A stretch of DNA of 64,000 nt from Onthophagus taurus (lineage: Eukaryota; Arthropoda; Insecta; Coleoptera; Scarabaeidae), in NCBI RefSeq assembly GCF_036711975.1, contig NC_091971.1, positions 15,383,501 to 15,447,500 on the forward strand. The letters are read 5' to 3'. This document shows, piece by piece, positions 1 through 64,000 of the stretch. The translations under genes and the position numbers were made by a program. Every line of letters begins with the position of its first letter. The first letter of the stretch is position 1. The notes beneath the pieces are model-generated. The model ran no database searches. It was given only the letters and a program-made list of their open reading frames with translations, and was not told the origin of the DNA.

Positions 1-1582
1 CTTTATGACATCATACCTGATAATCAGTCAAGGTTTAGACCGGGTCATAGTTGCAATACTGTACTAATGGATGTTGTGGACGGTGTGTTGCGGAGTGTCG
101 ACAAGGGAAATATGCATGCAATGATATTATTAGATTATTCCAAAGCATTCGATATGATAAATCATCGTTTGTTGTTAAGCATTATGCACTACATTGGTCT
201 CGGTCAGACGGCAATTGATTTTTTTAAACATTATCTTCTGAACAGAAGGCAACATACGAAAGTTAAAGGCTCATTATCTAAACCAGAATTTGTCTCTAAA
301 GGAGTTCCTCAGGGCAGTATATGTGGTCCTTTGTTATTCATCGTTTATACTAGTATGTTCTACAGGGGCTTGAAACATTGTGAATATCATGCTTATGCTG
401 ATGATACTCAGTTATTAATATCATTTCCTCACACCGAGACTAATGTTGCTGCTAAATTCTGATGTGCAATCACTTGTTGACACTTCTGAGGCGCATGGCT
501 TAAAAGTAAACTCCAGCAAATCTAATGTGATAGTATTTGGTAACAGAAATCATAGGAAATTTGTTGATGACAATCTTAAAATTTGTGTAAATAATCAAGA
601 ACTACAACACGTACGCACTGTGAAAAATTTGGGTTTGTTAATAGATGATGATTTAAAATTTAATTCACATATAAACAAGTTACTACAGAAATCATATTGC
701 GTATTAAAATCCCTTTATCCATATCGGCATGTATTAAATGAGAACAGTAAAAGATTACTGACTGATTCTTTGATTTTATCCAATTTTAATCATTGTGACT
801 CGGTCTATGGTGCTTGCATAACTGGGGACAATCGAAGGCGGGTGCAGTATGTCCAAAATGGGTGCTTAAGACTAATTTATGGAATTCGAAAGTACTGCAG
901 GATTTCACATAAGTTAAAAGAATGTGGGTGGCTAAATATGTATAACAGAATCATTTTTCACAGGGGAGTAGTTTATTTTAAAATTTTAAATAAAAAAACA
1001 CCTGTTTATCTGATCAAGAAGATATCGTATCGTACTGACATCCACAATATCAATATTCGTCGAAAAGATGCACTTACAGTTCCTCGTCACGCGTCGGCGT
1101 CATTTCGGAATTCTTTCACTTATTGTGTGACAAACTTTTGGAATACCCTTCCTCGTTCATTAAAAATATTGAGCCTGTCGAGTTTTAAATATAAATACAA
1201 GCGATATCTCTGTGAGCGGCAGATGGAATCAATTTAGGTTTTCTAGAGTAAAATTTTAATTTTTATTTGTTATTTATTTTTATTTATTCATGCATTCAAT
1301 TTTTGTTTTTTGTATTTTTTGTCTTGTGCGCTGTATTCATTTTCACTACTTACTTACTTAGAAGCAATATGTTGTGTTCATGGGGACTGGGGGAAGAGCA
1401 GACCTCACTACTTTGTGGTGTTGTCTGACCCAGCCACCTGTTAGCCTTTGCAATTTTGTTGTAATTTTGTTTTTGTAACATTATACTTATTTCTTATTAT
1501 TATTATGTTTTTGTATTTTGTTTTTTTTTTATACTTGTACACTAATTGTAAGGGTTAATAAAGACATTATTATTATTATTCT
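1..1582 (+). mobile_element. LINE (non-LTR retrotransposon), 3' part, broken
   Basis: The reading frame is open from base 1, so the element continues left of the window. The reverse transcriptase motifs are visible in order: LDYSKAFD near 139, GVPQGSICGPLLF near 301 and HAYADDTQL near 388. The frame stops at 462, and the same protein continues one frame over from about 443 to 1237, so one frameshift near 455 breaks it. After the stop at 1237 come about 340 bp of 3' UTR with GC-richer blocks, an AATAAA near 1557 and a terminal ATT-repeat tail (1566-1581). The domain order and tail fit CR1/Jockey-type LINEs; the clade is inferred, not proven. It is not expected to be functional. Confidence 0.85.
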
Positions 1583-2119
1583 TATTTTACATGTATAGTA
1601 TTTTGATTATAACAAGAGAACCACTCCACCGACTTCGATAATCAATGTCCAATTCGAAAGCTTAGTCCTTGGCCAATACGAATGTGGAAAAGCCCGATTC
1701 GAAATCTCTTTCGAATTCGGCTAAAATGCCAAAATATTGCGAAGGTACACGAAAATAACGCAAAAATTACTTTCTTTAAGTGGTCATAACTAGGAGTGCG
1801 GGAAGTTAGACCCCCATTTTTTGATTTTTAAATTTTTTATTATTGTTCTAGAGTTGTTCTACATTGTTCCAAAGCGGCAAATTGAAAAAATAAAAACTCT
1901 GCGAGAAAAACGAAAAAACAGGTTTTTTGACTAACCCCCCATTTTTGGAAAAATCAAATTTTCTTTGTTGTTCTAGGTTGTTCTAGTTGTTCTAGTTATT
2001 GTTCTAGAAAATCAAAATTATAGGATACAACATTACGAAGTTATAACTAATAATAAGTTTGGAGAGGCTGTATCATAACAATGTTTACAGAAAATAAGAA
2101 ATTATACAGAGCGCATTAA
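1583..2119. repeat. Gene-free AT-rich spacer with TTGTTCTAG minisatellite
   Basis: I see no coding signal. Between about 1842 and 2008 the motif TTGTTCTA recurs in loose tandem (most densely at 1965-2008), between stretches resembling the satellite monomers elsewhere in the window. Confidence 0.5.
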
Positions 2120-5100
2120 ATCTTGATTAAATTTGCTTTAAAATGTTTTTTATTTCATGATGACATCTCAATTCGTTCTTGATATACGATTTTTGTTTAA
2201 TTTATATTTCATGAGACAAAAAATAAGGGATGATACATAATCCAACGTCGTGGCTGCTTCGCTTTAATTATTTGTTGGCCACCTGATACTTCTGCAGGAA
2301 GTGTTAAACTTTGAAATTCGATTAGTGCGTTTTATTTTAATAAAATGACGTAAGTTTTATTTGAAATGTTTCGAGAAAACGAGTAATTTTTTATTGAAAG
2401 GTTGAGTTTTAAACCCCAAAAACGATTTAAAACCGCTTCGCCCCGTCGTCTTTACATTTTTTGTTTATTCGCTTCCACTTTTCCTTCTTCACACAATAAA
2501 TTAAGGGGGGGATGTTTGGAAGTTGATCCGCTAATAACGCATTTTAGTTGATGTGCGGGCATTTAAGGGTGATAAAGTAGTTTCGAAAAATAAAAATTAA
2601 TACTTGAATTAAGTGATAAATACGTGCTATATTTGTGCTAAGTGTTGTTAGGTGATGTTAGTGATGTGATATAGTTGAGATCATCGGATTGCTATTCCAT
2701 GGATGTTAGAAGGTATCGTATTAATTCATTTTTTTTTGTCACAATAAATTAATTTATCTTTTCTTTCCAGCTGAGCTTCGAAGTAAAATCCAAGGGAAAC
2801 AACATCCATTCGGTGAGTCGTTTTCAATTTTATTAATTTACCAAAACATACCGGGATAATTCGCGATTTGAACGGTGTAATGTTGCCAGATAAAAACCGT
2901 TTGAACGCTACTCATTGGATTTACATTTTGTGCTTGAAAAATTATAAAGCTTTAATTATTAACATTATCAAGACATGAAATAATTTGAAATTGAGTCTAA
3001 ACCACCCCAAATAATATTAGTATAATCTACTTCAAGGTTTTTAAGGGGGAGTCTCTTTTTTTATATCAAATAAAACAATTTCTTTGGGAATTTTTGGCTG
3101 CCAAATTATATGGTATTTCAATTTAATCTTTGCATATGTTTTCATGATATTAAATCTTCATTAAATTGGCTTTAAAATATTTTTTATTTCATGATGATAA
3201 CTCAATTCGTTCTTGAAATACGATTTTTTTTAAATTTATATTTCATTACACAAAAACTAAGGGATGATGCATAATCCCACGTCTTGGCTGCTTCGTTTTA
3301 ATTATTTGTTGGACACCTGATTCTTTTGCAGGAAGTCTTAAACATTGAAATTCGATTAGTGGGTTTTATTTTAGTAAAATGACGTAAATTTTATTTGAAA
3401 CGTTTCGAGAAAACGAGTAATTTTTTTATTGAAAGGTTGAGTTTTAAACCCCAAAAACGATTTAAAACCGCTTCGCCCCGTCGTCTTTACATTTTTTGTT
3501 TATTCGCTTCCACTTTTCCTTCTTCACATAATAAATTAAGGGGGGGATGTTTGGAAGTTGATTCGCTAATAACGCATTTTAGTTGATATGCGGGCATTTA
3601 AGGGTGATAAAGTGGTTTAGAAAAATAAAACTTATTACTTGAATTAAGTGATAAATACGTGCTATATTTGTGCTAAGTGTTAGGTGATATTAGTGATGTT
3701 GAAATCATCGGATTACTATTTTATGGATGTTAAAAGGTATCGTATTAATTCATTTTTTTTGTCACAATAAATTAATTTATCTTTTCTTTCCAGCTGAGCT
3801 TCGAGGTAAAATCTAATGGAAACAACATCCATTTGGTGAGTCGTTTTCAATTTTATTAATTTCACAAAATGATTTGAATGGTATAATGTTGCCAGATAAA
3901 AACCGTTTGAACGTTACTCATTGGATTTGTGCTTGAAAAACAGTGCCATTCAATAAACGTTTGCATTTTGTGCTTGAAAAATTATAAAGCTTTAATTAAT
4001 AACATTGTCAAAACATGAAATAATTTGAAATTGAGTGTAAACCACTCAAAATAATACTAGTATACTCTAATTCAAGCTTTTTAAGGGGGGAGTCTTATTT
4101 CAGTTTAATCTTTTGTATATGTATTAATGATATATTTACTTATTTAAAAAGAATTGTTTATAGAAAATAATCTTTACATTGTCCCTCAACCAAGTTGGTG
4201 CGTGGATTGTCTAAGTTGCTGGTTGACACAATATCTATCCTTGAAATGATCTGAAACTCAAAAATCAAATGGTGTTCTTTTCTATATACTTGTGATATTA
4301 TCGTTTGAACTAGAACTAAGCAAAAAAAAAACATTATTGGTAATATTGCGTCTAATCAAATTAAGATAATCAATTTTGTTCTTGAAATCGATAAGTTTAT
4401 TGCAAAAAAAAAACATATGTATATATCGTATCAGTTTCTCTGTAGGTCATACGATAAAAAGATGCTATTTGAAAGTGCAGTTCAAATTTCAAATCAATAG
4501 AACGAGTAGTTTTTTAGGAATCGTGTTAACCAGATGTAGAAAGTATGTTTCGAGAAAAATGCACTTACAGTTTCATGTACAACAATGTTATGCGTGTATA
4601 TGCATTGTTAATTTAACATTTATAACTTCTACAATTTAATTAATTTTAAATTGAATTTGAACTATTAATTGTCCAAACCCTAAACTACAAGATTCCTCAA
4701 TAAAAAGATATGGATATTTTTTTGCATAAAATAGAGATGGTCTTTTCAAAATTTATATTTCATATCTATAACATTCAAATATACAGAGTTGGATTTAAAA
4801 AATCATAACGACGAAGTTTACGAAAGATAAGACATCATTTATGATACATTAAACCTTCATTAAATTTGCTTTAAATTGTTTTTTATTTCATTATGATATC
4901 TCAATTCGTTCTAGAGATACGATTTTTTAAAAATTTATATTTCATGACACAAAGAATAAGGGATGATGCATAATCCAACGTCTTGGGTGCTTCGTTTTAA
5001 TTATTTGTTGGGCACCTGATTCTTTTCCAGGAAGTGTTAAGCATTAAAATTCTATAGTACGTTTTATTTTAATAAAATGACGTAAGTTTATTTGAACTAT

Positions 5101-6482
5101 TTCGACAAAACGAGTAATCTTTTATTGAAAGGTTGAGTTTTAAAACCAAAAAATGGTTAAACCACTTCGCCCCGTCGCCTTTACATTTTTTGTTTATTCA
5201 CCTCCAGTATTCCTTCTTCACACAATAAATTAAGGAGGGGATGTTTGGAAGTTGATCCGCTAATAACGCATTTTAGTTTGTATGCGGGCATTTAAGGTGA
5301 TAAAGTAGTTTTGAAAAATAAAAATTAATACTTGAATTAAGTGATAAATACGTGCTATATTTATGCTAAGTGTGAGGTGATGTTAGTGATGTGATATAGT
5401 TGAGATCATCGGATTGCTATTCTATGGATGTTAAAAGGTATCGTATTAATTCATTTTTTTGTCACAATAAATTAATTTATCTTTTCTTTCCAGCTGAGCT
5501 TCGAAGTAAAATCCAAGGGAAACAACATCCATTCGGTGAGTCGTTTTCAATTTTATTAATTTACCAAAACATATCGGGATAATTCGCGATTTGAACGGTG
5601 TAATGTTGCCATAGATAAAAACCGTTTGAACGCTACTCATTGGATTTGCATTTCGTGCTTGAAAAATTATAAAGCTTTAATTATTAACATTGTCAAGACA
5701 TGAAATAATTTGAAATTGAGTCTAAACCACCCCAAATAATACTAGTATAATCTACTTCAAGGTTTTTAAGGGGGGAGTCTCTTTTTTTATATCAAATAAA
5801 ACGATTTCTTTGGGAATTTTTGGCTGCCAAATTATGTGCTATTTCAATTTAATCTTTGCATATGTTTTCATGACATTAAATCTTCATTAAATTTGATTTA
5901 AAATATTTTTTATTTCATGATGATAACTCAATTCGTTCTTGAAATACGATTTTTTTTAAATTTGTATTTCATGACACAAAAAATAAGGGATGATGCATAA
6001 TCCAACATCTTGGCTGCCTCGTTTTAATTATTTGCTGGACACGTGGTTCTTTTGCAGGAAGTCTTCAACAATGAAATTCGATTAGTGCGTTTTATTTTAG
6101 TAAAATGACGTAAATTTTATTTGAAACGTTTCGAGAAAACGAGTAATTTTTTTATTGAAAGGTTGAGTTTTAAACCCAAAAAACGATTCAAAACCGCTTC
6201 GCCCCGTCGTCTTTACATTTTTTGTTTATTCATCTCCAGTTTTCCTTCTTCACACAATAAATTAATGAGGGGATGTTTGGAAGTCGATTCGCTAAGAACG
6301 CATTTTAGTTGATGTGCGGGTTTTTAAGGGTGATAAAGTAGTTTCGAAAAATAAATATTAATACTTGAATTAAGTGATAAATACGTGCTATATTTATGCT
6401 AAGTGTGAGGTGATGTTAGTGATGTGATATGGTTGAGATCATCGGATTGCTATTCCATGGATGTTAGAAGGTATCGTATTAA
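2120..6482 (+). repeat. Tandem array of a ~1.02-kb unit carrying a two-exon splice cassette
   Basis: Four units begin near 2125, 3150, 4850 and 5873. Spacing is about 1023-1025 bp, except that unit 2 is lengthened by about 680 bp of satellite-E-like sequence (about 4131-4850). Each unit has a conserved block with an AAAACGAGTAATTTTT core, then a GC-richer block near GCTTCGCCCCGTCGTC. Units 1-3 then have a donor (AG|GTATCG), a 56-58-bp intron with a strong pyrimidine tract ending in TTTCTTTCCAG, a 42-nt exon and a donor GTGAGTCG. The 42-nt exons are 2771-2812, 3794-3835 and 5494-5535. Unit 4 ends at 6482, just inside the small intron. No long protein frame runs across the cassette. It may be a captured 5' gene end or the 5' part of a transposon; I do not recognise it. 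Confidence 0.75.
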
Positions 6483-6997
6483 TTTGATGATTTTTGATTA
6501 ACATTTTTTTGTTTACAAAATAAATTGAGAAACCGAAAAAGAGTAAATTTAATAGTATTAGAAAATATATTTATTTTGTTTCAGTATTTAATAAGAATTT
6601 ATAATAATTTACAAAATTTACAGAAAAAAAGTTATTTCATTGTCATTAAATTGTTACAGAATGGCAAAATTTTATAAAATCCGAATTTAAAATGTTTTGC
6701 TATTTTATTTAGAACAACTTGTAGAAAGTCTACTTTTTGTAAAATAATTACATCTTGTAAATAAGCCGAAAAGTTTACCAGTTGTCAACAGTAGTTTTAT
6801 CAAAATTTAAGGAAACTTTTTTTTAGATTTTAACTTTATATATATAAATAGAGAGAGCTGAAAAAAACTTCGAGTTATGGAGAATTCGAGTCAGAGAAAA
6901 ATTACTAGAATTTCAGCTCTAAAGAAAAAAAATAGAAATGTACTTTTCTAATACGTATATTTCAAACAAAAACCTTAATACTATTGTAAGTAGAAAA
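6483..6997. other. Gene-free AT-rich spacer
   Basis: I see nothing beyond AT-rich sequence and short runs of TA; there is no open frame of note. Confidence 0.5.
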
Positions 6998-7200
6998 TTA
7001 ATCAAGTTTTTTAAAGTAATCCCTAATTTTCTTTTGGTTTAAAGTGGAAAACCGCTCTTTGTCGAAAAAATCTTCTATTAAATGTAAAGAATTATGAATA
7101 TTACCTGGAACACTCTCTCTTGATAATACAAAGGTTTCAAGCTTTCTAAGAGATAAATAAGCTTCATCAAATGTAGGCACAGCGATAAGTCTTTATTTCA
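6998..7200 (-). pseudogene. pogo/Tigger-type transposase C-terminus, relic
   Basis: On the minus strand a 60-residue frame reads TFDEAYLSLRKLETFV...IEDFFDKERF and ends IRDYFKKLD. This layout is typical of the C-terminal tail of pogo/Tigger transposases: an alanine/leucine helix, then an acidic helix, then a basic 'tK-I-x-x-YFKK' end. An acidic stretch (SESDEGDDNVENE) lies just upstream in a shifted frame, so the gene is broken. The assignment rests on pattern recognition of the family tail only. No DDE core is visible nearby. Confidence 0.45.
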
Positions 7201-7954
7201 TTTTCAACGTTATCATCACCCTCATCGGATTCTGAAACAATAAGAACATTAGGTTTGTTTTGGTTCAAAAGTCTGTAGTTTCTGAGCCTGATTTCGATGA
7301 AATTTGGTACACTCATAGAATGGGCCAAAATAAGGTTAGCACATTTTTTTATACGTACGGTTGGGGCGAATTATAAGGGTTGAAAGTTTGGAGAAAAAGT
7401 ACGTTTTCACTTATATTTTGAAAACGAAAAATGCTATCAAAATTTCGTAAATAGTAACTGATATTCATTTTAAAAGAGCTTTCTTTTGATGTATCACACA
7501 TATACCAGAGGGTTAAAAGGGGCAAACAACCCCTATTTTCTCGTAAACCTATCGATTTACTTGTAGTGCATTCAAAAATATTAGTAAGTGTTTTTTCTCA
7601 TTCATCGTAGATCAACCCTAGCCGTGTTACGAGAGTTAACATGTAACTACTTTTCGTAAAAATGATGTGATAAAACTGTTCAGTTTTTGAAACTTGAAAA
7701 TATGTTAAAAATTAACCAAGCCAACCCAACCCAACCCCAAAAAATGACAATTAATATCGAAAAATTTTACATTTTATAAGAGTCGTTTCACCTATCCGGG
7801 GACACACTGTAGATAGTGTGATTGATACTATAAAAAATTTTAAATTAGTATTTCATTTCTATTTTTATCTATCAAAACCGGCATATCTATAATTATAGTT
7901 ATATGCCATTATAGTTATAATTTTTGGTACATTGCCAAATTATTGCGATATTTG
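7201..7954. other. Gene-free spacer with a stray transposon end
   Basis: There is no gene. A short CCAAC repeat lies at 7720-7735. At about 7795-7811 is GGGGACACACTGTA, the same terminal sequence as the MITE at 61971-62762, so this is probably the surviving end of a relative. The sequence near 7400-7480 drifts into degenerate satellite-like text. Confidence 0.45.
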
Positions 7955-9840
7955 TGATTTTTCAAAACGGCTTTTTGTATTAAAAGACCATACTTTAATT
8001 AATAATTGGTTATATTTCCACAAGGATCCTTCAAGAAATTAATTTTATAGTAAATTTTGCAAGTTGTCGATGAAAATTGTAACATCGAAAATTTTATTAA
8101 AAAGTTCAAATATTATTTTCTCAAAAACTAAAAGTAATTTTTAAAAATAGGTTGGTTCATTAGAAAGAGGATACTTTTATTAACACTTTGGGAAATTTTC
8201 ATACTCATATTCCAAGAAATGGATTTAATACGAATTTTTAAAACTTAATCGGCGAAAATTGCAAAATTCGAAAAAATTGCCGATTAATTCAAAACTTTAT
8301 TTCTCAAGAACTAAAAGTGATTTTTCAAAACGGTTTTTTGACTTAAAAAGAGGATACTTTAATTAATAATTGGTGATATTTCCACAAGGATCCTTCAAGA
8401 AATTAATTTTATAGCGAATTTTGAACATTATCGATAAAAATTGCAACATCGAAAATTTTATCAAAACTTCAAATATTGTTTTCTCAAAAACTAAAAGTTA
8501 TTTTTTAAAACGTGTTGGTTCATTGGAAAGGGGACACTTTTATTAACACTTTGGGAAATTTTCATACTCATATTCCAAGAAATGGATTTAATGCGAATTT
8601 TTAAAACTTAATCGGCGAAAATTGCAAAATTTGAAAAAATTGCCGATTATTTCAAAAATTTATTTCTCAAGAACTAAAAGTGATTTTTCAAAACGGCTTT
8701 TTGACTTAAAAAGAGGATACTTTAATTAATAATTGGTGATATTTCCACAAGGCTCCTTCAAGAAAGTAATTTTATAGCGAATTTTGAAAATTATCGATGA
8801 AAATTGTAACGTCGAAAATTTTAGGTAAATGGGTTTTCATCCATATTGGTATATTATATGTGTTTTTTTTTTAAATAAACGATGTTTATACTCCAATATA
8901 TTTTATAAATTTATTAACCCTACCGGTTTCGGCCTAGACCATCGTCAGGAGTCTCGTTGTATAAGGTTGAGGTTAGGAAACACATTCAAATTTACATTTA
9001 ATTACATTCAAATTTTTATATATCATTAATGAACTAAACTTAGAAAACGAGAATACGGATGTCGCAGATGTGTCAAGTGAAACATATAACCTCAACCTTA
9101 TACAACGAGACTCCTGACGATGGTCTAGGTCGAAACCGGTAGAGTTAATAGATTTATAAAATATATTGGAGTATAAACATTGTTTATTTTTAAAAAACAC
9201 ATCGAAAATGTTATCAAAACTTCAAATATTGTTTTCTCAAAAACTAAAAGTTATTTTTCAAAACTTGTTGGGTCATTGGAAAGAAAACACTCTTATTAAC
9301 ACTTTGGGAAATTTTCATACTCATATTCCAAGAAGTTGATTTTATACGAATTGTTAAAACTTAATCGGCGAAAATTGCAAAATTCGAAAAAATTGTCGAT
9401 TAATTCAAAAATTTATTTCTCAAGAAGTAAAAGTGATTTTTCAAAACTGCTTTTTGCATTAAAAAGAGGATACTTTAATTAATAATTGGTGATATTTGCA
9501 CAAGGATCCTTCAAGAAATTAATTTGATAGCAAATTTTGAAAATTATCGATGAAAATTGCAACATCGAAAATTTCATCAAAACTTCAAATATTGTTTTCT
9601 CAAAAACTAAAAGTTATTTCTCAAAACGTGTTGGTTCATTGGAAAGAGGACACTCTTATTAACACTTTGGGAAATTTTCATACTCATATTCCAAGAACTG
9701 GATTTTATGCGAATTTTTAAAACTTAATCGACGAAAATTGAAAAATTCGAAAAAATTGTCCATCATTTCAAAAATTTATTTCTCAAGAACTGAAAGTGAT
9801 TTTTCAAAACGGCTTTTTGCATTAAGAAGAGGACTTTAGT
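7955..9840 (+). repeat. Satellite A array (dimeric, ~363-bp period)
   Basis: Two related monomers of about 181 bp alternate. One contains CTCAAAAACTAAAAGTTATT followed by a 'TTGGTTCATTGGAAAGAGGA' block. The other contains CTCAAGAACTAAAAGTGATT followed by 'TTAATTAATAATTGGTGATA'. The array is interrupted at 8824-9201 by an inserted element. Similar arrays lie at 15285-15545, 38740-38903, 42081-42990 and 53470-56360. Confidence 0.9.
8824..9201. mobile_element. 378-bp inverted dimer with hammerhead-like cores, inserted in satellite A
   Basis: The two halves are reverse complements of each other: about 8880-8975 against about 9090-9182, joined by about 110 bp of AT-rich DNA. The satellite is duplicated at the edges (TCGAAAATTTTA at 8812-8823, TCGAAAATGTTA at 9202-9213), which marks a 12-bp target duplication. 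Each half contains CTGACGA (9114-9120 on plus; 8942-8948 on minus), a short GG...CC stem and GAAA-CCGG-TA, the order of a type I hammerhead ribozyme. Such ribozymes are known in Penelope-like elements. One extra base after CTGACGA departs from the canonical core. The mirror-image reading frames here are by-products of the palindrome. Confidence 0.6.
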
Positions 9841-9844
9841 TAAT

Positions 9845-10165
9845 AATCGAAAGTGATAATAGCGGCAGTTCTGCTAGTAATGAATGTGATGAATTACAAG
9901 CGAAGAGAAGGAAACTAGACGAAACTAGAGATTTTATATATCGTATTGGGATTGTTACAATAAGGTTGCTAAAGACAAACCTGATATAAATAAAGTTGTA
10001 TTCAATGAAAAAAGTCCTAATGGGGTTGAACTTGATTATTATCTGCAATGTCCAACACCTAAAAGAGATACTGATTCCTGCGAATGGTGGAGTACTAAGT
10101 AATAGGTTTTTAATATCCCGCCAAAGCCGGATAGTTGACGGATATCCGTTTTACCATAGGGTCAA
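9845..10165 (+). pseudogene. hAT transposase fragment, relic
   Basis: After an acidic and basic stretch (SDNSGSSASNECDELQAKRR), a shifted frame reads YWDCYNKVAKDKPDINKVVF and ends with CEWWSTK before a stop. The '(E/W)WW' block just before the C-terminal dimerisation region is characteristic of hAT transposases. A near copy with the same junction to satellite A lies at 42990-43260. Frames are broken, and only about 85 residues remain. Confidence 0.5.
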
Positions 10166-10365
10166 AACCATCAACATATAAAAAATCCATGTTTTGATTC
10201 AAACAATGTATATCACAAAAACCAAAAATGATTTTTAGAAATGGCCTTCAGCACTGAGGGGTGGATGCTTTAATAGATAATTTGATAATTTTTCCAAAAA
10301 ATGATTATTTATAAACTTCAAAAAAATCGAAAAATTAATTTTGAAAACTAAAAGTGAATTATCTA

Positions 10366-11248
10366 TACAGGGTGTTTCATTAATAATGGGAAATATTTAA
10401 AGTGCAGTTACTACGTGTCAAATAATGACCATTGACCAAAAATAGCCTTATTCAAAATCACACATGTACGATCTCAATCTTTTAAGAAAAGGTTTGACGT
10501 TTCGGATGCCATGTTGCAACCTTCTTCAGAACCTTCACTTCGAACCAGTTTTTGAAGAAGGTTGCAACATGGCATCCGAAACGTCAAACCTTTTCTTTAA
10601 AGACGCACGGCAAAACCCGAAAGTTTCTAGTGTTAGTTCTAATTTTAGTTTAATTTTAAAACTTAATTGGCGAAAATTGAAAAATTCGAAAAAATTGTCC
10701 ATCATTTCAATAGCACGTGTTGTACTCTGAATAACGCCACTTCCCGCATATGTTTTGTAGTATTTCTCGTGTGATTTTCGTGCATTACATACTTATTGAC
10801 AGTAAGTTATTATATTTTCTGTATGAAACGTATATTCCTTCCTTTTTTATACTATTGGTTCTCAATTAATTTAAGTAATTGTGATTCAAATTTACATTAA
10901 TTTTTGTTTTTGTACACAGCTTCTCGCTGATGATGGGAGTGTTTCCCGAAATCGATACAACTTTATATTAAATAAAAATTTTTAAGCAAGTTAAAGAAGT
11001 TTTTAACCATTTCCCCCATTTTACATAGTATGTTGTTTACATAGGAAGTATTGAAGAATCGAAAAATTGTGCTAAAATGACGATTCTAATTTTTTTAAAT
11101 TTTTTAAAAATGGAAAAAACGATTTTTCTTTCTGGAACTTTGAAGACCTTCATCTCGAAAACGGTGCGATTTTGAATAAGGCTATTTTTGGACAATGGTC
11201 ATTATTTGACACGTAAAATATATCCCATTATTAATGAAACACCCTGTA
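10366..11248. mobile_element. 883-bp MITE-like element with ~100-bp terminal inverted repeats
   Basis: The ends are TACAGGGTGTTTCATTAATA (left) and its reverse complement (right), flanked by TA on both sides (10364-10365 and 11249-11250). The inverted repeats stay readable for about 100 bp, through ATTTGACACGT and CCTTATTCAAAATC. TA duplication and a TACAGGGTG end fit the Tc1/mariner superfamily. There is no transposase inside. The interior carries a 116-bp palindrome (10484-10599), a fragment of satellite A (about 10657-10711) and a second hammerhead-like core (10927-10957). Confidence 0.8.
10484..10599. repeat. Palindrome with 45-bp arms, hammerhead-like core
   Basis: The arms at 10484-10528 and about 10552-10599 are nearly perfect reverse complements with a loop of about 23 nt. 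On the minus strand, CTGAAGA (10523-10529) is followed by a GG...CC stem and GAAAC-GTC. The plus-strand arm has TTGAAGA in place of CTGAAGA, so that copy is degenerate. Confidence 0.7.
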
Positions 11249-11270
11249 TACATATTTTTGTTATTAGATA

Positions 11271-11710
11271 TAGTCGAAACCACGAGAGCTGGCAGTGACA
11301 GATCGCTTAAAAATGGTATGAATCAAGATATGGACATACGACTTAGATTATTTCACCACATACATTTAAATGTAGGTTATGTTAGTAATGGAGGTTATAT
11401 GTCAAACATTGTCAAAGATATTATTTAATGATTTTCCTTTCATAGAAAACATTTTTGGCTTGTGAAAACACTAACAGATTCATGACAACGCTCACAAGAC
11501 GTTTCGATTTGAGGTTATAATTATAGAGTTACATCCCTTAGAAGAACAGACGTACTTTTTCGACGTGGCCATTTGAATTGTACGGCAGGCATATTAAACT
11601 AATGCTATCTCTTTCTAACACACATTACTCTCTAGCGGTTTGTGAACTACGTATGGCATTTGTAAGGGCGGAAAACGATGATTTACTGCCAGCTCTCGTG
11701 GCGTCTACTA
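11271..11710. mobile_element. 440-bp MITE with imperfect terminal inverted repeats
   Basis: The left end is TAGTCGAAACCACGAGAGCT; the right end is its imperfect reverse complement (TAGTAGACGCCACGAGAGCT). Both ends are flanked by TA (11269-11270, 11711-11712). No transposase is visible. It lies about 470 bp upstream of the TTLL3-like start codon. Confidence 0.65.
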
Positions 11711-12185
11711 TATATCTTCATATCAATACATATTTCATTTAAATTTTGGTGTCGTCGCCGGTTACATTTTTATACCTTTCATTTTTACAAAACCTAATCC
11801 AATTTCCACTTATACATAAACTGTTGATGCTTAAAATGATAGACACCCCTTAAAAAGGAGATCACACGAAACGATTACTTAACAATTATCGCGGCACGTT
11901 CGTGTCGCGTTCATTTTGAACGTTGTTGTCGAGGGAAACGATTGCGGCATAAAAGTAGGGTGCAGGTGACAGGTGGGTTCGGATGGTAACCCGCCGAGAC
12001 CGGTACCGACACCCCATTACAAAATCCAGGTCAAAGGAAGTCCAATTTAGGTCAAAAACGACGGTGGAAGTGGAGTTGCACAAGTAATACGATAACCAAA
12101 CCGATTTGGTTTTAGTCATGAACTAAGAGCGGATGAAACAAGAAGTCTATTTTGGTGTTTTGAAAACCGACAGAATGATGAGCAC
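11711..12185 (+). promoter_or_regulatory. Upstream region of the TTLL3-like gene
   Basis: The stretch from about 11890 to 12185 is GC-richer than the surroundings and gene-proximal, so it probably holds the promoter and 5' UTR. The frame of the first coding exon is open back to a stop at 12093, with no ATG before 12186. An additional upstream exon cannot be excluded. No TATA box was identified. Confidence 0.4.
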
Positions 12186-15100
12186 ATGATGGATGAGAAA
12201 TGTGACAAATGTCAAAAGAGTCAGAGCAACGCTTATCACAACGTCAGCATGGACAATAATTCCGACGTTGGTCAAACGACGAAGCAATCGCCAAAGCTGC
12301 TCTCGCCACGAAAATCAACGCATATCGTCGCACCAACTCCTCAACAACTTGTCGATAATATATGTCCAAAATACGTTGAGCCAAATAAATACAAAATTAA
12401 TATTTCTTCCGAAAGATTAGCGCAACTTAAAAAACTTGTTGATGAAGCTGTTAATGATCACAGAATTTTTACTATTAAAGGTAAGAAAACAATCATATTT
12501 TTGTGTCCCTTATAAAATTATAATTTATCATTTTATTATTTATAAACAGATTTTTTTTAATTAATAGGAGGTTGGCAAATTCTTCGTGGAGCTTTACACA
12601 GAAGGGGTTGGATAGAAAAATACGAAACGGCACCAAAAAAACCGGGAATACAACCACAACTGCCGCAAAATTTAGATGATCTTTGCGTTAATCTTCCAAG
12701 TAGACAAGCATGGGAAAGCCAAAAAGTTCATATGGAAAAATGCGAAAGAACGGTCATGTCGAGACTCTTGCAAGTACACGATTGCGATTTATATTGGAAT
12801 ATGAGAAAAGACCAAAGCGATTGGCAACATCGTTGCAATCATAACAAATTAATGAATCGCTTCGGAAGATCACTTTTTACATCAAAGGAAGGGTTAACAC
12901 TTTTACTTCAACAACTTTATTGGCATATTGAGCCGGGTGTTGCTCAAGTAAATTATCCAAGATGTTACGTGTTAGGTAAAAATAGAAACAAATTATGGCG
13001 AGCATAATAGTAGATGTAGCAAAAGTTTATTAGTAGCCTTTGCTATTTAAAATTTTTTTAAAAATATTTATCTACCCAGTATGTCCCAGTTTCTAATGTA
13101 TGCAGTTTAGTCAATCTTTAAGAAGAATTTGTTTATGAAAAAATTAAATCCAATAACTACTGAAGTAAAATATATATGTTTTAGATATTTTAAAGTATCT
13201 TTGTATTCAAACTTGGATATCTTTGGTAAAAAGGTATTTTACATCAAAAGCTTCCTTTTTCTTGAACCGTTTTATCACTGTCTCTATTTTTCCCACATTT
13301 TCATCTGCTTATAGTTCCTCTTCACTTCACAATGCTTTTTTTGGTCAGTATATTTATTGTTTTCTGGCCTATTTTCAGGCCTTCCAATCAGGTTTCTTTC
13401 TTCTGCATATTTCGTTGCATCTTCTACTAATAATTGTAGGGTTGGTTTAACATAGTTTACTTCTTGTATTTCATCGTCGTTAGATGCATTCAAGTATTCT
13501 TCATTTGAACTGTTGCTATCTTTAGCCTTTCATCGTTTCTATTGCCTTCATGGAGTGTTTTGCCTAAAATGGTTTTCTCGTAACAGTTCAAAAAAAAGCA
13601 TCGATGATATTTGGGTTGGGTTGGTACGAAATTCCAGAAATGTTGTCTAAAACTTTGTTCGTAATATTATAATGTTATGTAAAGTTATAATCGCTTAGCA
13701 TCTTTCTCTCTTCAAGTTGTCTGGCATGTTGCACAAAACAAATCTAGAACCAGCCTTGTAAAAGATCTGTTAAATCTGCCTCCATTAAATTAAATCCATT
13801 AATGTTAAATCCATTAATACGGCAGGATTTCTTGCAATATGTTTATAGTTTATAAATGCTATAGAAGGTAGTAGCATACCGTTAACAAACCCTCAATCTT
13901 AATTGTCATGCTGTTTTTGGAATAGTTGACAACTTTCTCGAGATATCTAGTACTCCTTTTATATCTAGCAATTGCTTTTCCCGGATCATTACCGACATTT
14001 CACGCCTTCCAGACTTTACTCTAAATCTGCTAAGTAAGCTGCTATAGTTTCTTTATAGATAGTTGGGCGACTTTTGTTGAGCTGCTTTTGTGTCAAGGGC
14101 ATTCTTTTTAGATTTGGTAACGACATGTTTCCAAGTATTCTTAAATCCCACAAATTAAGGGAGAAGATGTTTTTGCACATCTTCTCCAAAGAGACAAGTG
14201 CATTTTGAAATCATATTGGGGAATTTTATGCTATGAAAACCAAACATTAGGTTTTGGATATTCCAGTATTCGTTACAGTAATTAGAATCAATTTTAAGCG
14301 TTTTTAAAAATTTTACAAAAGTTCTGAGTACATTCGAAAAATGAGAAAATGTCGTATTATGTTTAAAAATCAATATTTTAAGAACTAAAACTAATTGTGA
14401 AAAATCGCTTCTTTCGTTGAAATTGGCAAACCTATATGTTGAATTGGAGATGCTGATAATTTCATAATAATTTATTGAAATCCCGATTTATTATGATTTT
14501 TTTAAAACGATTGGCAATAATTTTATTGCTTAACCCAAAAAATAAGAAAATTCCTTATTGTTTTTGAAGATTAATATCTCAAAAATTAAAAGATATTTTA
14601 CAAATCCGTTTCCATCATTGGAAAGCTAATAATTTGTATTACAAATGTTGATAATTTCATGAAAAATTATTCAAAGTATGATTTATTACGATTTTTTGAT
14701 TACGATTGGAAATACTTGTTTATCCCGAAAAATGAGAAAATGTCTTGCTATGTTTAAAACTTAATATCTCAAAAACTAAAAGATATTTTGAAAATGCGTT
14801 TCTTTCATTGGAAAGCTTATGATTTGTGTAATAAATGCTGATAATTTGATAAGAATTTATTAAAACTACGATTTATTACAATTTTTTGAAAATGATTGTT
14901 TATCCCAAAAGCTGGGGATTTGTCTTATTATGTTTAAAAGTTAATATCTCAAAAACTAAAGGATATTTTAAAAATCCGTGTCTTTCATTTAAAAGCTAAC
15001 AATTTGTGTAATAAGTGCTGAGAATTTAATGAGAATTTATTAAAACTACGATTTATTACGATTTTTTGAAAATCATTGTTTATCCCAAAAAATGGGGAAA

Positions 15101-18100
15101 TTGTCTTATTGTATTTAAAAGTTGAAATTTCAAAAGCTATAAGTTATTTTGAAAATTCGTTTCTTTCATTGAAAAGCTTATAACTTGTATAAGTAATGCT
15201 GAGAATTTCATAATAATTTATTGAAATGATTTTTTATGATTTTTTGAAAATGAGTGAATATAGTTGCTTAATACGAAATATAAGTAAATATTGGAATATG
15301 AGTATGAAAATCTCCCAAAGTGTTAATAGAAGAGTCTTCCTTCCAATGAACCAACCCGTTTTGAAAAATAACTTTTAGTATTTGAGAAAACAATATTTGA
15401 AGGTTTGATAACATTTTCGATGTTGCAATTTTTATCGATAACTTTCAAAATTTGCTATAAAATTCATTTCTTGAACGATCCTTGTGGAAATATCGCCAAT
15501 TATTAATTAAAGTATCCTCTTTTTAATGCTAAAACCCGATTTGAAAAATTCAATCAAATACAGAACATTTCCTTCTTCTTCTTCTTCTTGCAATGCTTAT
15601 CCACTAATGGATGTTAGCGATCATACTTTCCATTTTTTCTTTATTCCTCGCAGGATTATAGCATCTATGTTGTGAAATTCAGTAAATTATCGAACATTTC
15701 GGGACTGGGAAACCTTTGTTCTGCCAATCCATCTCAATTAGTAATTGATGTGTCCCAAATATGCAGCTCTTCTCTTATTAATTGCGTTTTAAATTCTTCA
15801 TTTCTTAGGGGATTTTCTCTGTCCAAAGGATTTTCAGTATTCTGCGGTATGTTCACATTTCAAATTCTTCTAGTTTATTTATTGCACTTGTATTCAAGGT
15901 TCACCCTTCCTCTCCATAAAGAAGCACGTAACATTTCACGAACCTCAATCTCAAGTTTAGATTCGCTTCTAAATTTTTGAAATGCCTGCCTAGCCTGTTC
16001 TATGCGGACAGCTTTTTAGACAGGTTATCAGGTTTGAATTTGCATAAACATTTTCTAATCTTGGCAAATAATTTAGGTTTAAATATAATAGTTTTAAAGA
16101 TATAAACTTTTAATAATAAAAAAGTTAAGCTAAATTAGACATTTTTTTAGGTTTTCCCGATCATTTTCACAATTTCGTCGACGATTTTCGTTTGACAGCA
16201 TGTATGGGTCTTTTAAAATGGTTTGTTCATAAAGCAGATACCGAAGATGAATATTCGATAAAATCGCCTGAAGGAAAAGTACCCATAAGTTGCGTAAACT
16301 TTGCTATGAGTCGTGTGGATGAATTCGTCGCTACGAAAAAACATTTAGACATCGATAGAGATTTTCCTAAAGTTTGGGACCACGAATGGGAACAATTTTT
16401 AACCAATTTCCACCGAACAGTGAACCAAGGGGAATTATTTCTCGAGTCTAAAGAGTGGTCGTTGCATATACTTCATGCGGCTGCAAAAGTATCTCTTCAA
16501 GAAGTCGCTAGATATTGGCCTCAATTTAATTTGGACGGTATGAAAAATATTTGGATTATGAAACCAGGAAATAAATGTAGAGGGAGGGGTATACATCTGG
16601 TTAGGAATGTTCAAGACGTCAGTAAAGCGGTTAATTTAAAATTGAAATATGTAGTGCAAAAATACATTGGTAAGTTTAAAAAAGTAATAACATTTTGATT
16701 GATTTCGTTATTTTCTTAGAGAAGCCTTTAATTATTTATAAAACTAAATTTGATATCCGACAATGGTTTCTTATTACTTCAGTGCAGCCATTAACAATAT
16801 GGATGTATCGGTAACTTTATTTAAAAAATTAATGTTTAAAAATAACTTAAAAAACATTAAGATATTACTTTTTAGCGAATGTTACTTCAGATTCAGTTCA
16901 CAAATTTTTAGTTTAGAAAATTTCCACGAATCTCTACATTTAACTAACCATGCCGTTCAGTGTAAATATGCAAACGTGAATCAAAGAGATAAAGCTTTAC
17001 CAGATGAAAATATGTGGGATTGCGAATCTTTTAAAAGTTATTTGAAGCAAATCGGACACGGGAATAAATGGGAAGACGTTATTTTTCCAGGGATGAGACA
17101 AAGTTTAATCGCTACCATGTTGGCTTGTCAAGAAACGATGGATAGAAGGCCCAATACTTTTGAATTATATGGAGCTGATTTTATTTTAGCCGAAGATTTT
17201 AGCCCATGGTTATTGGAGATTAATTCAAGTCCGGATTTGTCTCATTCTACAAGCGTAACATCTCGAATGTGTCCACATTGTCTTGAAGATTTAGTTAAAG
17301 GTAAAATAAAATTATTTAACATAATCAATTTTACTTTATTTTAAATTTTTAAGTTATTGTTGATAAACGAAGAGATCCTAAAGCAGATACAGGAAGATTT
17401 ATATTAATTTACAAACAAAATCTACCAAGACCGCCAGCATATTTAGGCATGAGTTTAACAGTTCGGGGAAAACGTATTTTTAAAAACCGTCTGAGACGTC
17501 ATAAGAATTCAGGAAAAGAAAACGAAAGTATTTCAAAAAGGAATGGATACGCGTTAAAAGCACCAACAACACCTCAAATACCCACCATCGTTCATGCATC
17601 TTACACACCAAGAGAGACCGTAACAAGTTACAGCGGTCCCGTTATCGGAGATTTAATGGAAGAGCTTCAATCGACCTATTTAAAAAGTTGCGAAGACGGA
17701 ATTGATTTTGTTCCAGTTTTAAAAAACGAAGTAGGGAGTAAAATCAAGAAGAAGACGTCAAATAATAAGGAAGGGGTATCGAAAGGAACTAAAATCGTTT
17801 CAAAATCGGGGACTAATAAAAAACGTTCTGTTAACAGAAAGCCAAAAGGAAGCGCAAAGCGTGATGGTGATACTAATTTAACCACAACATCCGCGAAATC
17901 TACAACGACTATCCAAAGAAGTTCTACTGGACAGGGAAGAAATTACGTAAAAGGAGGAACTACGGCTAGTATTCTTAATGGGCATAACATTCTGTCGAAA
18001 TTTCGAATTAATAATAAAGAAATTAACAAAAATAATAATGGGTGTTTGGAGAAGTTTTACGGGGATATCGATAAAAGACATGTTTCGGCTAAAGCCGATC

Positions 18101-18153
18101 TGTTAACTGTTGGGGTTAATTTTAAGAATTATCAAAAGAATAATTCTAAATAA
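12186..18153 (+). CDS. TTLL3: Tubulin glycylase, TTLL3-like, six exons, 845 aa
   Basis: By family, this enzyme ligates glycine to glutamate side chains of tubulin tails in cilia and flagella, using ATP. Exons: 12186-12480, 12568-12975, 16151-16669, 16720-16810, 16876-17300, 17354-18153. All have GT-AG junctions, and the phases join without a stop. Residues 1-85 are polar and Cys-poor. The TTL (ATP-grasp-like) domain runs from about 90 to 610: [11 protein letters not shown] then [11 protein letters not shown] near the start, PRCYVLG at the exon 2 end, the nucleotide-binding [11 protein letters not shown] near 370, [25 protein letters not shown], and the metal/ATP-site [13 protein letters not shown] near 550. 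Residues after about 650 are a Lys/Asn/Ser-rich tail. Intron 2 is 3.2 kb and full of repeats; the other introns are 53-87 bp. The ATG was chosen as the first in frame after an upstream stop. TTLL8 is the close alternative. Confidence 0.88.
13100..14110 (-). pseudogene. Unrecognised decayed coding sequence in TTLL3-like intron 2
   Basis: On the minus strand there is a 69-residue frame (13284-13493) with an acidic start and the stretch [20 protein letters not shown]. Further upstream, broken frames hold charged, protein-like text such as [19 protein letters not shown] (about 13950-14040). It looks like the remains of a mobile-element protein, but I cannot name the family. A GGAGAAGATGT/ACATCTTCTCC hairpin lies at about 14160-14187. 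Confidence 0.3.
14340..15285 (+). repeat. Satellite D, degenerate ~180-190-bp tandem repeats
   Basis: Five diverged monomers are spaced about 180-194 bp apart, each with ATATCTCAAAAACTAAAAGA followed by a CATTGGAAAGCT block. The block resembles satellite A and B at the same relative positions, suggesting common descent. Confidence 0.75.
15285..15545 (-). repeat. Satellite A, one unit in reverse orientation
   Basis: This stretch is the reverse complement of the satellite A dimer (AACTTTTAGTATTTGAGAAA, then TTCTTGAACGATCCTTGTGG). It abuts satellite D directly. Confidence 0.8.
15546..15995 (-). mobile_element. LINE 3' end, relic, minus strand
   Basis: In one minus-strand frame, interrupted by stops, the text reads [13 protein letters not shown], then INKLEEFEM and [13 protein letters not shown]. 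This is the conserved C-terminal block seen after the reverse transcriptase in several insect LINEs (…KLEAFEMWxYRRILKISW…). A CTTCTTCTTCTTCTT run near 15570 would be the AAG-rich 3' tail of the element on the minus strand. It lies within intron 2 of the TTLL3-like gene. Confidence 0.6.
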
Positions 18154-18182
18154 GGAAAGGTTTAACATCACTATTTTAAAAG

Positions 18183-18275
18183 AATTTGTTAAAAAAAATG
18201 TTAAAGAAGAAAGTGTTAAAAAAGAAAATGTTAAAAAAGGAAATGTTAAAAAAGGAATTGTTAAAAAAGAAATTT
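18183..18275 (+). repeat. 15-bp minisatellite after the TTLL3-like stop codon
   Basis: There are about five copies of GTTAAAAAAGAAAAT-like units. The frame that runs through it (VKKEN/VKKGN repeats) starts inside the TTLL3-like last exon in another phase and is not a gene. Confidence 0.8.
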
Positions 18276-19748
18276 GTTATAAAAGCACTGTGTTCAAAAC
18301 ATTAATTAATAATTGTTAACAAAAAGATTGTTATATAATTCACAATTTTTGATGCTTTTATGAAGTTTTGAATTAAAATCTCTCATTAAATCGGCCTACT
18401 TCACACCAACAAGAAGTGCCAATGAAAAAAATTATTAATTATGTAAAAATATTAATGTTCAATAATTACAATGTGTTCATAAATACTTATTAATCATTTT
18501 TTTTAAATATACGCTCTTAAAATAAAATCGTATTTAAATCAGAATATTTTACTTCATTTAAAGTGCTTTCATTAATATATTTTTTTAAATATCTTCGCGC
18601 TTTATGCTGCATAATAGACATCGCTAAATCTTTCAAGAAGTCAGTTCATGTTTGGATGCTCAAAAAATAAATTACAACATATACTCTATACAATTACAAT
18701 ATCTCTCTTTATTGATTTTTTATTAAATCCTTTCTATGTGATTTTATGGTATTTAATGACAGTATCTATAAAGGCTACAATATCTTAAATAAACTGCCGA
18801 TAAAGATACTCCAATCTGGATTCTAAGGTAGTATCTCCACTGGAAGATCCTCAATAGTAGTACCTCATCTCAAATTTTTAAGGAAGGTCGTTTCATAGAT
18901 ATCCACGAGACACTAAATGGCACTACTAATAATGGATTATGATGACTCTCAGATGACACCAAAGCTAATGTGTTAGGTAACCATTGCAATTTCTGCAGTG
19001 CCAATATCTCCATTTTCAGTATCTTGAATATTCAATGAAAATACTAATATAATAAGAAATAGTCATAGTTACTCGGGACTAAATTAAATTACCAAATGGG
19101 TATATTAGATACAAAATTTATAAATTTGGAAAAGATGCGCTTTTATTTGTAATTCCAGCACACAATATATCTTTCAAAGGAAAAATAAATAGATGCCAAT
19201 CTAAAGCAAAATGTTCTGTGGACGTTCTTCTCACCTGGAACACAATCAGGTTATAATTACTAAATACTTCATTTGCGAATACCTGAAAAGAATTTCGCTT
19301 CTTGAATTTCGGAAATGATCGTACTATCTCGTAATATCAAGTAATTGTTGCTACTTTATAGAGGACCGGATAAATGGGCTAATTCTTTTGTAGGTACAAT
19401 AGTTGGATGATAGGTTTGTAGCTTTACAAATGTTTTGCTATTACCAATGAAAGTAAATTTATACCCACTTACACAGTCATTATTAGTAAATTGAAGTATG
19501 CTTTTGGTATGCCACCTTTGAAATTAAAAGAAAGGTTTTTCTTTCATTTAAAGTGTATTTTAGTCTAAAATGAGTCTAAAATCCATTGTCAGAAAAATTT
19601 GGTGAACGTTTTTCTTTCTGGAAACTTCATTTTTGTAACTAGTCGAAAATTCCAAGCTACCTGTAACCTCTTTGGGTTTAATTTTTACTCGACTACATGT
19701 ATAATATGTATCTAGGTATTTTGATCTTACTGTTAAAAAAAAGTTAAA
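18276..19748. other. Gene-free AT-rich intergenic stretch
   Basis: I see no gene, array or inverted repeat here. It probably includes the TTLL3-like 3' UTR at its left end. Confidence 0.5.
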
Positions 19749-20075
19749 ATGCAACGCTGTATGTGTTATGATCTATGGTATGTACCAAAAACGGTTGATA
19801 GTGGCAAGAAAGTAGTTGGCATTGCATCCGATATTGCTGCTTGCAATTTTAATGACGGCCTTACAAGCATTATCGAATGTACTAAAGTAACAATTGGAAG
19901 ATCGTGCTTTGAGTTTTGCCTCGAAGCAGACTCACGTCGCATTATCTACGCTGACCGCTCCATGACCGATGAGGCTAAAGAAGCTTGTAGAAGCTTATTG
20001 TCAGACAGATTAGCTACACAAAACGAAAATAACTTTCAGGATGAACAAATATACAGTGCAGGAATCGCTGATTAA
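19749..20075 (+). pseudogene. Fragment of a multicopy transposon-associated protein (tentative)
   Basis: This is a 108-residue open frame. It contains FNDGLTSIIECTKVTIG, a mid-block EADSRRIIYADRSMTDEAKE and ends YSAGIAD. The layout (FNDG..., then an R/K-rich helix with ADRSMTDEAK, then a terminal Y-x-AG-x-x-D) recalls the C-terminal part of uncharacterised proteins repeated in many invertebrate genomes and usually linked to DNA transposons. The frame is intact but lacks the N-terminal part. I do not assign a superfamily. Confidence 0.4.
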
Positions 20076-20186
20076 ACGTCTTTTTCTGAAAATTACATTT
20101 TTCCAAGCTGTGCGTATGATAACTCCCACATTATAAACAGATGTTCAAATTTTTTTTTAAGTTGTATCATCTTAGCCTAGGAAAGT

Positions 20187-21661
20187 TTATTATTAAGAGT
20201 TTTATTGTTTACAATAACCTGTTTACAATTTTTACATCATTGTACATCATTATCCACACAAACCCTTATTCTTCCGCGCCACCACCATCCCTTTGTCTCC
20301 TCACCCTCACAACCTCTCCCAAGATCTGCCCTCGGTCCATCTCCTCCTCCCTCAACTCACTGCACCCATTTAACATATGTTCTAACGTTTCCCATGCACA
20401 GCCTACACCACCTCTCCTTATCGACCATCTAGTATCTGTTAGCTCTTTCCTCGTTTCCACAATGGAACCTGGCCACCAAGATCCCGCAGTTTGGCCTCCC
20501 TTCTATTCTTTCTTCATATTTCACTGCCCTCCTGCCCGCCTCCACTATGACCTTATCCAGCTTTACCAATTCCCTCACTATATACCCCGATGTTTTTCTC
20601 GCCACCCCAAACACCCATCTCTAATATCTAGCTTGCACGTCCTCCAGCATTCCCTGCTCCCTCCATCCCCATATCTCTGTCCCATACATCATCACACTGC
20701 TAACCAGACCTTCAAACATAATCTTCCGCGTTGCCACATTCCTTCCAAAAACTCTCTCCCCCCAACCCCATACTTGTACCATCACCTTATTCGCCTTTTT
20801 TGCCGTAGCTTTCACATGCGACTCCTCCCTGTTAGACTCCCTAAACACATACCCCAGGTAAGTATACTCCCTAACCTCCTCGATCTCCTTTCCCTCCTAT
20901 TACTAGTTTTCTGTTCTTTTTCTCCCACCCTTACAAAACTTCATCATCTTTGTCTTCCACACATTCACTTCCAACCTCTTCCTCCTAAAATACCTTTCCA
21001 AGGTCTTTATCATATCCTTCATCTCCACCGCCTCTCTCGCCATGACCACGATGTCATCCACGTATACTAACATATGCACCTTTCTACCTCCCACCACCAA
21101 CCCTCCCATCTCCCCTTTCTCCAATCTATCTTCCAAGTCCGCCGTATACAATGCAAACAGACTTGGGCTCAGCGGACATCCCTGCCTCAGTCCCTTCGTC
21201 GTCCAGCTTATCCCCCACTTTTATCCTAACCCTAGTCTCCATGTATATTTCTTTCATTCCCGCTATTAGGTGTTCCGTGATGGGATCACGGATCCTCCTC
21301 CCACAACTTCCCCCTGTCCACCTTATCAAAACCTTACCTTACCTTCTTATCCAACTCTCTATCTGCCAGATGCTTCAACACATACACGTTATCGATTGGT
21401 CCCCTTCCCTTCCAAAAGCTTGCCTGCCTATCCAGCAAAATTCCCCCCAACTCCATCTCCTCCTCTAGTCTTCCCAACAGTATCATCGTGTATACCTTAT
21501 ATGCCGAATCTAGTAGGTTAATTCCCCTGTAGCTATCTACACTTCCCTTATTACCCTTTTCATATACTGGGCAAATTACCCCCACTTTCCATCCCTCCGG
21601 GATCCCACCACCTCTCCATACGCTATTCATCCCCTCCAACAACTTCACTCTCACCTTACTC
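20187..21661 (-). mobile_element. 5'-truncated LINE with 13-bp target duplication
   Basis: This is a GC-rich block in AT-rich surroundings. On the minus strand, reverse transcriptase text runs in pieces: PEGWKVGVICPVYEKG and YRGINLLDSAYKVYT (21334-21654); the catalytic LVYVDDIVVMA (20903-21151); then VMMYGTEIWGW (20621-20848). Frameshifts separate them. AGCCTAGGAAAGT occurs at 20174-20186 and again at 21662-21674 and brackets the block exactly. The 3' end lies at the left, with a short A/T tail (minus-strand TAATAATAA). The clade is not assigned. The 309-residue plus-strand frame over it is antisense. Confidence 0.85.
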
Positions 21662-21674
21662 AGCCTAGGAAAGT

Positions 21675-22484
21675 ACGTAGCCGTTTTTCGATGTATCTAC
21701 AGTTGTCTATATTACAACTATTTTTATGTATGTTTTTATCAATAAATATGACATTTCTTGTAAAATCGGCATCATTTCGTCAACAATTTTTTTAAATCCT
21801 ACGTCGTTCTCTAGTTGTCGAGTTCAGTAAAGTAATCGTTTTGACCCTGCCCGATTTGCAAGCCTAACATTAAAACCCACAACTCGTTTTTAGAAACCTG
21901 TTATCCCCCTTTTAATGTTGAATTAATTCTCATTTCTTAAATTGTAATAAAGTATCATATTGCTCATTTAATCTTCGGATCTGAATGATTAATCACCGCT
22001 TGTACATCACCAAACTTATATGAGCATAAAAGTAACAGTTAACATTCTTACAATGCTAACAATTATTCTTCTTTTTTGTAGTCCTAAGATTCGATCAGTG
22101 TTTTTTCACGATCCAAAAACATCGACAGATTCTACGTAGATGTTGTATCTAATAACAATAAACTTAAAAGTCACCACAAGTTAGTGCTGCGTATATCCAA
22201 CTGATTTTAGTAAAATTCGAGGTTACTGAATCCTACTAAGTGCGCCAACTGACTGATTGAGTTTATTATTTAATAATATTACAAGGAATAAATTTTAACA
22301 CGAGGAAAGTGTTGCATTAATACACAGTCAGTATTTATTGTCAAATCAACGTCCTAACTCCGTCCTCAATTTTGGATGTAGTGTAGGATGTATGTATTTT
22401 GAAGATGAAACCAGCTGGGTGGGTACTTACTGTGTCTTCCCTCTGCTTGCGTTGTTTGGTGGCTCGCTAGATGTACAGTCATGT
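21675..22484. other. Gene-free stretch
   Basis: There is no supported gene. An 84-residue plus-strand frame at 22338-22592 overlaps the RT relic on the other strand and has no recognisable content. Confidence 0.4.
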
Positions 22485-22916
22485 TCATCCGACATGTCGG
22501 ATTTCACAACAGCGCTTGACCTTGAGTGTGCATTTCCCGTGAACAAGACTGTAGATTACAGTGTAGCCATTTTTCTGGGGTGCATCTTGTAGAAATTCTT
22601 TTTCTTTCTTTAAATTCTTTTTGTGACATATCCTTTTTGCTCGTTTTCTGTCCCCATCTGTCTTTCTAGTGACCAATACATCCAAAAAAAGATTCCTGGA
22701 GTCGCCTTTTTCCGTGTTGCCAAATCGCGAAGATACGTACTTCGGTAAGCTCTCTGGGATAAATTTCTGGCGAAGATCACGGCTTGACTGATACTCTGGT
22801 ATCGTGGTACAATAATCGTAAATAATTTGCGAAAGTAACATTCGATTCTCCAAGAGAATTACTAACATCAATAAAATCGATACAACAGAAAGGTCATTAT
22901 GAGTCAATATGTCCAT
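22485..22916 (-). pseudogene. Penelope-like reverse transcriptase fragment with internal deletion
   Basis: The 143-residue minus-strand frame contains RDLRQKFIPESLPKYVSS, then LFLDVLVTRKTDGD, then RAKRICHKKNLKKEKEFLQ and QKNGYT. 'FLDVLVTRKxDG' and 'RA-R-IC-...-NL-KE-..L...-L..NGY' are successive blocks of Penelope-like or related RTs, normally about 50 residues apart. Here they are adjacent, which implies a deletion. Family assignment is by motif order only. Confidence 0.5.
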
Positions 22917-23217
22917 ATGATCTAAATACAGAAACTATGATCTTGGAAGGAATCTTATTAATCCAGATATCTGATGGTTTCGATTTCAAATGACGAATAT
23001 TGAAATTTGATACATAAAACTCATCGCGTAACAATCCTGAATTTACGTGCTACTCGACCAGATCCAAGAATTTGAGGTTTAATAGGCCATTAAATGTCTA
23101 CATAAAACAGGGTGCAAATATCACAATACCTGACACTTTTTCATCTTGGACAGAAATACATCACACATTCAAAACATTACAATAAAATAAATATTTTAAA
23201 ATATTATTATTAAATAC
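22917..23217. other. 3' flank of the minus-strand zinc-finger gene
   Basis: AT-rich; this probably contains the 3' UTR of the gene that ends at 23218. Nothing else is seen. Confidence 0.4.
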
Positions 23218-24554
23218 TTAAAAAGTTACATTACTTTTATTATCATCAAAATTAGCATTATTATCTATAGTATTATTATCATCAATAATAATTTCAGCAT
23301 TTTCTATATCAATGGTCCCAATTTCAGTTTTAATTTCTCCCTTTCCATTATGAGTTTTAAGATGTTTCTTTAAAATTCCACTCTGGTTAAATGCTTTATG
23401 ACAAATATGGCACTGATATGGTCTGATTCCAGTATGAATTCGTTCATGTTTAACAAGCATACTTCTTGTAGTAAAACATTTAGAACAATACAGACATGAA
23501 AATGGTTTTTCTCCCGTATGTGTTCTAATGTGTACTGTTAATTGTCCTGTTGTTGATAATTTTTTACCACAAACTGTGCACAAAATTCTTTTTCCAAGGT
23601 GAATATTTTTGTGTCCTCTTAAATCTGTGGAATGTTTAAAAGCCATTCCACATGTATCACATATAAATGGTCTTTCATTTGAATGCCTTTTTATGTGTAC
23701 ATTTAAAGCACCTCTTAGTGAAAATGTATCTTCACAAATTTCACATTTATATGGTCGAATTCCATTGTGAGATCTCATATGGATTCCCAAAGAACTATTT
23801 TGTCTAAAACCCTTTCCACAAACAGTACATAAAAAGGGTTTATGACCTGTGTGGTTTTTCATATGTTCTAATAATGTGCTTGAATATGGAAAACATTTTG
23901 AGCAAATTGGGCAACAATGAGTCTTCTTGATATTGTTTATATCATGGATTCTTTCATGCCGTTTTAAACTTTCTGCAGTTAAACACCCTTTTTTACAAAT
24001 GTTACATTCATAGGGCTTTTTATCTTCGTGTTTAAAAACGTGTCTTTCTAATAAATAAGAATATTTAAATTTTTCCCCACAAACTTGACAAATGTAGTTG
24101 TTTCCCATATGATATGATTTCTTATGTACTCTTAAATCCGATATTGTCTTAAACAATTTATCACAATAATTGCACTTATGTTCTTTTTGTGATTTTTTAA
24201 AATCTCCATCACCTTGAATCTTATTATTTTTAGAATTTACTATTTGTTGCAACTTTTGATCGTTCGCTATACACATTTGTATAAAATTATAAGTATTACA
24301 GAAACTATTGATGCAATTTAAACAAATTTTGTTAAATTCATCTTCATTTTGTGTTATCTAAAAAAGATATTTAAATTGATGGTGTAAAAATAAAAATATT
24401 AAATAAGTTCTTTTACATTTAAGAATGTTATTTGATTTATAAAATTTACTAAGTACACTGAATTCTCTTTCGATATGTTGATAAGAAATAAATCTTCTAA
24501 ATCGTTTGATTCCAATAAACATATTCTACAAATGTTTTTATATAGTTTCTCCAT
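23218..24554 (-). CDS. ZAD-C2H2 zinc-finger protein, two exons, 425 aa
   Basis: A probable sequence-specific DNA-binding nuclear protein. Exon 1 is 24554-24417 and exon 2 is 24357-23218, with a 59-bp GT-AG intron. The join is in frame. Residues 9-71 form a ZAD (an insect dimerisation domain with two CxxC pairs): CRICLLESNDLEDLF at the start and KICLNCINSFCNTYNF at the end. The intron splits the ZAD. Ten C2H2 fingers follow from about residue 107 to 385, most with TGEKP-type linkers partly conserved (TGHKP, NERP, TGEKP, TGIRP). Finger 3 has Cys (KKGCLT) where the usual aromatic sits. The tail after residue 390 is Asp/Asn-rich. The nearest neighbour is a ZAD gene starting 323 bp away on the other strand. 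The orthologue is not identifiable by eye. Confidence 0.92.
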
Positions 24555-24877
24555 AGTTTTTTAAAAATTTTGATTTTGAGGTTAGGATGCTTTTTTTTTG
24601 GTTATTAAAATGACAGGTTGACAAGCAGCGTCGCCAACCGATATATAAATGTTAAATTAATAAATTGCTATTTATCAAAATAAGTTGTTATAATAATTGT
24701 AATGAATAATTATAATGATATACACTAATTTGTTTATTTTTTTATTTATATAAATCATTTTTAATAATTATTAATTGTCACTTTGACAATGACAAACAGT
24801 GTTGCCAAAAGGATCCGTTTTATGTTATGGATGTTTATGCTGTAAATGTTTGATAATTCCAAAAACAATAAGAAAAA
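24555..24877. promoter_or_regulatory. Shared promoter between divergent ZAD zinc-finger genes
   Basis: These 323 bp separate two opposed start codons, so both promoters must lie here or overlap. TTGACAAGC/TTGACAATG-like words recur near 24617 and 24783, each followed about 10-15 bp later by GCCAAC or GCCAAA. No TATA box is evident. Confidence 0.6.
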
Positions 24878-26513
24878 ATGAGTACTAAACAGAAAAAGCA
24901 AAAAGGGCGATCTCGAAGGCGGGAAGTGAACTTAGAAAAAGTATGTAGATGTTGTTTAAGTGATAAAGGAACCTTAAAAGATGTTATTGATACAAAACTA
25001 CCACCAATGTTACAATTTTGTACATCAATAGATGTAAGTTTGTTGTTTTTTAGATGTTTTGTAACAATCAAATTGAATATTTGAATTGTTTAAGATGCTC
25101 GGGGATGACCAATTACCAAAACAAATTTGTATAGAATGTTTAAGATTAATAACAAAATTTTACATATTTAAAAGGAAAGCATTAAAATGTAATATGTTTT
25201 TACAAAATTTAGTCAAAAAACGTTCGAAAGAAAAGTATTTTTCTGATATTTTGGATGAAGCAGTTAGTGTGGCTGATATTTCAGTTCAAGATCGCTTTGT
25301 GGGCTACGAAAATGAGGATGGTTCAGTTATTACAATTGATTTAAAAAAGTTAAAATCAAAAACCCTTGCTAGTGATAGCATAGAAGAAATTTATACAACT
25401 ATAAGCTTAGTTGAACCACCACCATTAATCCCATTGGGTAATGCAAGCAAGGGAAAAACGAACGAAATAAAAATCACTTCTACCCGAAAAGATGAAGATA
25501 TAAAACCTCCACCCCCTTTAGTTCCATTAAAAAAACTTAATTTAAGTGATAAACCAGTAGAAAATCAAACAGTAACTATTAAAACAGAAGATGATATTGA
25601 AAGTATATGTTTAACTTGCAAACAAAGCTTTGATTCCAACACAAATTTAATAGAACACGAAAAACAATGTCACAAAAAACATAAACTTCAATGTAACATT
25701 TGTGAAAAACAATTTGCTGATCGTAAAGCTCTTATCATACATTTAAAAGCTCATGTTCGGATTAAATCAGGGAATATGCTTAGTTGTCACTTTTGTGGTC
25801 AAAAATACGCAAATCAAAGTACTTTACAATTACACATTCGTAGACACACAGGTGAACGTCCTTTTAAATGTGAAGTATGCCATAAAGGTTTCGTTCGATA
25901 TGCTGGGTTAAAAGAACACATGAGAACTCACTCGAAAATGAAACCATACGAATGCGACGTTTGTAAAAAATCGTTTACATTTAAATCAAATCTAACGCGC
26001 CACCGTTTTTTACACTCCTCACGTTTGCCCTTTTCGTGTAATTATTGCGGGCGAACGTTTGGACAAAACGATAATTTACAAACGCATATTCGTTCAAATC
26101 ATACATTTGAACGTCCGTTTTTATGCACCGAATGTGGTACGGGGTTTGTAAGCGCGACGGGGTTAAAAAGGCACATGTACGTCCATACTGGTACTAAAAA
26201 GCATTTTTGTCAAAATTGTAATAAATCGTATTCGAATCTGGTCGATTTAAAAGTGCACGAAAGGGTACATAATTCGGCCGTTGAAATTCCAAAACCGTTC
26301 GCGTGTCATAAATGTAACAGGTCGTTCTTTTTACAGTGTAGGCTGCTTAAGCATATGAGGGTACATGAGAAGCCGTTTAGTTGTGATGAATGTGAAAGAT
26401 CGTTTTTTAAACCGGAAAATTTGCAGAAACATAAAATTCGTAAACATGAAATTGCTGTAAATAGAGTTTTAATGAAATCTGGTGTTAACGTAGAAGTTAA
26501 TGAAAATAAATAA
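24878..26513 (+). CDS. ZAD-C2H2 zinc-finger protein, two exons, 524 aa
   Basis: A probable nuclear DNA-binding transcription factor. Exon 1 is 24878-25033 and exon 2 is 25095-26513; the intron is 61 bp. The N-terminus is basic (KQKKQKGRSRRR). The ZAD spans about residues 22-90 (VCRCCLSDKGTLKDV in exon 1, LPKQICIECLRLITKF in exon 2), so the intron splits the domain as in the divergent neighbour. A linker of about 130 residues holds two similar proline blocks (PPPLIPL, PPPLVPL). Ten C2H2 fingers fill about residues 222-510; one linker is a standard TGERP and others are degenerate. The gene pair probably arose by inverted duplication followed by divergence, but finger sequences differ too much to be sure by eye. 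Confidence 0.92.
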
Positions 26514-26620
26514 TGATGATGTGTATAAAAAATGTGAAATAATATAAAAATATTTAATGTTATGTTGATTTTTCATTTATGTTTAGTTAGTATTTATCAA
26601 AATACACTGTGTTAATTAAT

Positions 26621-26755
26621 TATCGTACCCGACGTCCTCATTGCAACTATGCAACCAATATCACAGTATTGGTATTGCAATACGCGATTTGCGTATTCAA
26701 ATATATTCAGTGTGATATTGGTTGCATACTTGCAATGATTACGTTGGGTACGATA
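26621..26755. repeat. 135-bp hairpin element
   Basis: The ends TATCGTACCC and GGGTACGATA pair, and the arms remain complementary for about 45 nt (ATTGCAA, ATGCAACCAATATCAC). It resembles a tiny MITE in the 3' flank of the plus-strand zinc-finger gene. Confidence 0.7.
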
Positions 26756-27533
26756 CTACACTATATATATCAGTATTTATTAGAGTTTTGAAGAGTGTTG
26801 TAAAAATTTGAAATTGATGCAAATGTTAAAGGTGACCAATATTTCCTATGTGAGTGTTTTGAATGTCAAGAAAGAGAATTTCGGGAAAATATAAGTTAAA
26901 ATCGAGACTTGACAACGTTTTATAAACCAAGACCAAGACCTGCTTAACCTTTACATGCAAGAAAGAGTGTCTAAATCAGCAATTTCTGGTGGTTTTTGAC
27001 TATGACTTCAAATTTTTATTTGGAGAACGGCTGCTTAAAGTGAGTGTGATATAATGAAGAAGACGAATGCAATGGATTTTATTGAACTGTATCTGATAAA
27101 TGTAAAATCAGAAATATGTAAGAAGCATATTTAAAATACGGTATGTAAAATTTATGTTAGGAAAGAGTGTGTAGTTAGAGCATGTTTGTACATTTTTTTC
27201 TAAATAATGTGTCTAATAGCAAGATTATATCAAAAATTATGAAACACGAAACACGGGCGATATAAAAAGATCAAAACGTGAAATCTTTTATTACTATATT
27301 AATATTATTATATTATTGCTTGTTTTATAGGAGAAGTGTTGTTTATTCTATTATTGCTGTGTTACTGTGTATTTTAACTACATGATCATTCTTATTTAAC
27401 AATGTGGCTGTATTTGTCTTTGTGTTGATATTAACTTATGTGCTTGTGCACTTTTTTTAAAGTGCTGACTTACTTGAATTGTTTGTTGAATTTCTTCTAC
27501 ATCTTGGCAATTTCATCTTGGTGACATAAAGCC
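26756..27533. other. Gene-free AT-rich stretch
   Basis: Nothing is recognised apart from low-complexity sequence. Confidence 0.5.
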
Positions 27534-30435
27534 CAAAATTTGAAGATTCGAAGAAATGATTTTCAGTACATCACATACAAAATAAATTTGCTTTAAATTG
27601 CTTTTTATTTTATGATGATATCTCAATTAATTTTTGAGATACGATTTTTTTTAAATTTATATTTCATATCTATAACAATCAAACATACAGAATTTTTTAT
27701 TTAAAAAATCATAACAACCATGTTTATGGAAAATAAGAAATTATTTATGGTACATTAAATCTTCATTGAATTTGCTTTAAATTGCTTTTTATTTCATAAC
27801 GATATCTCAATTAGTTTTTGAGATACGTACACATTAATTACCCTAATATCTGTTTAAGGTTATGCAAGGTTGCAATGAAAAAATTATAATTCCGAAATTT
27901 GAAGATTCGAAGAAATGATGTTCAGTGTATTAAATACTAAATAAATTTACTTTAAATAGCTTTTTATTTCATGATGATATCTTAATTAATTTTAGAGATA
28001 CGACTTTTTTAAATTTAGATTTCATTTCTAAACAATCAAACATGCAGATTTGGATTTAAAAAATCATAACAACGATGTTTATGTAAAATAAGAAATTATT
28101 TATGGTGCATTGAATATCCATTAAATTTGCTTTAAATTGCTTTTTATTTCATGGCAATATCTCAATTAGTTTTTGAGATATGTATAGATTAATTACCCTA
28201 ATATATATTTAAGATTATGCAAGGTTGCAATCAAAAAATCATAATTCCGAAATTTGAAGATTCGAAGAAATGATTTTCAGTGTATTAAATACTAAATAAA
28301 TTTACTTTAAATTGCTCTTTAGTTCATGATGATATCTTAACTAGCTTTTGAGATACAATTTTTTAAAATTTATGTTTCATTTCTATAACAATCAAACATG
28401 CAGAATTATATTTAAAAAATCATAATAACGATGTTTATGGAAAGTAAGAAATTATTTATGGTGTATTGAATCTCCATTAAATTTGCTTTAAATTGCTTTT
28501 TATTTCATGACGATATCTCAATTAGTTTTTGAGATATGTACAGATTAATTACCCTAATATATATTTAAGATTATGCAAGGTTGCAATCAAAAAATCATAA
28601 TTCCGAAATTTGAAGATTCGAAGAAATAATTTTCAGTATATTAAATACTAAATAAATTTACTTTAAATTGCTTTTTATTTCATGATGATATCTTAATTAG
28701 TTTTTGAGATACGATTTTTTAAAATTTATGTTTCATTTCTATAACAATCAAACATGCAGAATTATATTTAAAAATTCATAATAACGATGTTTATGGAAAG
28801 TAAGAAATTATTTATGGTGTATTGAATATCCATTAAATTTGCTTTAAATTGCTTTTTATTTCATGGCAATATCTCAATTAGTTTTTGAGATATGTACAGA
28901 TTAATTATCCTAATATATGTTTACGATTATGCAAGGTTGCAATCAAAAAATCATAACTCCGAAATTTGAAGATTCGAAGAAATGATTTTCAGTGTATTAA
29001 ATACTAAATAAATTTACTTTAAATAGCTTTTTATTTCATGATGATATCTTAATTAATTTTAGAGATACGACTTTTTTTAATTTAGATTTCATTTCTAAAT
29101 AATCGAACATGCCGATTTGGATTTAAAAAATCATAACAACGATGTTTATGTAAAATAAGAAATTATTTATGGTGCATTGAATATCCATTAAATTTGCTTT
29201 AAATTGCTTTTTATTTCATGGCGATATCTCAATTAGTTTCTGAGATATGTATAGATTTATTACCCTAATATATATTTAAGATTATGCAAGGTTGCAATGA
29301 AAAAATCATAATTCCGAAATTTGAAGATTCGAAGAAATGATTTTCAGTGTATTAAATACTAAATAAATTTACTTTAAATTGCTCTTTAGTTCATGATGAT
29401 ATCTTAATTAGTTTTTGAGATACAATTTTTTAAAATTTATGTTTCATTTCTATAACAATTAAACATGCAGAATTATATTAAAAAAAAAATCATAATAAGG
29501 ATGTTTATGGAAAATAAGAAATTATTTATGGTTCATTAAATTTGCTTTAAATTGCTTTTTAGTTCATAACGAAATCACAATTAATTTTTGAGATACGTAC
29601 ACGGTAAAAAATATAGAGTGTTTTTTTTAGAGTAAATTTTATTCTATTCTTTCTTGCTTGAACACGTGTTGATGTGAAAACAAGGCGTGTTGTTCAGTTT
29701 GTACTCAACGGTATGTGGATATCTTAAATGTATTCAAAGTGCAATTTCCTATTAAAGAAGACTTAAATATTATAGATTTAAATCTTCTGATGTATAAGGA
29801 GCCGTTCAATTTAGCGCAAACTCAATTAGAGGCTGATTTTTATTTGGTATTAAAATATGGATTTATATTTTAGTTTGTTTTCGTGTTAGTAGTTTAAGTG
29901 TTTTGCATTAAAAATGACACCTGCATGTGATTTTGTTTTATAATATTAGTCTGCTTACTTAAATATAGCGACTTAGTATATCTTAAGATAGCATAAATCC
30001 AATTATTTATTCGATTGTTCAGTTTTTACAATAATAAACCTATTTTGTGAACACTGTCTATTTTCTTATAACTCTATTTGAATATACCTAAATCTAATTT
30101 TGAGTATATTGCTAAATCTACGTAGATTGTAGCATTCTATTAAGAATATACTAATTTCGAGGGCATTGTAAAATCTGTATAGATTATAATTTCAACTCTA
30201 CCGAGATTTAATATGTAATCTGTGTTTACTCATTGTAGAGTTAATAATTCACTTTGTCATAGATTCATTTAATCTCTAAAATTTGCTCTAACAACCGATT
30301 GAAATATTTACTCGAAAAATGCATGAACCTCCTGGAAACATGTTAGATTTAAAACAGAGTTAGTTATTTTTTACCGTGTACAGATTAATTACCCTAACAT
30401 ATGTTTAAGCTTGCAATCAAAAAAATTATAAGTTG
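27534..30435 (+). repeat. Satellite E, dimeric ~355-bp period, interrupted
   Basis: The landmark ATGCAAGGTTGCAAT recurs at 27862, 28217, 28573, 28929 and 29284, a spacing of 355-356. Each unit holds two half-copies of GCTTTAAATTGCTTTTTATT followed by a TATCTCAATTAGTTTTTGAG block, giving monomers of about 178 bp. The array is split by a MITE at 29600-30378, and its tail resumes at 30379-30435. The same sequence appears inside the tandem units at 2120-6482. Confidence 0.9.
29600..30378. mobile_element. 779-bp MITE inserted in satellite E
   Basis: The ends CACGGTAAAAAATA (left) and TTTTTTACCGTG (right) are inverted repeats. TA flanks both sides (29598-29599, 30379-30380), and joining the flanks restores uninterrupted satellite E (GAGATACG-TA-CAGATTAATT). 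A GTAC duplication with ends ACGG...CCGT fits equally well. No transposase is visible inside. Confidence 0.75.
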
Positions 30436-30887
30436 AAAACTCCATATTGCCAAATAATATCCAAATGTTCCCTAAGTTATCATAGTTTGTTAAATAATAA
30501 CAGTAAAAAATACAGACCGCGATGCGTTTTGAATAACATTGGGGTGTTTTGATAAAAAATCAAATCAATAAAGTTTTACAGGAAACCAGCGCCAACAAAG
30601 ATTATGTGATGTTTATTAATAAAAAGATGGGTTTTGAATTAAAAATTTCTTGTTTACACATAATTTTTTTTATTTTTATAAAATTTGTATACAACTAATT
30701 GGAACGAATAAAATTTACCAAGTACATAGAAAAAATAGATATTTCGAAAAATAAATGTTCTGTAATAAATAGACGAAACAAAACGTAATAATAAATGATA
30801 TAACGTATGAAATAATTATTCGATCAATTAACTAATAATAATAATAATGGCACTAAAAATACGTATGTAGAAAAAAAATAAATATTA
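30436..30887 (-). other. 3' flank of SNX13
   Basis: An AT-rich region past the stop codon on the minus strand, presumably 3' UTR. There is nothing else. Confidence 0.4.
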
Positions 30888-33800
30888 TCACCTATTTTTT
30901 TGAGTATTTAGGTCTTTCTGTTTCTCTTGGTACCGTTTCGATTGCGAGTAAAGTTTTTGAAAAATAGCTGCGATATCTTTTTCCGGAAATAACGTGCATA
31001 TTATATCCTCCAATAAAACATAAAGCAACCTTCGATTTAAAATTGGTTTTTGAAACAATTCGAATATTGTTAATAGGCCCTTTCTTGTTGTTTCAGAACC
31101 AATTATATGTTTTAATTCATCTAATAAATGTGTTGAATTAAAAATAGTATTTATTTATTGATTTATTTACCTGACAAACATGATAACAAAGCCGATTTCG
31201 CTGCAATTCTTGTACGATATTTAACACTTTCATCTCTATCTGGTTTCTTTTCCGCTTTCATTCCGTTAGGCCAAAAAGAATGTCTAAAAAAGTTTTTTAT
31301 TAATAAATATTCGTGCAAAAACAGTATTTATACTTGAAAACGTGTAAATAATGAGCTACATTCTTAGGACTAGTTATTAAAGAAACATAATCTAAAATAC
31401 GTCTATTGACTATATCACCAAACATTGTTCTGACTATTTGTCGAAGTAACGTGACTATTCTTCTTCTTAACCACTGATTTCTCGATTTTAAATCAAATAC
31501 TTCATCCATTAATAACAACATTATCCTTAACGGTATATTATCATCACTCTAATTAAGAAAAAGTTTTTGATTTTTATTTATTTTTTATTAAAATCAATAG
31601 CACTTACTTCTGTATCCAGAGATGACGAAACTTTGCTAGTTTCTTGCATCTTAATTCCTTGTTTAGTATGGAAAACTTTATTTAAACTATCCACAACTTC
31701 ATCCATGGTATTAAAAATTTGTTCCGGCATATTTTTTATTGATTTCATTCCGGATTTTAATGGATTTACGATTGAATCAATCTTAAATACATTTTTTATT
31801 TTAAATTTTTAACAATAATTATAGTAAAACCTCGATATAACGGATTAATACAGGGAAGGGAGTGTTCGTTATATGAAAAATTTTTAATTTGCACATTAAA
31901 CTGTTTGAATTAATAATTTTTATGAACACAAATTCTGAGAGCTATTCACACCGTTGTGTTCAGTCCACGTGGCGTTATATTTATACTAAGGATGGTAGAA
32001 TTTAAGAGGACTGCTACACCTTATTACTTCAGGAAGGAATAGAGATTTTTAAGTGCGGCTTTGGTCATGAAAAAATCATACGTTTCGCTATAAGTTCTGA
32101 AAATTTCATTAAAAAATGTTAAGAATTCGATTTTTCATGATTTTTTCAAAATAATGAAAAACGTTGGTAACGTTATAAATTGAGGTTGAGTTCAAACTCT
32201 ATTATCTCAGGAACGAATAGAGATTTTCAAGTGCGGCTTTGTTCATGAAAAAGGTCATACGTTTCGCCATAAGTTCTGAAAATTTCATTAAGAAATGTTA
32301 AGAATTCAATTTTTCATGATTTTCTCAAAATAATGAAAAAAATTGGCAACGTTATAAATTGAGGTTGAGTTCAAAAACTATTATCTCGGGAACGAATAGA
32401 GATTTTCAAGTGCGGCTTTGTTCATGAAAAAGGTTATACGTGTCGCTATAAGTTCTGAAAATTTCATTAAGAAATGTTAAGAATTCTATTTTTCATGATT
32501 TTCTCAAAATAATGAAAAAAATTGGCAACGTTATAAATTGAGGTTGAGTTTAAAAACTATTATCTCGGGAACGAATAGAGATTTTCAAGTGCGGCTTTGT
32601 TCATGAAACAGATCATACGTTTCGCTATAAGTTCCGAAAATTTCATTACGAAATCTTAAGAATTCGATTTTTCATGATTTTTTCAAAATAATGAAGAAAG
32701 GTGGTAACTTTATAAATTGAGGTTCAGTTCAAAAACTATTATTTCAGGAAGGCATAGAGATTAGTGGTGTGCCGTCTCGTCTCGTTTTCGAGACTGCTAG
32801 AAGAAGTGTATAAATTACTAGTCGACTTTCAAATACTTTCCAAGAAACTCGGAGGAGGGAAGTACGTCAAATTACCTATGGTTGTTGTATGTATCAATAT
32901 ACTAATAGATAATACTGAAAGCAAAATATTTGCATGGGACCGAAAGGCAGATCGAAACGCTGTCGCAGAGCAGCTTATTGTTGGTTTTCAGGCTGCGAAA
33001 GACAAAATATTAAAGGATTATCGTAAAACTAATTAGATATATGCTGCAGTTTTAATTCTCGATTCGCGGCATAAGATAGAAGTTTTTGATATGACAAGAT
33101 GAAGCCAAGAATTAAAAGAGACTTCGATTCAGAAATTTAAAGATGTATACAAAGCCTATTTCTATCAATCAGCTACACCTTATTACTTCAGGAAGGAATA
33201 GAGATTTTCAAGTGCGGCTTTGTTCATGAAAAAAATCATACGGTTCGCTATAAGTTACGAAAATTTCATTAAGAAATGTTAAGAATTCGATTTTTCATGA
33301 TTTTTTCAAAATAATGAAAAAAGTTGGTAACGTCATTAATTGAGGTTGAGTTCAAAAACTACTATCTCAGGAACGAATAGAGATTTTCAAGTGCGGCTTT
33401 GTTCATGAAAAAGATCATACGTTTCGCTATAAGTTCCGAAAATTTCATTAAGAAATCTTAAGAATTCGATTTTTCATGATTTTTCCAAAATAATAAAAAA
33501 AGTTGGTAACGTTATAAATTGAGGTTGAGTTCAAAAACTATTATCTCAGGAACGAATAGAGATTTTCAAGTGCGGCTTTGTTCATGAGAAAGATCATACG
33601 TTTCGCTATAAGTTCCGAAAATTTCATTAGTGTTTTAGACGTTTTATTCATGCAAGAATGTTTAATTTTCTTAAGTGAATAAAATGCATCTAAAACACGC
33701 ATGCAATACAACGTTTTATCCACAATCACACTCATTTAGAATCAGAATCGCCAAAATTTCATCTGATGTTATCAAAAATGATTTTACATTTCACTCTGAC

Positions 33801-36800
33801 AGCGGCTGTCACCTCAAAAATCATTGCAATTAACTAAAAAACCATGGGGAGATGTTTAATTGTTGCTATTTATTTTCGATTGTTTACCGACTCCATTTGT
33901 AACATATTTGTAAGAGTGCGAAAGTTGTAAAGGTAAAGTTGGTGAAAAATGGAAGAAAGTGATTATGTTCCCAAGATAATTCTTGAGGAAGCTGAGGAAG
34001 CAACTGTCCAATTATTGCCTGCAAAGTCCAGGGAATATTACGAAAAAGTAGTTTAATGAATGGAAAGAAAAACGGGGGGTAATAACAATAAATGAGGAAG
34101 TCTTGCTATCCTATTTCTTAAATTTGAAGAAGAGGTATACAATTTCATCCATGTGGTCGAAGTATTCAATGCTGAAAGCCGCTATAAAGGTCTATAAAAA
34201 CATAGACATAGGAAAATATAGTAAGCTCATAACCTACTTGAAGAATCAGTCAAAAGGATACAAGGCGAAGAAATCTGCAGTGTTGGAAAGAACACACGAC
34301 AAAGAGTTTTTGACAAGGGCTTGCGATAAAGAATATTTGATGATCAAGGTAATCTCTCTTAACCTTTTGGATATTATATATAATAAAATTTTGAAATATA
34401 TTAGGTTGCACTAATAATGGGGGTGTCTGGTGCTTGTCGATGCTATGAACTGACTAATTTGAAAATTAGAGATATAGAAAATAGGGGCGCATATTTGATT
34501 GTTTCGATATCAGATACCAAGACAGGTATTTCACGAAAATTTACAATTATAGAAGAAGGATTTTCTATCAATACTGTGGAGACGTGTAAATACGCTAATC
34601 AAAAATGTACTTCACAACCTGTTGGAATTAACACTTTGTCGAAAGTTCCTTCAACAGCTGCTTCGTTTTTGAATCTGCCAAATGCAAAAACTTATAGTGG
34701 CCATTGTATGAGGCGCACTTCAACAACTTTACTTGCCAATAAAGGTGCCCACCTTACAATAATTAAACGACATGGTGGGTGGAGGAGCTCTGGCATAGCA
34801 GAAACAATAGAGATTTTCAAGTGCGGCTTTGTTCATGAAAAAGATCATACGTTTCGCTATAAGCTCCGAAAATTTCATTAAGAAATCTTAAGAATTCGAT
34901 TTTTCATGATTTTTTCAAAATAACGAAAATAATTTTCAACGTTACAAATTGAGGTGGAGTTCAAAAACTATTATCTCAGGAACCAATAGAGATTTTCAAG
35001 TGCGGCTTTGTTCATGAAAAAGATCATACGTTTCGCTATAAGCTCCGAAAATTTCATTAAGAAATCTTAAAAATTCGATTTTTCATGATTTTTTCAAAAT
35101 AACGAAAATAATTTTCAACGTTACAAATTGAGGTTGAGTTCAAAAACTATTATCTCAGGAACCAATAGAGATTTTCAAGTGCGGCTTTGTTCATGAAAAA
35201 GATCATACGTTTCGCTATAAGCTCCGAAAATTTCATTAAGAAATCTTAAGAATTCGATTTTTCATGATTTTTTCAAAATAACGAAAATAATTTTCAACGT
35301 TACATATTGAGGTTGAGTTCAAAAACTATTATCTCAGGAACCAATACAGATTTTCAAGTGCGGCTTTGTTCATGAAAAAGATCATACGTTTCGCTATAAG
35401 CTCCGAGAATTTCATTAAGAAATCTTAAGAATTCGATTTTTCAGGATTTTTTCAAAATAACGAAAATAATTTTCAAAGTTACAAATTGAGGTTGAGTTCA
35501 AAAACTATTATCTCAGGAACCAATAGAGATTTTCAAGTGCGGCTTTGTTCATGAAAAAGATCATACGTTTCGCTATAAGCTCCGAAAATTTCATTAAGAA
35601 ATCTTAAGAATTCGATTTTTCATGATTTTTTCAAAATAACGAAAATAATTTTCAACGTTACAAATTGAGGTTGAGTTCAAAAACTATTATCTCAGGAACC
35701 AATAGAGATTTTCAAGTGCGGCTTTGTTCATGAAAAAGATCATACGTTTCGCTATAAGCTCCGAAAATTTCATTAAGAAATCTTAAGAATTCGATTTTTC
35801 ATGATTTTTTCAAAATAACGAAAATAATTTTCAACGTTACATATTGAGGTTGAGTTCAAAAACTATTATCTCAGGAACCAATACAGATTTTCAAGTGCGG
35901 CTTTGTTCATGAAAAAGATCATACGTTTCGCTATAAGCTCCGAAAATTTCATTAAGAAATCTTAAGAATTCGATTTTTCATGATTTTTTCAAAATAACGA
36001 AAATAATTTTCAACGTTACAAATTGAGGTTGAGTTCACAAACTATTATCTCAGGAACCAATACAGATTTTCAAGTGCGGCTTTGTTCATGAAAAAGATCA
36101 TACGTTTCGCTATAAGCTCCGAAAATTTCATTAAGAAATCTTAAGAATTCGATTTTTCATGATTTTTTCAAAATAACGAAAATAATTTTCAACGTTACAA
36201 ATTGAAGTTGAGTTCAAAAATTATTATTTCAGGAACCAATAGAGATTTTCAAGTGCGGCTTTGTTCATGAAAAAGATCATACGTTTCGCTATAAGCTCCG
36301 AAAATTTCATTAAGTAATCTTAAGAATTCGATTTTTCATGATTTTTTCAAAATAACGAAAATAATTTTCAACGTTACAAATTGAGGTTGAGTTCAAAAAC
36401 TATTATCTCAGGAACGAATAGAGATTTTCAAGTGCGGCTTTGTTCATGAAAAAGATCATACGTTTCACTATAAGTTCCCATAATTTCATTAAGAAATCTT
36501 AAGAATTCGATTTTTCATGATTTTTTCAAAATCCGAACGTTTCTTGTTCTAAGTCTAGCGTTAGTTCCAATAACGCTGAATAACAATTAAAACTAGAATT
36601 AACATTAGACCTAGAACTAAAAACATTCGGGTTTTGCAGTGCGTTTGAAGACAGAATATCCAAAGTCCGTTATATCGAAGTTTTACTGAATTAAATTATT
36701 AATTTATTACTGTATGTGAAATAGGACCACCAGATGCTTGTCTATCATATTCTCCTTGTTCCAAAAATGTCATAAGTAATTCTCTAAGTCCGTGATGCGA

Positions 36801-39800
36801 TTTTACGGTGTATTCTTGACACAAACTTTTCATATAATATCCTAACATTTGCATGCGACGTTCTAATACAGCACGGTCCATATTATGGAATGTCTTTTTG
36901 CCTGGGAATGGAATTTTTGATAAATCAGGAAACTAAAAAAATATGAATTTATTATATAGTACTAAATCGAAATGATATTGTTTGAAATTAATTAATTTAC
37001 CTTGTCTTTAACTTTTGTACATAAATCATGAAAATCACTATATCTCCTATAAATATGCCATTCATCCAAAAAACCATTTGTGTACTGCCTACTGACATGT
37101 ACGGCATAAATACCAAATGTTTTTCCCTTTTCGCAAACAATTCCAGTTTCGATAATATTAACGTTAAGCACAAAATCGCCAATTCGTAAATCTTTACTTT
37201 TCTCCTCGACACTTTGAATCATTGAGTCATCCTCCAAATTTTTTTTTAACGATTCTTCTGGGGTTGGAGTATTTTCAAATCGATCATTTCTTAATGCAAA
37301 ATCGGATACATCACTTAATGATCGTACGTGTTTCATACTTTTTTCAGGTTGTACCAAAAGAACATCTCCGCTGTTATTTAACTTTGTCTGTTTTCTTTCT
37401 TGTTCTTGATTTATTTTTTCATCTTCTAAACCTTCAAGACTATTCAAACTTACCGAATCTTCTTCGGCGGGTTGTTGTAGCAATTCCAATTCTTCTAAAA
37501 GCTTAATATAAGATCGACTTTTTTTAAACGAAGGTAAATAATCATCTTCGGTTTTTAATTTTTCGTAAATTTGAGTTTGAATATCATCGAACCATAACTC
37601 GGTTGGTTCTTCGGAAACATTTTTTATTTTAAAATATAATTTATGCACTAATCCCGCATTAATATCAAGTTTTTGTTCTTTCCGATCGCCTAAATATTGA
37701 TCATAAAGACTCAAAGCCGTGGCACGAATCGTTTCGAAAATCGCATTTGAATTATCATTGACCCCTTTTATTTTATTTATATGAACGTTACTTAATTGTT
37801 GCTCAACCGAGATTTTCCAGCCTTCAATATTTAAATAAAAGAATAATAAAAGGTGTTTATCTTGCAGAGAAACGAAATCTATAAAATATGATAAAGCGAC
37901 GCTATTTGCCAAGATAAAATGTAATGGTAAATCGATTGTTTTTATATTTTCTAAAGGTAACGGGAGATCTTGGGATGTATCCTGATTGTTAGCTAATTTT
38001 GAGAGGCGATTATCAATTAATTTTGTTACATAATATAAGCTGCTTAATTGTTGCTTTATGGATAAATCGCTGTCACCACCAGAATCGCGCGAACGCTACA
38101 AAAAAAATCATTAATATTTAATCGGTTGAATTAATTATTTAAGTACCAAAATTTGTATTTCTTTTTGTACAATTTCCCTTGCGTATTTTAATTCATCACA
38201 ATTGTCTGTTATTCTTAGAGTTGTTAAAAACATATCGCTTGGTAATGAAGTATCTCTTAAACACTATTAAATAAAATAAAATTATAAATTATTATTCATA
38301 TAACAAATGTATTCATTTGAGAGGAACTAATTAATTATAATTAACCTTCATAAGACCGGCGGGGTATAAATATAACTCAGAAAATTAATTTGTAATTTAT
38401 TTGCAGTGCTTTTGGAAATGTGTTGGATTGTTTGTTCTTGAGGAGGATGAAGATCATTTTCTATTGCTATAAATAGCTTATTTTGAGAATTTATAAAACG
38501 TTGCGAATTCAATGTTTGCAACCAGAAGGATTGTATTCAAATATACTAATTACCAGAGATGTGACTTATTTGAAATACAAAATATAAATACAAAATACGT
38601 ATTTAGTATTTCAAATACCATTCCACTAAAAGTATTTTGTACATTATCTAAGATACTTTTAGTTTCTTGTATTTTGAAAATACTAAACTATTTGAATAAA
38701 AATGAAATTCTAAAACGGATAAATGAACTTCTGAAACTTTAAATAGAGGATTTTTAATTAATAATTGGTGATATTTCCACAAGGATCCTTCAAGAAATTG
38801 CAACATCGAAAATTTGATCAAAACTTCAAATATTGTTTTTTCAAAAACTAAAAGTTATTTTTCAAAACGGGTTGGTTCATTGGAAAGAGGACGTTCTTAT
38901 TAAACGGTTGTGAAGTTAGCCATAGATTCTAGCCATAGATTTTAAAATCGAAAAATGACCGATTTCTGCAACTGAAAATGCAAATTAAAATTAATATGTG
39001 AGTTTAGCACTCTTAGAACAACCCCTATACAAAAATTTACGGGGGGGTGTTTTCATTTAAGGGAGTAAAAAAATCCCAAAGTCGTAAACATCGCGTGCGC
39101 GCGTATACTGTTCGACTAAAATCGAAAAATCACCAATTTCTGCAACTCGAAATGCAAATTAAAATTCATATTTGAGTTTAGCGGTCTTAGAATAACCCGT
39201 ATACAAAAATTTACGGGGGGGTGTTTTCATTTAAGGGAGTAAAAAAATCCCAAAGTTGTGAACATCGCGTGCGCGCGTATACTGTTCGATCAAAATCGAA
39301 AAATGACTAATTTCTGCAACTCAAAACGCAAATTAAAATTAATATTTGAGTTTAGCACTCTTAGAACAACCCCTATACAAAAATTTACGGGGGGGTGTTT
39401 TCATTTAAGGGAGTAAAAAAATCCCAAAGTCGTAAACATCGCGTGCGCGCGTATACTGTTCGACTAAAATCGAAAAATCACCAATTTCTGCAACTCGAAA
39501 TGCAAATTAAAATTCATATTTGAGTTTAGCGGTCTTAGAATAACCCGTATACAAAAATTTACGGGGGGGTGTTTTCATTTAAGGGAGTAAAAAAATCCCA
39601 AAGTCGTAAACATCGCGTGCGCGCGTATACTGATCAACTAAAATCGAAAAATGACCAATTTCTGCAACTCGAAACGCAAATTAAAATTCATATTTGAGTT
39701 TAACGGTCTTAGAATAACCCGTATACAAAAATTTACGGGGGGGTGTTTTCATTTAAGGGAGTAAACAAATCACAAAGTTCTGAACATCGCGTGCGAAATG

Positions 39801-42800
39801 AAAAAACATAGCCTCAAAATGATCGGCAAATAAGTTAACTACTGTGTGCAAATCGGACACACTTTCATCGGCCCACTTCAGAGAGCCTGGAGATCTTATA
39901 TTGTTTTTGCTTATGTTAACAAAACGCCAAACGTTTTTTGGTTCTTTTCTTATGTCCCTCAGCGATTTGACATAAACTTGTGCGATGATATCTGCCATGA
40001 GTTTTTCTATACAATTTATGGTGGTGTTTTTTTAATCTAAGCATTCTTATTAGGTTAATTGAATGCCATACAGGATATTTCGAGCTTGCATGCTTGCCCT
40101 CAGATTTAAGTACGTGAGCGTCCAGGTCGTTGTATAATGCGTCATAAAAAACATTACAGTATTGTTCAACCGATGATAACGTAAATAGATGAGTCCAGTC
40201 GATGTTAAGCAGTGCCTCGTACATGTCAGGCAGATAAGATAACATTTCGAGCTATCAAATGCGTAGGCACCGTTACCGCAATAGTAAGTAGTAATGCCGA
40301 TTGGTAATTATCTTCTCGTACCAATGTAAAGTCTGACTGTTTAATTTGAAACTCAAGTTTGAGGAAGCAAGTATCAAATCAAGAGTTCTATCAATGATAT
40401 TCATTACATTATTTAATTGCAGAAAGTCATTATTACTTCAATATTAAAATCACCCATGACTATGGTATCCAAAGACATATCCAACATTGATTCAATGTAA
40501 TCGAAGGTGTAACTATACATACATTGCTCCAGGTGTAACAGGTGGGAAATAGCAGACAACAATGTTAAAAGCCGATTTCGTCTTTTTAAAGTCAATCCGT
40601 ACAGCTTTCAAGACAATTGATTCAATAGGACAGGAGGCAATCATGATATTCGAAGTAGCAACTCTGGAATTAACAGCCAGTAACATCTCTCCACCCTTAT
40701 GGAAAGATCGATCACATCTAAAAACGCGCAGCATACAATGAATTTTTACATAACAATTTAATAGGCCTGCTTGACCATGTACCTTTAGAAAACAGATGTA
40801 ATGTGGCTTTCCAGCATGATGAATGCCTTGCACACTATTCCCAAAATGTTGAAAATTCATTAAATGAAATGTTTCCTAATGGTTGGATTGGGAGAGGAGA
40901 TCCAATTCCATAAACTGCAAGGAGTCCTGATTTGACGCCCCTTTATTTTTATGTGTGGGGCCACATGAAAGAAAGGGTGTATGTATTACACAAGTCAACT
41001 TTAAGGATGAATTAATAGAAAAAATCAAAAACGAAGCATATGTTTTAAAAACGTTAATCACAATTACCCCCCCATAAATTTTTGTATAGGGGTTGTTCTA
41101 AGGTCGCTAACCTCAAATATTAATTTTAATTTGCGTTTCGAGTTGCAGAAATTAGTCATTTTTCGATTTTGGTCGAACAGTATACGCGCGAACGCGATGT
41201 TCACAACTTTGGGATTTTTTTACGCCCTTAAATGAAAACACCCCCCCGTAAATTTTTGTATACGGGTTATTCTAAGACCACTAAACACAAATATGAATTT
41301 TAATTTGCATTTCGAGTTGCAGAAATTAGTCATTTTTCGATTTTGGTCGAACAGTATACGCGCGCACGCGATGTTCACAACTTTGGGATTTTTTTACTCC
41401 CTTAAATGAAAACACCCCCCCGTAAATTTTTGTATACGGGTTATTCTAAGACCGCTAAACTCAAATATGAATTTTAATTTGCGTTTCGAGTTGCAGAAAT
41501 TAGTCATTTTTCGATTTTGGTTGAACAGTATACGCGCACACGCGATGTTCACAACTTTGGGATTTTTTTACGCCCTTAAATAAAAACACCCCCCCGTAAA
41601 TTTTTGTATACGGGTTATTCTAAGACCACTAAACACAAATATGAATTTTAATTTGCATTTTGAGTTGCAGAAATTAGTCATTTTTCGATTTTGATCGAAC
41701 AGTATAAGCGCGCACGCGATGTTCATAACTTTGGAATTTTTTTACTCCCTTAAATGAAAACACCCCCCCGTAAATTTTTGTATACAAGTTATTCTAAGAC
41801 CGCTAAACACAAATATGAATTTTAATTTGCGTTTCGAGTTGCAGAAATTAGTCATTTTTCGATTTTGGTCGAACAGTATACGCGCGCACGCGATGTTCAC
41901 AACTTTGGAATTTTTTTACGCCCTTAAATGAAAACACCCCCCCGTAAATTTTTGTATAGTGGTTGTTCTAAGAGTGCTAAACTCAAATATTAATTTTAAT
42001 TTGCGTTTTGAGTTGCAGAAATCGGTCATTTTTCGATTTTAAAATCTATGGCTAGAATCTATGGCTAACTTCACAACCGTTCTTATTAACACTTTGGGAA
42101 ATTTTCATACTCATATTCCAAGAACTGGATTTTATACGAATTTTTAAAACTTAATCTGCGAAAATTTCAAAATTCGGAGTTTATTTCAAAAATTTATTTC
42201 TCAAGAATTGAAAGTGATTTTTCAAAATGGTTTTTTGCATTAAAAAGAGGATACTTTAATTAATAATTGGTGATAATTCCACAAGGATCCTTCAAGAAAT
42301 TAATTTTAAAGCGAATTTTGAAAATTATCGATGAAAATTGCAACAACGAAAATTTTATCAAAACTTCAAATATTGTTTTTTCAAAAACTAAAAGCTATTT
42401 TTTAAAATGGGTTGGTTCGTTGGAAAGAGGACACTTTTATTAACACTTTGGGAAATTTTCATACTCATATTCCAAGAACTGGATTTTACACGAATTTTTA
42501 AAACTTACTGTGCGGAAATTGCAAAATTCGACAAAATTGTCGTTCATTTCAAAAATTTTTTTCTCAAGAACTGAAAGTAATTTTTCAAAACGGCTTGTTG
42601 CATTAAAAAAAGGATTCTTTAATTAATAATTGGTGATATTTCCACAAGGATCCTTCAAGAAATTAATTTTATAGCGAATTTTGAAAATTATCGATGAAAA
42701 TTGCAACATCGAAAATTTTATCCATACTTTAAATATTGTTTTCTCAAAAACTAAAAGTTATGTTCTAAAATGAGTTGGTACATTGGAAAGAGGATACTTT

Positions 42801-45800
42801 TATTAACACTTTGGTAAATGTTCATACTCATATTCCAAGAACTGGAATTTATACGAATTTTTAAAACTTAATCGGCGAAAATTGCAAAATTCGAAAAAAT
42901 TGTCGCTCATTTCAAAAATTTATTTCTCAAGAACTGAAAGTGATTTTTCAAAACAGCTCTGTGTATTAAAAAGAGGATACTTTAATTAATAATGGAGAGT
43001 GATAACTACAGTTCTGTTAGTAATGAATGTGATGATGAATTACAAGCGAAGAGAAGAAAACTAGACAAAACTGCAACAAGAAATTTTATATATCGTATTG
43101 GGATTGTTACAATGAGGTTGCTAATGATAAACCTGATATAAATAAAGTTCTATTCAACGAAAAAAGTCCTGTTGGGGTTGAACTCGATTATTACCTGCAG
43201 TTTCCAACACCTAAAAGACATACTAATTCCTGTGAATGGTGCAGTACTAAGTAATAAGTTTTTAATATCAGGCCAAAGTCGGATATTTGGTAGCTCTCCG
43301 GCCGTATTTTAAAAAATGGCCTGATCGAACATGAGACATAAAACGTCTCTAACATGATTGACTAAAACTTAATAGCAAAGAGCGAGGTTAGACTGCAATG
43401 CAGTGTTGCTATATGTAGGGATTTATCGAATCTAGGGCTTTTTGTTTGTATGGAAAAAAGTTTTATTTCTAGTAGTCGGTTAATTGTGTTATATGAATAA
43501 GCTAATACACCTACGGTTGTGGGAATCCCCGACTCACACGAAGTTGAACGAATTTTAGGAGTTTTAAGCATATTGTTTAAACCTATAAATGGTAGTTCTA
43601 GCCACTTTCTCTATGTGCAAATGCAAAGGAGATAGACCAAGCAGAACATCCATTTTTAGCGTTGGTGTTGTGCTTATCTCACCAGTGATTAAACGCACTA
43701 ATATTACTTAGACTTAGAACAATAAAACTGTAGTATCATGATCTTTAGGTGACTATCTCAATATTGAAGTTATTATTTAAATTTCTACTGAATCGCCCAT
43801 AATGGTTATTATTGAATGTTCGGTTACAAAAGTAACGCGAGAATAATTTAACACATTAAAAATTAAAGCTGCCTTTATGATGGCACGTTGCAGAGTGAAT
43901 TGTGCAGGGAAATTAATCTGCTTGAATCGATTGTGTGTGCGATTTGGAAGGAAAGAGATAAAATAGTGGATAGTCACGAAAGATTGAATTCCGCAGCCAA
44001 TACAATCAAATTTGATGATTTCAACCGACGATTCAAACTGCTTCAAACTAAAGCTGACGAGGAAAATTCGATGCAAGACGGTGAATTTCATTGCAGTCGC
44101 AGTTGAATTGAACATTTGTAATTAACTGATTGCAAGAAAATTGGTCACAAATACGGGAAAATTATGAAGACAAAAACATTTTCAACGTAGAGACATGCCT
44201 TGAAGTAGATAAAAGGGCCAGGTGGAAGAAAGTCTAAAAATGCTTGGACTTAGAAACTGCAAGGCACGAGATAGAAGCTGATCCTAGAACAGGCCAAGAC
44301 CCACCAGAGGTTGTGGTGTCAATGATGAACACTGAACAATGACGAATCTGAAATGAGGAAACCTTTTGTATTTATAATCAAAGAACTACTAGAAGTATTC
44401 TTTCGTTTAGACTTTATTTTCGGATCTGCTCACAGCAATAAAAAGCTGATTGATGTATTATAGAGCTAAGAAGGAGCCTTTTCTCACCCTCTTGGATCAG
44501 CTATTGTCAGTATTTTTAGTTATTGTCAGTAATGTCGCATTCTAGGTTTAAATAAATATTACATTATATTGTATTATAAGCCAACTTCAATTTAGGAAGT
44601 ATTTGCAACGTTTGGATTAAATTGTAAAAAGGCGTACAATCTGGACCAATGGCTATGTGTTGAACAAATATTCATAAGTAATTTAGTAATGATTTCAAAA
44701 GTTTATGGGTTGACTTGTCATATGCTCATTTTGTTTAAACAATGGGTTCTGTATAAGAGAATGGCATTGATTGCTAAATTTGGAATTTTCAATTGATCAC
44801 CAATAAAGCTAACAACCAACTTATGCAATTGAGCCAAACAATTGCAATTGTATTTTTTATTTTATTTTTTATTATTATAAAAATTGAATGAAGGCCTTAT
44901 GAAGGTTAAAATAATGTAGTAAATTTTACCAGCCAAACTATAGCCTGATTAATATAATCAGGATCTGAAATCATTGTAAAAACTGGATAAACAACACAAT
45001 TAGCAAAGATCTCCCTTATTATAAAACGAATTGGTTTACATTGAAAATCATCATCTGGTAAAAGAATATAAAGTAAAATTTCCATGAGTTCACACAAAAA
45101 TTCTAAAAATAATTAATAAATTAGATTAAAACAAATAGTAAAAAGAATATTTAACCTTTCTCTTTATCAATATTAATGGAAATAGAATCTCTACACACCA
45201 AATTCTTTTCCATAGTAAATTCAAGCTCAAAAAAATAATCCTCCAAACTACAATTTTTTCTAGTTTGGTCCTTTGTATAAAACTTATTGTTTCCATGCGC
45301 CTGTTCTACTTCTAAAAATTATTAAATTCATAAAAATATTTACATTCAAAATAATTTTTTAAAATACCTTTACAATCAAGAGAATTTTTATTGACATAAT
45401 GCCAATTTGCATCAGTTTCACTTTTATTTCTTTTATGAGTCTTTTTAGGAGTCCTAACTTCCCTCCTAGGAGAATTTCTAGGTGATTTTGGTATTTCATC
45501 TTGTTTTAATTTCACCCTAGCTTGTTTGAAAAGTCTTAAATGACTAGCAGCATCATCTACCAAGCGAGTTGTTAAAAACGGTATCCAATCTACTTCTTTT
45601 ACCCTAAACAAACAATAAATGAATTTTTAGGTGATAAAAAATTAATAAAACAACCTGTTTGAAATGTTAATAGCGAGAGTTTGTGCAGTTTTCCTTACAG
45701 ATCTTTCAGAAAATTCGCTATCTGTAGAAATTAACCCATACCAAGGGGTAATATGATCCCTAATAATGTAACCCAATATCTCTTGTAAGGAACTATCAAT

Positions 45801-46145
45801 AACATCACTTCCTGTAACACGATTATCTGCTTTTTGAATTTCTTTAGGTGTTAAAAGTTGTTTAGCAATTTTTGATAAACCTCCTTCTATATTATTTTCA
45901 TTAGATAAAGGATTTCCAATACAATTCCTATAAAATTTATCAACATCTCCTTCTTGAATATAAAGTAATGATAATAAACTAAAAAAGAAAATTAATAAAT
46001 AAAAATTAAAAAAACATTAATGCAAAGTTTACCCAATTAAAAAGAAAATTAAACCGATAATCAAAGTTAAACAAGTACACAGCCCAAATGTACTAAGAAA
46101 TAAAACGAAAATAAGCACAGCCCACCCAATAGCTGTCGTATCCAT
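30888..46145 (-). CDS. SNX13: Sorting nexin 13 (RGS-PX protein), twelve exons, 1056 aa
   Basis: By family, an endosomal/ER membrane protein with PXA, RGS, PX and nexin-C domains, involved in lipid and endosome traffic. Exons, 5' to 3': 46145-46033, 45978-45655, 45603-45368, 45311-45156, 45102-44930, 38263-38147, 38095-37001, 36932-36711, 31781-31608, 31548-31334, 31283-31171, 31120-30888. All join in frame with GT-AG. Residues 7-38 are a hydrophobic N-terminal membrane segment. PXA covers about 75-370 (LPDDDFQCKPIRFIIREI, SDPDYINQAIVWL). RGS lies at about 430-570 (NSVALSYFIDFVSLQDK). PX spans about 679-795 across exons 7-8 (WHIYRRYSDFHDL, PFPGKKTF). Nexin-C follows at about 875-1040 (LLLMDEVFDLKSRNQWLRRR, SETTRKGLL). 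The family usually has about 950-970 residues. Introns 5 and 8 (6.7 and 4.9 kb) are filled by transposons; the rest are 37-64 bp, apart from introns 1, 3 and 9, which are also short. The exon 8 donor (ACA|GTAATA) is weak. Confidence 0.93.
32016..33629 (+). repeat. Satellite B, first blocks of copy 1
   Basis: Monomers with GATTTTCAAGTGCGGCTTTG, then TTTCGCTATAAGTTC, run from about 32016 to 32763 and from 33177 to 33629, on either side of a hAT relic. These copies are more diverged than the block at 34804-36530. Confidence 0.85.
32764..33176 (+). pseudogene. hAT transposase fragment inside satellite B
   Basis: A 90-residue frame (LLVDFQILSKKLGGGKYVKL, then AAKDKILKDYRKTN) continues after one stop as IYAAVLILDSRHKIEVFDMT and KFKDVYKAYF. 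'AxILDPRxK' preceded by a KY helix is a conserved hAT transposase region. It is interrupted by stops and flanked by satellite B on both sides. Confidence 0.6.
33630..34803 (+). pseudogene. Crypton-like tyrosine recombinase gene with an intron, truncated by satellite B
   Basis: An ATG at 33949 starts EESDYVPKIILEEAEEATVQ and reaches a stop near 34054. The protein resumes in another frame (34103-34348), then a 56-bp GT-AG intron (34349-34404) joins MIK to VALIMGVSGACRCYEL. The second exon carries tyrosine-recombinase marks: the first Arg box (SGACRCYEL), a central Lys (DTKTGISRK), and box II HCMRRTSTTLLANKG with KRHGGWRSSGIAE. The expected catalytic Tyr after this point is absent, because the frame runs straight into satellite B at 34804. 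A hairpin (33630-33698) lies at the left junction. This architecture matches Cryptons; it is a broken copy. Confidence 0.65.
34804..36530 (+). repeat. Satellite B, homogeneous 179-bp array
   Basis: GATTTTCAAG starts at 34812, 34991, 35170, 35349, 35528, 35707, 35886, 36065, 36244 and 36423: exactly 179 bp each time. Units are nearly identical, indicating recent amplification. They end about 160 bp before the right terminus of the host element. Confidence 0.95.
36531..36688 (+). repeat. Subterminal region of satellite-B element copy 1
   Basis: This unique-looking stretch holds AACTAGAATT/AACATTAGACC/TAGAACTAAAAAC words and the motif ATTCGGGTTTTGCAGTGCGT. The same motif recurs near 10600-10660 (reverse) and near 52085-52125. 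Confidence 0.55.
38740..38903 (+). repeat. Satellite A, left part, split by the foldback insertion
   Basis: It contains the satellite A words TTAATTAATAATTGGTGATA and AAAACTAAAAGTTATTTTTC and stops at TCTTATTAA (38895-38903). That 9-mer is repeated at 42081, where the satellite continues. Confidence 0.9.
38940..39790 (+). repeat. Satellite C, left arm, 174-bp units
   Basis: CTGCAACT(C/G) starts at 38966, 39140, 39314, 39488 and 39662. Units include a G-run (TTTACGGGGGGGTG) and the GC-rich word CGCGTGCGCGCGTATACTG, unusual in this AT-rich window. Confidence 0.95.
39753..40780 (-). pseudogene. LINE endonuclease/linker fragment in the foldback core
   Basis: On the minus strand, 40780-40413 reads CDRSFHKGGEMLLAVNS, then NIVVCYFPP and TIVMGDFNIEV. 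These are endonuclease blocks of CR1/Jockey-type LINEs; GDFN holds a catalytic Asp and Asn. The fragment continues in other frames (40245-39753) as a linker (ALYNDLDAHV, KYPVWHS, NVWRFVNISKNN). Stops and frameshifts break it, and no RT follows. Confidence 0.7.
40781..41059 (+). pseudogene. DDE transposase C-terminal fragment in the foldback core
   Basis: The plus strand reads ECLAHYSQNVENSLNEMFP, WIGRGDPIP, a stop, then ARSPDLTPLYFYVWGHMKER. This matches the DDE_3-type block 'H...HY...V...L...FP.RWIGR.GPI.WP.RSPDLTPLDFFLWG'. The final catalytic Asp region (LTPLD) has Tyr, and a stop replaces the WP motif, so it is dead. Such transposases are allied to IS630/Tc1-mariner, which target TA. Confidence 0.65.
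41060..42045 (-). repeat. Satellite C, right arm, 174-bp units, inverted
   Basis: AGTTGCAG starts at 41141, 41315, 41489, 41663, 41837 and 42011, exactly 174 bp apart. It is the reverse complement of the left arm. Confidence 0.95.
42081..42990 (+). repeat. Satellite A, right part after the foldback element
   Basis: The array continues in phase from the TCTTATTAA duplication and carries about five monomers. It ends at TTAATTAATAAT, exactly where a hAT relic begins. Confidence 0.9.
42991..43570 (+). pseudogene. hAT transposase C-terminal fragments
   Basis: Acidic/basic text (SNECDDELQAKRRKLDK) gives way, in a shifted frame, to YWDCYNEVANDKPDINKVLF and CEWCSTK. At 43490-43570 a further frame reads GIPDSHEVERILGVLS, resembling the 'IPAS-s-ER-FS-ag' dimerisation motif of hAT transposases. 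It is the same relic, with the same satellite A junction, as at 9845. Confidence 0.5.
43571..44892. other. Right portion of the TTAA element, unrecognised
   Basis: There is an open frame of 72 residues at 43888-44106 (ELCREINLLESIVCAIWKER, then FDDFNRRFKLLQTKADEEN). It looks like a helical capsid- or coiled-coil-like fragment, but I cannot place it. The rest is gene-free. Confidence 0.3.
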
Positions 46146-46559
46146 AACTAAAAACCGAACGAAATTTGTTAATTATTAATAAGTATACAAAAAAACCTTA
46201 TTTACTTACGTTTTAACGATGCACCGAGTGTATAATACCTTCTTTTATAGAAGTCTAGATAAGTATGTATACATTTCAATCGGTAAACACGTGATAGGCT
46301 GTAAGAAATCGCTTGTAAACAGCGATTTTTCGAAAAACGATGATAATAAACGTCATGTCAGGGATTTTAAGGTTAACGCGATGACGTCAAATGTTTCGGA
46401 TATGTCAGATGGGTGCCGATATTACACGAACATTACCGAATGTACCGACCGAGTTTCCAATTTGACATTGAACGCCATCTACAACTTAATTCTAAAATAG
46501 GCAGCTTTAGGTTTAAATGAAAAAGTTGTTTTGAGAATAAAATTGGAAATTTTATTAAT
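46146..46559. promoter_or_regulatory. Shared promoter between SNX13 and the TMEM26-like gene
   Basis: These 414 bp separate two opposed start codons. A 93-residue plus-strand frame (46219-46500) lies wholly here and has no recognisable content. It is more likely 5' UTR or chance. Confidence 0.6.
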
Positions 46560-49500
46560 ATGGGTACACTTTTAGCCATTTTAAAGGCTATATTTACACG
46601 ATTAGTGTTTGCCGGGCATGGTTTTATAGCAATTTGGCAAGTTACTTTGTTTAAAAAAAATTATTTTTATTGGTATTTAAGTTCACCGATTATCTTGTTG
46701 TTTTTCGAAGGGCTTTTTACGTTAGCTATTAAAGAAACTCAAGAGTGGAAATGGTAAGTTATTATTATTTTTAAATTAGATTAATTTTTTTACTTAGTTA
46801 TGATTTGTTTTTATTCCTTGGTTATTCATATTTGTAGAGATTATTAGCTTAAAAGCTCTTGGCGATTGACAAGTTCATTTCCGGTTGTGTTTTGTCCCAT
46901 TTGAAAAACGATCAATTTTCGGAAGCTCTTAAGGAATCCTTTTTAGGTTCTGCCCGTCGGTTTTCCTTTACTTATTAAGTGTCATCCCTTCGATTTGGTT
47001 ATTGGAATTAGAAAAAATCGATAAGAACCACAAGATAAAGGGTGATTTTCTTAATGTAACTTTAAACACAAAAGAAAATCTTAAAGAACTCAACAATTTA
47101 ATTGGGGTATTTGCTTAAATGTTACTTTTTTGTTCATAAAAAAAATATTTTTAGGTTGAAATTGAGCTCCCTGAAATTAATTTAAGCACTGAAACATGGA
47201 TTACAGTTATTGAACAGTTTTTGATGTTAATTTTAATCATTGGACGGTGGATGTTACCTAAAGGAGAATTGACTAGGGATCAATTAAGTCAATTGTTGCT
47301 TGTTTATATCGGTTGTTATTTGTTTATTTATTTATTTTTTGGGTTTAAAGAAGTTTTTGGATTTATTTCAGGCACTGCAGCTGATATAATTGAATTTTTC
47401 GACTCTTTTAAAGACGAAAAAGTAGCAATGCACCCAATATTAGTACTTTTAACTCTCAGTATTTGGTCGTGGAGTTTACTCCAATTCACCGTTGTTTTAA
47501 CAGCCACTAAATCAAGAAAGTCGAGATTAACTACAGCGTCTTCGATTAAGTAAACTACTTCAAATTACAGTAAAACCTCGATATAACGGGCAAAATATTA
47601 CCAATTTCTTTTATTATTTTGAAAAAATCATGAAAAATCGAATTCTTAAGATTTCGTAATGAAATTTTCGGAACTTATAGCGAAACGTATGATCGTTATC
47701 ATGCACAAAGCCGCACTTGAAAATCTCTATTAGTAGTATAGTTTTTGAACTCAATCTCAATTAATAACGTTACCAACTTTTCTTATTATTTTGAAAAAAT
47801 CATGAAAAATCGAATTCTTAACATTTTTTAAAGAAATTTTCGGATCTTGTAGTGAAACATATGATCTTTTTCATGAACAAAACCGCACTTGAAAATCTCT
47901 CTTCGTTCCTGAGATAATAGTTTTTGAACTCAACCTCAACGTATAACATTACCAACTGCTTTCATTATTTTGAAAAATCATGAAAAATCGAATTCTAAAC
48001 ATTTCTTAATGAAATTTTCAGAACTTATAGCGAAACGTATGATCTTTATCATGCACAAAGCCGCACTTGAAAATCTCTATTCGTTCCTGAGATAATAGTT
48101 TTTGAACTCAACCTCAATTTATAACGTTACCAACTTTTTCATTGTTTTGAAAAATCATGAAATATCGAATTCTTAACATTTCTTAATGAAATTTTCAGAA
48201 CTTATAGCGAAACGTATGATCCTTTTCATGAACAAAGCCGTACTTGAAAATCTCTATTCGTTCCTGAGATAATAGTTTTTGAACTCAACCTCAATTTATA
48301 AAGTTACCAACTTTTTTCATTATTTTGAAAAAATCATGAAAAATCGAATTCTTAAGATTTCTTAATGAAATTTACTGAACTTATAGCGAAATGTATGATC
48401 TTTTTCATAAACAAAGCCGCACTTGAAAATCTCTATTCGTTCCTGAGATAATAGCTTTTGAACTCAACCTCAATTCATAACGTTATAAACTTTTTTCATT
48501 ATTTTGAAAAATTCATTAAATTTCGAATTCTTAACATTTCTTAATGAAATTTTCGGAACTTGTAGTGAAACGTATGATCTTTTTCACGAACAAAGGCGCA
48601 CTTGAAAATCTCTATTGGTTCCTGAGATAATAATTTTTGAACTCAGCCTCAATTAATGACGTTACCAACTTTTTTCATTATTTTGAAAAATTCATGAAAA
48701 ATCGAATTCTTAACATTTCTTAATGAAATTTTCAGAACTTATAGCGAAACGTATGATCTTTTTCATGAACAAAGCCGCACTTGAAAATCTGTATTCGTTC
48801 CTGAGATAATAGTTTTTGAACTCAACCTCAATTTATAAAGTTACCAACTTTTTTCATTATTTTGAAAAAATCATGAAAAATCGAATTCTTAAGATTTCTT
48901 AATGAAATTTACTGAACTTATAGCGAAATGTATGATCTTTTTCATAAACAAAGCCGCACTTGAAAATCTCTATTCGTTCCTGAGATAATAGCTTTTGAAC
49001 TCAACCTCAATTCATAACGTTATAAACTTTTTTCATTATTTTGAAAAATTCATGAAATTTCGAATTCTTAACATTTCTTAATGAAATTTTCGGAACTTGT
49101 AGTGAAACGTATGATCTTTTTCATAAACAAAGGCGCACTTGAAAATCTCTGTTCGTTCCTGAGATAATAGTTTTTAAACTCAACCTCAACGTATGACATT
49201 ACCAACTGTTTTCAGTGTTTTGAAAAAATCATGAAAAATCGCATTCTTAACATTTCTTAATGAAAGTTTCGGAACTTATAACGAAACGTATGATCTTTAT
49301 CATGCACAAAGCCGCACTTGAAAATCTCTATTCGTTCCTGACATAATAGTTTTTGAACTCAATCTCAATTAATAACGTTACCAACTTTTCTTATTATTTT
49401 GAAAAAATCATGAAAAATCTAATTCTTAACATTTCTTAATGAATTTTTCGAATCTTGTAGTGAAACGTATGATCTTTTTCATGAACAAAGCCGCACTTGA

Positions 49501-52500
49501 AAATCTCTATTCGTTCCAGAGTTTTTGAACTCAACCTCAATTTGTGACGTTACCAACTTTTTTCATTATTTTGAAAAAATCATGAAAATTGCAATTCTTA
49601 AGATTTCTTAATGAAATTTTCGGAGCTTATAGCGAAACGTATGATCTTTTTCATGAACAAAGCCGCACTTGAAAATCTCTATTGGTTCCTGAGATAATAG
49701 TTTTTGAACTCAACCTCAATTTGTAACGTTGAAAATTATTTTCGTTATTTTGAAAAAATCATGAAAAATCGAATTCTTAAGATTTTTTAATGAAATTTTC
49801 GGAGCTTATAGCGAAACGTATGATCTTTTTCATGAACAAAGTCGCACTTGAAAATCTCTATTCGCTCCTGAGGTAATAGTTTTTGGACTCAACCTCAATT
49901 TATGCAATAATTGCAATAGGATATATCCATTTTCACCATGTGTTAATATTTTAAAAGGAAAATTAAGTAATGATACTTTAGTGATAATTTATTAATTTAT
50001 TGTCTATAAACTCCACTCTTGGATAATAGAGGTGTTCTGTCTTTGTTGTTAACCAACAAGTTTCTAATGGTGTTCTTGTTCTTGAAAGACATTATTATAT
50101 TGTTATTGTGAAATATTCTTTTGATTTTGTAGGAAAGGTCTCCCGGGAAGTTAGTCGATCTGTAAGTAGTTTCTGCGTTTTTTGTATTGTCGTGAAGAGA
50201 AGCTGTTTTTTCTAAGTCAAGTTTCCTTTGTATTTTTGCAGTAAGTCTTTGAATTTGTTGGTGTGGAAAACCATTTTTGGTAGCAATTTGTTTGATAATT
50301 TGGAATTCCTTTTGTATTTCTTGTTATTCTAGATTCGAGGTGAAGACTCTATGTATATACGATCTAAAAGCTGCAAATTTTTGGTTGTGATCGTGGTACG
50401 AATCATATGGTATAATAGTATCTACTGGTTTGGGTAGGTTTTCTGTATATATCAAATTTTATTTTATTTTGACAATGTTCAAGTGTGAAATCGAGAAAAT
50501 TGATCTTGTTTTCGATTTCAGTTTCCACTTTAAAATTAATTTTGGGGTGCAGTCTATTTATGTATTCGTGAAGGTTGTTGACCTGATGTTCATCTTTAAT
50601 AAAAACCAGAACGTCATCGACGATCTTATCCATGTTATGATTTCTGTAAGATAAGGATTGTTATTGTTGATAATATAATTTTTCTCTAGATCATCCATAA
50701 ATAGGTCAGCCATGGTTCCACTTAATAGGAATCTATTAATAACTTTACCAATTTTGTTCGTTATTTTGAAAAAATCATAAAAAATCGAATTCTTAAGATT
50801 TCTTAATGAAATTTTCAGAACTTATAGCGAAACGTATGATCTTTTTCATGAATAAAGCCGCACTTCAAAATCTCTATTCGTTCCTGAGATAATAGTCTTT
50901 GAACTCAACCTCAATCAATAACGTTACCAACTTTTTCCATTATTTTGAGAAAATCATGAAAAATCAAATTCTTAACATTTTTTAATGAAATTTTCGGAAC
51001 TTGTAGTAAAACGTATGATCTTTTTCATGAACAAAGCCTCACTTGAAAATCTCTATTCGTTCCTGAGATAATAGTTTTTGAACTCAACCTCAATTTATAA
51101 CGTTGCGAACCTTTTTCATTGTTTTGAAAAAATCATGAAAAATCGAATTCTTAACATTTCTTAATGAAATTTTCAGAACTTATAGCGAAACGTATGATCT
51201 TTTTCATGAATAAAGCCGCACTTCAAAATCTCTATTCGTTCCTGAGATAATAGTCTTTGAACTCAACCTCAATCAATAACGTTACCAACTTTTTCCATTA
51301 TTTTGAGAAAATCATGAAAAATCAAATTCTTAACATTTTTTAATGAAATTTTCGGAACTTGTAGTAAAACGTATGATCTTTTTCATGAACAAAGCCTCAC
51401 TTGAAAATCTCTATTCGTTCCTGAGATAATAGTTTTTGAACTCAACCTCAATTTATAACGTTGCGAACCTTTTTCATTGTTTTGAAAAAATCATGAAAAA
51501 TCGAATTCTTAACATTTCTTAATGAAATTTTTAGAACTTATAACGAAACGTAGGATCTTTTTCATGAACAAAGCCGCACTTGAAAATCTCTATTGGTTCC
51601 TGAGATAATAATTTTTGAACTCAGCCTCAATTAATGACGTTACCAACTTTTTTCATTATTTTGAAAAAATCACGAAAAATCGAATTCTTAACATTTCTTA
51701 ATGAAATTTTTGAAACTTATAGCGAAATGTATGGTCTTTTTCATGAACAAAGCCGCACTTGAAAATCTCTATTGGTTCCTGAGATAATAATTTTTGAACT
51801 CAGCCTCAATTAATGACGTTACCAACTTTTTTCATTATTTTGAAAAAATCATGAAAAATCGAATTCTTAACATATCTTAATGAAATTTTCGGAACTTATA
51901 GCGAAATGTATGATCTTTTTCATGAACAAAGCCGCACTTGAAAATCTCTATTCATTCCTGAGATAATAGTTTTTGAACACAACCCAATTAACGTTACCAA
52001 CTTTTTGTATTATTTGTGTTATTCAACGTTATATTGTTGGATATTTTTATTAAACAAAAACTAGAAATAACACGAGCTAGAACTAGAAACATTCGACTTT
52101 AGCAGTCTTAAGACACGCACGGCTAACCTCGATCAAGATCTTTATTTTATATTATGAACTTTAAGTCTAAACTAACAACATTACAAAACACGAATGGAAT
52201 AAATTAAGCATTTATTGCTTATCTATCCGTGACGTCACGAACGGCCCTTCGAGCTGTTCACCTGATCTCAAAATATAGCACTTCTCTAGATTCCTTCCCC
52301 GTATTAATCTGTTATATCGAGATTTTACTGTATTAAAAACAATTTCAAATTATTAATTTATATTTTTAGTACAAACAATTATTGTTGTGGAATCGACGTT
52401 TGCGGCATAGTAATTAACATAACATTACAAGACGCTCCATTTCTAGTTTTTCGATTATTATTAATAACCCATTTTAATATTATTTCGTACATGAATATTT

Positions 52501-53033
52501 TTTTCACTTGTAAAAACACGTTGGTGATCATTCTACAATTATACAGACTTCAGGTTGTTTATAGTGAAAGTAAAAAGCAACGTAAAAAGAAAAGGGTAAC
52601 GGAAGATTTTGAATTAACCAGTATTTCTATTATTTCAAAAGATGAAAATTGTAAAATTACTAAAAAAAAGAAAATTAATAAATCGAATAAGTCATCATCT
52701 GCTCGGCAGAACAAAAGAAATCAACGGGATGTAAGTGATTCTGAAGAAGAGTCTTTTGAAAAACCTCGGCATAAAAAGTTAAAAAATCCTCGTAAAGATA
52801 CTGGATATTCAACTGGAAGTTCTCCGACGAATAAAAAGCATTATGAGAGTAAGAAAAAAAGACAACGTTTTGATGAAGAAGATGAAGATGTTTGTTATAA
52901 AAAAGGGAAAGAATCAAAAAATACTTCAGGAAGTGAGGATGAACCAAAAAAAGTTTCGAATAAGTCAAGAAAACTCGGAAGAAACATGAAAAATAAACAT
53001 GTCCCAAGAAATGAGTCGTCAAGTGATGACTGA
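46560..53033 (+). CDS. TMEM26: TMEM26-like multi-pass membrane protein, five exons, 450 aa
   Basis: The molecular role of the family is poorly known. Exons: 46560-46753, 46947-47106, 47155-47311, 47372-47549, 52370-53033; all phases join. Family matches in order: LFFEGLFTLAIKETQEWKW; FCPSVFLYLLSVIPSIWLLE; MLILIIGRWMLPKGELTRDQ; LSQLLLVYIGTAADIIEFF; LLTLSIWSWSLLQFTVVL; LQDAPFLVFRLLLITHFNII; and KNTLVIILQLYRLQVVYSE. Eight or so hydrophobic segments are visible. The C-terminal ~165 residues are an unusual Lys/Ser/Glu-rich, probably disordered tail, unlike the vertebrate tail. Intron 4 (4.82 kb) is a transposon; intron 3 is 60 bp and stop-free in frame. The gene is head-to-head with SNX13. AATAAA lies at 53154. 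Confidence 0.9.
47590..49905 (-). repeat. Satellite B, reverse orientation, left block of copy 2
   Basis: There are about 13 monomers of about 179 bp (CAAAGCCGCACTTGAAAATC, then TTCCTGAGATAATAG). A TTTACTGAAC variant recurs at 48371 and 48908, 537 bp apart, i.e. three monomers: a higher-order repeat. Confidence 0.93.
49998..50735 (-). pseudogene. Penelope-like element RT with start of GIY-YIG, inserted in satellite B
   Basis: The minus strand, read from 50720 down: GTMADLFMDDLEKNYI, PYLTEI, then in the next frame IVDDVLVFIKDEHQVN, INFKVETEIENKINFLDFTL, IYRKPTQTSRYYY, then PGDLSYKIKRIFHNNNI, NKDRTPLLSKSGVY. VDD is the RT catalytic core, and 'SGVY' begins the GIY-YIG endonuclease of Penelope-like elements. 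One frameshift near 50640 and a stop near 50330 break it. The endonuclease itself is missing. Confidence 0.75.
50738..52005 (-). repeat. Satellite B, reverse orientation, right block of copy 2
   Basis: There are seven monomers. A distinctive two-monomer block (AATAAAGCCGCACTTCAAAA) is repeated at 50851 and 51209, 358 bp apart and almost identical, showing recent higher-order amplification. Confidence 0.92.
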
Positions 53034-53469
53034 CGCCATCAAATGGCCATTATGGCTATATTTTGCTTGTACATTTTCATTTTTATATGTTGCTTAATTT
53101 TTATTTATTGTGGAATTAATACCGAAGGGTTAATTATTGCTAAAATATATGATAATAAAGGAGTTAAGTTAATATCTAATCAGAGTAATTAAAAATAGGA
53201 TTTATAAGAAAATTGTAGTAAATTTATTATTATTAAATTTATAATTAGTAATATTAAAACATTAAATGTTTATTAGTAGTAATAACCGTTGTTTATTTTG
53301 CTTTCCATAATAATGGGTCTGATATAGTTAACTGAAAATTGCAGCAGATATAGAGTTGGTTAAACTACAAAATATCTTTCGCAAATTTACCATAAATGAT
53401 TTAAGTATGTGTCATTTGGGTTGCCTATGTGTATTTAAATGTTTTAATGACACAAGAAAAGAATACATT
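53034..53469 (+). other. 3' UTR and flank of the TMEM26-like gene
   Basis: There is a polyadenylation signal AATAAA at 53154-53159. Otherwise AT-rich and gene-free. Confidence 0.55.
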
Positions 53470-56360
53470 TTTTAGAAATAAATATAAAATCCAGTTCTTG
53501 GAATATGAGTATAAAAATTTCCCAAAGTGTTAATAAGAGCGTCCTCTTTCCAATGAACTAACACGTTTTGAAAAATAACTTTTAGTTTTTGAGAAAACAA
53601 TATTTGAAGTTTTGATAAAATTTTCGCTGTTGCAATTTTCATCGATAACTTTCAAAATTCGCTATACAATTAATTTGTTGAAGGATCCTTGTGGAAATAT
53701 CACCAATTATTAATTAAGGTATCCTCTTCTTAATGCAACAAGCCGTTTTGAAAAATCACTTTTAGTTCTTGAGAAATAAATTTTTGAAATAATCGACAAT
53801 TTTTTCGAATTTTGCAATTTTCGCCGATTAAGTTTTAAAAATTCGTATAAAATCAACTTCTTGGAATGTGAGTATGAAAATTTCCCAAAGTGTTAATAAG
53901 AGTGTCCTCTTTCCAATGAACCAACACGTTTTGAAAAATAACTTTTAGTTTTTGAGAAAACAATATTTGAAGTTTTGATAAAATTTTCGATGTTGCAATT
54001 TTTATAGATAATTTTCAAAATTCGCTATTAAATTAATTTCTTGAAGGATCCTTGTGGAAATATCACCAATTATTAATTAAGGTATCCTCTTTTTAATGCA
54101 ACAAGCGGCTTTGAAAAATCGCTTTTAGTTTTTGAGAAATAAATTTTTGAAATAATCGACAATTTTTTCGAATTTTGCAATTTTCGCCGATTAAGTTTTA
54201 AAAATTCGTATAAAATCAACTTCTTGGAATGTGAGTATGAAAATTTCCCAAAGTGTTAATAAGAGTGTCCTCTTTCCAATGAACCAACACGTTTTGAAAA
54301 ATAACTTTTAGTTTTTGAGAAAACAATATTTGAAGTTTTGATAAAATTTTCGATGTTGCAATTTTCATAGATAATTTTCAAAATTCGCTATTAAATTAAT
54401 TTCTTGAAGGATCCTTGTGGAAATATCACCAATTATTAATTAAGGTATCCTCTTTTTAATGCAACAAGCGGCTTTGAAAAATCGCTTTTAGTTTTTGAGA
54501 AATAAATTTTTGAAATGATCCACAATTTTTTCGAATTTTTTAATTTTCGCTGATTAAGTTTTAAAAATTCGTATAAAATGCAGTTCTTGGAAAATGAGTA
54601 TGAAAATTTCCCAAAGTGTTAATAAGAGTGTCCTCTTTCCAATGAACCAACACGTTTTGAAAAATAACTTTTAATTTTTGAGAAAACAATATTTGAAGTT
54701 TTGATAAAATTTTCGATGTTGCAATTTTCATCGCTATCTTTTAAAATTCGCTATACAATTAATTTGTTGAAGGATCCTTGTGGAAATATCACCAATTATT
54801 AATTAAGGTATCCTCTTCTTAATGCAACAAGCCGTTTTGAAAAATCACTTTTAGTTCTTGAGAAATAAATTTTTGAAATAATCGACAATTTTTTCGAATT
54901 TTGCAATTTTCGCCGATTAAGTTTTAAAAATTCGTATAAAATCAACTTCTTGGAATGTGAGTATGAAAATTTCCCAAAGTGTTAATAAGAGTGTCCTCTT
55001 TCCAATGAACCAACACGTTTTGAAAAATAACTTTTAGTTTTTGAGAAAACAATATTTGAAGTTTTGATAAAATTTTCGATGTTGCAATTTTCATCGCTAT
55101 CTTTTAAAATTCGCTATACAATTAATTTGTTGAAGGATCCTTGTGGAAATATCACCAATTATTAATTAAGGTATCCTCTTCTTAATGCAACAAGCCGTTT
55201 TGAAAAATCACTTTTAGTTCTTGAGAAATAAATTTTTGAAATAATCGAAAATTTTTTCGAATTTTGCAATTTTCGCCGATTAAGTTTTAAAAATTCGTAT
55301 AAAATCAACTTCTTGGAATGTGAGTATGAAAATTTCCCAAAGTGTTAATAAGAGTGTCCTCTTTCCAATGAACCAACACGTTTTGAAAAATAACTTTTAA
55401 TTTTTGAGAAAACAATATTTGAAGTTTTGATAAAATTTTCGATGTTGCAATTTTCATCGCTATCTTTTAAAATTCGCTATACAATTAATTTGTTGAAGGA
55501 TCCTTGTGGAAATATCACCAATTATTAATTAAGGTATCCTCTTCTTAATGCAACAAGCCGTTTTGAAAAATCACTTTTAGTTCTTGAGAAATAAATTTTT
55601 GAAATAATCGACAATTTTTTCGAATTTTGCAATTTTCGCCGATTAAGTTTTAAAAATTCGTATAAAATCAACTTCTTGGAATGTGAGTATGAAAATTTCC
55701 CAAAGTGTTAATAAGAGTGTCCTCTTTCCAATGAACCAACACGTTTTGAAAAATAACTTTTAGTTTTTGAGAAAACAATATTTGAAGTTTTTATAAAATT
55801 TTCGATGTTGCAATTTTCATAGATAATTTTCAAAATTCGCTATTAAATTAATTTCTTGAAGGATCCTTGTGGAAATATCACCAATTATTAATTAAGGTAT
55901 CCTCTTTTTAATGCAACAAGCGGCTTTGAAAAATCGCTTTTAGTTTTTGAGAAATAAATTTTTGAAATGATCCACAATTTTTTCGAATTTTTTAATTTTC
56001 GCCGATTAAGTTTTAAAAATTCGTATAAAATGCAGTTCTTGGAAAATGAGTATGAAAATTTCCCAAAGTGTTAATAACAGTGTCCTCTTTCCAATGAACC
56101 AACACGTTTTGAAAAATAAGTTTTAGTTTTTGAGAAAATAATACTTGAAGTTTTGATAAAATTTTCGATGTTGCAATTTTCATCGATAGCTTTCAAAATT
56201 CGCTATAAAATTCATTTCTTGAAGTATCTTTGTGGAAATGTCACCAATTATTAATTAAAGTATCCTATTTTTAATGCAACAAGCCGTTTTGTAAAATCGC
56301 TTTTAGTTTTTGAGAAATAAATTTTTGAAATGATCGACAATTTTTTCGAATTTTGCAACT
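53470..56360 (-). repeat. Satellite A, strict 363-bp higher-order array
   Basis: CCCAAAGTGT occurs at 53521, 53884, 54247, 54610, 54973, 55336, 55699 and 56062: exactly 363 bp each time. Each unit contains two unlike monomers of about 181 bp. Units 54247-54610 and 55699-56062 share variants (CTATTAAATT), while 54610-55699 share another set (CTATACAATT), so subfamilies alternate. No terminal inverted repeats were seen around it. Confidence 0.95.
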
Positions 56361-57174
56361 ATCCCTTCCATCGCTACTGTTAACTATTTTTTTAAAAACA
56401 TATCAATGTGGTGATGAAGAGGAGAGGAAGAGATGCAGAATAAAGAAAGCTGCAAATACTCCCTAAATAAAATAGATAAGATTAAGCATAACATATTTCG
56501 TGATAATAATAATTCCAAAGAAATAAAACTTAACGTATTAAAACTTTTATTGAACATTCAAAATCATGGTTGGATATTTTAATAAAACTAGATTTCTACC
56601 ATTTAGTTTTAATTTAGCTGTTGCAACTTCACGATAGATGACTCTTTGATACATTCCGATTAAAATTTATCACACAAATAAGTTGTAATATTTGTCCTTA
56701 AAAAGAATAAAATAAATGTGCTTCCTTAAAAAAAATCTGTTATTATTACCTATTAATACAAGAAGCGATTATAGTTTACTTTGTATTTATAACATTTTTT
56801 AGAGTAATTTTCTTTTAATTACATCCGGATCTATAATCATTAAATAACTCGTCGGACCTTGTACAACTTTTAAAGTTCATCCAAACACAAAAAAAAATGG
56901 TAAATACTATAGAAAAAGAAACGACCGACCGGCGCGACGGGAAAAGTAACGTCAAGGTTATAGAACTGAAAAGATGTACAACGTGAGGATCAGTTTGTTT
57001 TCTACGACTACTTCAGGTCAATAAATAAACGGTATTGGCATAGAATAAGATTCTATTAGGTATGTGGTACAACACCTGCCGCAAATCGTTGAGCAATAAC
57101 CGTTTAGCTACTTAATGTCGATTGTTACTGTTGCTTCTGGTGTAGTTGTTTTTTTCAATGGTTGCGTTTACTAG
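56361..57174. other. Gene-free stretch upstream of the small gene
   Basis: I see no feature beyond a GC-richer patch near 56925-57000 (CCGACCGGCGCGACGGG), which may be regulatory. Confidence 0.4.
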
Positions 57175-57211
57175 TATAAATGTATTTAAAAGCGGTAAAT
57201 CGAGGACTACA
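57175..57211 (+). promoter_or_regulatory. TATA box and probable initiator
   Basis: TATAAAT starts at 57175; ACAGTTT (57209-57215) lies about 35 bp downstream, the normal TATA-to-start spacing. A start codon follows at 57264. Confidence 0.45.
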
Positions 57212-57263
57212 GTTTACTGTTAACACGAAACTTTCGATTACATAAAATTTCGCAAAATTTAAA

Positions 57264-57566
57264 ATGATAAAATCGAGTGCGTAAGAAGCTTGTGAGTTTT
57301 ATTGTCGAATCGAATCGCTAAACGATAAAATCTGAATTACTATTTCACAATTTCGCATTAGGTTGGATATTGAAATTTACCACAAACTTAAAGAGATGGA
57401 CGCGTCATATCTTGTAATTCCAGATGAATCCATCCTTTGGTATTTGCAACTCATACCAGATAAGGTCAACTATTTTGTTGAGAGAATCTTCAACAAACAA
57501 ATACCATCTTCTCTTGTAGTCGATCACGACATGATTTTCTATGGAATTCCAAGATTAACATTTTAA
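57264..57566 (+). CDS. Possible small two-exon gene, 73 aa, unrecognised
   Basis: ATG 57264 begins MIKSSA. A good donor (GC|GTAAGA) opens an 81-bp intron (57281-57361) with the acceptor TTTCGCATTAG. The second exon (57362-57566) continues in frame as LDIEIYHKLKEMDASYLVIP and ends IFYGIPRLTF. The TATA box, donor, acceptor and frame agree, which is unlikely by chance, but codon content alone is not convincing. There is no signal peptide or known motif. It could also be a spliced non-coding RNA with a fortuitous frame. Confidence 0.4.
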
Positions 57567-58394
57567 TCTAAAAGATTATTTTGAATTAGCATTTCGATTG
57601 AAATCGAATGGGAAAAGTTAATATTAAAAAATGTAGATTATCTAATCAGAATAATGTAAATTGAACGTTATACTATTTTCGTTTTTTTTATAAGAGATTA
57701 TTTTAATTAAAAAAAAATCTGGTTACGATGTGTGGAAACACCTCTCGGTATTGTTTATAGAACATCGTGCAACGGAATTACATAAAAATTTTAAACGATT
57801 CAATGTAAATCAGTTCAGATTTTAGGTCAAAAGAATGTTCCCAGTCTACAAAAACGTCTTTTAAACCTACTTTAAACTGAAAAAAATCTTCACAAGAATT
57901 CTTGAATATTTATATGACATTGATGTCAGTCAGTAGAAAATTTATTTAAAAACGATGGGTATTTCAACTTTTAATGAATGTATTTTGTATTTTACTTATT
58001 GCGTTTATGAAATCAGCTGTAAGTTATATAAGGTATATAATTAAGTTTAAGTATTAGTTCAGATTAAAAATTGTATAATTAAATATTTAAATGCTTTTCT
58101 CGATTATAAATTATGGAGAAAGGTTAACTGATTTTTTTATGTAACTTAATATCTCTTCTTTGTACTTGTAAATTACTTCTTATACTTACTAAAATCTAGA
58201 TTTCAAAGATAGCATATAATTTTATTTGAAATATTCGTTATAAAAAATTTATTGGATATAATTGAAAAATCGCATTCTTTTTGGTTTGAAAATTCCACTC
58301 GACGTCTATGAATAATATATAAGCAATCCAGATACGGATGATACATTAGTTTGACTTGTTGCTTGGAATGTGCTGCTTCTATTTCTGTCACAAA
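57567..58394. other. Gene-free AT-rich stretch
   Basis: Nothing is recognised. A 62-residue minus-strand frame at 58203-58391 adjoins the LINE relic and may be its continuation. Confidence 0.45.
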
Positions 58395-58590
58395 GGGTAG
58401 TTATATCAAACTTAACTACTACTTCGGTTTTATTAAAGTTTAATTGCAGATTGTTTATTTCTATTGTCTTAGTAATTGTAACCTCAAGGGTATTATTCTC
58501 TCAGTAGATTACCGAAGTATGATCCGCATACAATGCAACCGGTAGATCCACCGCCTTAGGCAACAAATTGATGTGTATAATAACCTCGTT
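58395..58590 (-). pseudogene. LINE reverse transcriptase fragment
   Basis: The minus strand reads LPKAVDLPVALYADHTSVIY, a stop, then ITKTIEINNLQLNFNKTEVV. This is the catalytic YADDTS…W-x-x-N-x-L-x-LN-x-x-K-T-x-x-V block of Jockey/I-type RTs, with YADD changed to YADH. A short dead relic. Confidence 0.6.
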
Positions 58591-58910
58591 TGATGGGTGT
58601 ATAATCAGAACTACAAGTTTCATCGCTCCTGTTAACACACGTTAGATTTCAGGACATTTTTATGGTATTATATCGCTTTTATGAATTGAGTTGCTCTTCC
58701 TAGAATAGTTTCCCAATTCTTAGAATAAACAATTTATACTTTATTTATACAGAGAGGATTTTAAATCTTATATCATTAATAAAATTATTAATCAACGTAA
58801 CAATTTTCATATGGTATTTTCAAGCAATTTATTTATCATTGCGAAAATCATATCTAACACTTTCACCAATGATTGAAAAATATATGAAATAAAGACAATA
58901 TAAAAATAGA

Positions 58911-59260
58911 AACAATTTGAGGAGATTTCATAAAAGAAGAGATCATTCTAAACTGTTTTCAGAACAACCATTTTTTGACACCAGTTCTATATGAAAATGG
59001 TGGAACAATAATTTTGACACAAATATGATTGTCATATAAATAGTATAAATAGCTATCATATAGCAAAAACAGAAAAGACAAGTAAAACAATTTGAAGAGA
59101 TTTCATAAAAGAAGAGATCATTCTAAACTGTTTTCAGAACAACCATTTTTTGACACCAGTTCTATATGAAAATGGTGGAACAATAATTTTGACACAAATA
59201 TGTTTGTCATATAAATAGTATAAATAGCTATCATATAGCAAAAACAGAAAAGACAAGTAA
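58911..59260 (+). repeat. Recent 175-bp tandem duplication
   Basis: 58911-59085 and 59086-59260 differ at only a few positions (for example TTGAGGAG/TTGAAGAG and ATATGATT/ATATGTTT). The unit is not related to satellites A-E by eye, though its length matches them. Confidence 0.92.
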
Positions 59261-59631
59261 CGATAAGATATAAAAAGTGTATTTTATATCTAAACCCTAG
59301 AAGACTAAATTATATTTTAATAATGTTGGACAGACTTGGCTACCTGATATGGCAGCATGGTAAACCTCCTAGGTAGTAGATTATTGTGCCCTTAGGTTGT
59401 GTGCTTTAAGTTAGTGGTTCAAATGGGATAATGACTTAAATATAAGGTGTCGTATGCTGAAAGCATATCCTAGCCTCTCCTATTGAATTCTGGCTCTTAC
59501 CTCCAAGCTGAGGAACCTCGGAAGCTTGAGTAACCTTGTGGAAGACGGCGGTAACTAATCCTAGTCGGAGACTAAGTTAAGACTGATAAGAGCGAAAAAA
59601 ATATCTCTTCAAAAGGGGAGTTCAGAATCGG
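59261..59631. other. Gene-free spacer, GC-richer, unexplained
   Basis: It is more GC-rich than its surroundings (CTCCAAGCTGAGGAACCTCG). A GGTTCAAATGG word resembles a Pol III B box, but no convincing A box lies at the right distance. Possibly a decayed SINE or LINE UTR. Confidence 0.3.
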
Positions 59632-61130
59632 TCAACAACCCATTCTGGTATAAAAATGGTAAAAATCCTTGCTGGATGAAATAAAGACGTTTAAGTTAGC
59701 AACAGCAGCAAATGAAATTTTTGTTTTGTCCAGGATGTGCATTTTGAATCTAAGATTCGAGTCCAGCTGTAATCCTAAATTTCTAGCACACTCCCTAACA
59801 CCAATACATTTACCACCAATATTGATTTTAAAATTTCCTGCAAGAGAGTCACCCCGCCTGCCAAAGAGCATAACCACTGATTTATTTGAATTTACCCGTA
59901 ACGAGTCCACTAAACAGTGGATATATCTATCAGATTATTTATGTCCTCACTCAATTTAACTTTAGCAGTGGCCATGTCCGTAGTCAAGAACTATAGATAG
60001 ATTTGGGAATCGTCCGCATAAAAATGTGACTCTGAATATTTCAAAACTGTCGAAAGATTAGAAGTGTAAATACAAAACAGTAGAGGCCCCAAGATAGAAC
60101 CCTGGGGCACACCTGACTTCAAGCCTCGCAGTTCAGATCTCCGATCACCCAATTTAACCGCTTGTTGTCTGTCCAAATCATGCTCATAGCAGAATCATTG
60201 AACTCAATAAAGGATAAGATAGCCGATAACATCCTATGATTGACAGTATCAAAGGCCCTACTGTAGTCTAGCAGAACTAATCCAGTAAGCCTATTTTGAT
60301 CCGCCGCAAACAATATGTTATCAACTATATGCGTTAATGCTGAATCGCCACTGTGGTTAGCACGAAATCCAGACTGTGTCCTAGGCAAAATATTATGTAA
60401 AATTCCCGAATTTGATCATTCATAATTTTTTCTAATACTTTAGACAAAACAAGTAAAATACTATTTGGTCGCAGGTCCGAAAATGTCATAGGATTCTTAA
60501 TCTTTGGCAAAGGTGTTACCAAAGATTTCTTCCAACATTTTGGAAATATTGACCTCGATAAGCACATATTAATAATATGTGTGAAGTGAATGATGAAAGG
60601 ACAACAGTAATATATCATCACAACCGAGAGTTCATCATATCCCACACTGCCAGATTTGATATTTAACAAATGGCACGCTACAATATGCTCCGAGACAGGC
60701 AAAAAAGCAAACAATTCATTAAAGGCAGACTTTTTCGTAGTATAAGCCTGAATAAAGTCTGGATCAGCGATCATTGAGTTTCCAGCAGCTTGTACAATAT
60801 TATCATTAATGCCTTCAACGTCATTCAAATGATTCTTAAAAAATTCTTTTGATTTGGTAACATTCAGATGCCTTAGTGATTTCCAGAGATCCCTGGAACT
60901 TTTATTTTTAAAAGATGATTCATAGTACGTCTTCTACTCAGTCTTTATTGCGTGTGCAACGTTTTCTAAAAGATTTATATTCATTAAGTGCTAGTTCAGT
61001 TTTAAACTTTTTGTATTTGCTGTAAAAATCATTTCTCAGCCTAATCATGTCATAAATCGCATGCATCCTCCTGTATTTCATCTTATCACCACTGGTCGTT
61101 TCACATACATTTAAATATCCTCTTTGGTAA
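59632..61130 (-). mobile_element. LINE, minus strand, 5' and 3' truncated
   Basis: From 61130 down, in broken frames: RMHAIYDMIRLRNDFYSKYK (linker), WKSLRHLNV, then 60828-60334 with FPKCWKKSLVTPLPKIKNP. RT blocks follow: [57 protein letters not shown] and VNSNKSVVMLFG (to 59632). At least three frameshifts separate the pieces. It is the same general type as the LINE at 1-1582 but a distinct family. No RNase H or 3' tail is present. Confidence 0.85.
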
Positions 61131-61831
61131 CCTCTCTGCCTTCACCCAACCCAACCTTTTTTTAAGGCACCTACTGTTGGCGCCTTAGATCTTCGAGCTG
61201 GTGGAAACTTCAGATCTTCGGAAAGGAGTGTGGGACTATTCTAGCCTCGAACTACCCACTAAACCCCCCCCTCTTTTTTTTCGCTTTTGAGGGCGCCTTG
61301 GAACCGCTTTCACATAACCTCAGGAAGAACAATAATAAATCTTAATTTAATTTTTTCATTTTCTTCTCTTCTACTTCCTTTTCATTCTTTTCTTCCCTTT
61401 CCATTCGCTTTTATTTTAGGTAGGTGGCATTATATATTAAAATACATAAACATACAATTAACTTTTTGAAATTACAGCACAACTCCTCTTCTCTCAATCT
61501 TTCCGTCCTGAGCGTGACACTTACACTTTTTCCTTCACTTTCTTTTCCTTTTTCTTCCATTTCTCCGCATTTTGTGTAGGCAGTATTAGGTGATATTGGT
61601 TATTAGCCATACAAAATATTCGATTAACTTTTTGAATATAAATATAAAAAGTAGCTTACCTGGATAGGGGGGTTTAACTAAAAACTACTCTTCTCTTAAT
61701 CCGTTCTTGGACATGATACTCGTTTTCGTTCTTCTTTTCCAGTTCTGTTCTTGGTTTTTTCGTTCGTTATTCTTCAGCTACATTTTGGTTGGTGCCCTCC
61801 TGTCTCTCTCTTCTCTTTCTTTCTCCATCAT
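61131..61831. other. Gene-free spacer
   Basis: Pyrimidine-rich (TTTCTTCTCTTCTACTTCC-type) sequence with CCCAACCCAACC near 61146. No gene is supported; the 60- and 101-residue frames here are low complexity. Confidence 0.45.
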
Positions 61832-63296
61832 AACTAAGGCACGAAACTTTTGTAACAAAACGATACGATTTCCCCCCTACACTTGTTCTCAGCAGAAAAT
61901 TTCATACAAAAGTTGTTCTAAATTAAATTCTAAAACGATTTTCTCAATAAAAAATATATATAAAAATATATACAGTGTGTCCCCGGATTGTGTCCCCGTA
62001 AGGTATAATTGACGATAAATATTTGGATTCAAATTCCATCTTTTGCAATTAAAGTCTGGATGTCATAAAACGAAATATAACCAAGTTTTATGTCAAATGT
62101 CCTCAAAGTACCAAAGTTAACGCAAGAAGTTTGTTAACCGTTGCAGGTAAAGTGGTCTTTCTGAGCAATGTACAACAAAAATTGATGATTTTCCACATTG
62201 CCCGTTTCCGAAAATTTTTAACAAGTCTCTTAATTGTTTTTTTTATCTACTAAAAATCCAAATTTTTCCTCAAATTGCCTTAAAACTGCATTGTAACTAC
62301 TGTTCCCCAATCCATTGCACTATAAATATTTAATGTTGTAATGCAAACATGATCAAGTAATATTTAACAATAGATTAAAGCTAAACTATCAAATAATAAT
62401 TGTTAGTTCACTCAGATCATTTGGTTTTATTGTAAAACGGAATATTAGAAACAAATTTTAAGAAAAAACTCATTTTTTCTTTTATATGCTAAATTAATAA
62501 AATTTGGCATATCGCTATAATTTAACATAACAAACATTTTATCTTAGTCAACTTTTGTTGTACATTGCTCAGAAAGACCACTTTACCTGCAACGGTTAAC
62601 AAACTTTTTGCGTTAACTTTGGTACTTTGAGGACATTTGACGTAAAACTTGGTTATATTTCGTTTTATGACATCCAGACTTTAATTGCAAAAGATGGAAT
62701 TTGAATTCAAAAATTTATCGTCAATTATACCTTACGGGGACACAATCCGGGGACACACTGTATATAAATTTTTTTTTGAGATTATGTTCTTAATTATTGA
62801 TCAAATTAAAAATTTTTATTAATAATATTTGTTTAGAATTACTTCAGGAACAGTGTTTGTTAATAAAATTTTTTGCTAACTTGAAATTTTAATTTCCCTC
62901 TGAATAGTATGCTATCAAAATTATTTATCTCAACAATTATTGTTTTTATTAAAAAATGTTTTAAATAAAATTTGTTTCAATTTCGATTTTAAATCAATTA
63001 TCTTAATAAAAAAATTTTACATCACTATTAATTAAGCATCTAAGTGTAATTATGTATAAAAATTTAAAAATTATTATTTTGAGGTTATCTCCTTAATTAT
63101 TGATTAAATCAAAAAAAGTTGTTGACAAAGTTTGTTTAGAATTATTTAAGCAACAATTTTTGTTAACACAATTTTTTTCTAACTTGAAATTTTAATTTCC
63201 CACTGAACAGTATGGTATTCTTTTAATCAAGATTTTCTGAGAACGAGTGGAGGGGGGAAATCGTTTTGTTACAAAAGTTCCATGCCCTGATCATAA
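61832..63296. mobile_element. ~1.47-kb inverted-repeat element, host of a nested MITE
   Basis: The left arm (61832-61906) and right arm (63222-63296) are reverse complements over about 70 bp (GAACTTTTGTAACAAAACGA, then TTTCCCCCCT and GTTCTCAG). The AT-rich interior is split by the MITE at 61971-62762. Family unknown. Confidence 0.6.
61971..62762. mobile_element. 792-bp MITE with ~210-bp terminal inverted repeats
   Basis: Ends TACAGTGTGTCCCCGGATTG, repeated inverted at the right, with TA on both sides (61969-61970, 62763-62764). The arms remain nearly perfect for about 210 bp (through GACATCCAGACTTTAATTGC and CCTGCAACGGTTAAC), so insertion was recent. Within the left terminus TGTGTCCCCG is doubled. 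There is no transposase. An end of a relative survives at 7795-7811. Confidence 0.9.
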
Positions 63297-64000
63297 CCTT
63301 AGTCACGTAATACATCACTTCTCTTCCAGTATCCTCTGTCTCTAGAAAAACTTCAGAGATACTGTTTATATTCAATTCTTTTCCGATCTTATTTTGTACA
63401 TCTTGTCTTAATGCTGCGAAATGAACCCAACCCAACCCATAAGATCGCATGCATCCTCGTGTATTTCATCTTACCACGACTAGTCATTTCACATACATTT
63501 AAAAATCCTCTTTAGCAACTTCTCGTATGGGCTGTAATATTTGCATCAAAATCTACTTATGCACTGAACAGTCACCTAAATCATATCATCAGATCCAACA
63601 GAATAAATGGCAAAACGGTGTGTGAGTGACCTCTCTCGCTATTCATAAATAATGAAAGATATAAACTCTTGGGTTCAAATCGGGTGTTTGGTAATGCAAT
63701 GGGAACTTATTTTTACTTTGAAAGCAATACCAATAAGTCTACAAAGTTAGTTTTAAAGACAAGATGTTCTTATTTACCTCTTTACTGAATTAGATAATGA
63801 TAATAAATTTAGTTCTAGATTAACTGAACGTTCCAACAAAACCTAACGAAATTAATTAAATAAAGGACATGGCAACATTGTAGATTGGGTAATAAAATTA
63901 CGATAAAATTGATGAAAAATTTCCCCACTTCACACCGAACGCGGTAATTAGCGAGTAGTAATAAGTTTTTTAATTAATTAATAATTAGTTACTGTCATCT
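63297..64000. other. Gene-free right edge with a short LINE fragment
   Basis: 63449-63525 repeats the sequence of 61055-61130 (CGCATGCATCCTCNTGTATT, then CATTTAAA and CCTCTTT), so it is a second copy of that LINE's linker region. CCCAACCCAACCC lies just before it. Nothing else is recognised. Confidence 0.5.

Follow-up and report, generated by a model that had tools for sequence, protein, structure and literature searches.

Two neighbouring genes in a window of 64,000 nucleotides from Onthophagus taurus (the whole stretch of DNA that was analyzed) each contain one intron of nearly 5 kb, most of which is a tandem satellite repeat (satellite B). This raises the question of what these introns are made of and how the satellite came to lie in them. 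The original prediction was that each intron is almost wholly one transposon carrying the satellite as cargo. The two introns are:

31782..36710, minus strand: intron in the SNX13-type gene with GT..AG boundaries; 4929 bp in total, 62 bp once element 1 is taken out
47550..52369, plus strand: intron in the TMEM26-type gene with GT..AG boundaries; 4820 bp in total, 57 bp once element 2 is taken out

According to Pfam, the SNX13-type gene has PXA, RGS and PX domains above the cut-offs and Nexin_C slightly below, and the TMEM26-type gene matches Tmem26 at 2.6e-17, 3.4e-35 and 1.2e-19. As predicted, one element makes up almost the whole of each intron (4867 of 4929 bp and 4763 of 4820 bp), and without it the introns shrink to 62 and 57 bp, with the reading frames of both genes continuous over the join. 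As a yardstick, two further introns of a polycystin gene on C3, which hosts a third element of this kind, are 55 and 49 bp long.

Structure of the two elements

The following features were assigned:

31822..36688, plus strand: element 1, 4867 bp, non-autonomous, in the SNX13-type gene intron; from paired ends and intron arithmetic
47568..52330, minus strand: element 2, 4763 bp, in the TMEM26-type gene intron; from paired ends and intron arithmetic
31822..31843, plus strand: left terminal inverted repeat of element 1, TTAATA-type end, preceded by TA
36667..36688, minus strand: right terminal inverted repeat of element 1, followed by AA
47568..47589, plus strand: terminal inverted repeat of element 2, preceded by TA
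52309..52330, minus strand: terminal inverted repeat of element 2, TTAATA-type end, followed by TA
32022..32762, plus strand: satellite B array of element 1, about 4.1 copies of 179 bp
33181..33629, plus strand: satellite B array of element 1, about 2.5 copies
34801..36532, plus strand: satellite B array of element 1, about 9.7 copies, more homogeneous than any other (97% by TRF)
47598..49903, minus strand: satellite B array of element 2, about 13 copies; blastn match at 47603-49901
50735..52015, minus strand: satellite B array of element 2, about 7 copies; blastn match at 50732-51995
32763..33180, plus strand: spacer of element 1, hAT transposase fragment by eye, without Pfam match
33630..34800, plus strand: spacer of element 1, containing a truncated tyrosine-recombinase-like frame
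49902..50731, minus strand: spacer of element 2, reverse-transcriptase fragment by eye, without supporting Pfam match

The end sequence CAGTAAAACCTCGATATAAC was found four times in the window at up to three mismatches (31822+, 36688-, 47568+, 52330-) and not once in 100 shuffles. The four ends form two pairs, each inward-facing. Element 2 is flanked by TA on both sides, element 1 by TA on the left and AA on the right, and the left end of element 1 reads TAGT. The TTAATA-type end lies on the left in element 1 and on the right in element 2.

Satellite B is arranged head-to-tail with a period of 179 bp and amounts to about 16 copies in element 1 and about 20 in element 2, distributed over several arrays. 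Within the window it is confined to these two elements (blastn, E<=1e-8), with all copies on the plus strand in element 1 and all on the minus strand in element 2. End pairs and strands thereby confirm that two satellite-B elements with matching ends lie inverted relative to each other. The further claim that satellite B forms the body holds for most of the interior, but the three spacers are also present.

In the second spacer of element 1, an open reading frame (34405-34881) encodes a truncated tyrosine-recombinase-like sequence (Phage_integrase 7.8e-5, below the Pfam cut-off), which we take to recall a Crypton. Neither the spacer of element 2 nor the hAT-looking piece of element 1 gave a Pfam match that supports its reading, and the reverse-transcriptase and hAT readings therefore remain by-eye assignments. 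Comparison of both elements with the long frames from the 12 top-ranking DDE_1 loci of the genome gave no transposase match, and they are therefore regarded as non-autonomous.

Three known structures were ruled out for the two elements. MITEs are a few hundred bp long and occur as many copies of one sequence, against sizes of 4867, 4763 and 4236 bp (the element on C3) and three satellite-B copies found. Helitrons and Helentrons have neither terminal inverted repeats nor a target duplication and are excluded by the inverted ends and TA flanks. Foldback elements of the Tetris/Galileo kind are marked by long inverted arms that are themselves repetitive; the arrays of element 1 are all on the plus strand and those of element 2 all on the minus strand.

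A separate foldback-like element was observed at 38903-42081 of the window. Its inverted arms of 893 nt are 94% complementary and consist largely of a 174-bp satellite, and a direct repeat of 11-12 bases was seen by eye on either side. It was apparently inserted within an array of a 363-bp satellite.

Distribution of the ends and assignment to a transposon family

The genome searched comprised 290.8 Mb in 33 contigs. The exact 20-mer of the end occurs at 319 sites (reversed control 0) and the 22-base end at up to three mismatches at 2,244 sites (reversed control 2), which bears out the expectation of many loci with the same ends. For closer analysis, 20 other loci were fetched, namely 20 of the first 21 exact 20-mer places along C1 (a non-random choice; one partner end was skipped). 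A partner end within about 9.7 kb is absent in nine of them.

TA precedes 27 of the 32 ends found at up to three mismatches in the fetched loci. The background frequency of TA in the window is 0.09. For 15 elements both ends were read (elements 1 and 2, the 11 fetched loci with a partner end, locus L045 and the element on C3), and TA was present at 23 of 30 flanks. The anticipated TA duplications were thus found on both sides of eight elements, including element 2 and the one on C3, but on one side only in the other seven, element 1 among them.

Members of the pogo/Tigger group of the Tc1-mariner superfamily have short terminal inverted repeats beginning with CAGT. The family studied here has short inverted ends of the CAGT type, TA flanks and, in one relative, DDE_1 and HTH_Tnp_Tc5 matches. 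This relative, L045 on C1, has ends with two and three mismatches 4171 bp apart, which enclose a stop-broken transposase whose pieces match HTH_Tnp_Tc5 (8.5e-9) and DDE_1 (1.8e-28). As a consequence, the assignment to the pogo/Tigger type is supported by more than the look of the ends. For the 12 best DDE_1 loci (L029-L040), no end at up to five mismatches was found within about 1.5 kb on each side; four of the 12 have one at six mismatches. Among 65 of the 150 listed DDE_1 matches that were classified (64 of them on C1-C3), three lie inside and one outside a listed end within 8 kb. L045 is the one of the three inside that was read.

Two further observations were made on the ends. At C5:2652403-2660783, 20 end-like sites (AGTTAAACCTCGATATAACGGACT) are arranged in tandem on the plus strand with recurring spacings of 251, 234 and 360 bp, so an end of this family can turn into part of a tandem repeat. 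Furthermore, seven of 21 ends share an outer flank (mostly ...CATGTCAATATAATTTGACATTA before CAGT; L009, L011, L015, L017, L022 at its right end, L025 and L028), as if a single position in a different repeat had received the insertion and this repeat had spread later.

Satellite B in the genome and a third element

A 30-mer of satellite B has 122 sites in the genome at up to three mismatches. Among the 100 of these that were listed, all 17 without mismatch and all 12 with one mismatch lie in elements 1 and 2, as do 8 of the 11 with two mismatches. Of the 60 listed with three mismatches, one lies in the element on C3 and 59 elsewhere. When monomers were compared instead (40 of 493 candidates scored), C3:5891758-5894903 ranked next with 83-90% identity, followed by C8 with 74-84%, excluding a 38-base piece, and by others with at most 80%. 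Among the candidates scored, arrays of satellite B itself reach only about 3.1 kb.

The C3 match belongs to a third element:

C3:5891038-5895273: third satellite-B element, 4236 bp, ends at one and five mismatches (five at the right end), TA on both sides

This element is located in an intron of a polycystin gene (Polycystin_dom 2.9e-20). Without it the intron is 51 bp long and the frame is continuous. The direction of the satellite relative to the TTAATA-type end is identical in all three elements.

Relatives of satellite B form arrays at many other places. At C8, where the flanks were read, no end at up to seven mismatches was found within about 1.6 kb to the left and about 1.9 kb to the right. 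A predominance of satellite B in large arrays without these ends was the observation that the original prediction expected to count against it. It applies in part, since relatives of the satellite form many such arrays elsewhere, C8 being the one whose flanks were read. The closest 30-mer sites (zero or one mismatch) are all in elements 1 and 2. The alternative that the ends are part of every monomer did not occur, as the ends are absent from the satellite B monomer.

In a tree of 15 monomers of element 1 and 19 of element 2 (without C3 monomers and support values), the two sets intermix, and nine monomers from one block of element 1 group with one monomer of element 2. A common origin of the monomers, followed by local amplification in element 1, is therefore suggested.

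Other cargo under the same ends

Satellite B was detected in none of the 20 other loci with these ends (E<=1e-8), which rules it out as the body of the whole family. For the 11 loci with a partner end, repeats with a period of at least 100 cover 17,241 bp of the 42,090 bp between the ends, compared with 8,267 bp of the 67,465 bp beyond them; the nine loci without a partner end within about 9.7 kb were left out of this comparison. The content is uneven, with no such repeats inside two of the 11 loci and more outside than inside in L010 and L023. Long arrays of satellites other than B were found in L012, L013 and L019, and a repeat of about 122-131 bp in several of the 20 loci. The interior of L010 contains a piece of reverse transcriptase (RVT_1 1.1e-14).

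The satellite of L013 also occurs outside its own element, and relatives of 77-80% identity extend over 17 kb on C10. It was dropped as a second clean case of cargo, since it is also present to the left of the element (C1:2024958-2030433), and related repeats occupy longer stretches at other places. Over C1:2024958-2037233, this satellite flanks the left end of the L013 element on both sides, so either the element was inserted in its satellite or two elements with it lie side by side.

Satellites of about 168-183 bp have a semi-palindromic ATATCTCAAAAACTAATTGAGATAT-like box in common, which was observed in the window (7954-9847, 14716-15253 and 27536-29601) and in L012, L013, L016 and L019. 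Of 55 repeat rows, which overlap, 16 contain a box that scores above all 100 shuffles, and five of these are satellite B; the score of the satellite B box itself (19/25 against a shuffle maximum of 17-18) is weak. The box is a possible protein-binding or amplification site.

Origin of the satellite cargo

That satellite B travels as transposon cargo is well supported. The pogo/Tigger origin named in the original prediction agrees with the ends, the TA flanks, the transposase of L045 and the copy on C3, but this cargo is not the rule of the family.

Taken as a whole, the following course of events is considered quite probable. Elements 1 and 2 would belong, as non-autonomous copies, to a cut-and-paste family of the pogo/Tigger type, one member of which may have captured part of the dispersed satellites of about 180 bp in this genome. 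The product, its interior mostly satellite B, would have been carried to TA sites by a pogo-type transposase acting in trans, and would have landed at a minimum in one intron each of the SNX13-type gene, the TMEM26-type gene and the polycystin gene. After insertion, the arrays would have changed in length and become more uniform in place. Elements 1 and 2 may have arisen by a local hop, which fits their distance of 10.9 kb and the fact that they are two of the three copies found. Against this explanation stand the right side of element 1 without TA, the seven of 15 elements with TA on one side, the 20 other loci without satellite B, the C8 relatives without ends and the five mismatches in the right end of the C3 element.

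It is unlikely that transposons free of satellite were inserted first and that satellite B entered each of them later, through circular DNA or gene conversion, without ever riding along. Such seeding would draw on the arrays of satellite B relatives outside these elements, of which C8 was checked, and over only 10.9 kb an exchange between elements 1 and 2 is possible. It is opposed by the polarity shared by all three elements, by the 29 closest 30-mer sites (100 of 122 listed), none of which is in a free array, and by the array of element 2, which begins about 30 bp or less from one end.

Birth of the satellite inside the elements, followed by escape into free arrays, is judged improbable. The tandem end-like sites at C5 indicate that ends can give rise to such repeats, and a published precedent is Tetris of Drosophila virilis (PMC4079207). 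However, the satellite B variant of the box is matched better by other satellites of about 180 bp outside elements, and the satellite of L013 likewise occurs beyond its own element, with the C10 stretch as its relative. Capture of satellite B from an existing satellite family thus appears likelier than birth inside an element, because both the C8 array without these ends and the L013 satellite point to sources outside.

Element length

From at least 413 ends listed, 33 adjacent inward pairs less than 12 kb apart were obtained. Among the first 13 (elements 1 and 2 and the 11 fetched loci), six measure 4867-4927 bp with unrelated interiors and nine 4171-5064 bp. This would fit a length-measuring step that keeps the family near 4.87 kb irrespective of content, and a length scan over all 33 pairs gave p values of 0.0002-0.004, which depend on the smoothing and on a 60-bp window chosen after the data had been seen. 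The cluster did not recur in the 20 later pairs, of which none measures 4867-4927 bp, one 4763-4927 bp and five 4171-5064 bp. Without the four pairs from other routes, p rises to 0.002-0.013 (60 bp) and 0.009-0.065 (165 bp). Within 12 kb there are also 10 outward and 12 same-strand neighbours, which means that some of the inward pairs are due to chance, and the reverse-transcriptase piece in L010 also counts against such a step. A fixed length near 4.87 kb is therefore not upheld, and length gating is very improbable. The same low credence is given to the broader proposal that one kind of pogo-type end pair ferries satellites and transposon fragments in general, favouring an overall length near 4.9 kb. 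If true, mobility would include a length-measuring step resembling the packaging limits on defective virus genomes.

Comparison with known systems and implications

Satellite cargo in transposons is already known, and the three elements described here are a pogo-type member of that kind. miDNA4, a Tc1/mariner MITE of Xenopus, is likewise an element with terminal inverted repeats and a captured internal tandem repeat of variable copy number, and Xstir of Xenopus is a further case (both in the review PMC12628747). In contrast to miDNA4, the present elements have pogo/Tigger-type ends, are 4-5 kb long, fill nearly a whole intron and, in the family, contain several satellites. In the Pacific oyster, dispersed short satellite arrays have been explained as the interior of non-autonomous Cg_HINE Helentrons, in which elements akin to each other contain satellites that may be related or unrelated (PMC7492417). 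Helentrons move by rolling circle, whereas inverted ends and TA flanks indicate cut-and-paste for the elements in the window. The Tetris foldback element of Drosophila virilis is also a DNA transposon with internal tandem repeats (about 220 bp), which occur in satellite arrays as well; these are in its long inverted arms, whereas the arrays of elements 1 and 2 are unidirectional between short ends (PMC4079207). In Tribolium castaneum, dispersed TCAST repeats are enriched in introns and are satellite-like or transposon-like, some with terminal inverted repeats. They are mostly single euchromatic repeats, in contrast to the kilobase arrays between pogo-type ends found here (PMC5844308). Pogo-type satellite cargo is not named in the titles and abstract openings found by literature search, in which subscription papers are thinly covered.

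The elements offer a single-base view of one route by which satellite arrays can enter gene-rich DNA, as cargo of TA-targeting cut-and-paste transposition. The introns in which such elements land measure 50-62 bp without them, and the genes remain in frame over the join once the element is subtracted. Since loci with the same ends hold different satellites, the capture, travel and local amplification of satellites can be studied within one genome.
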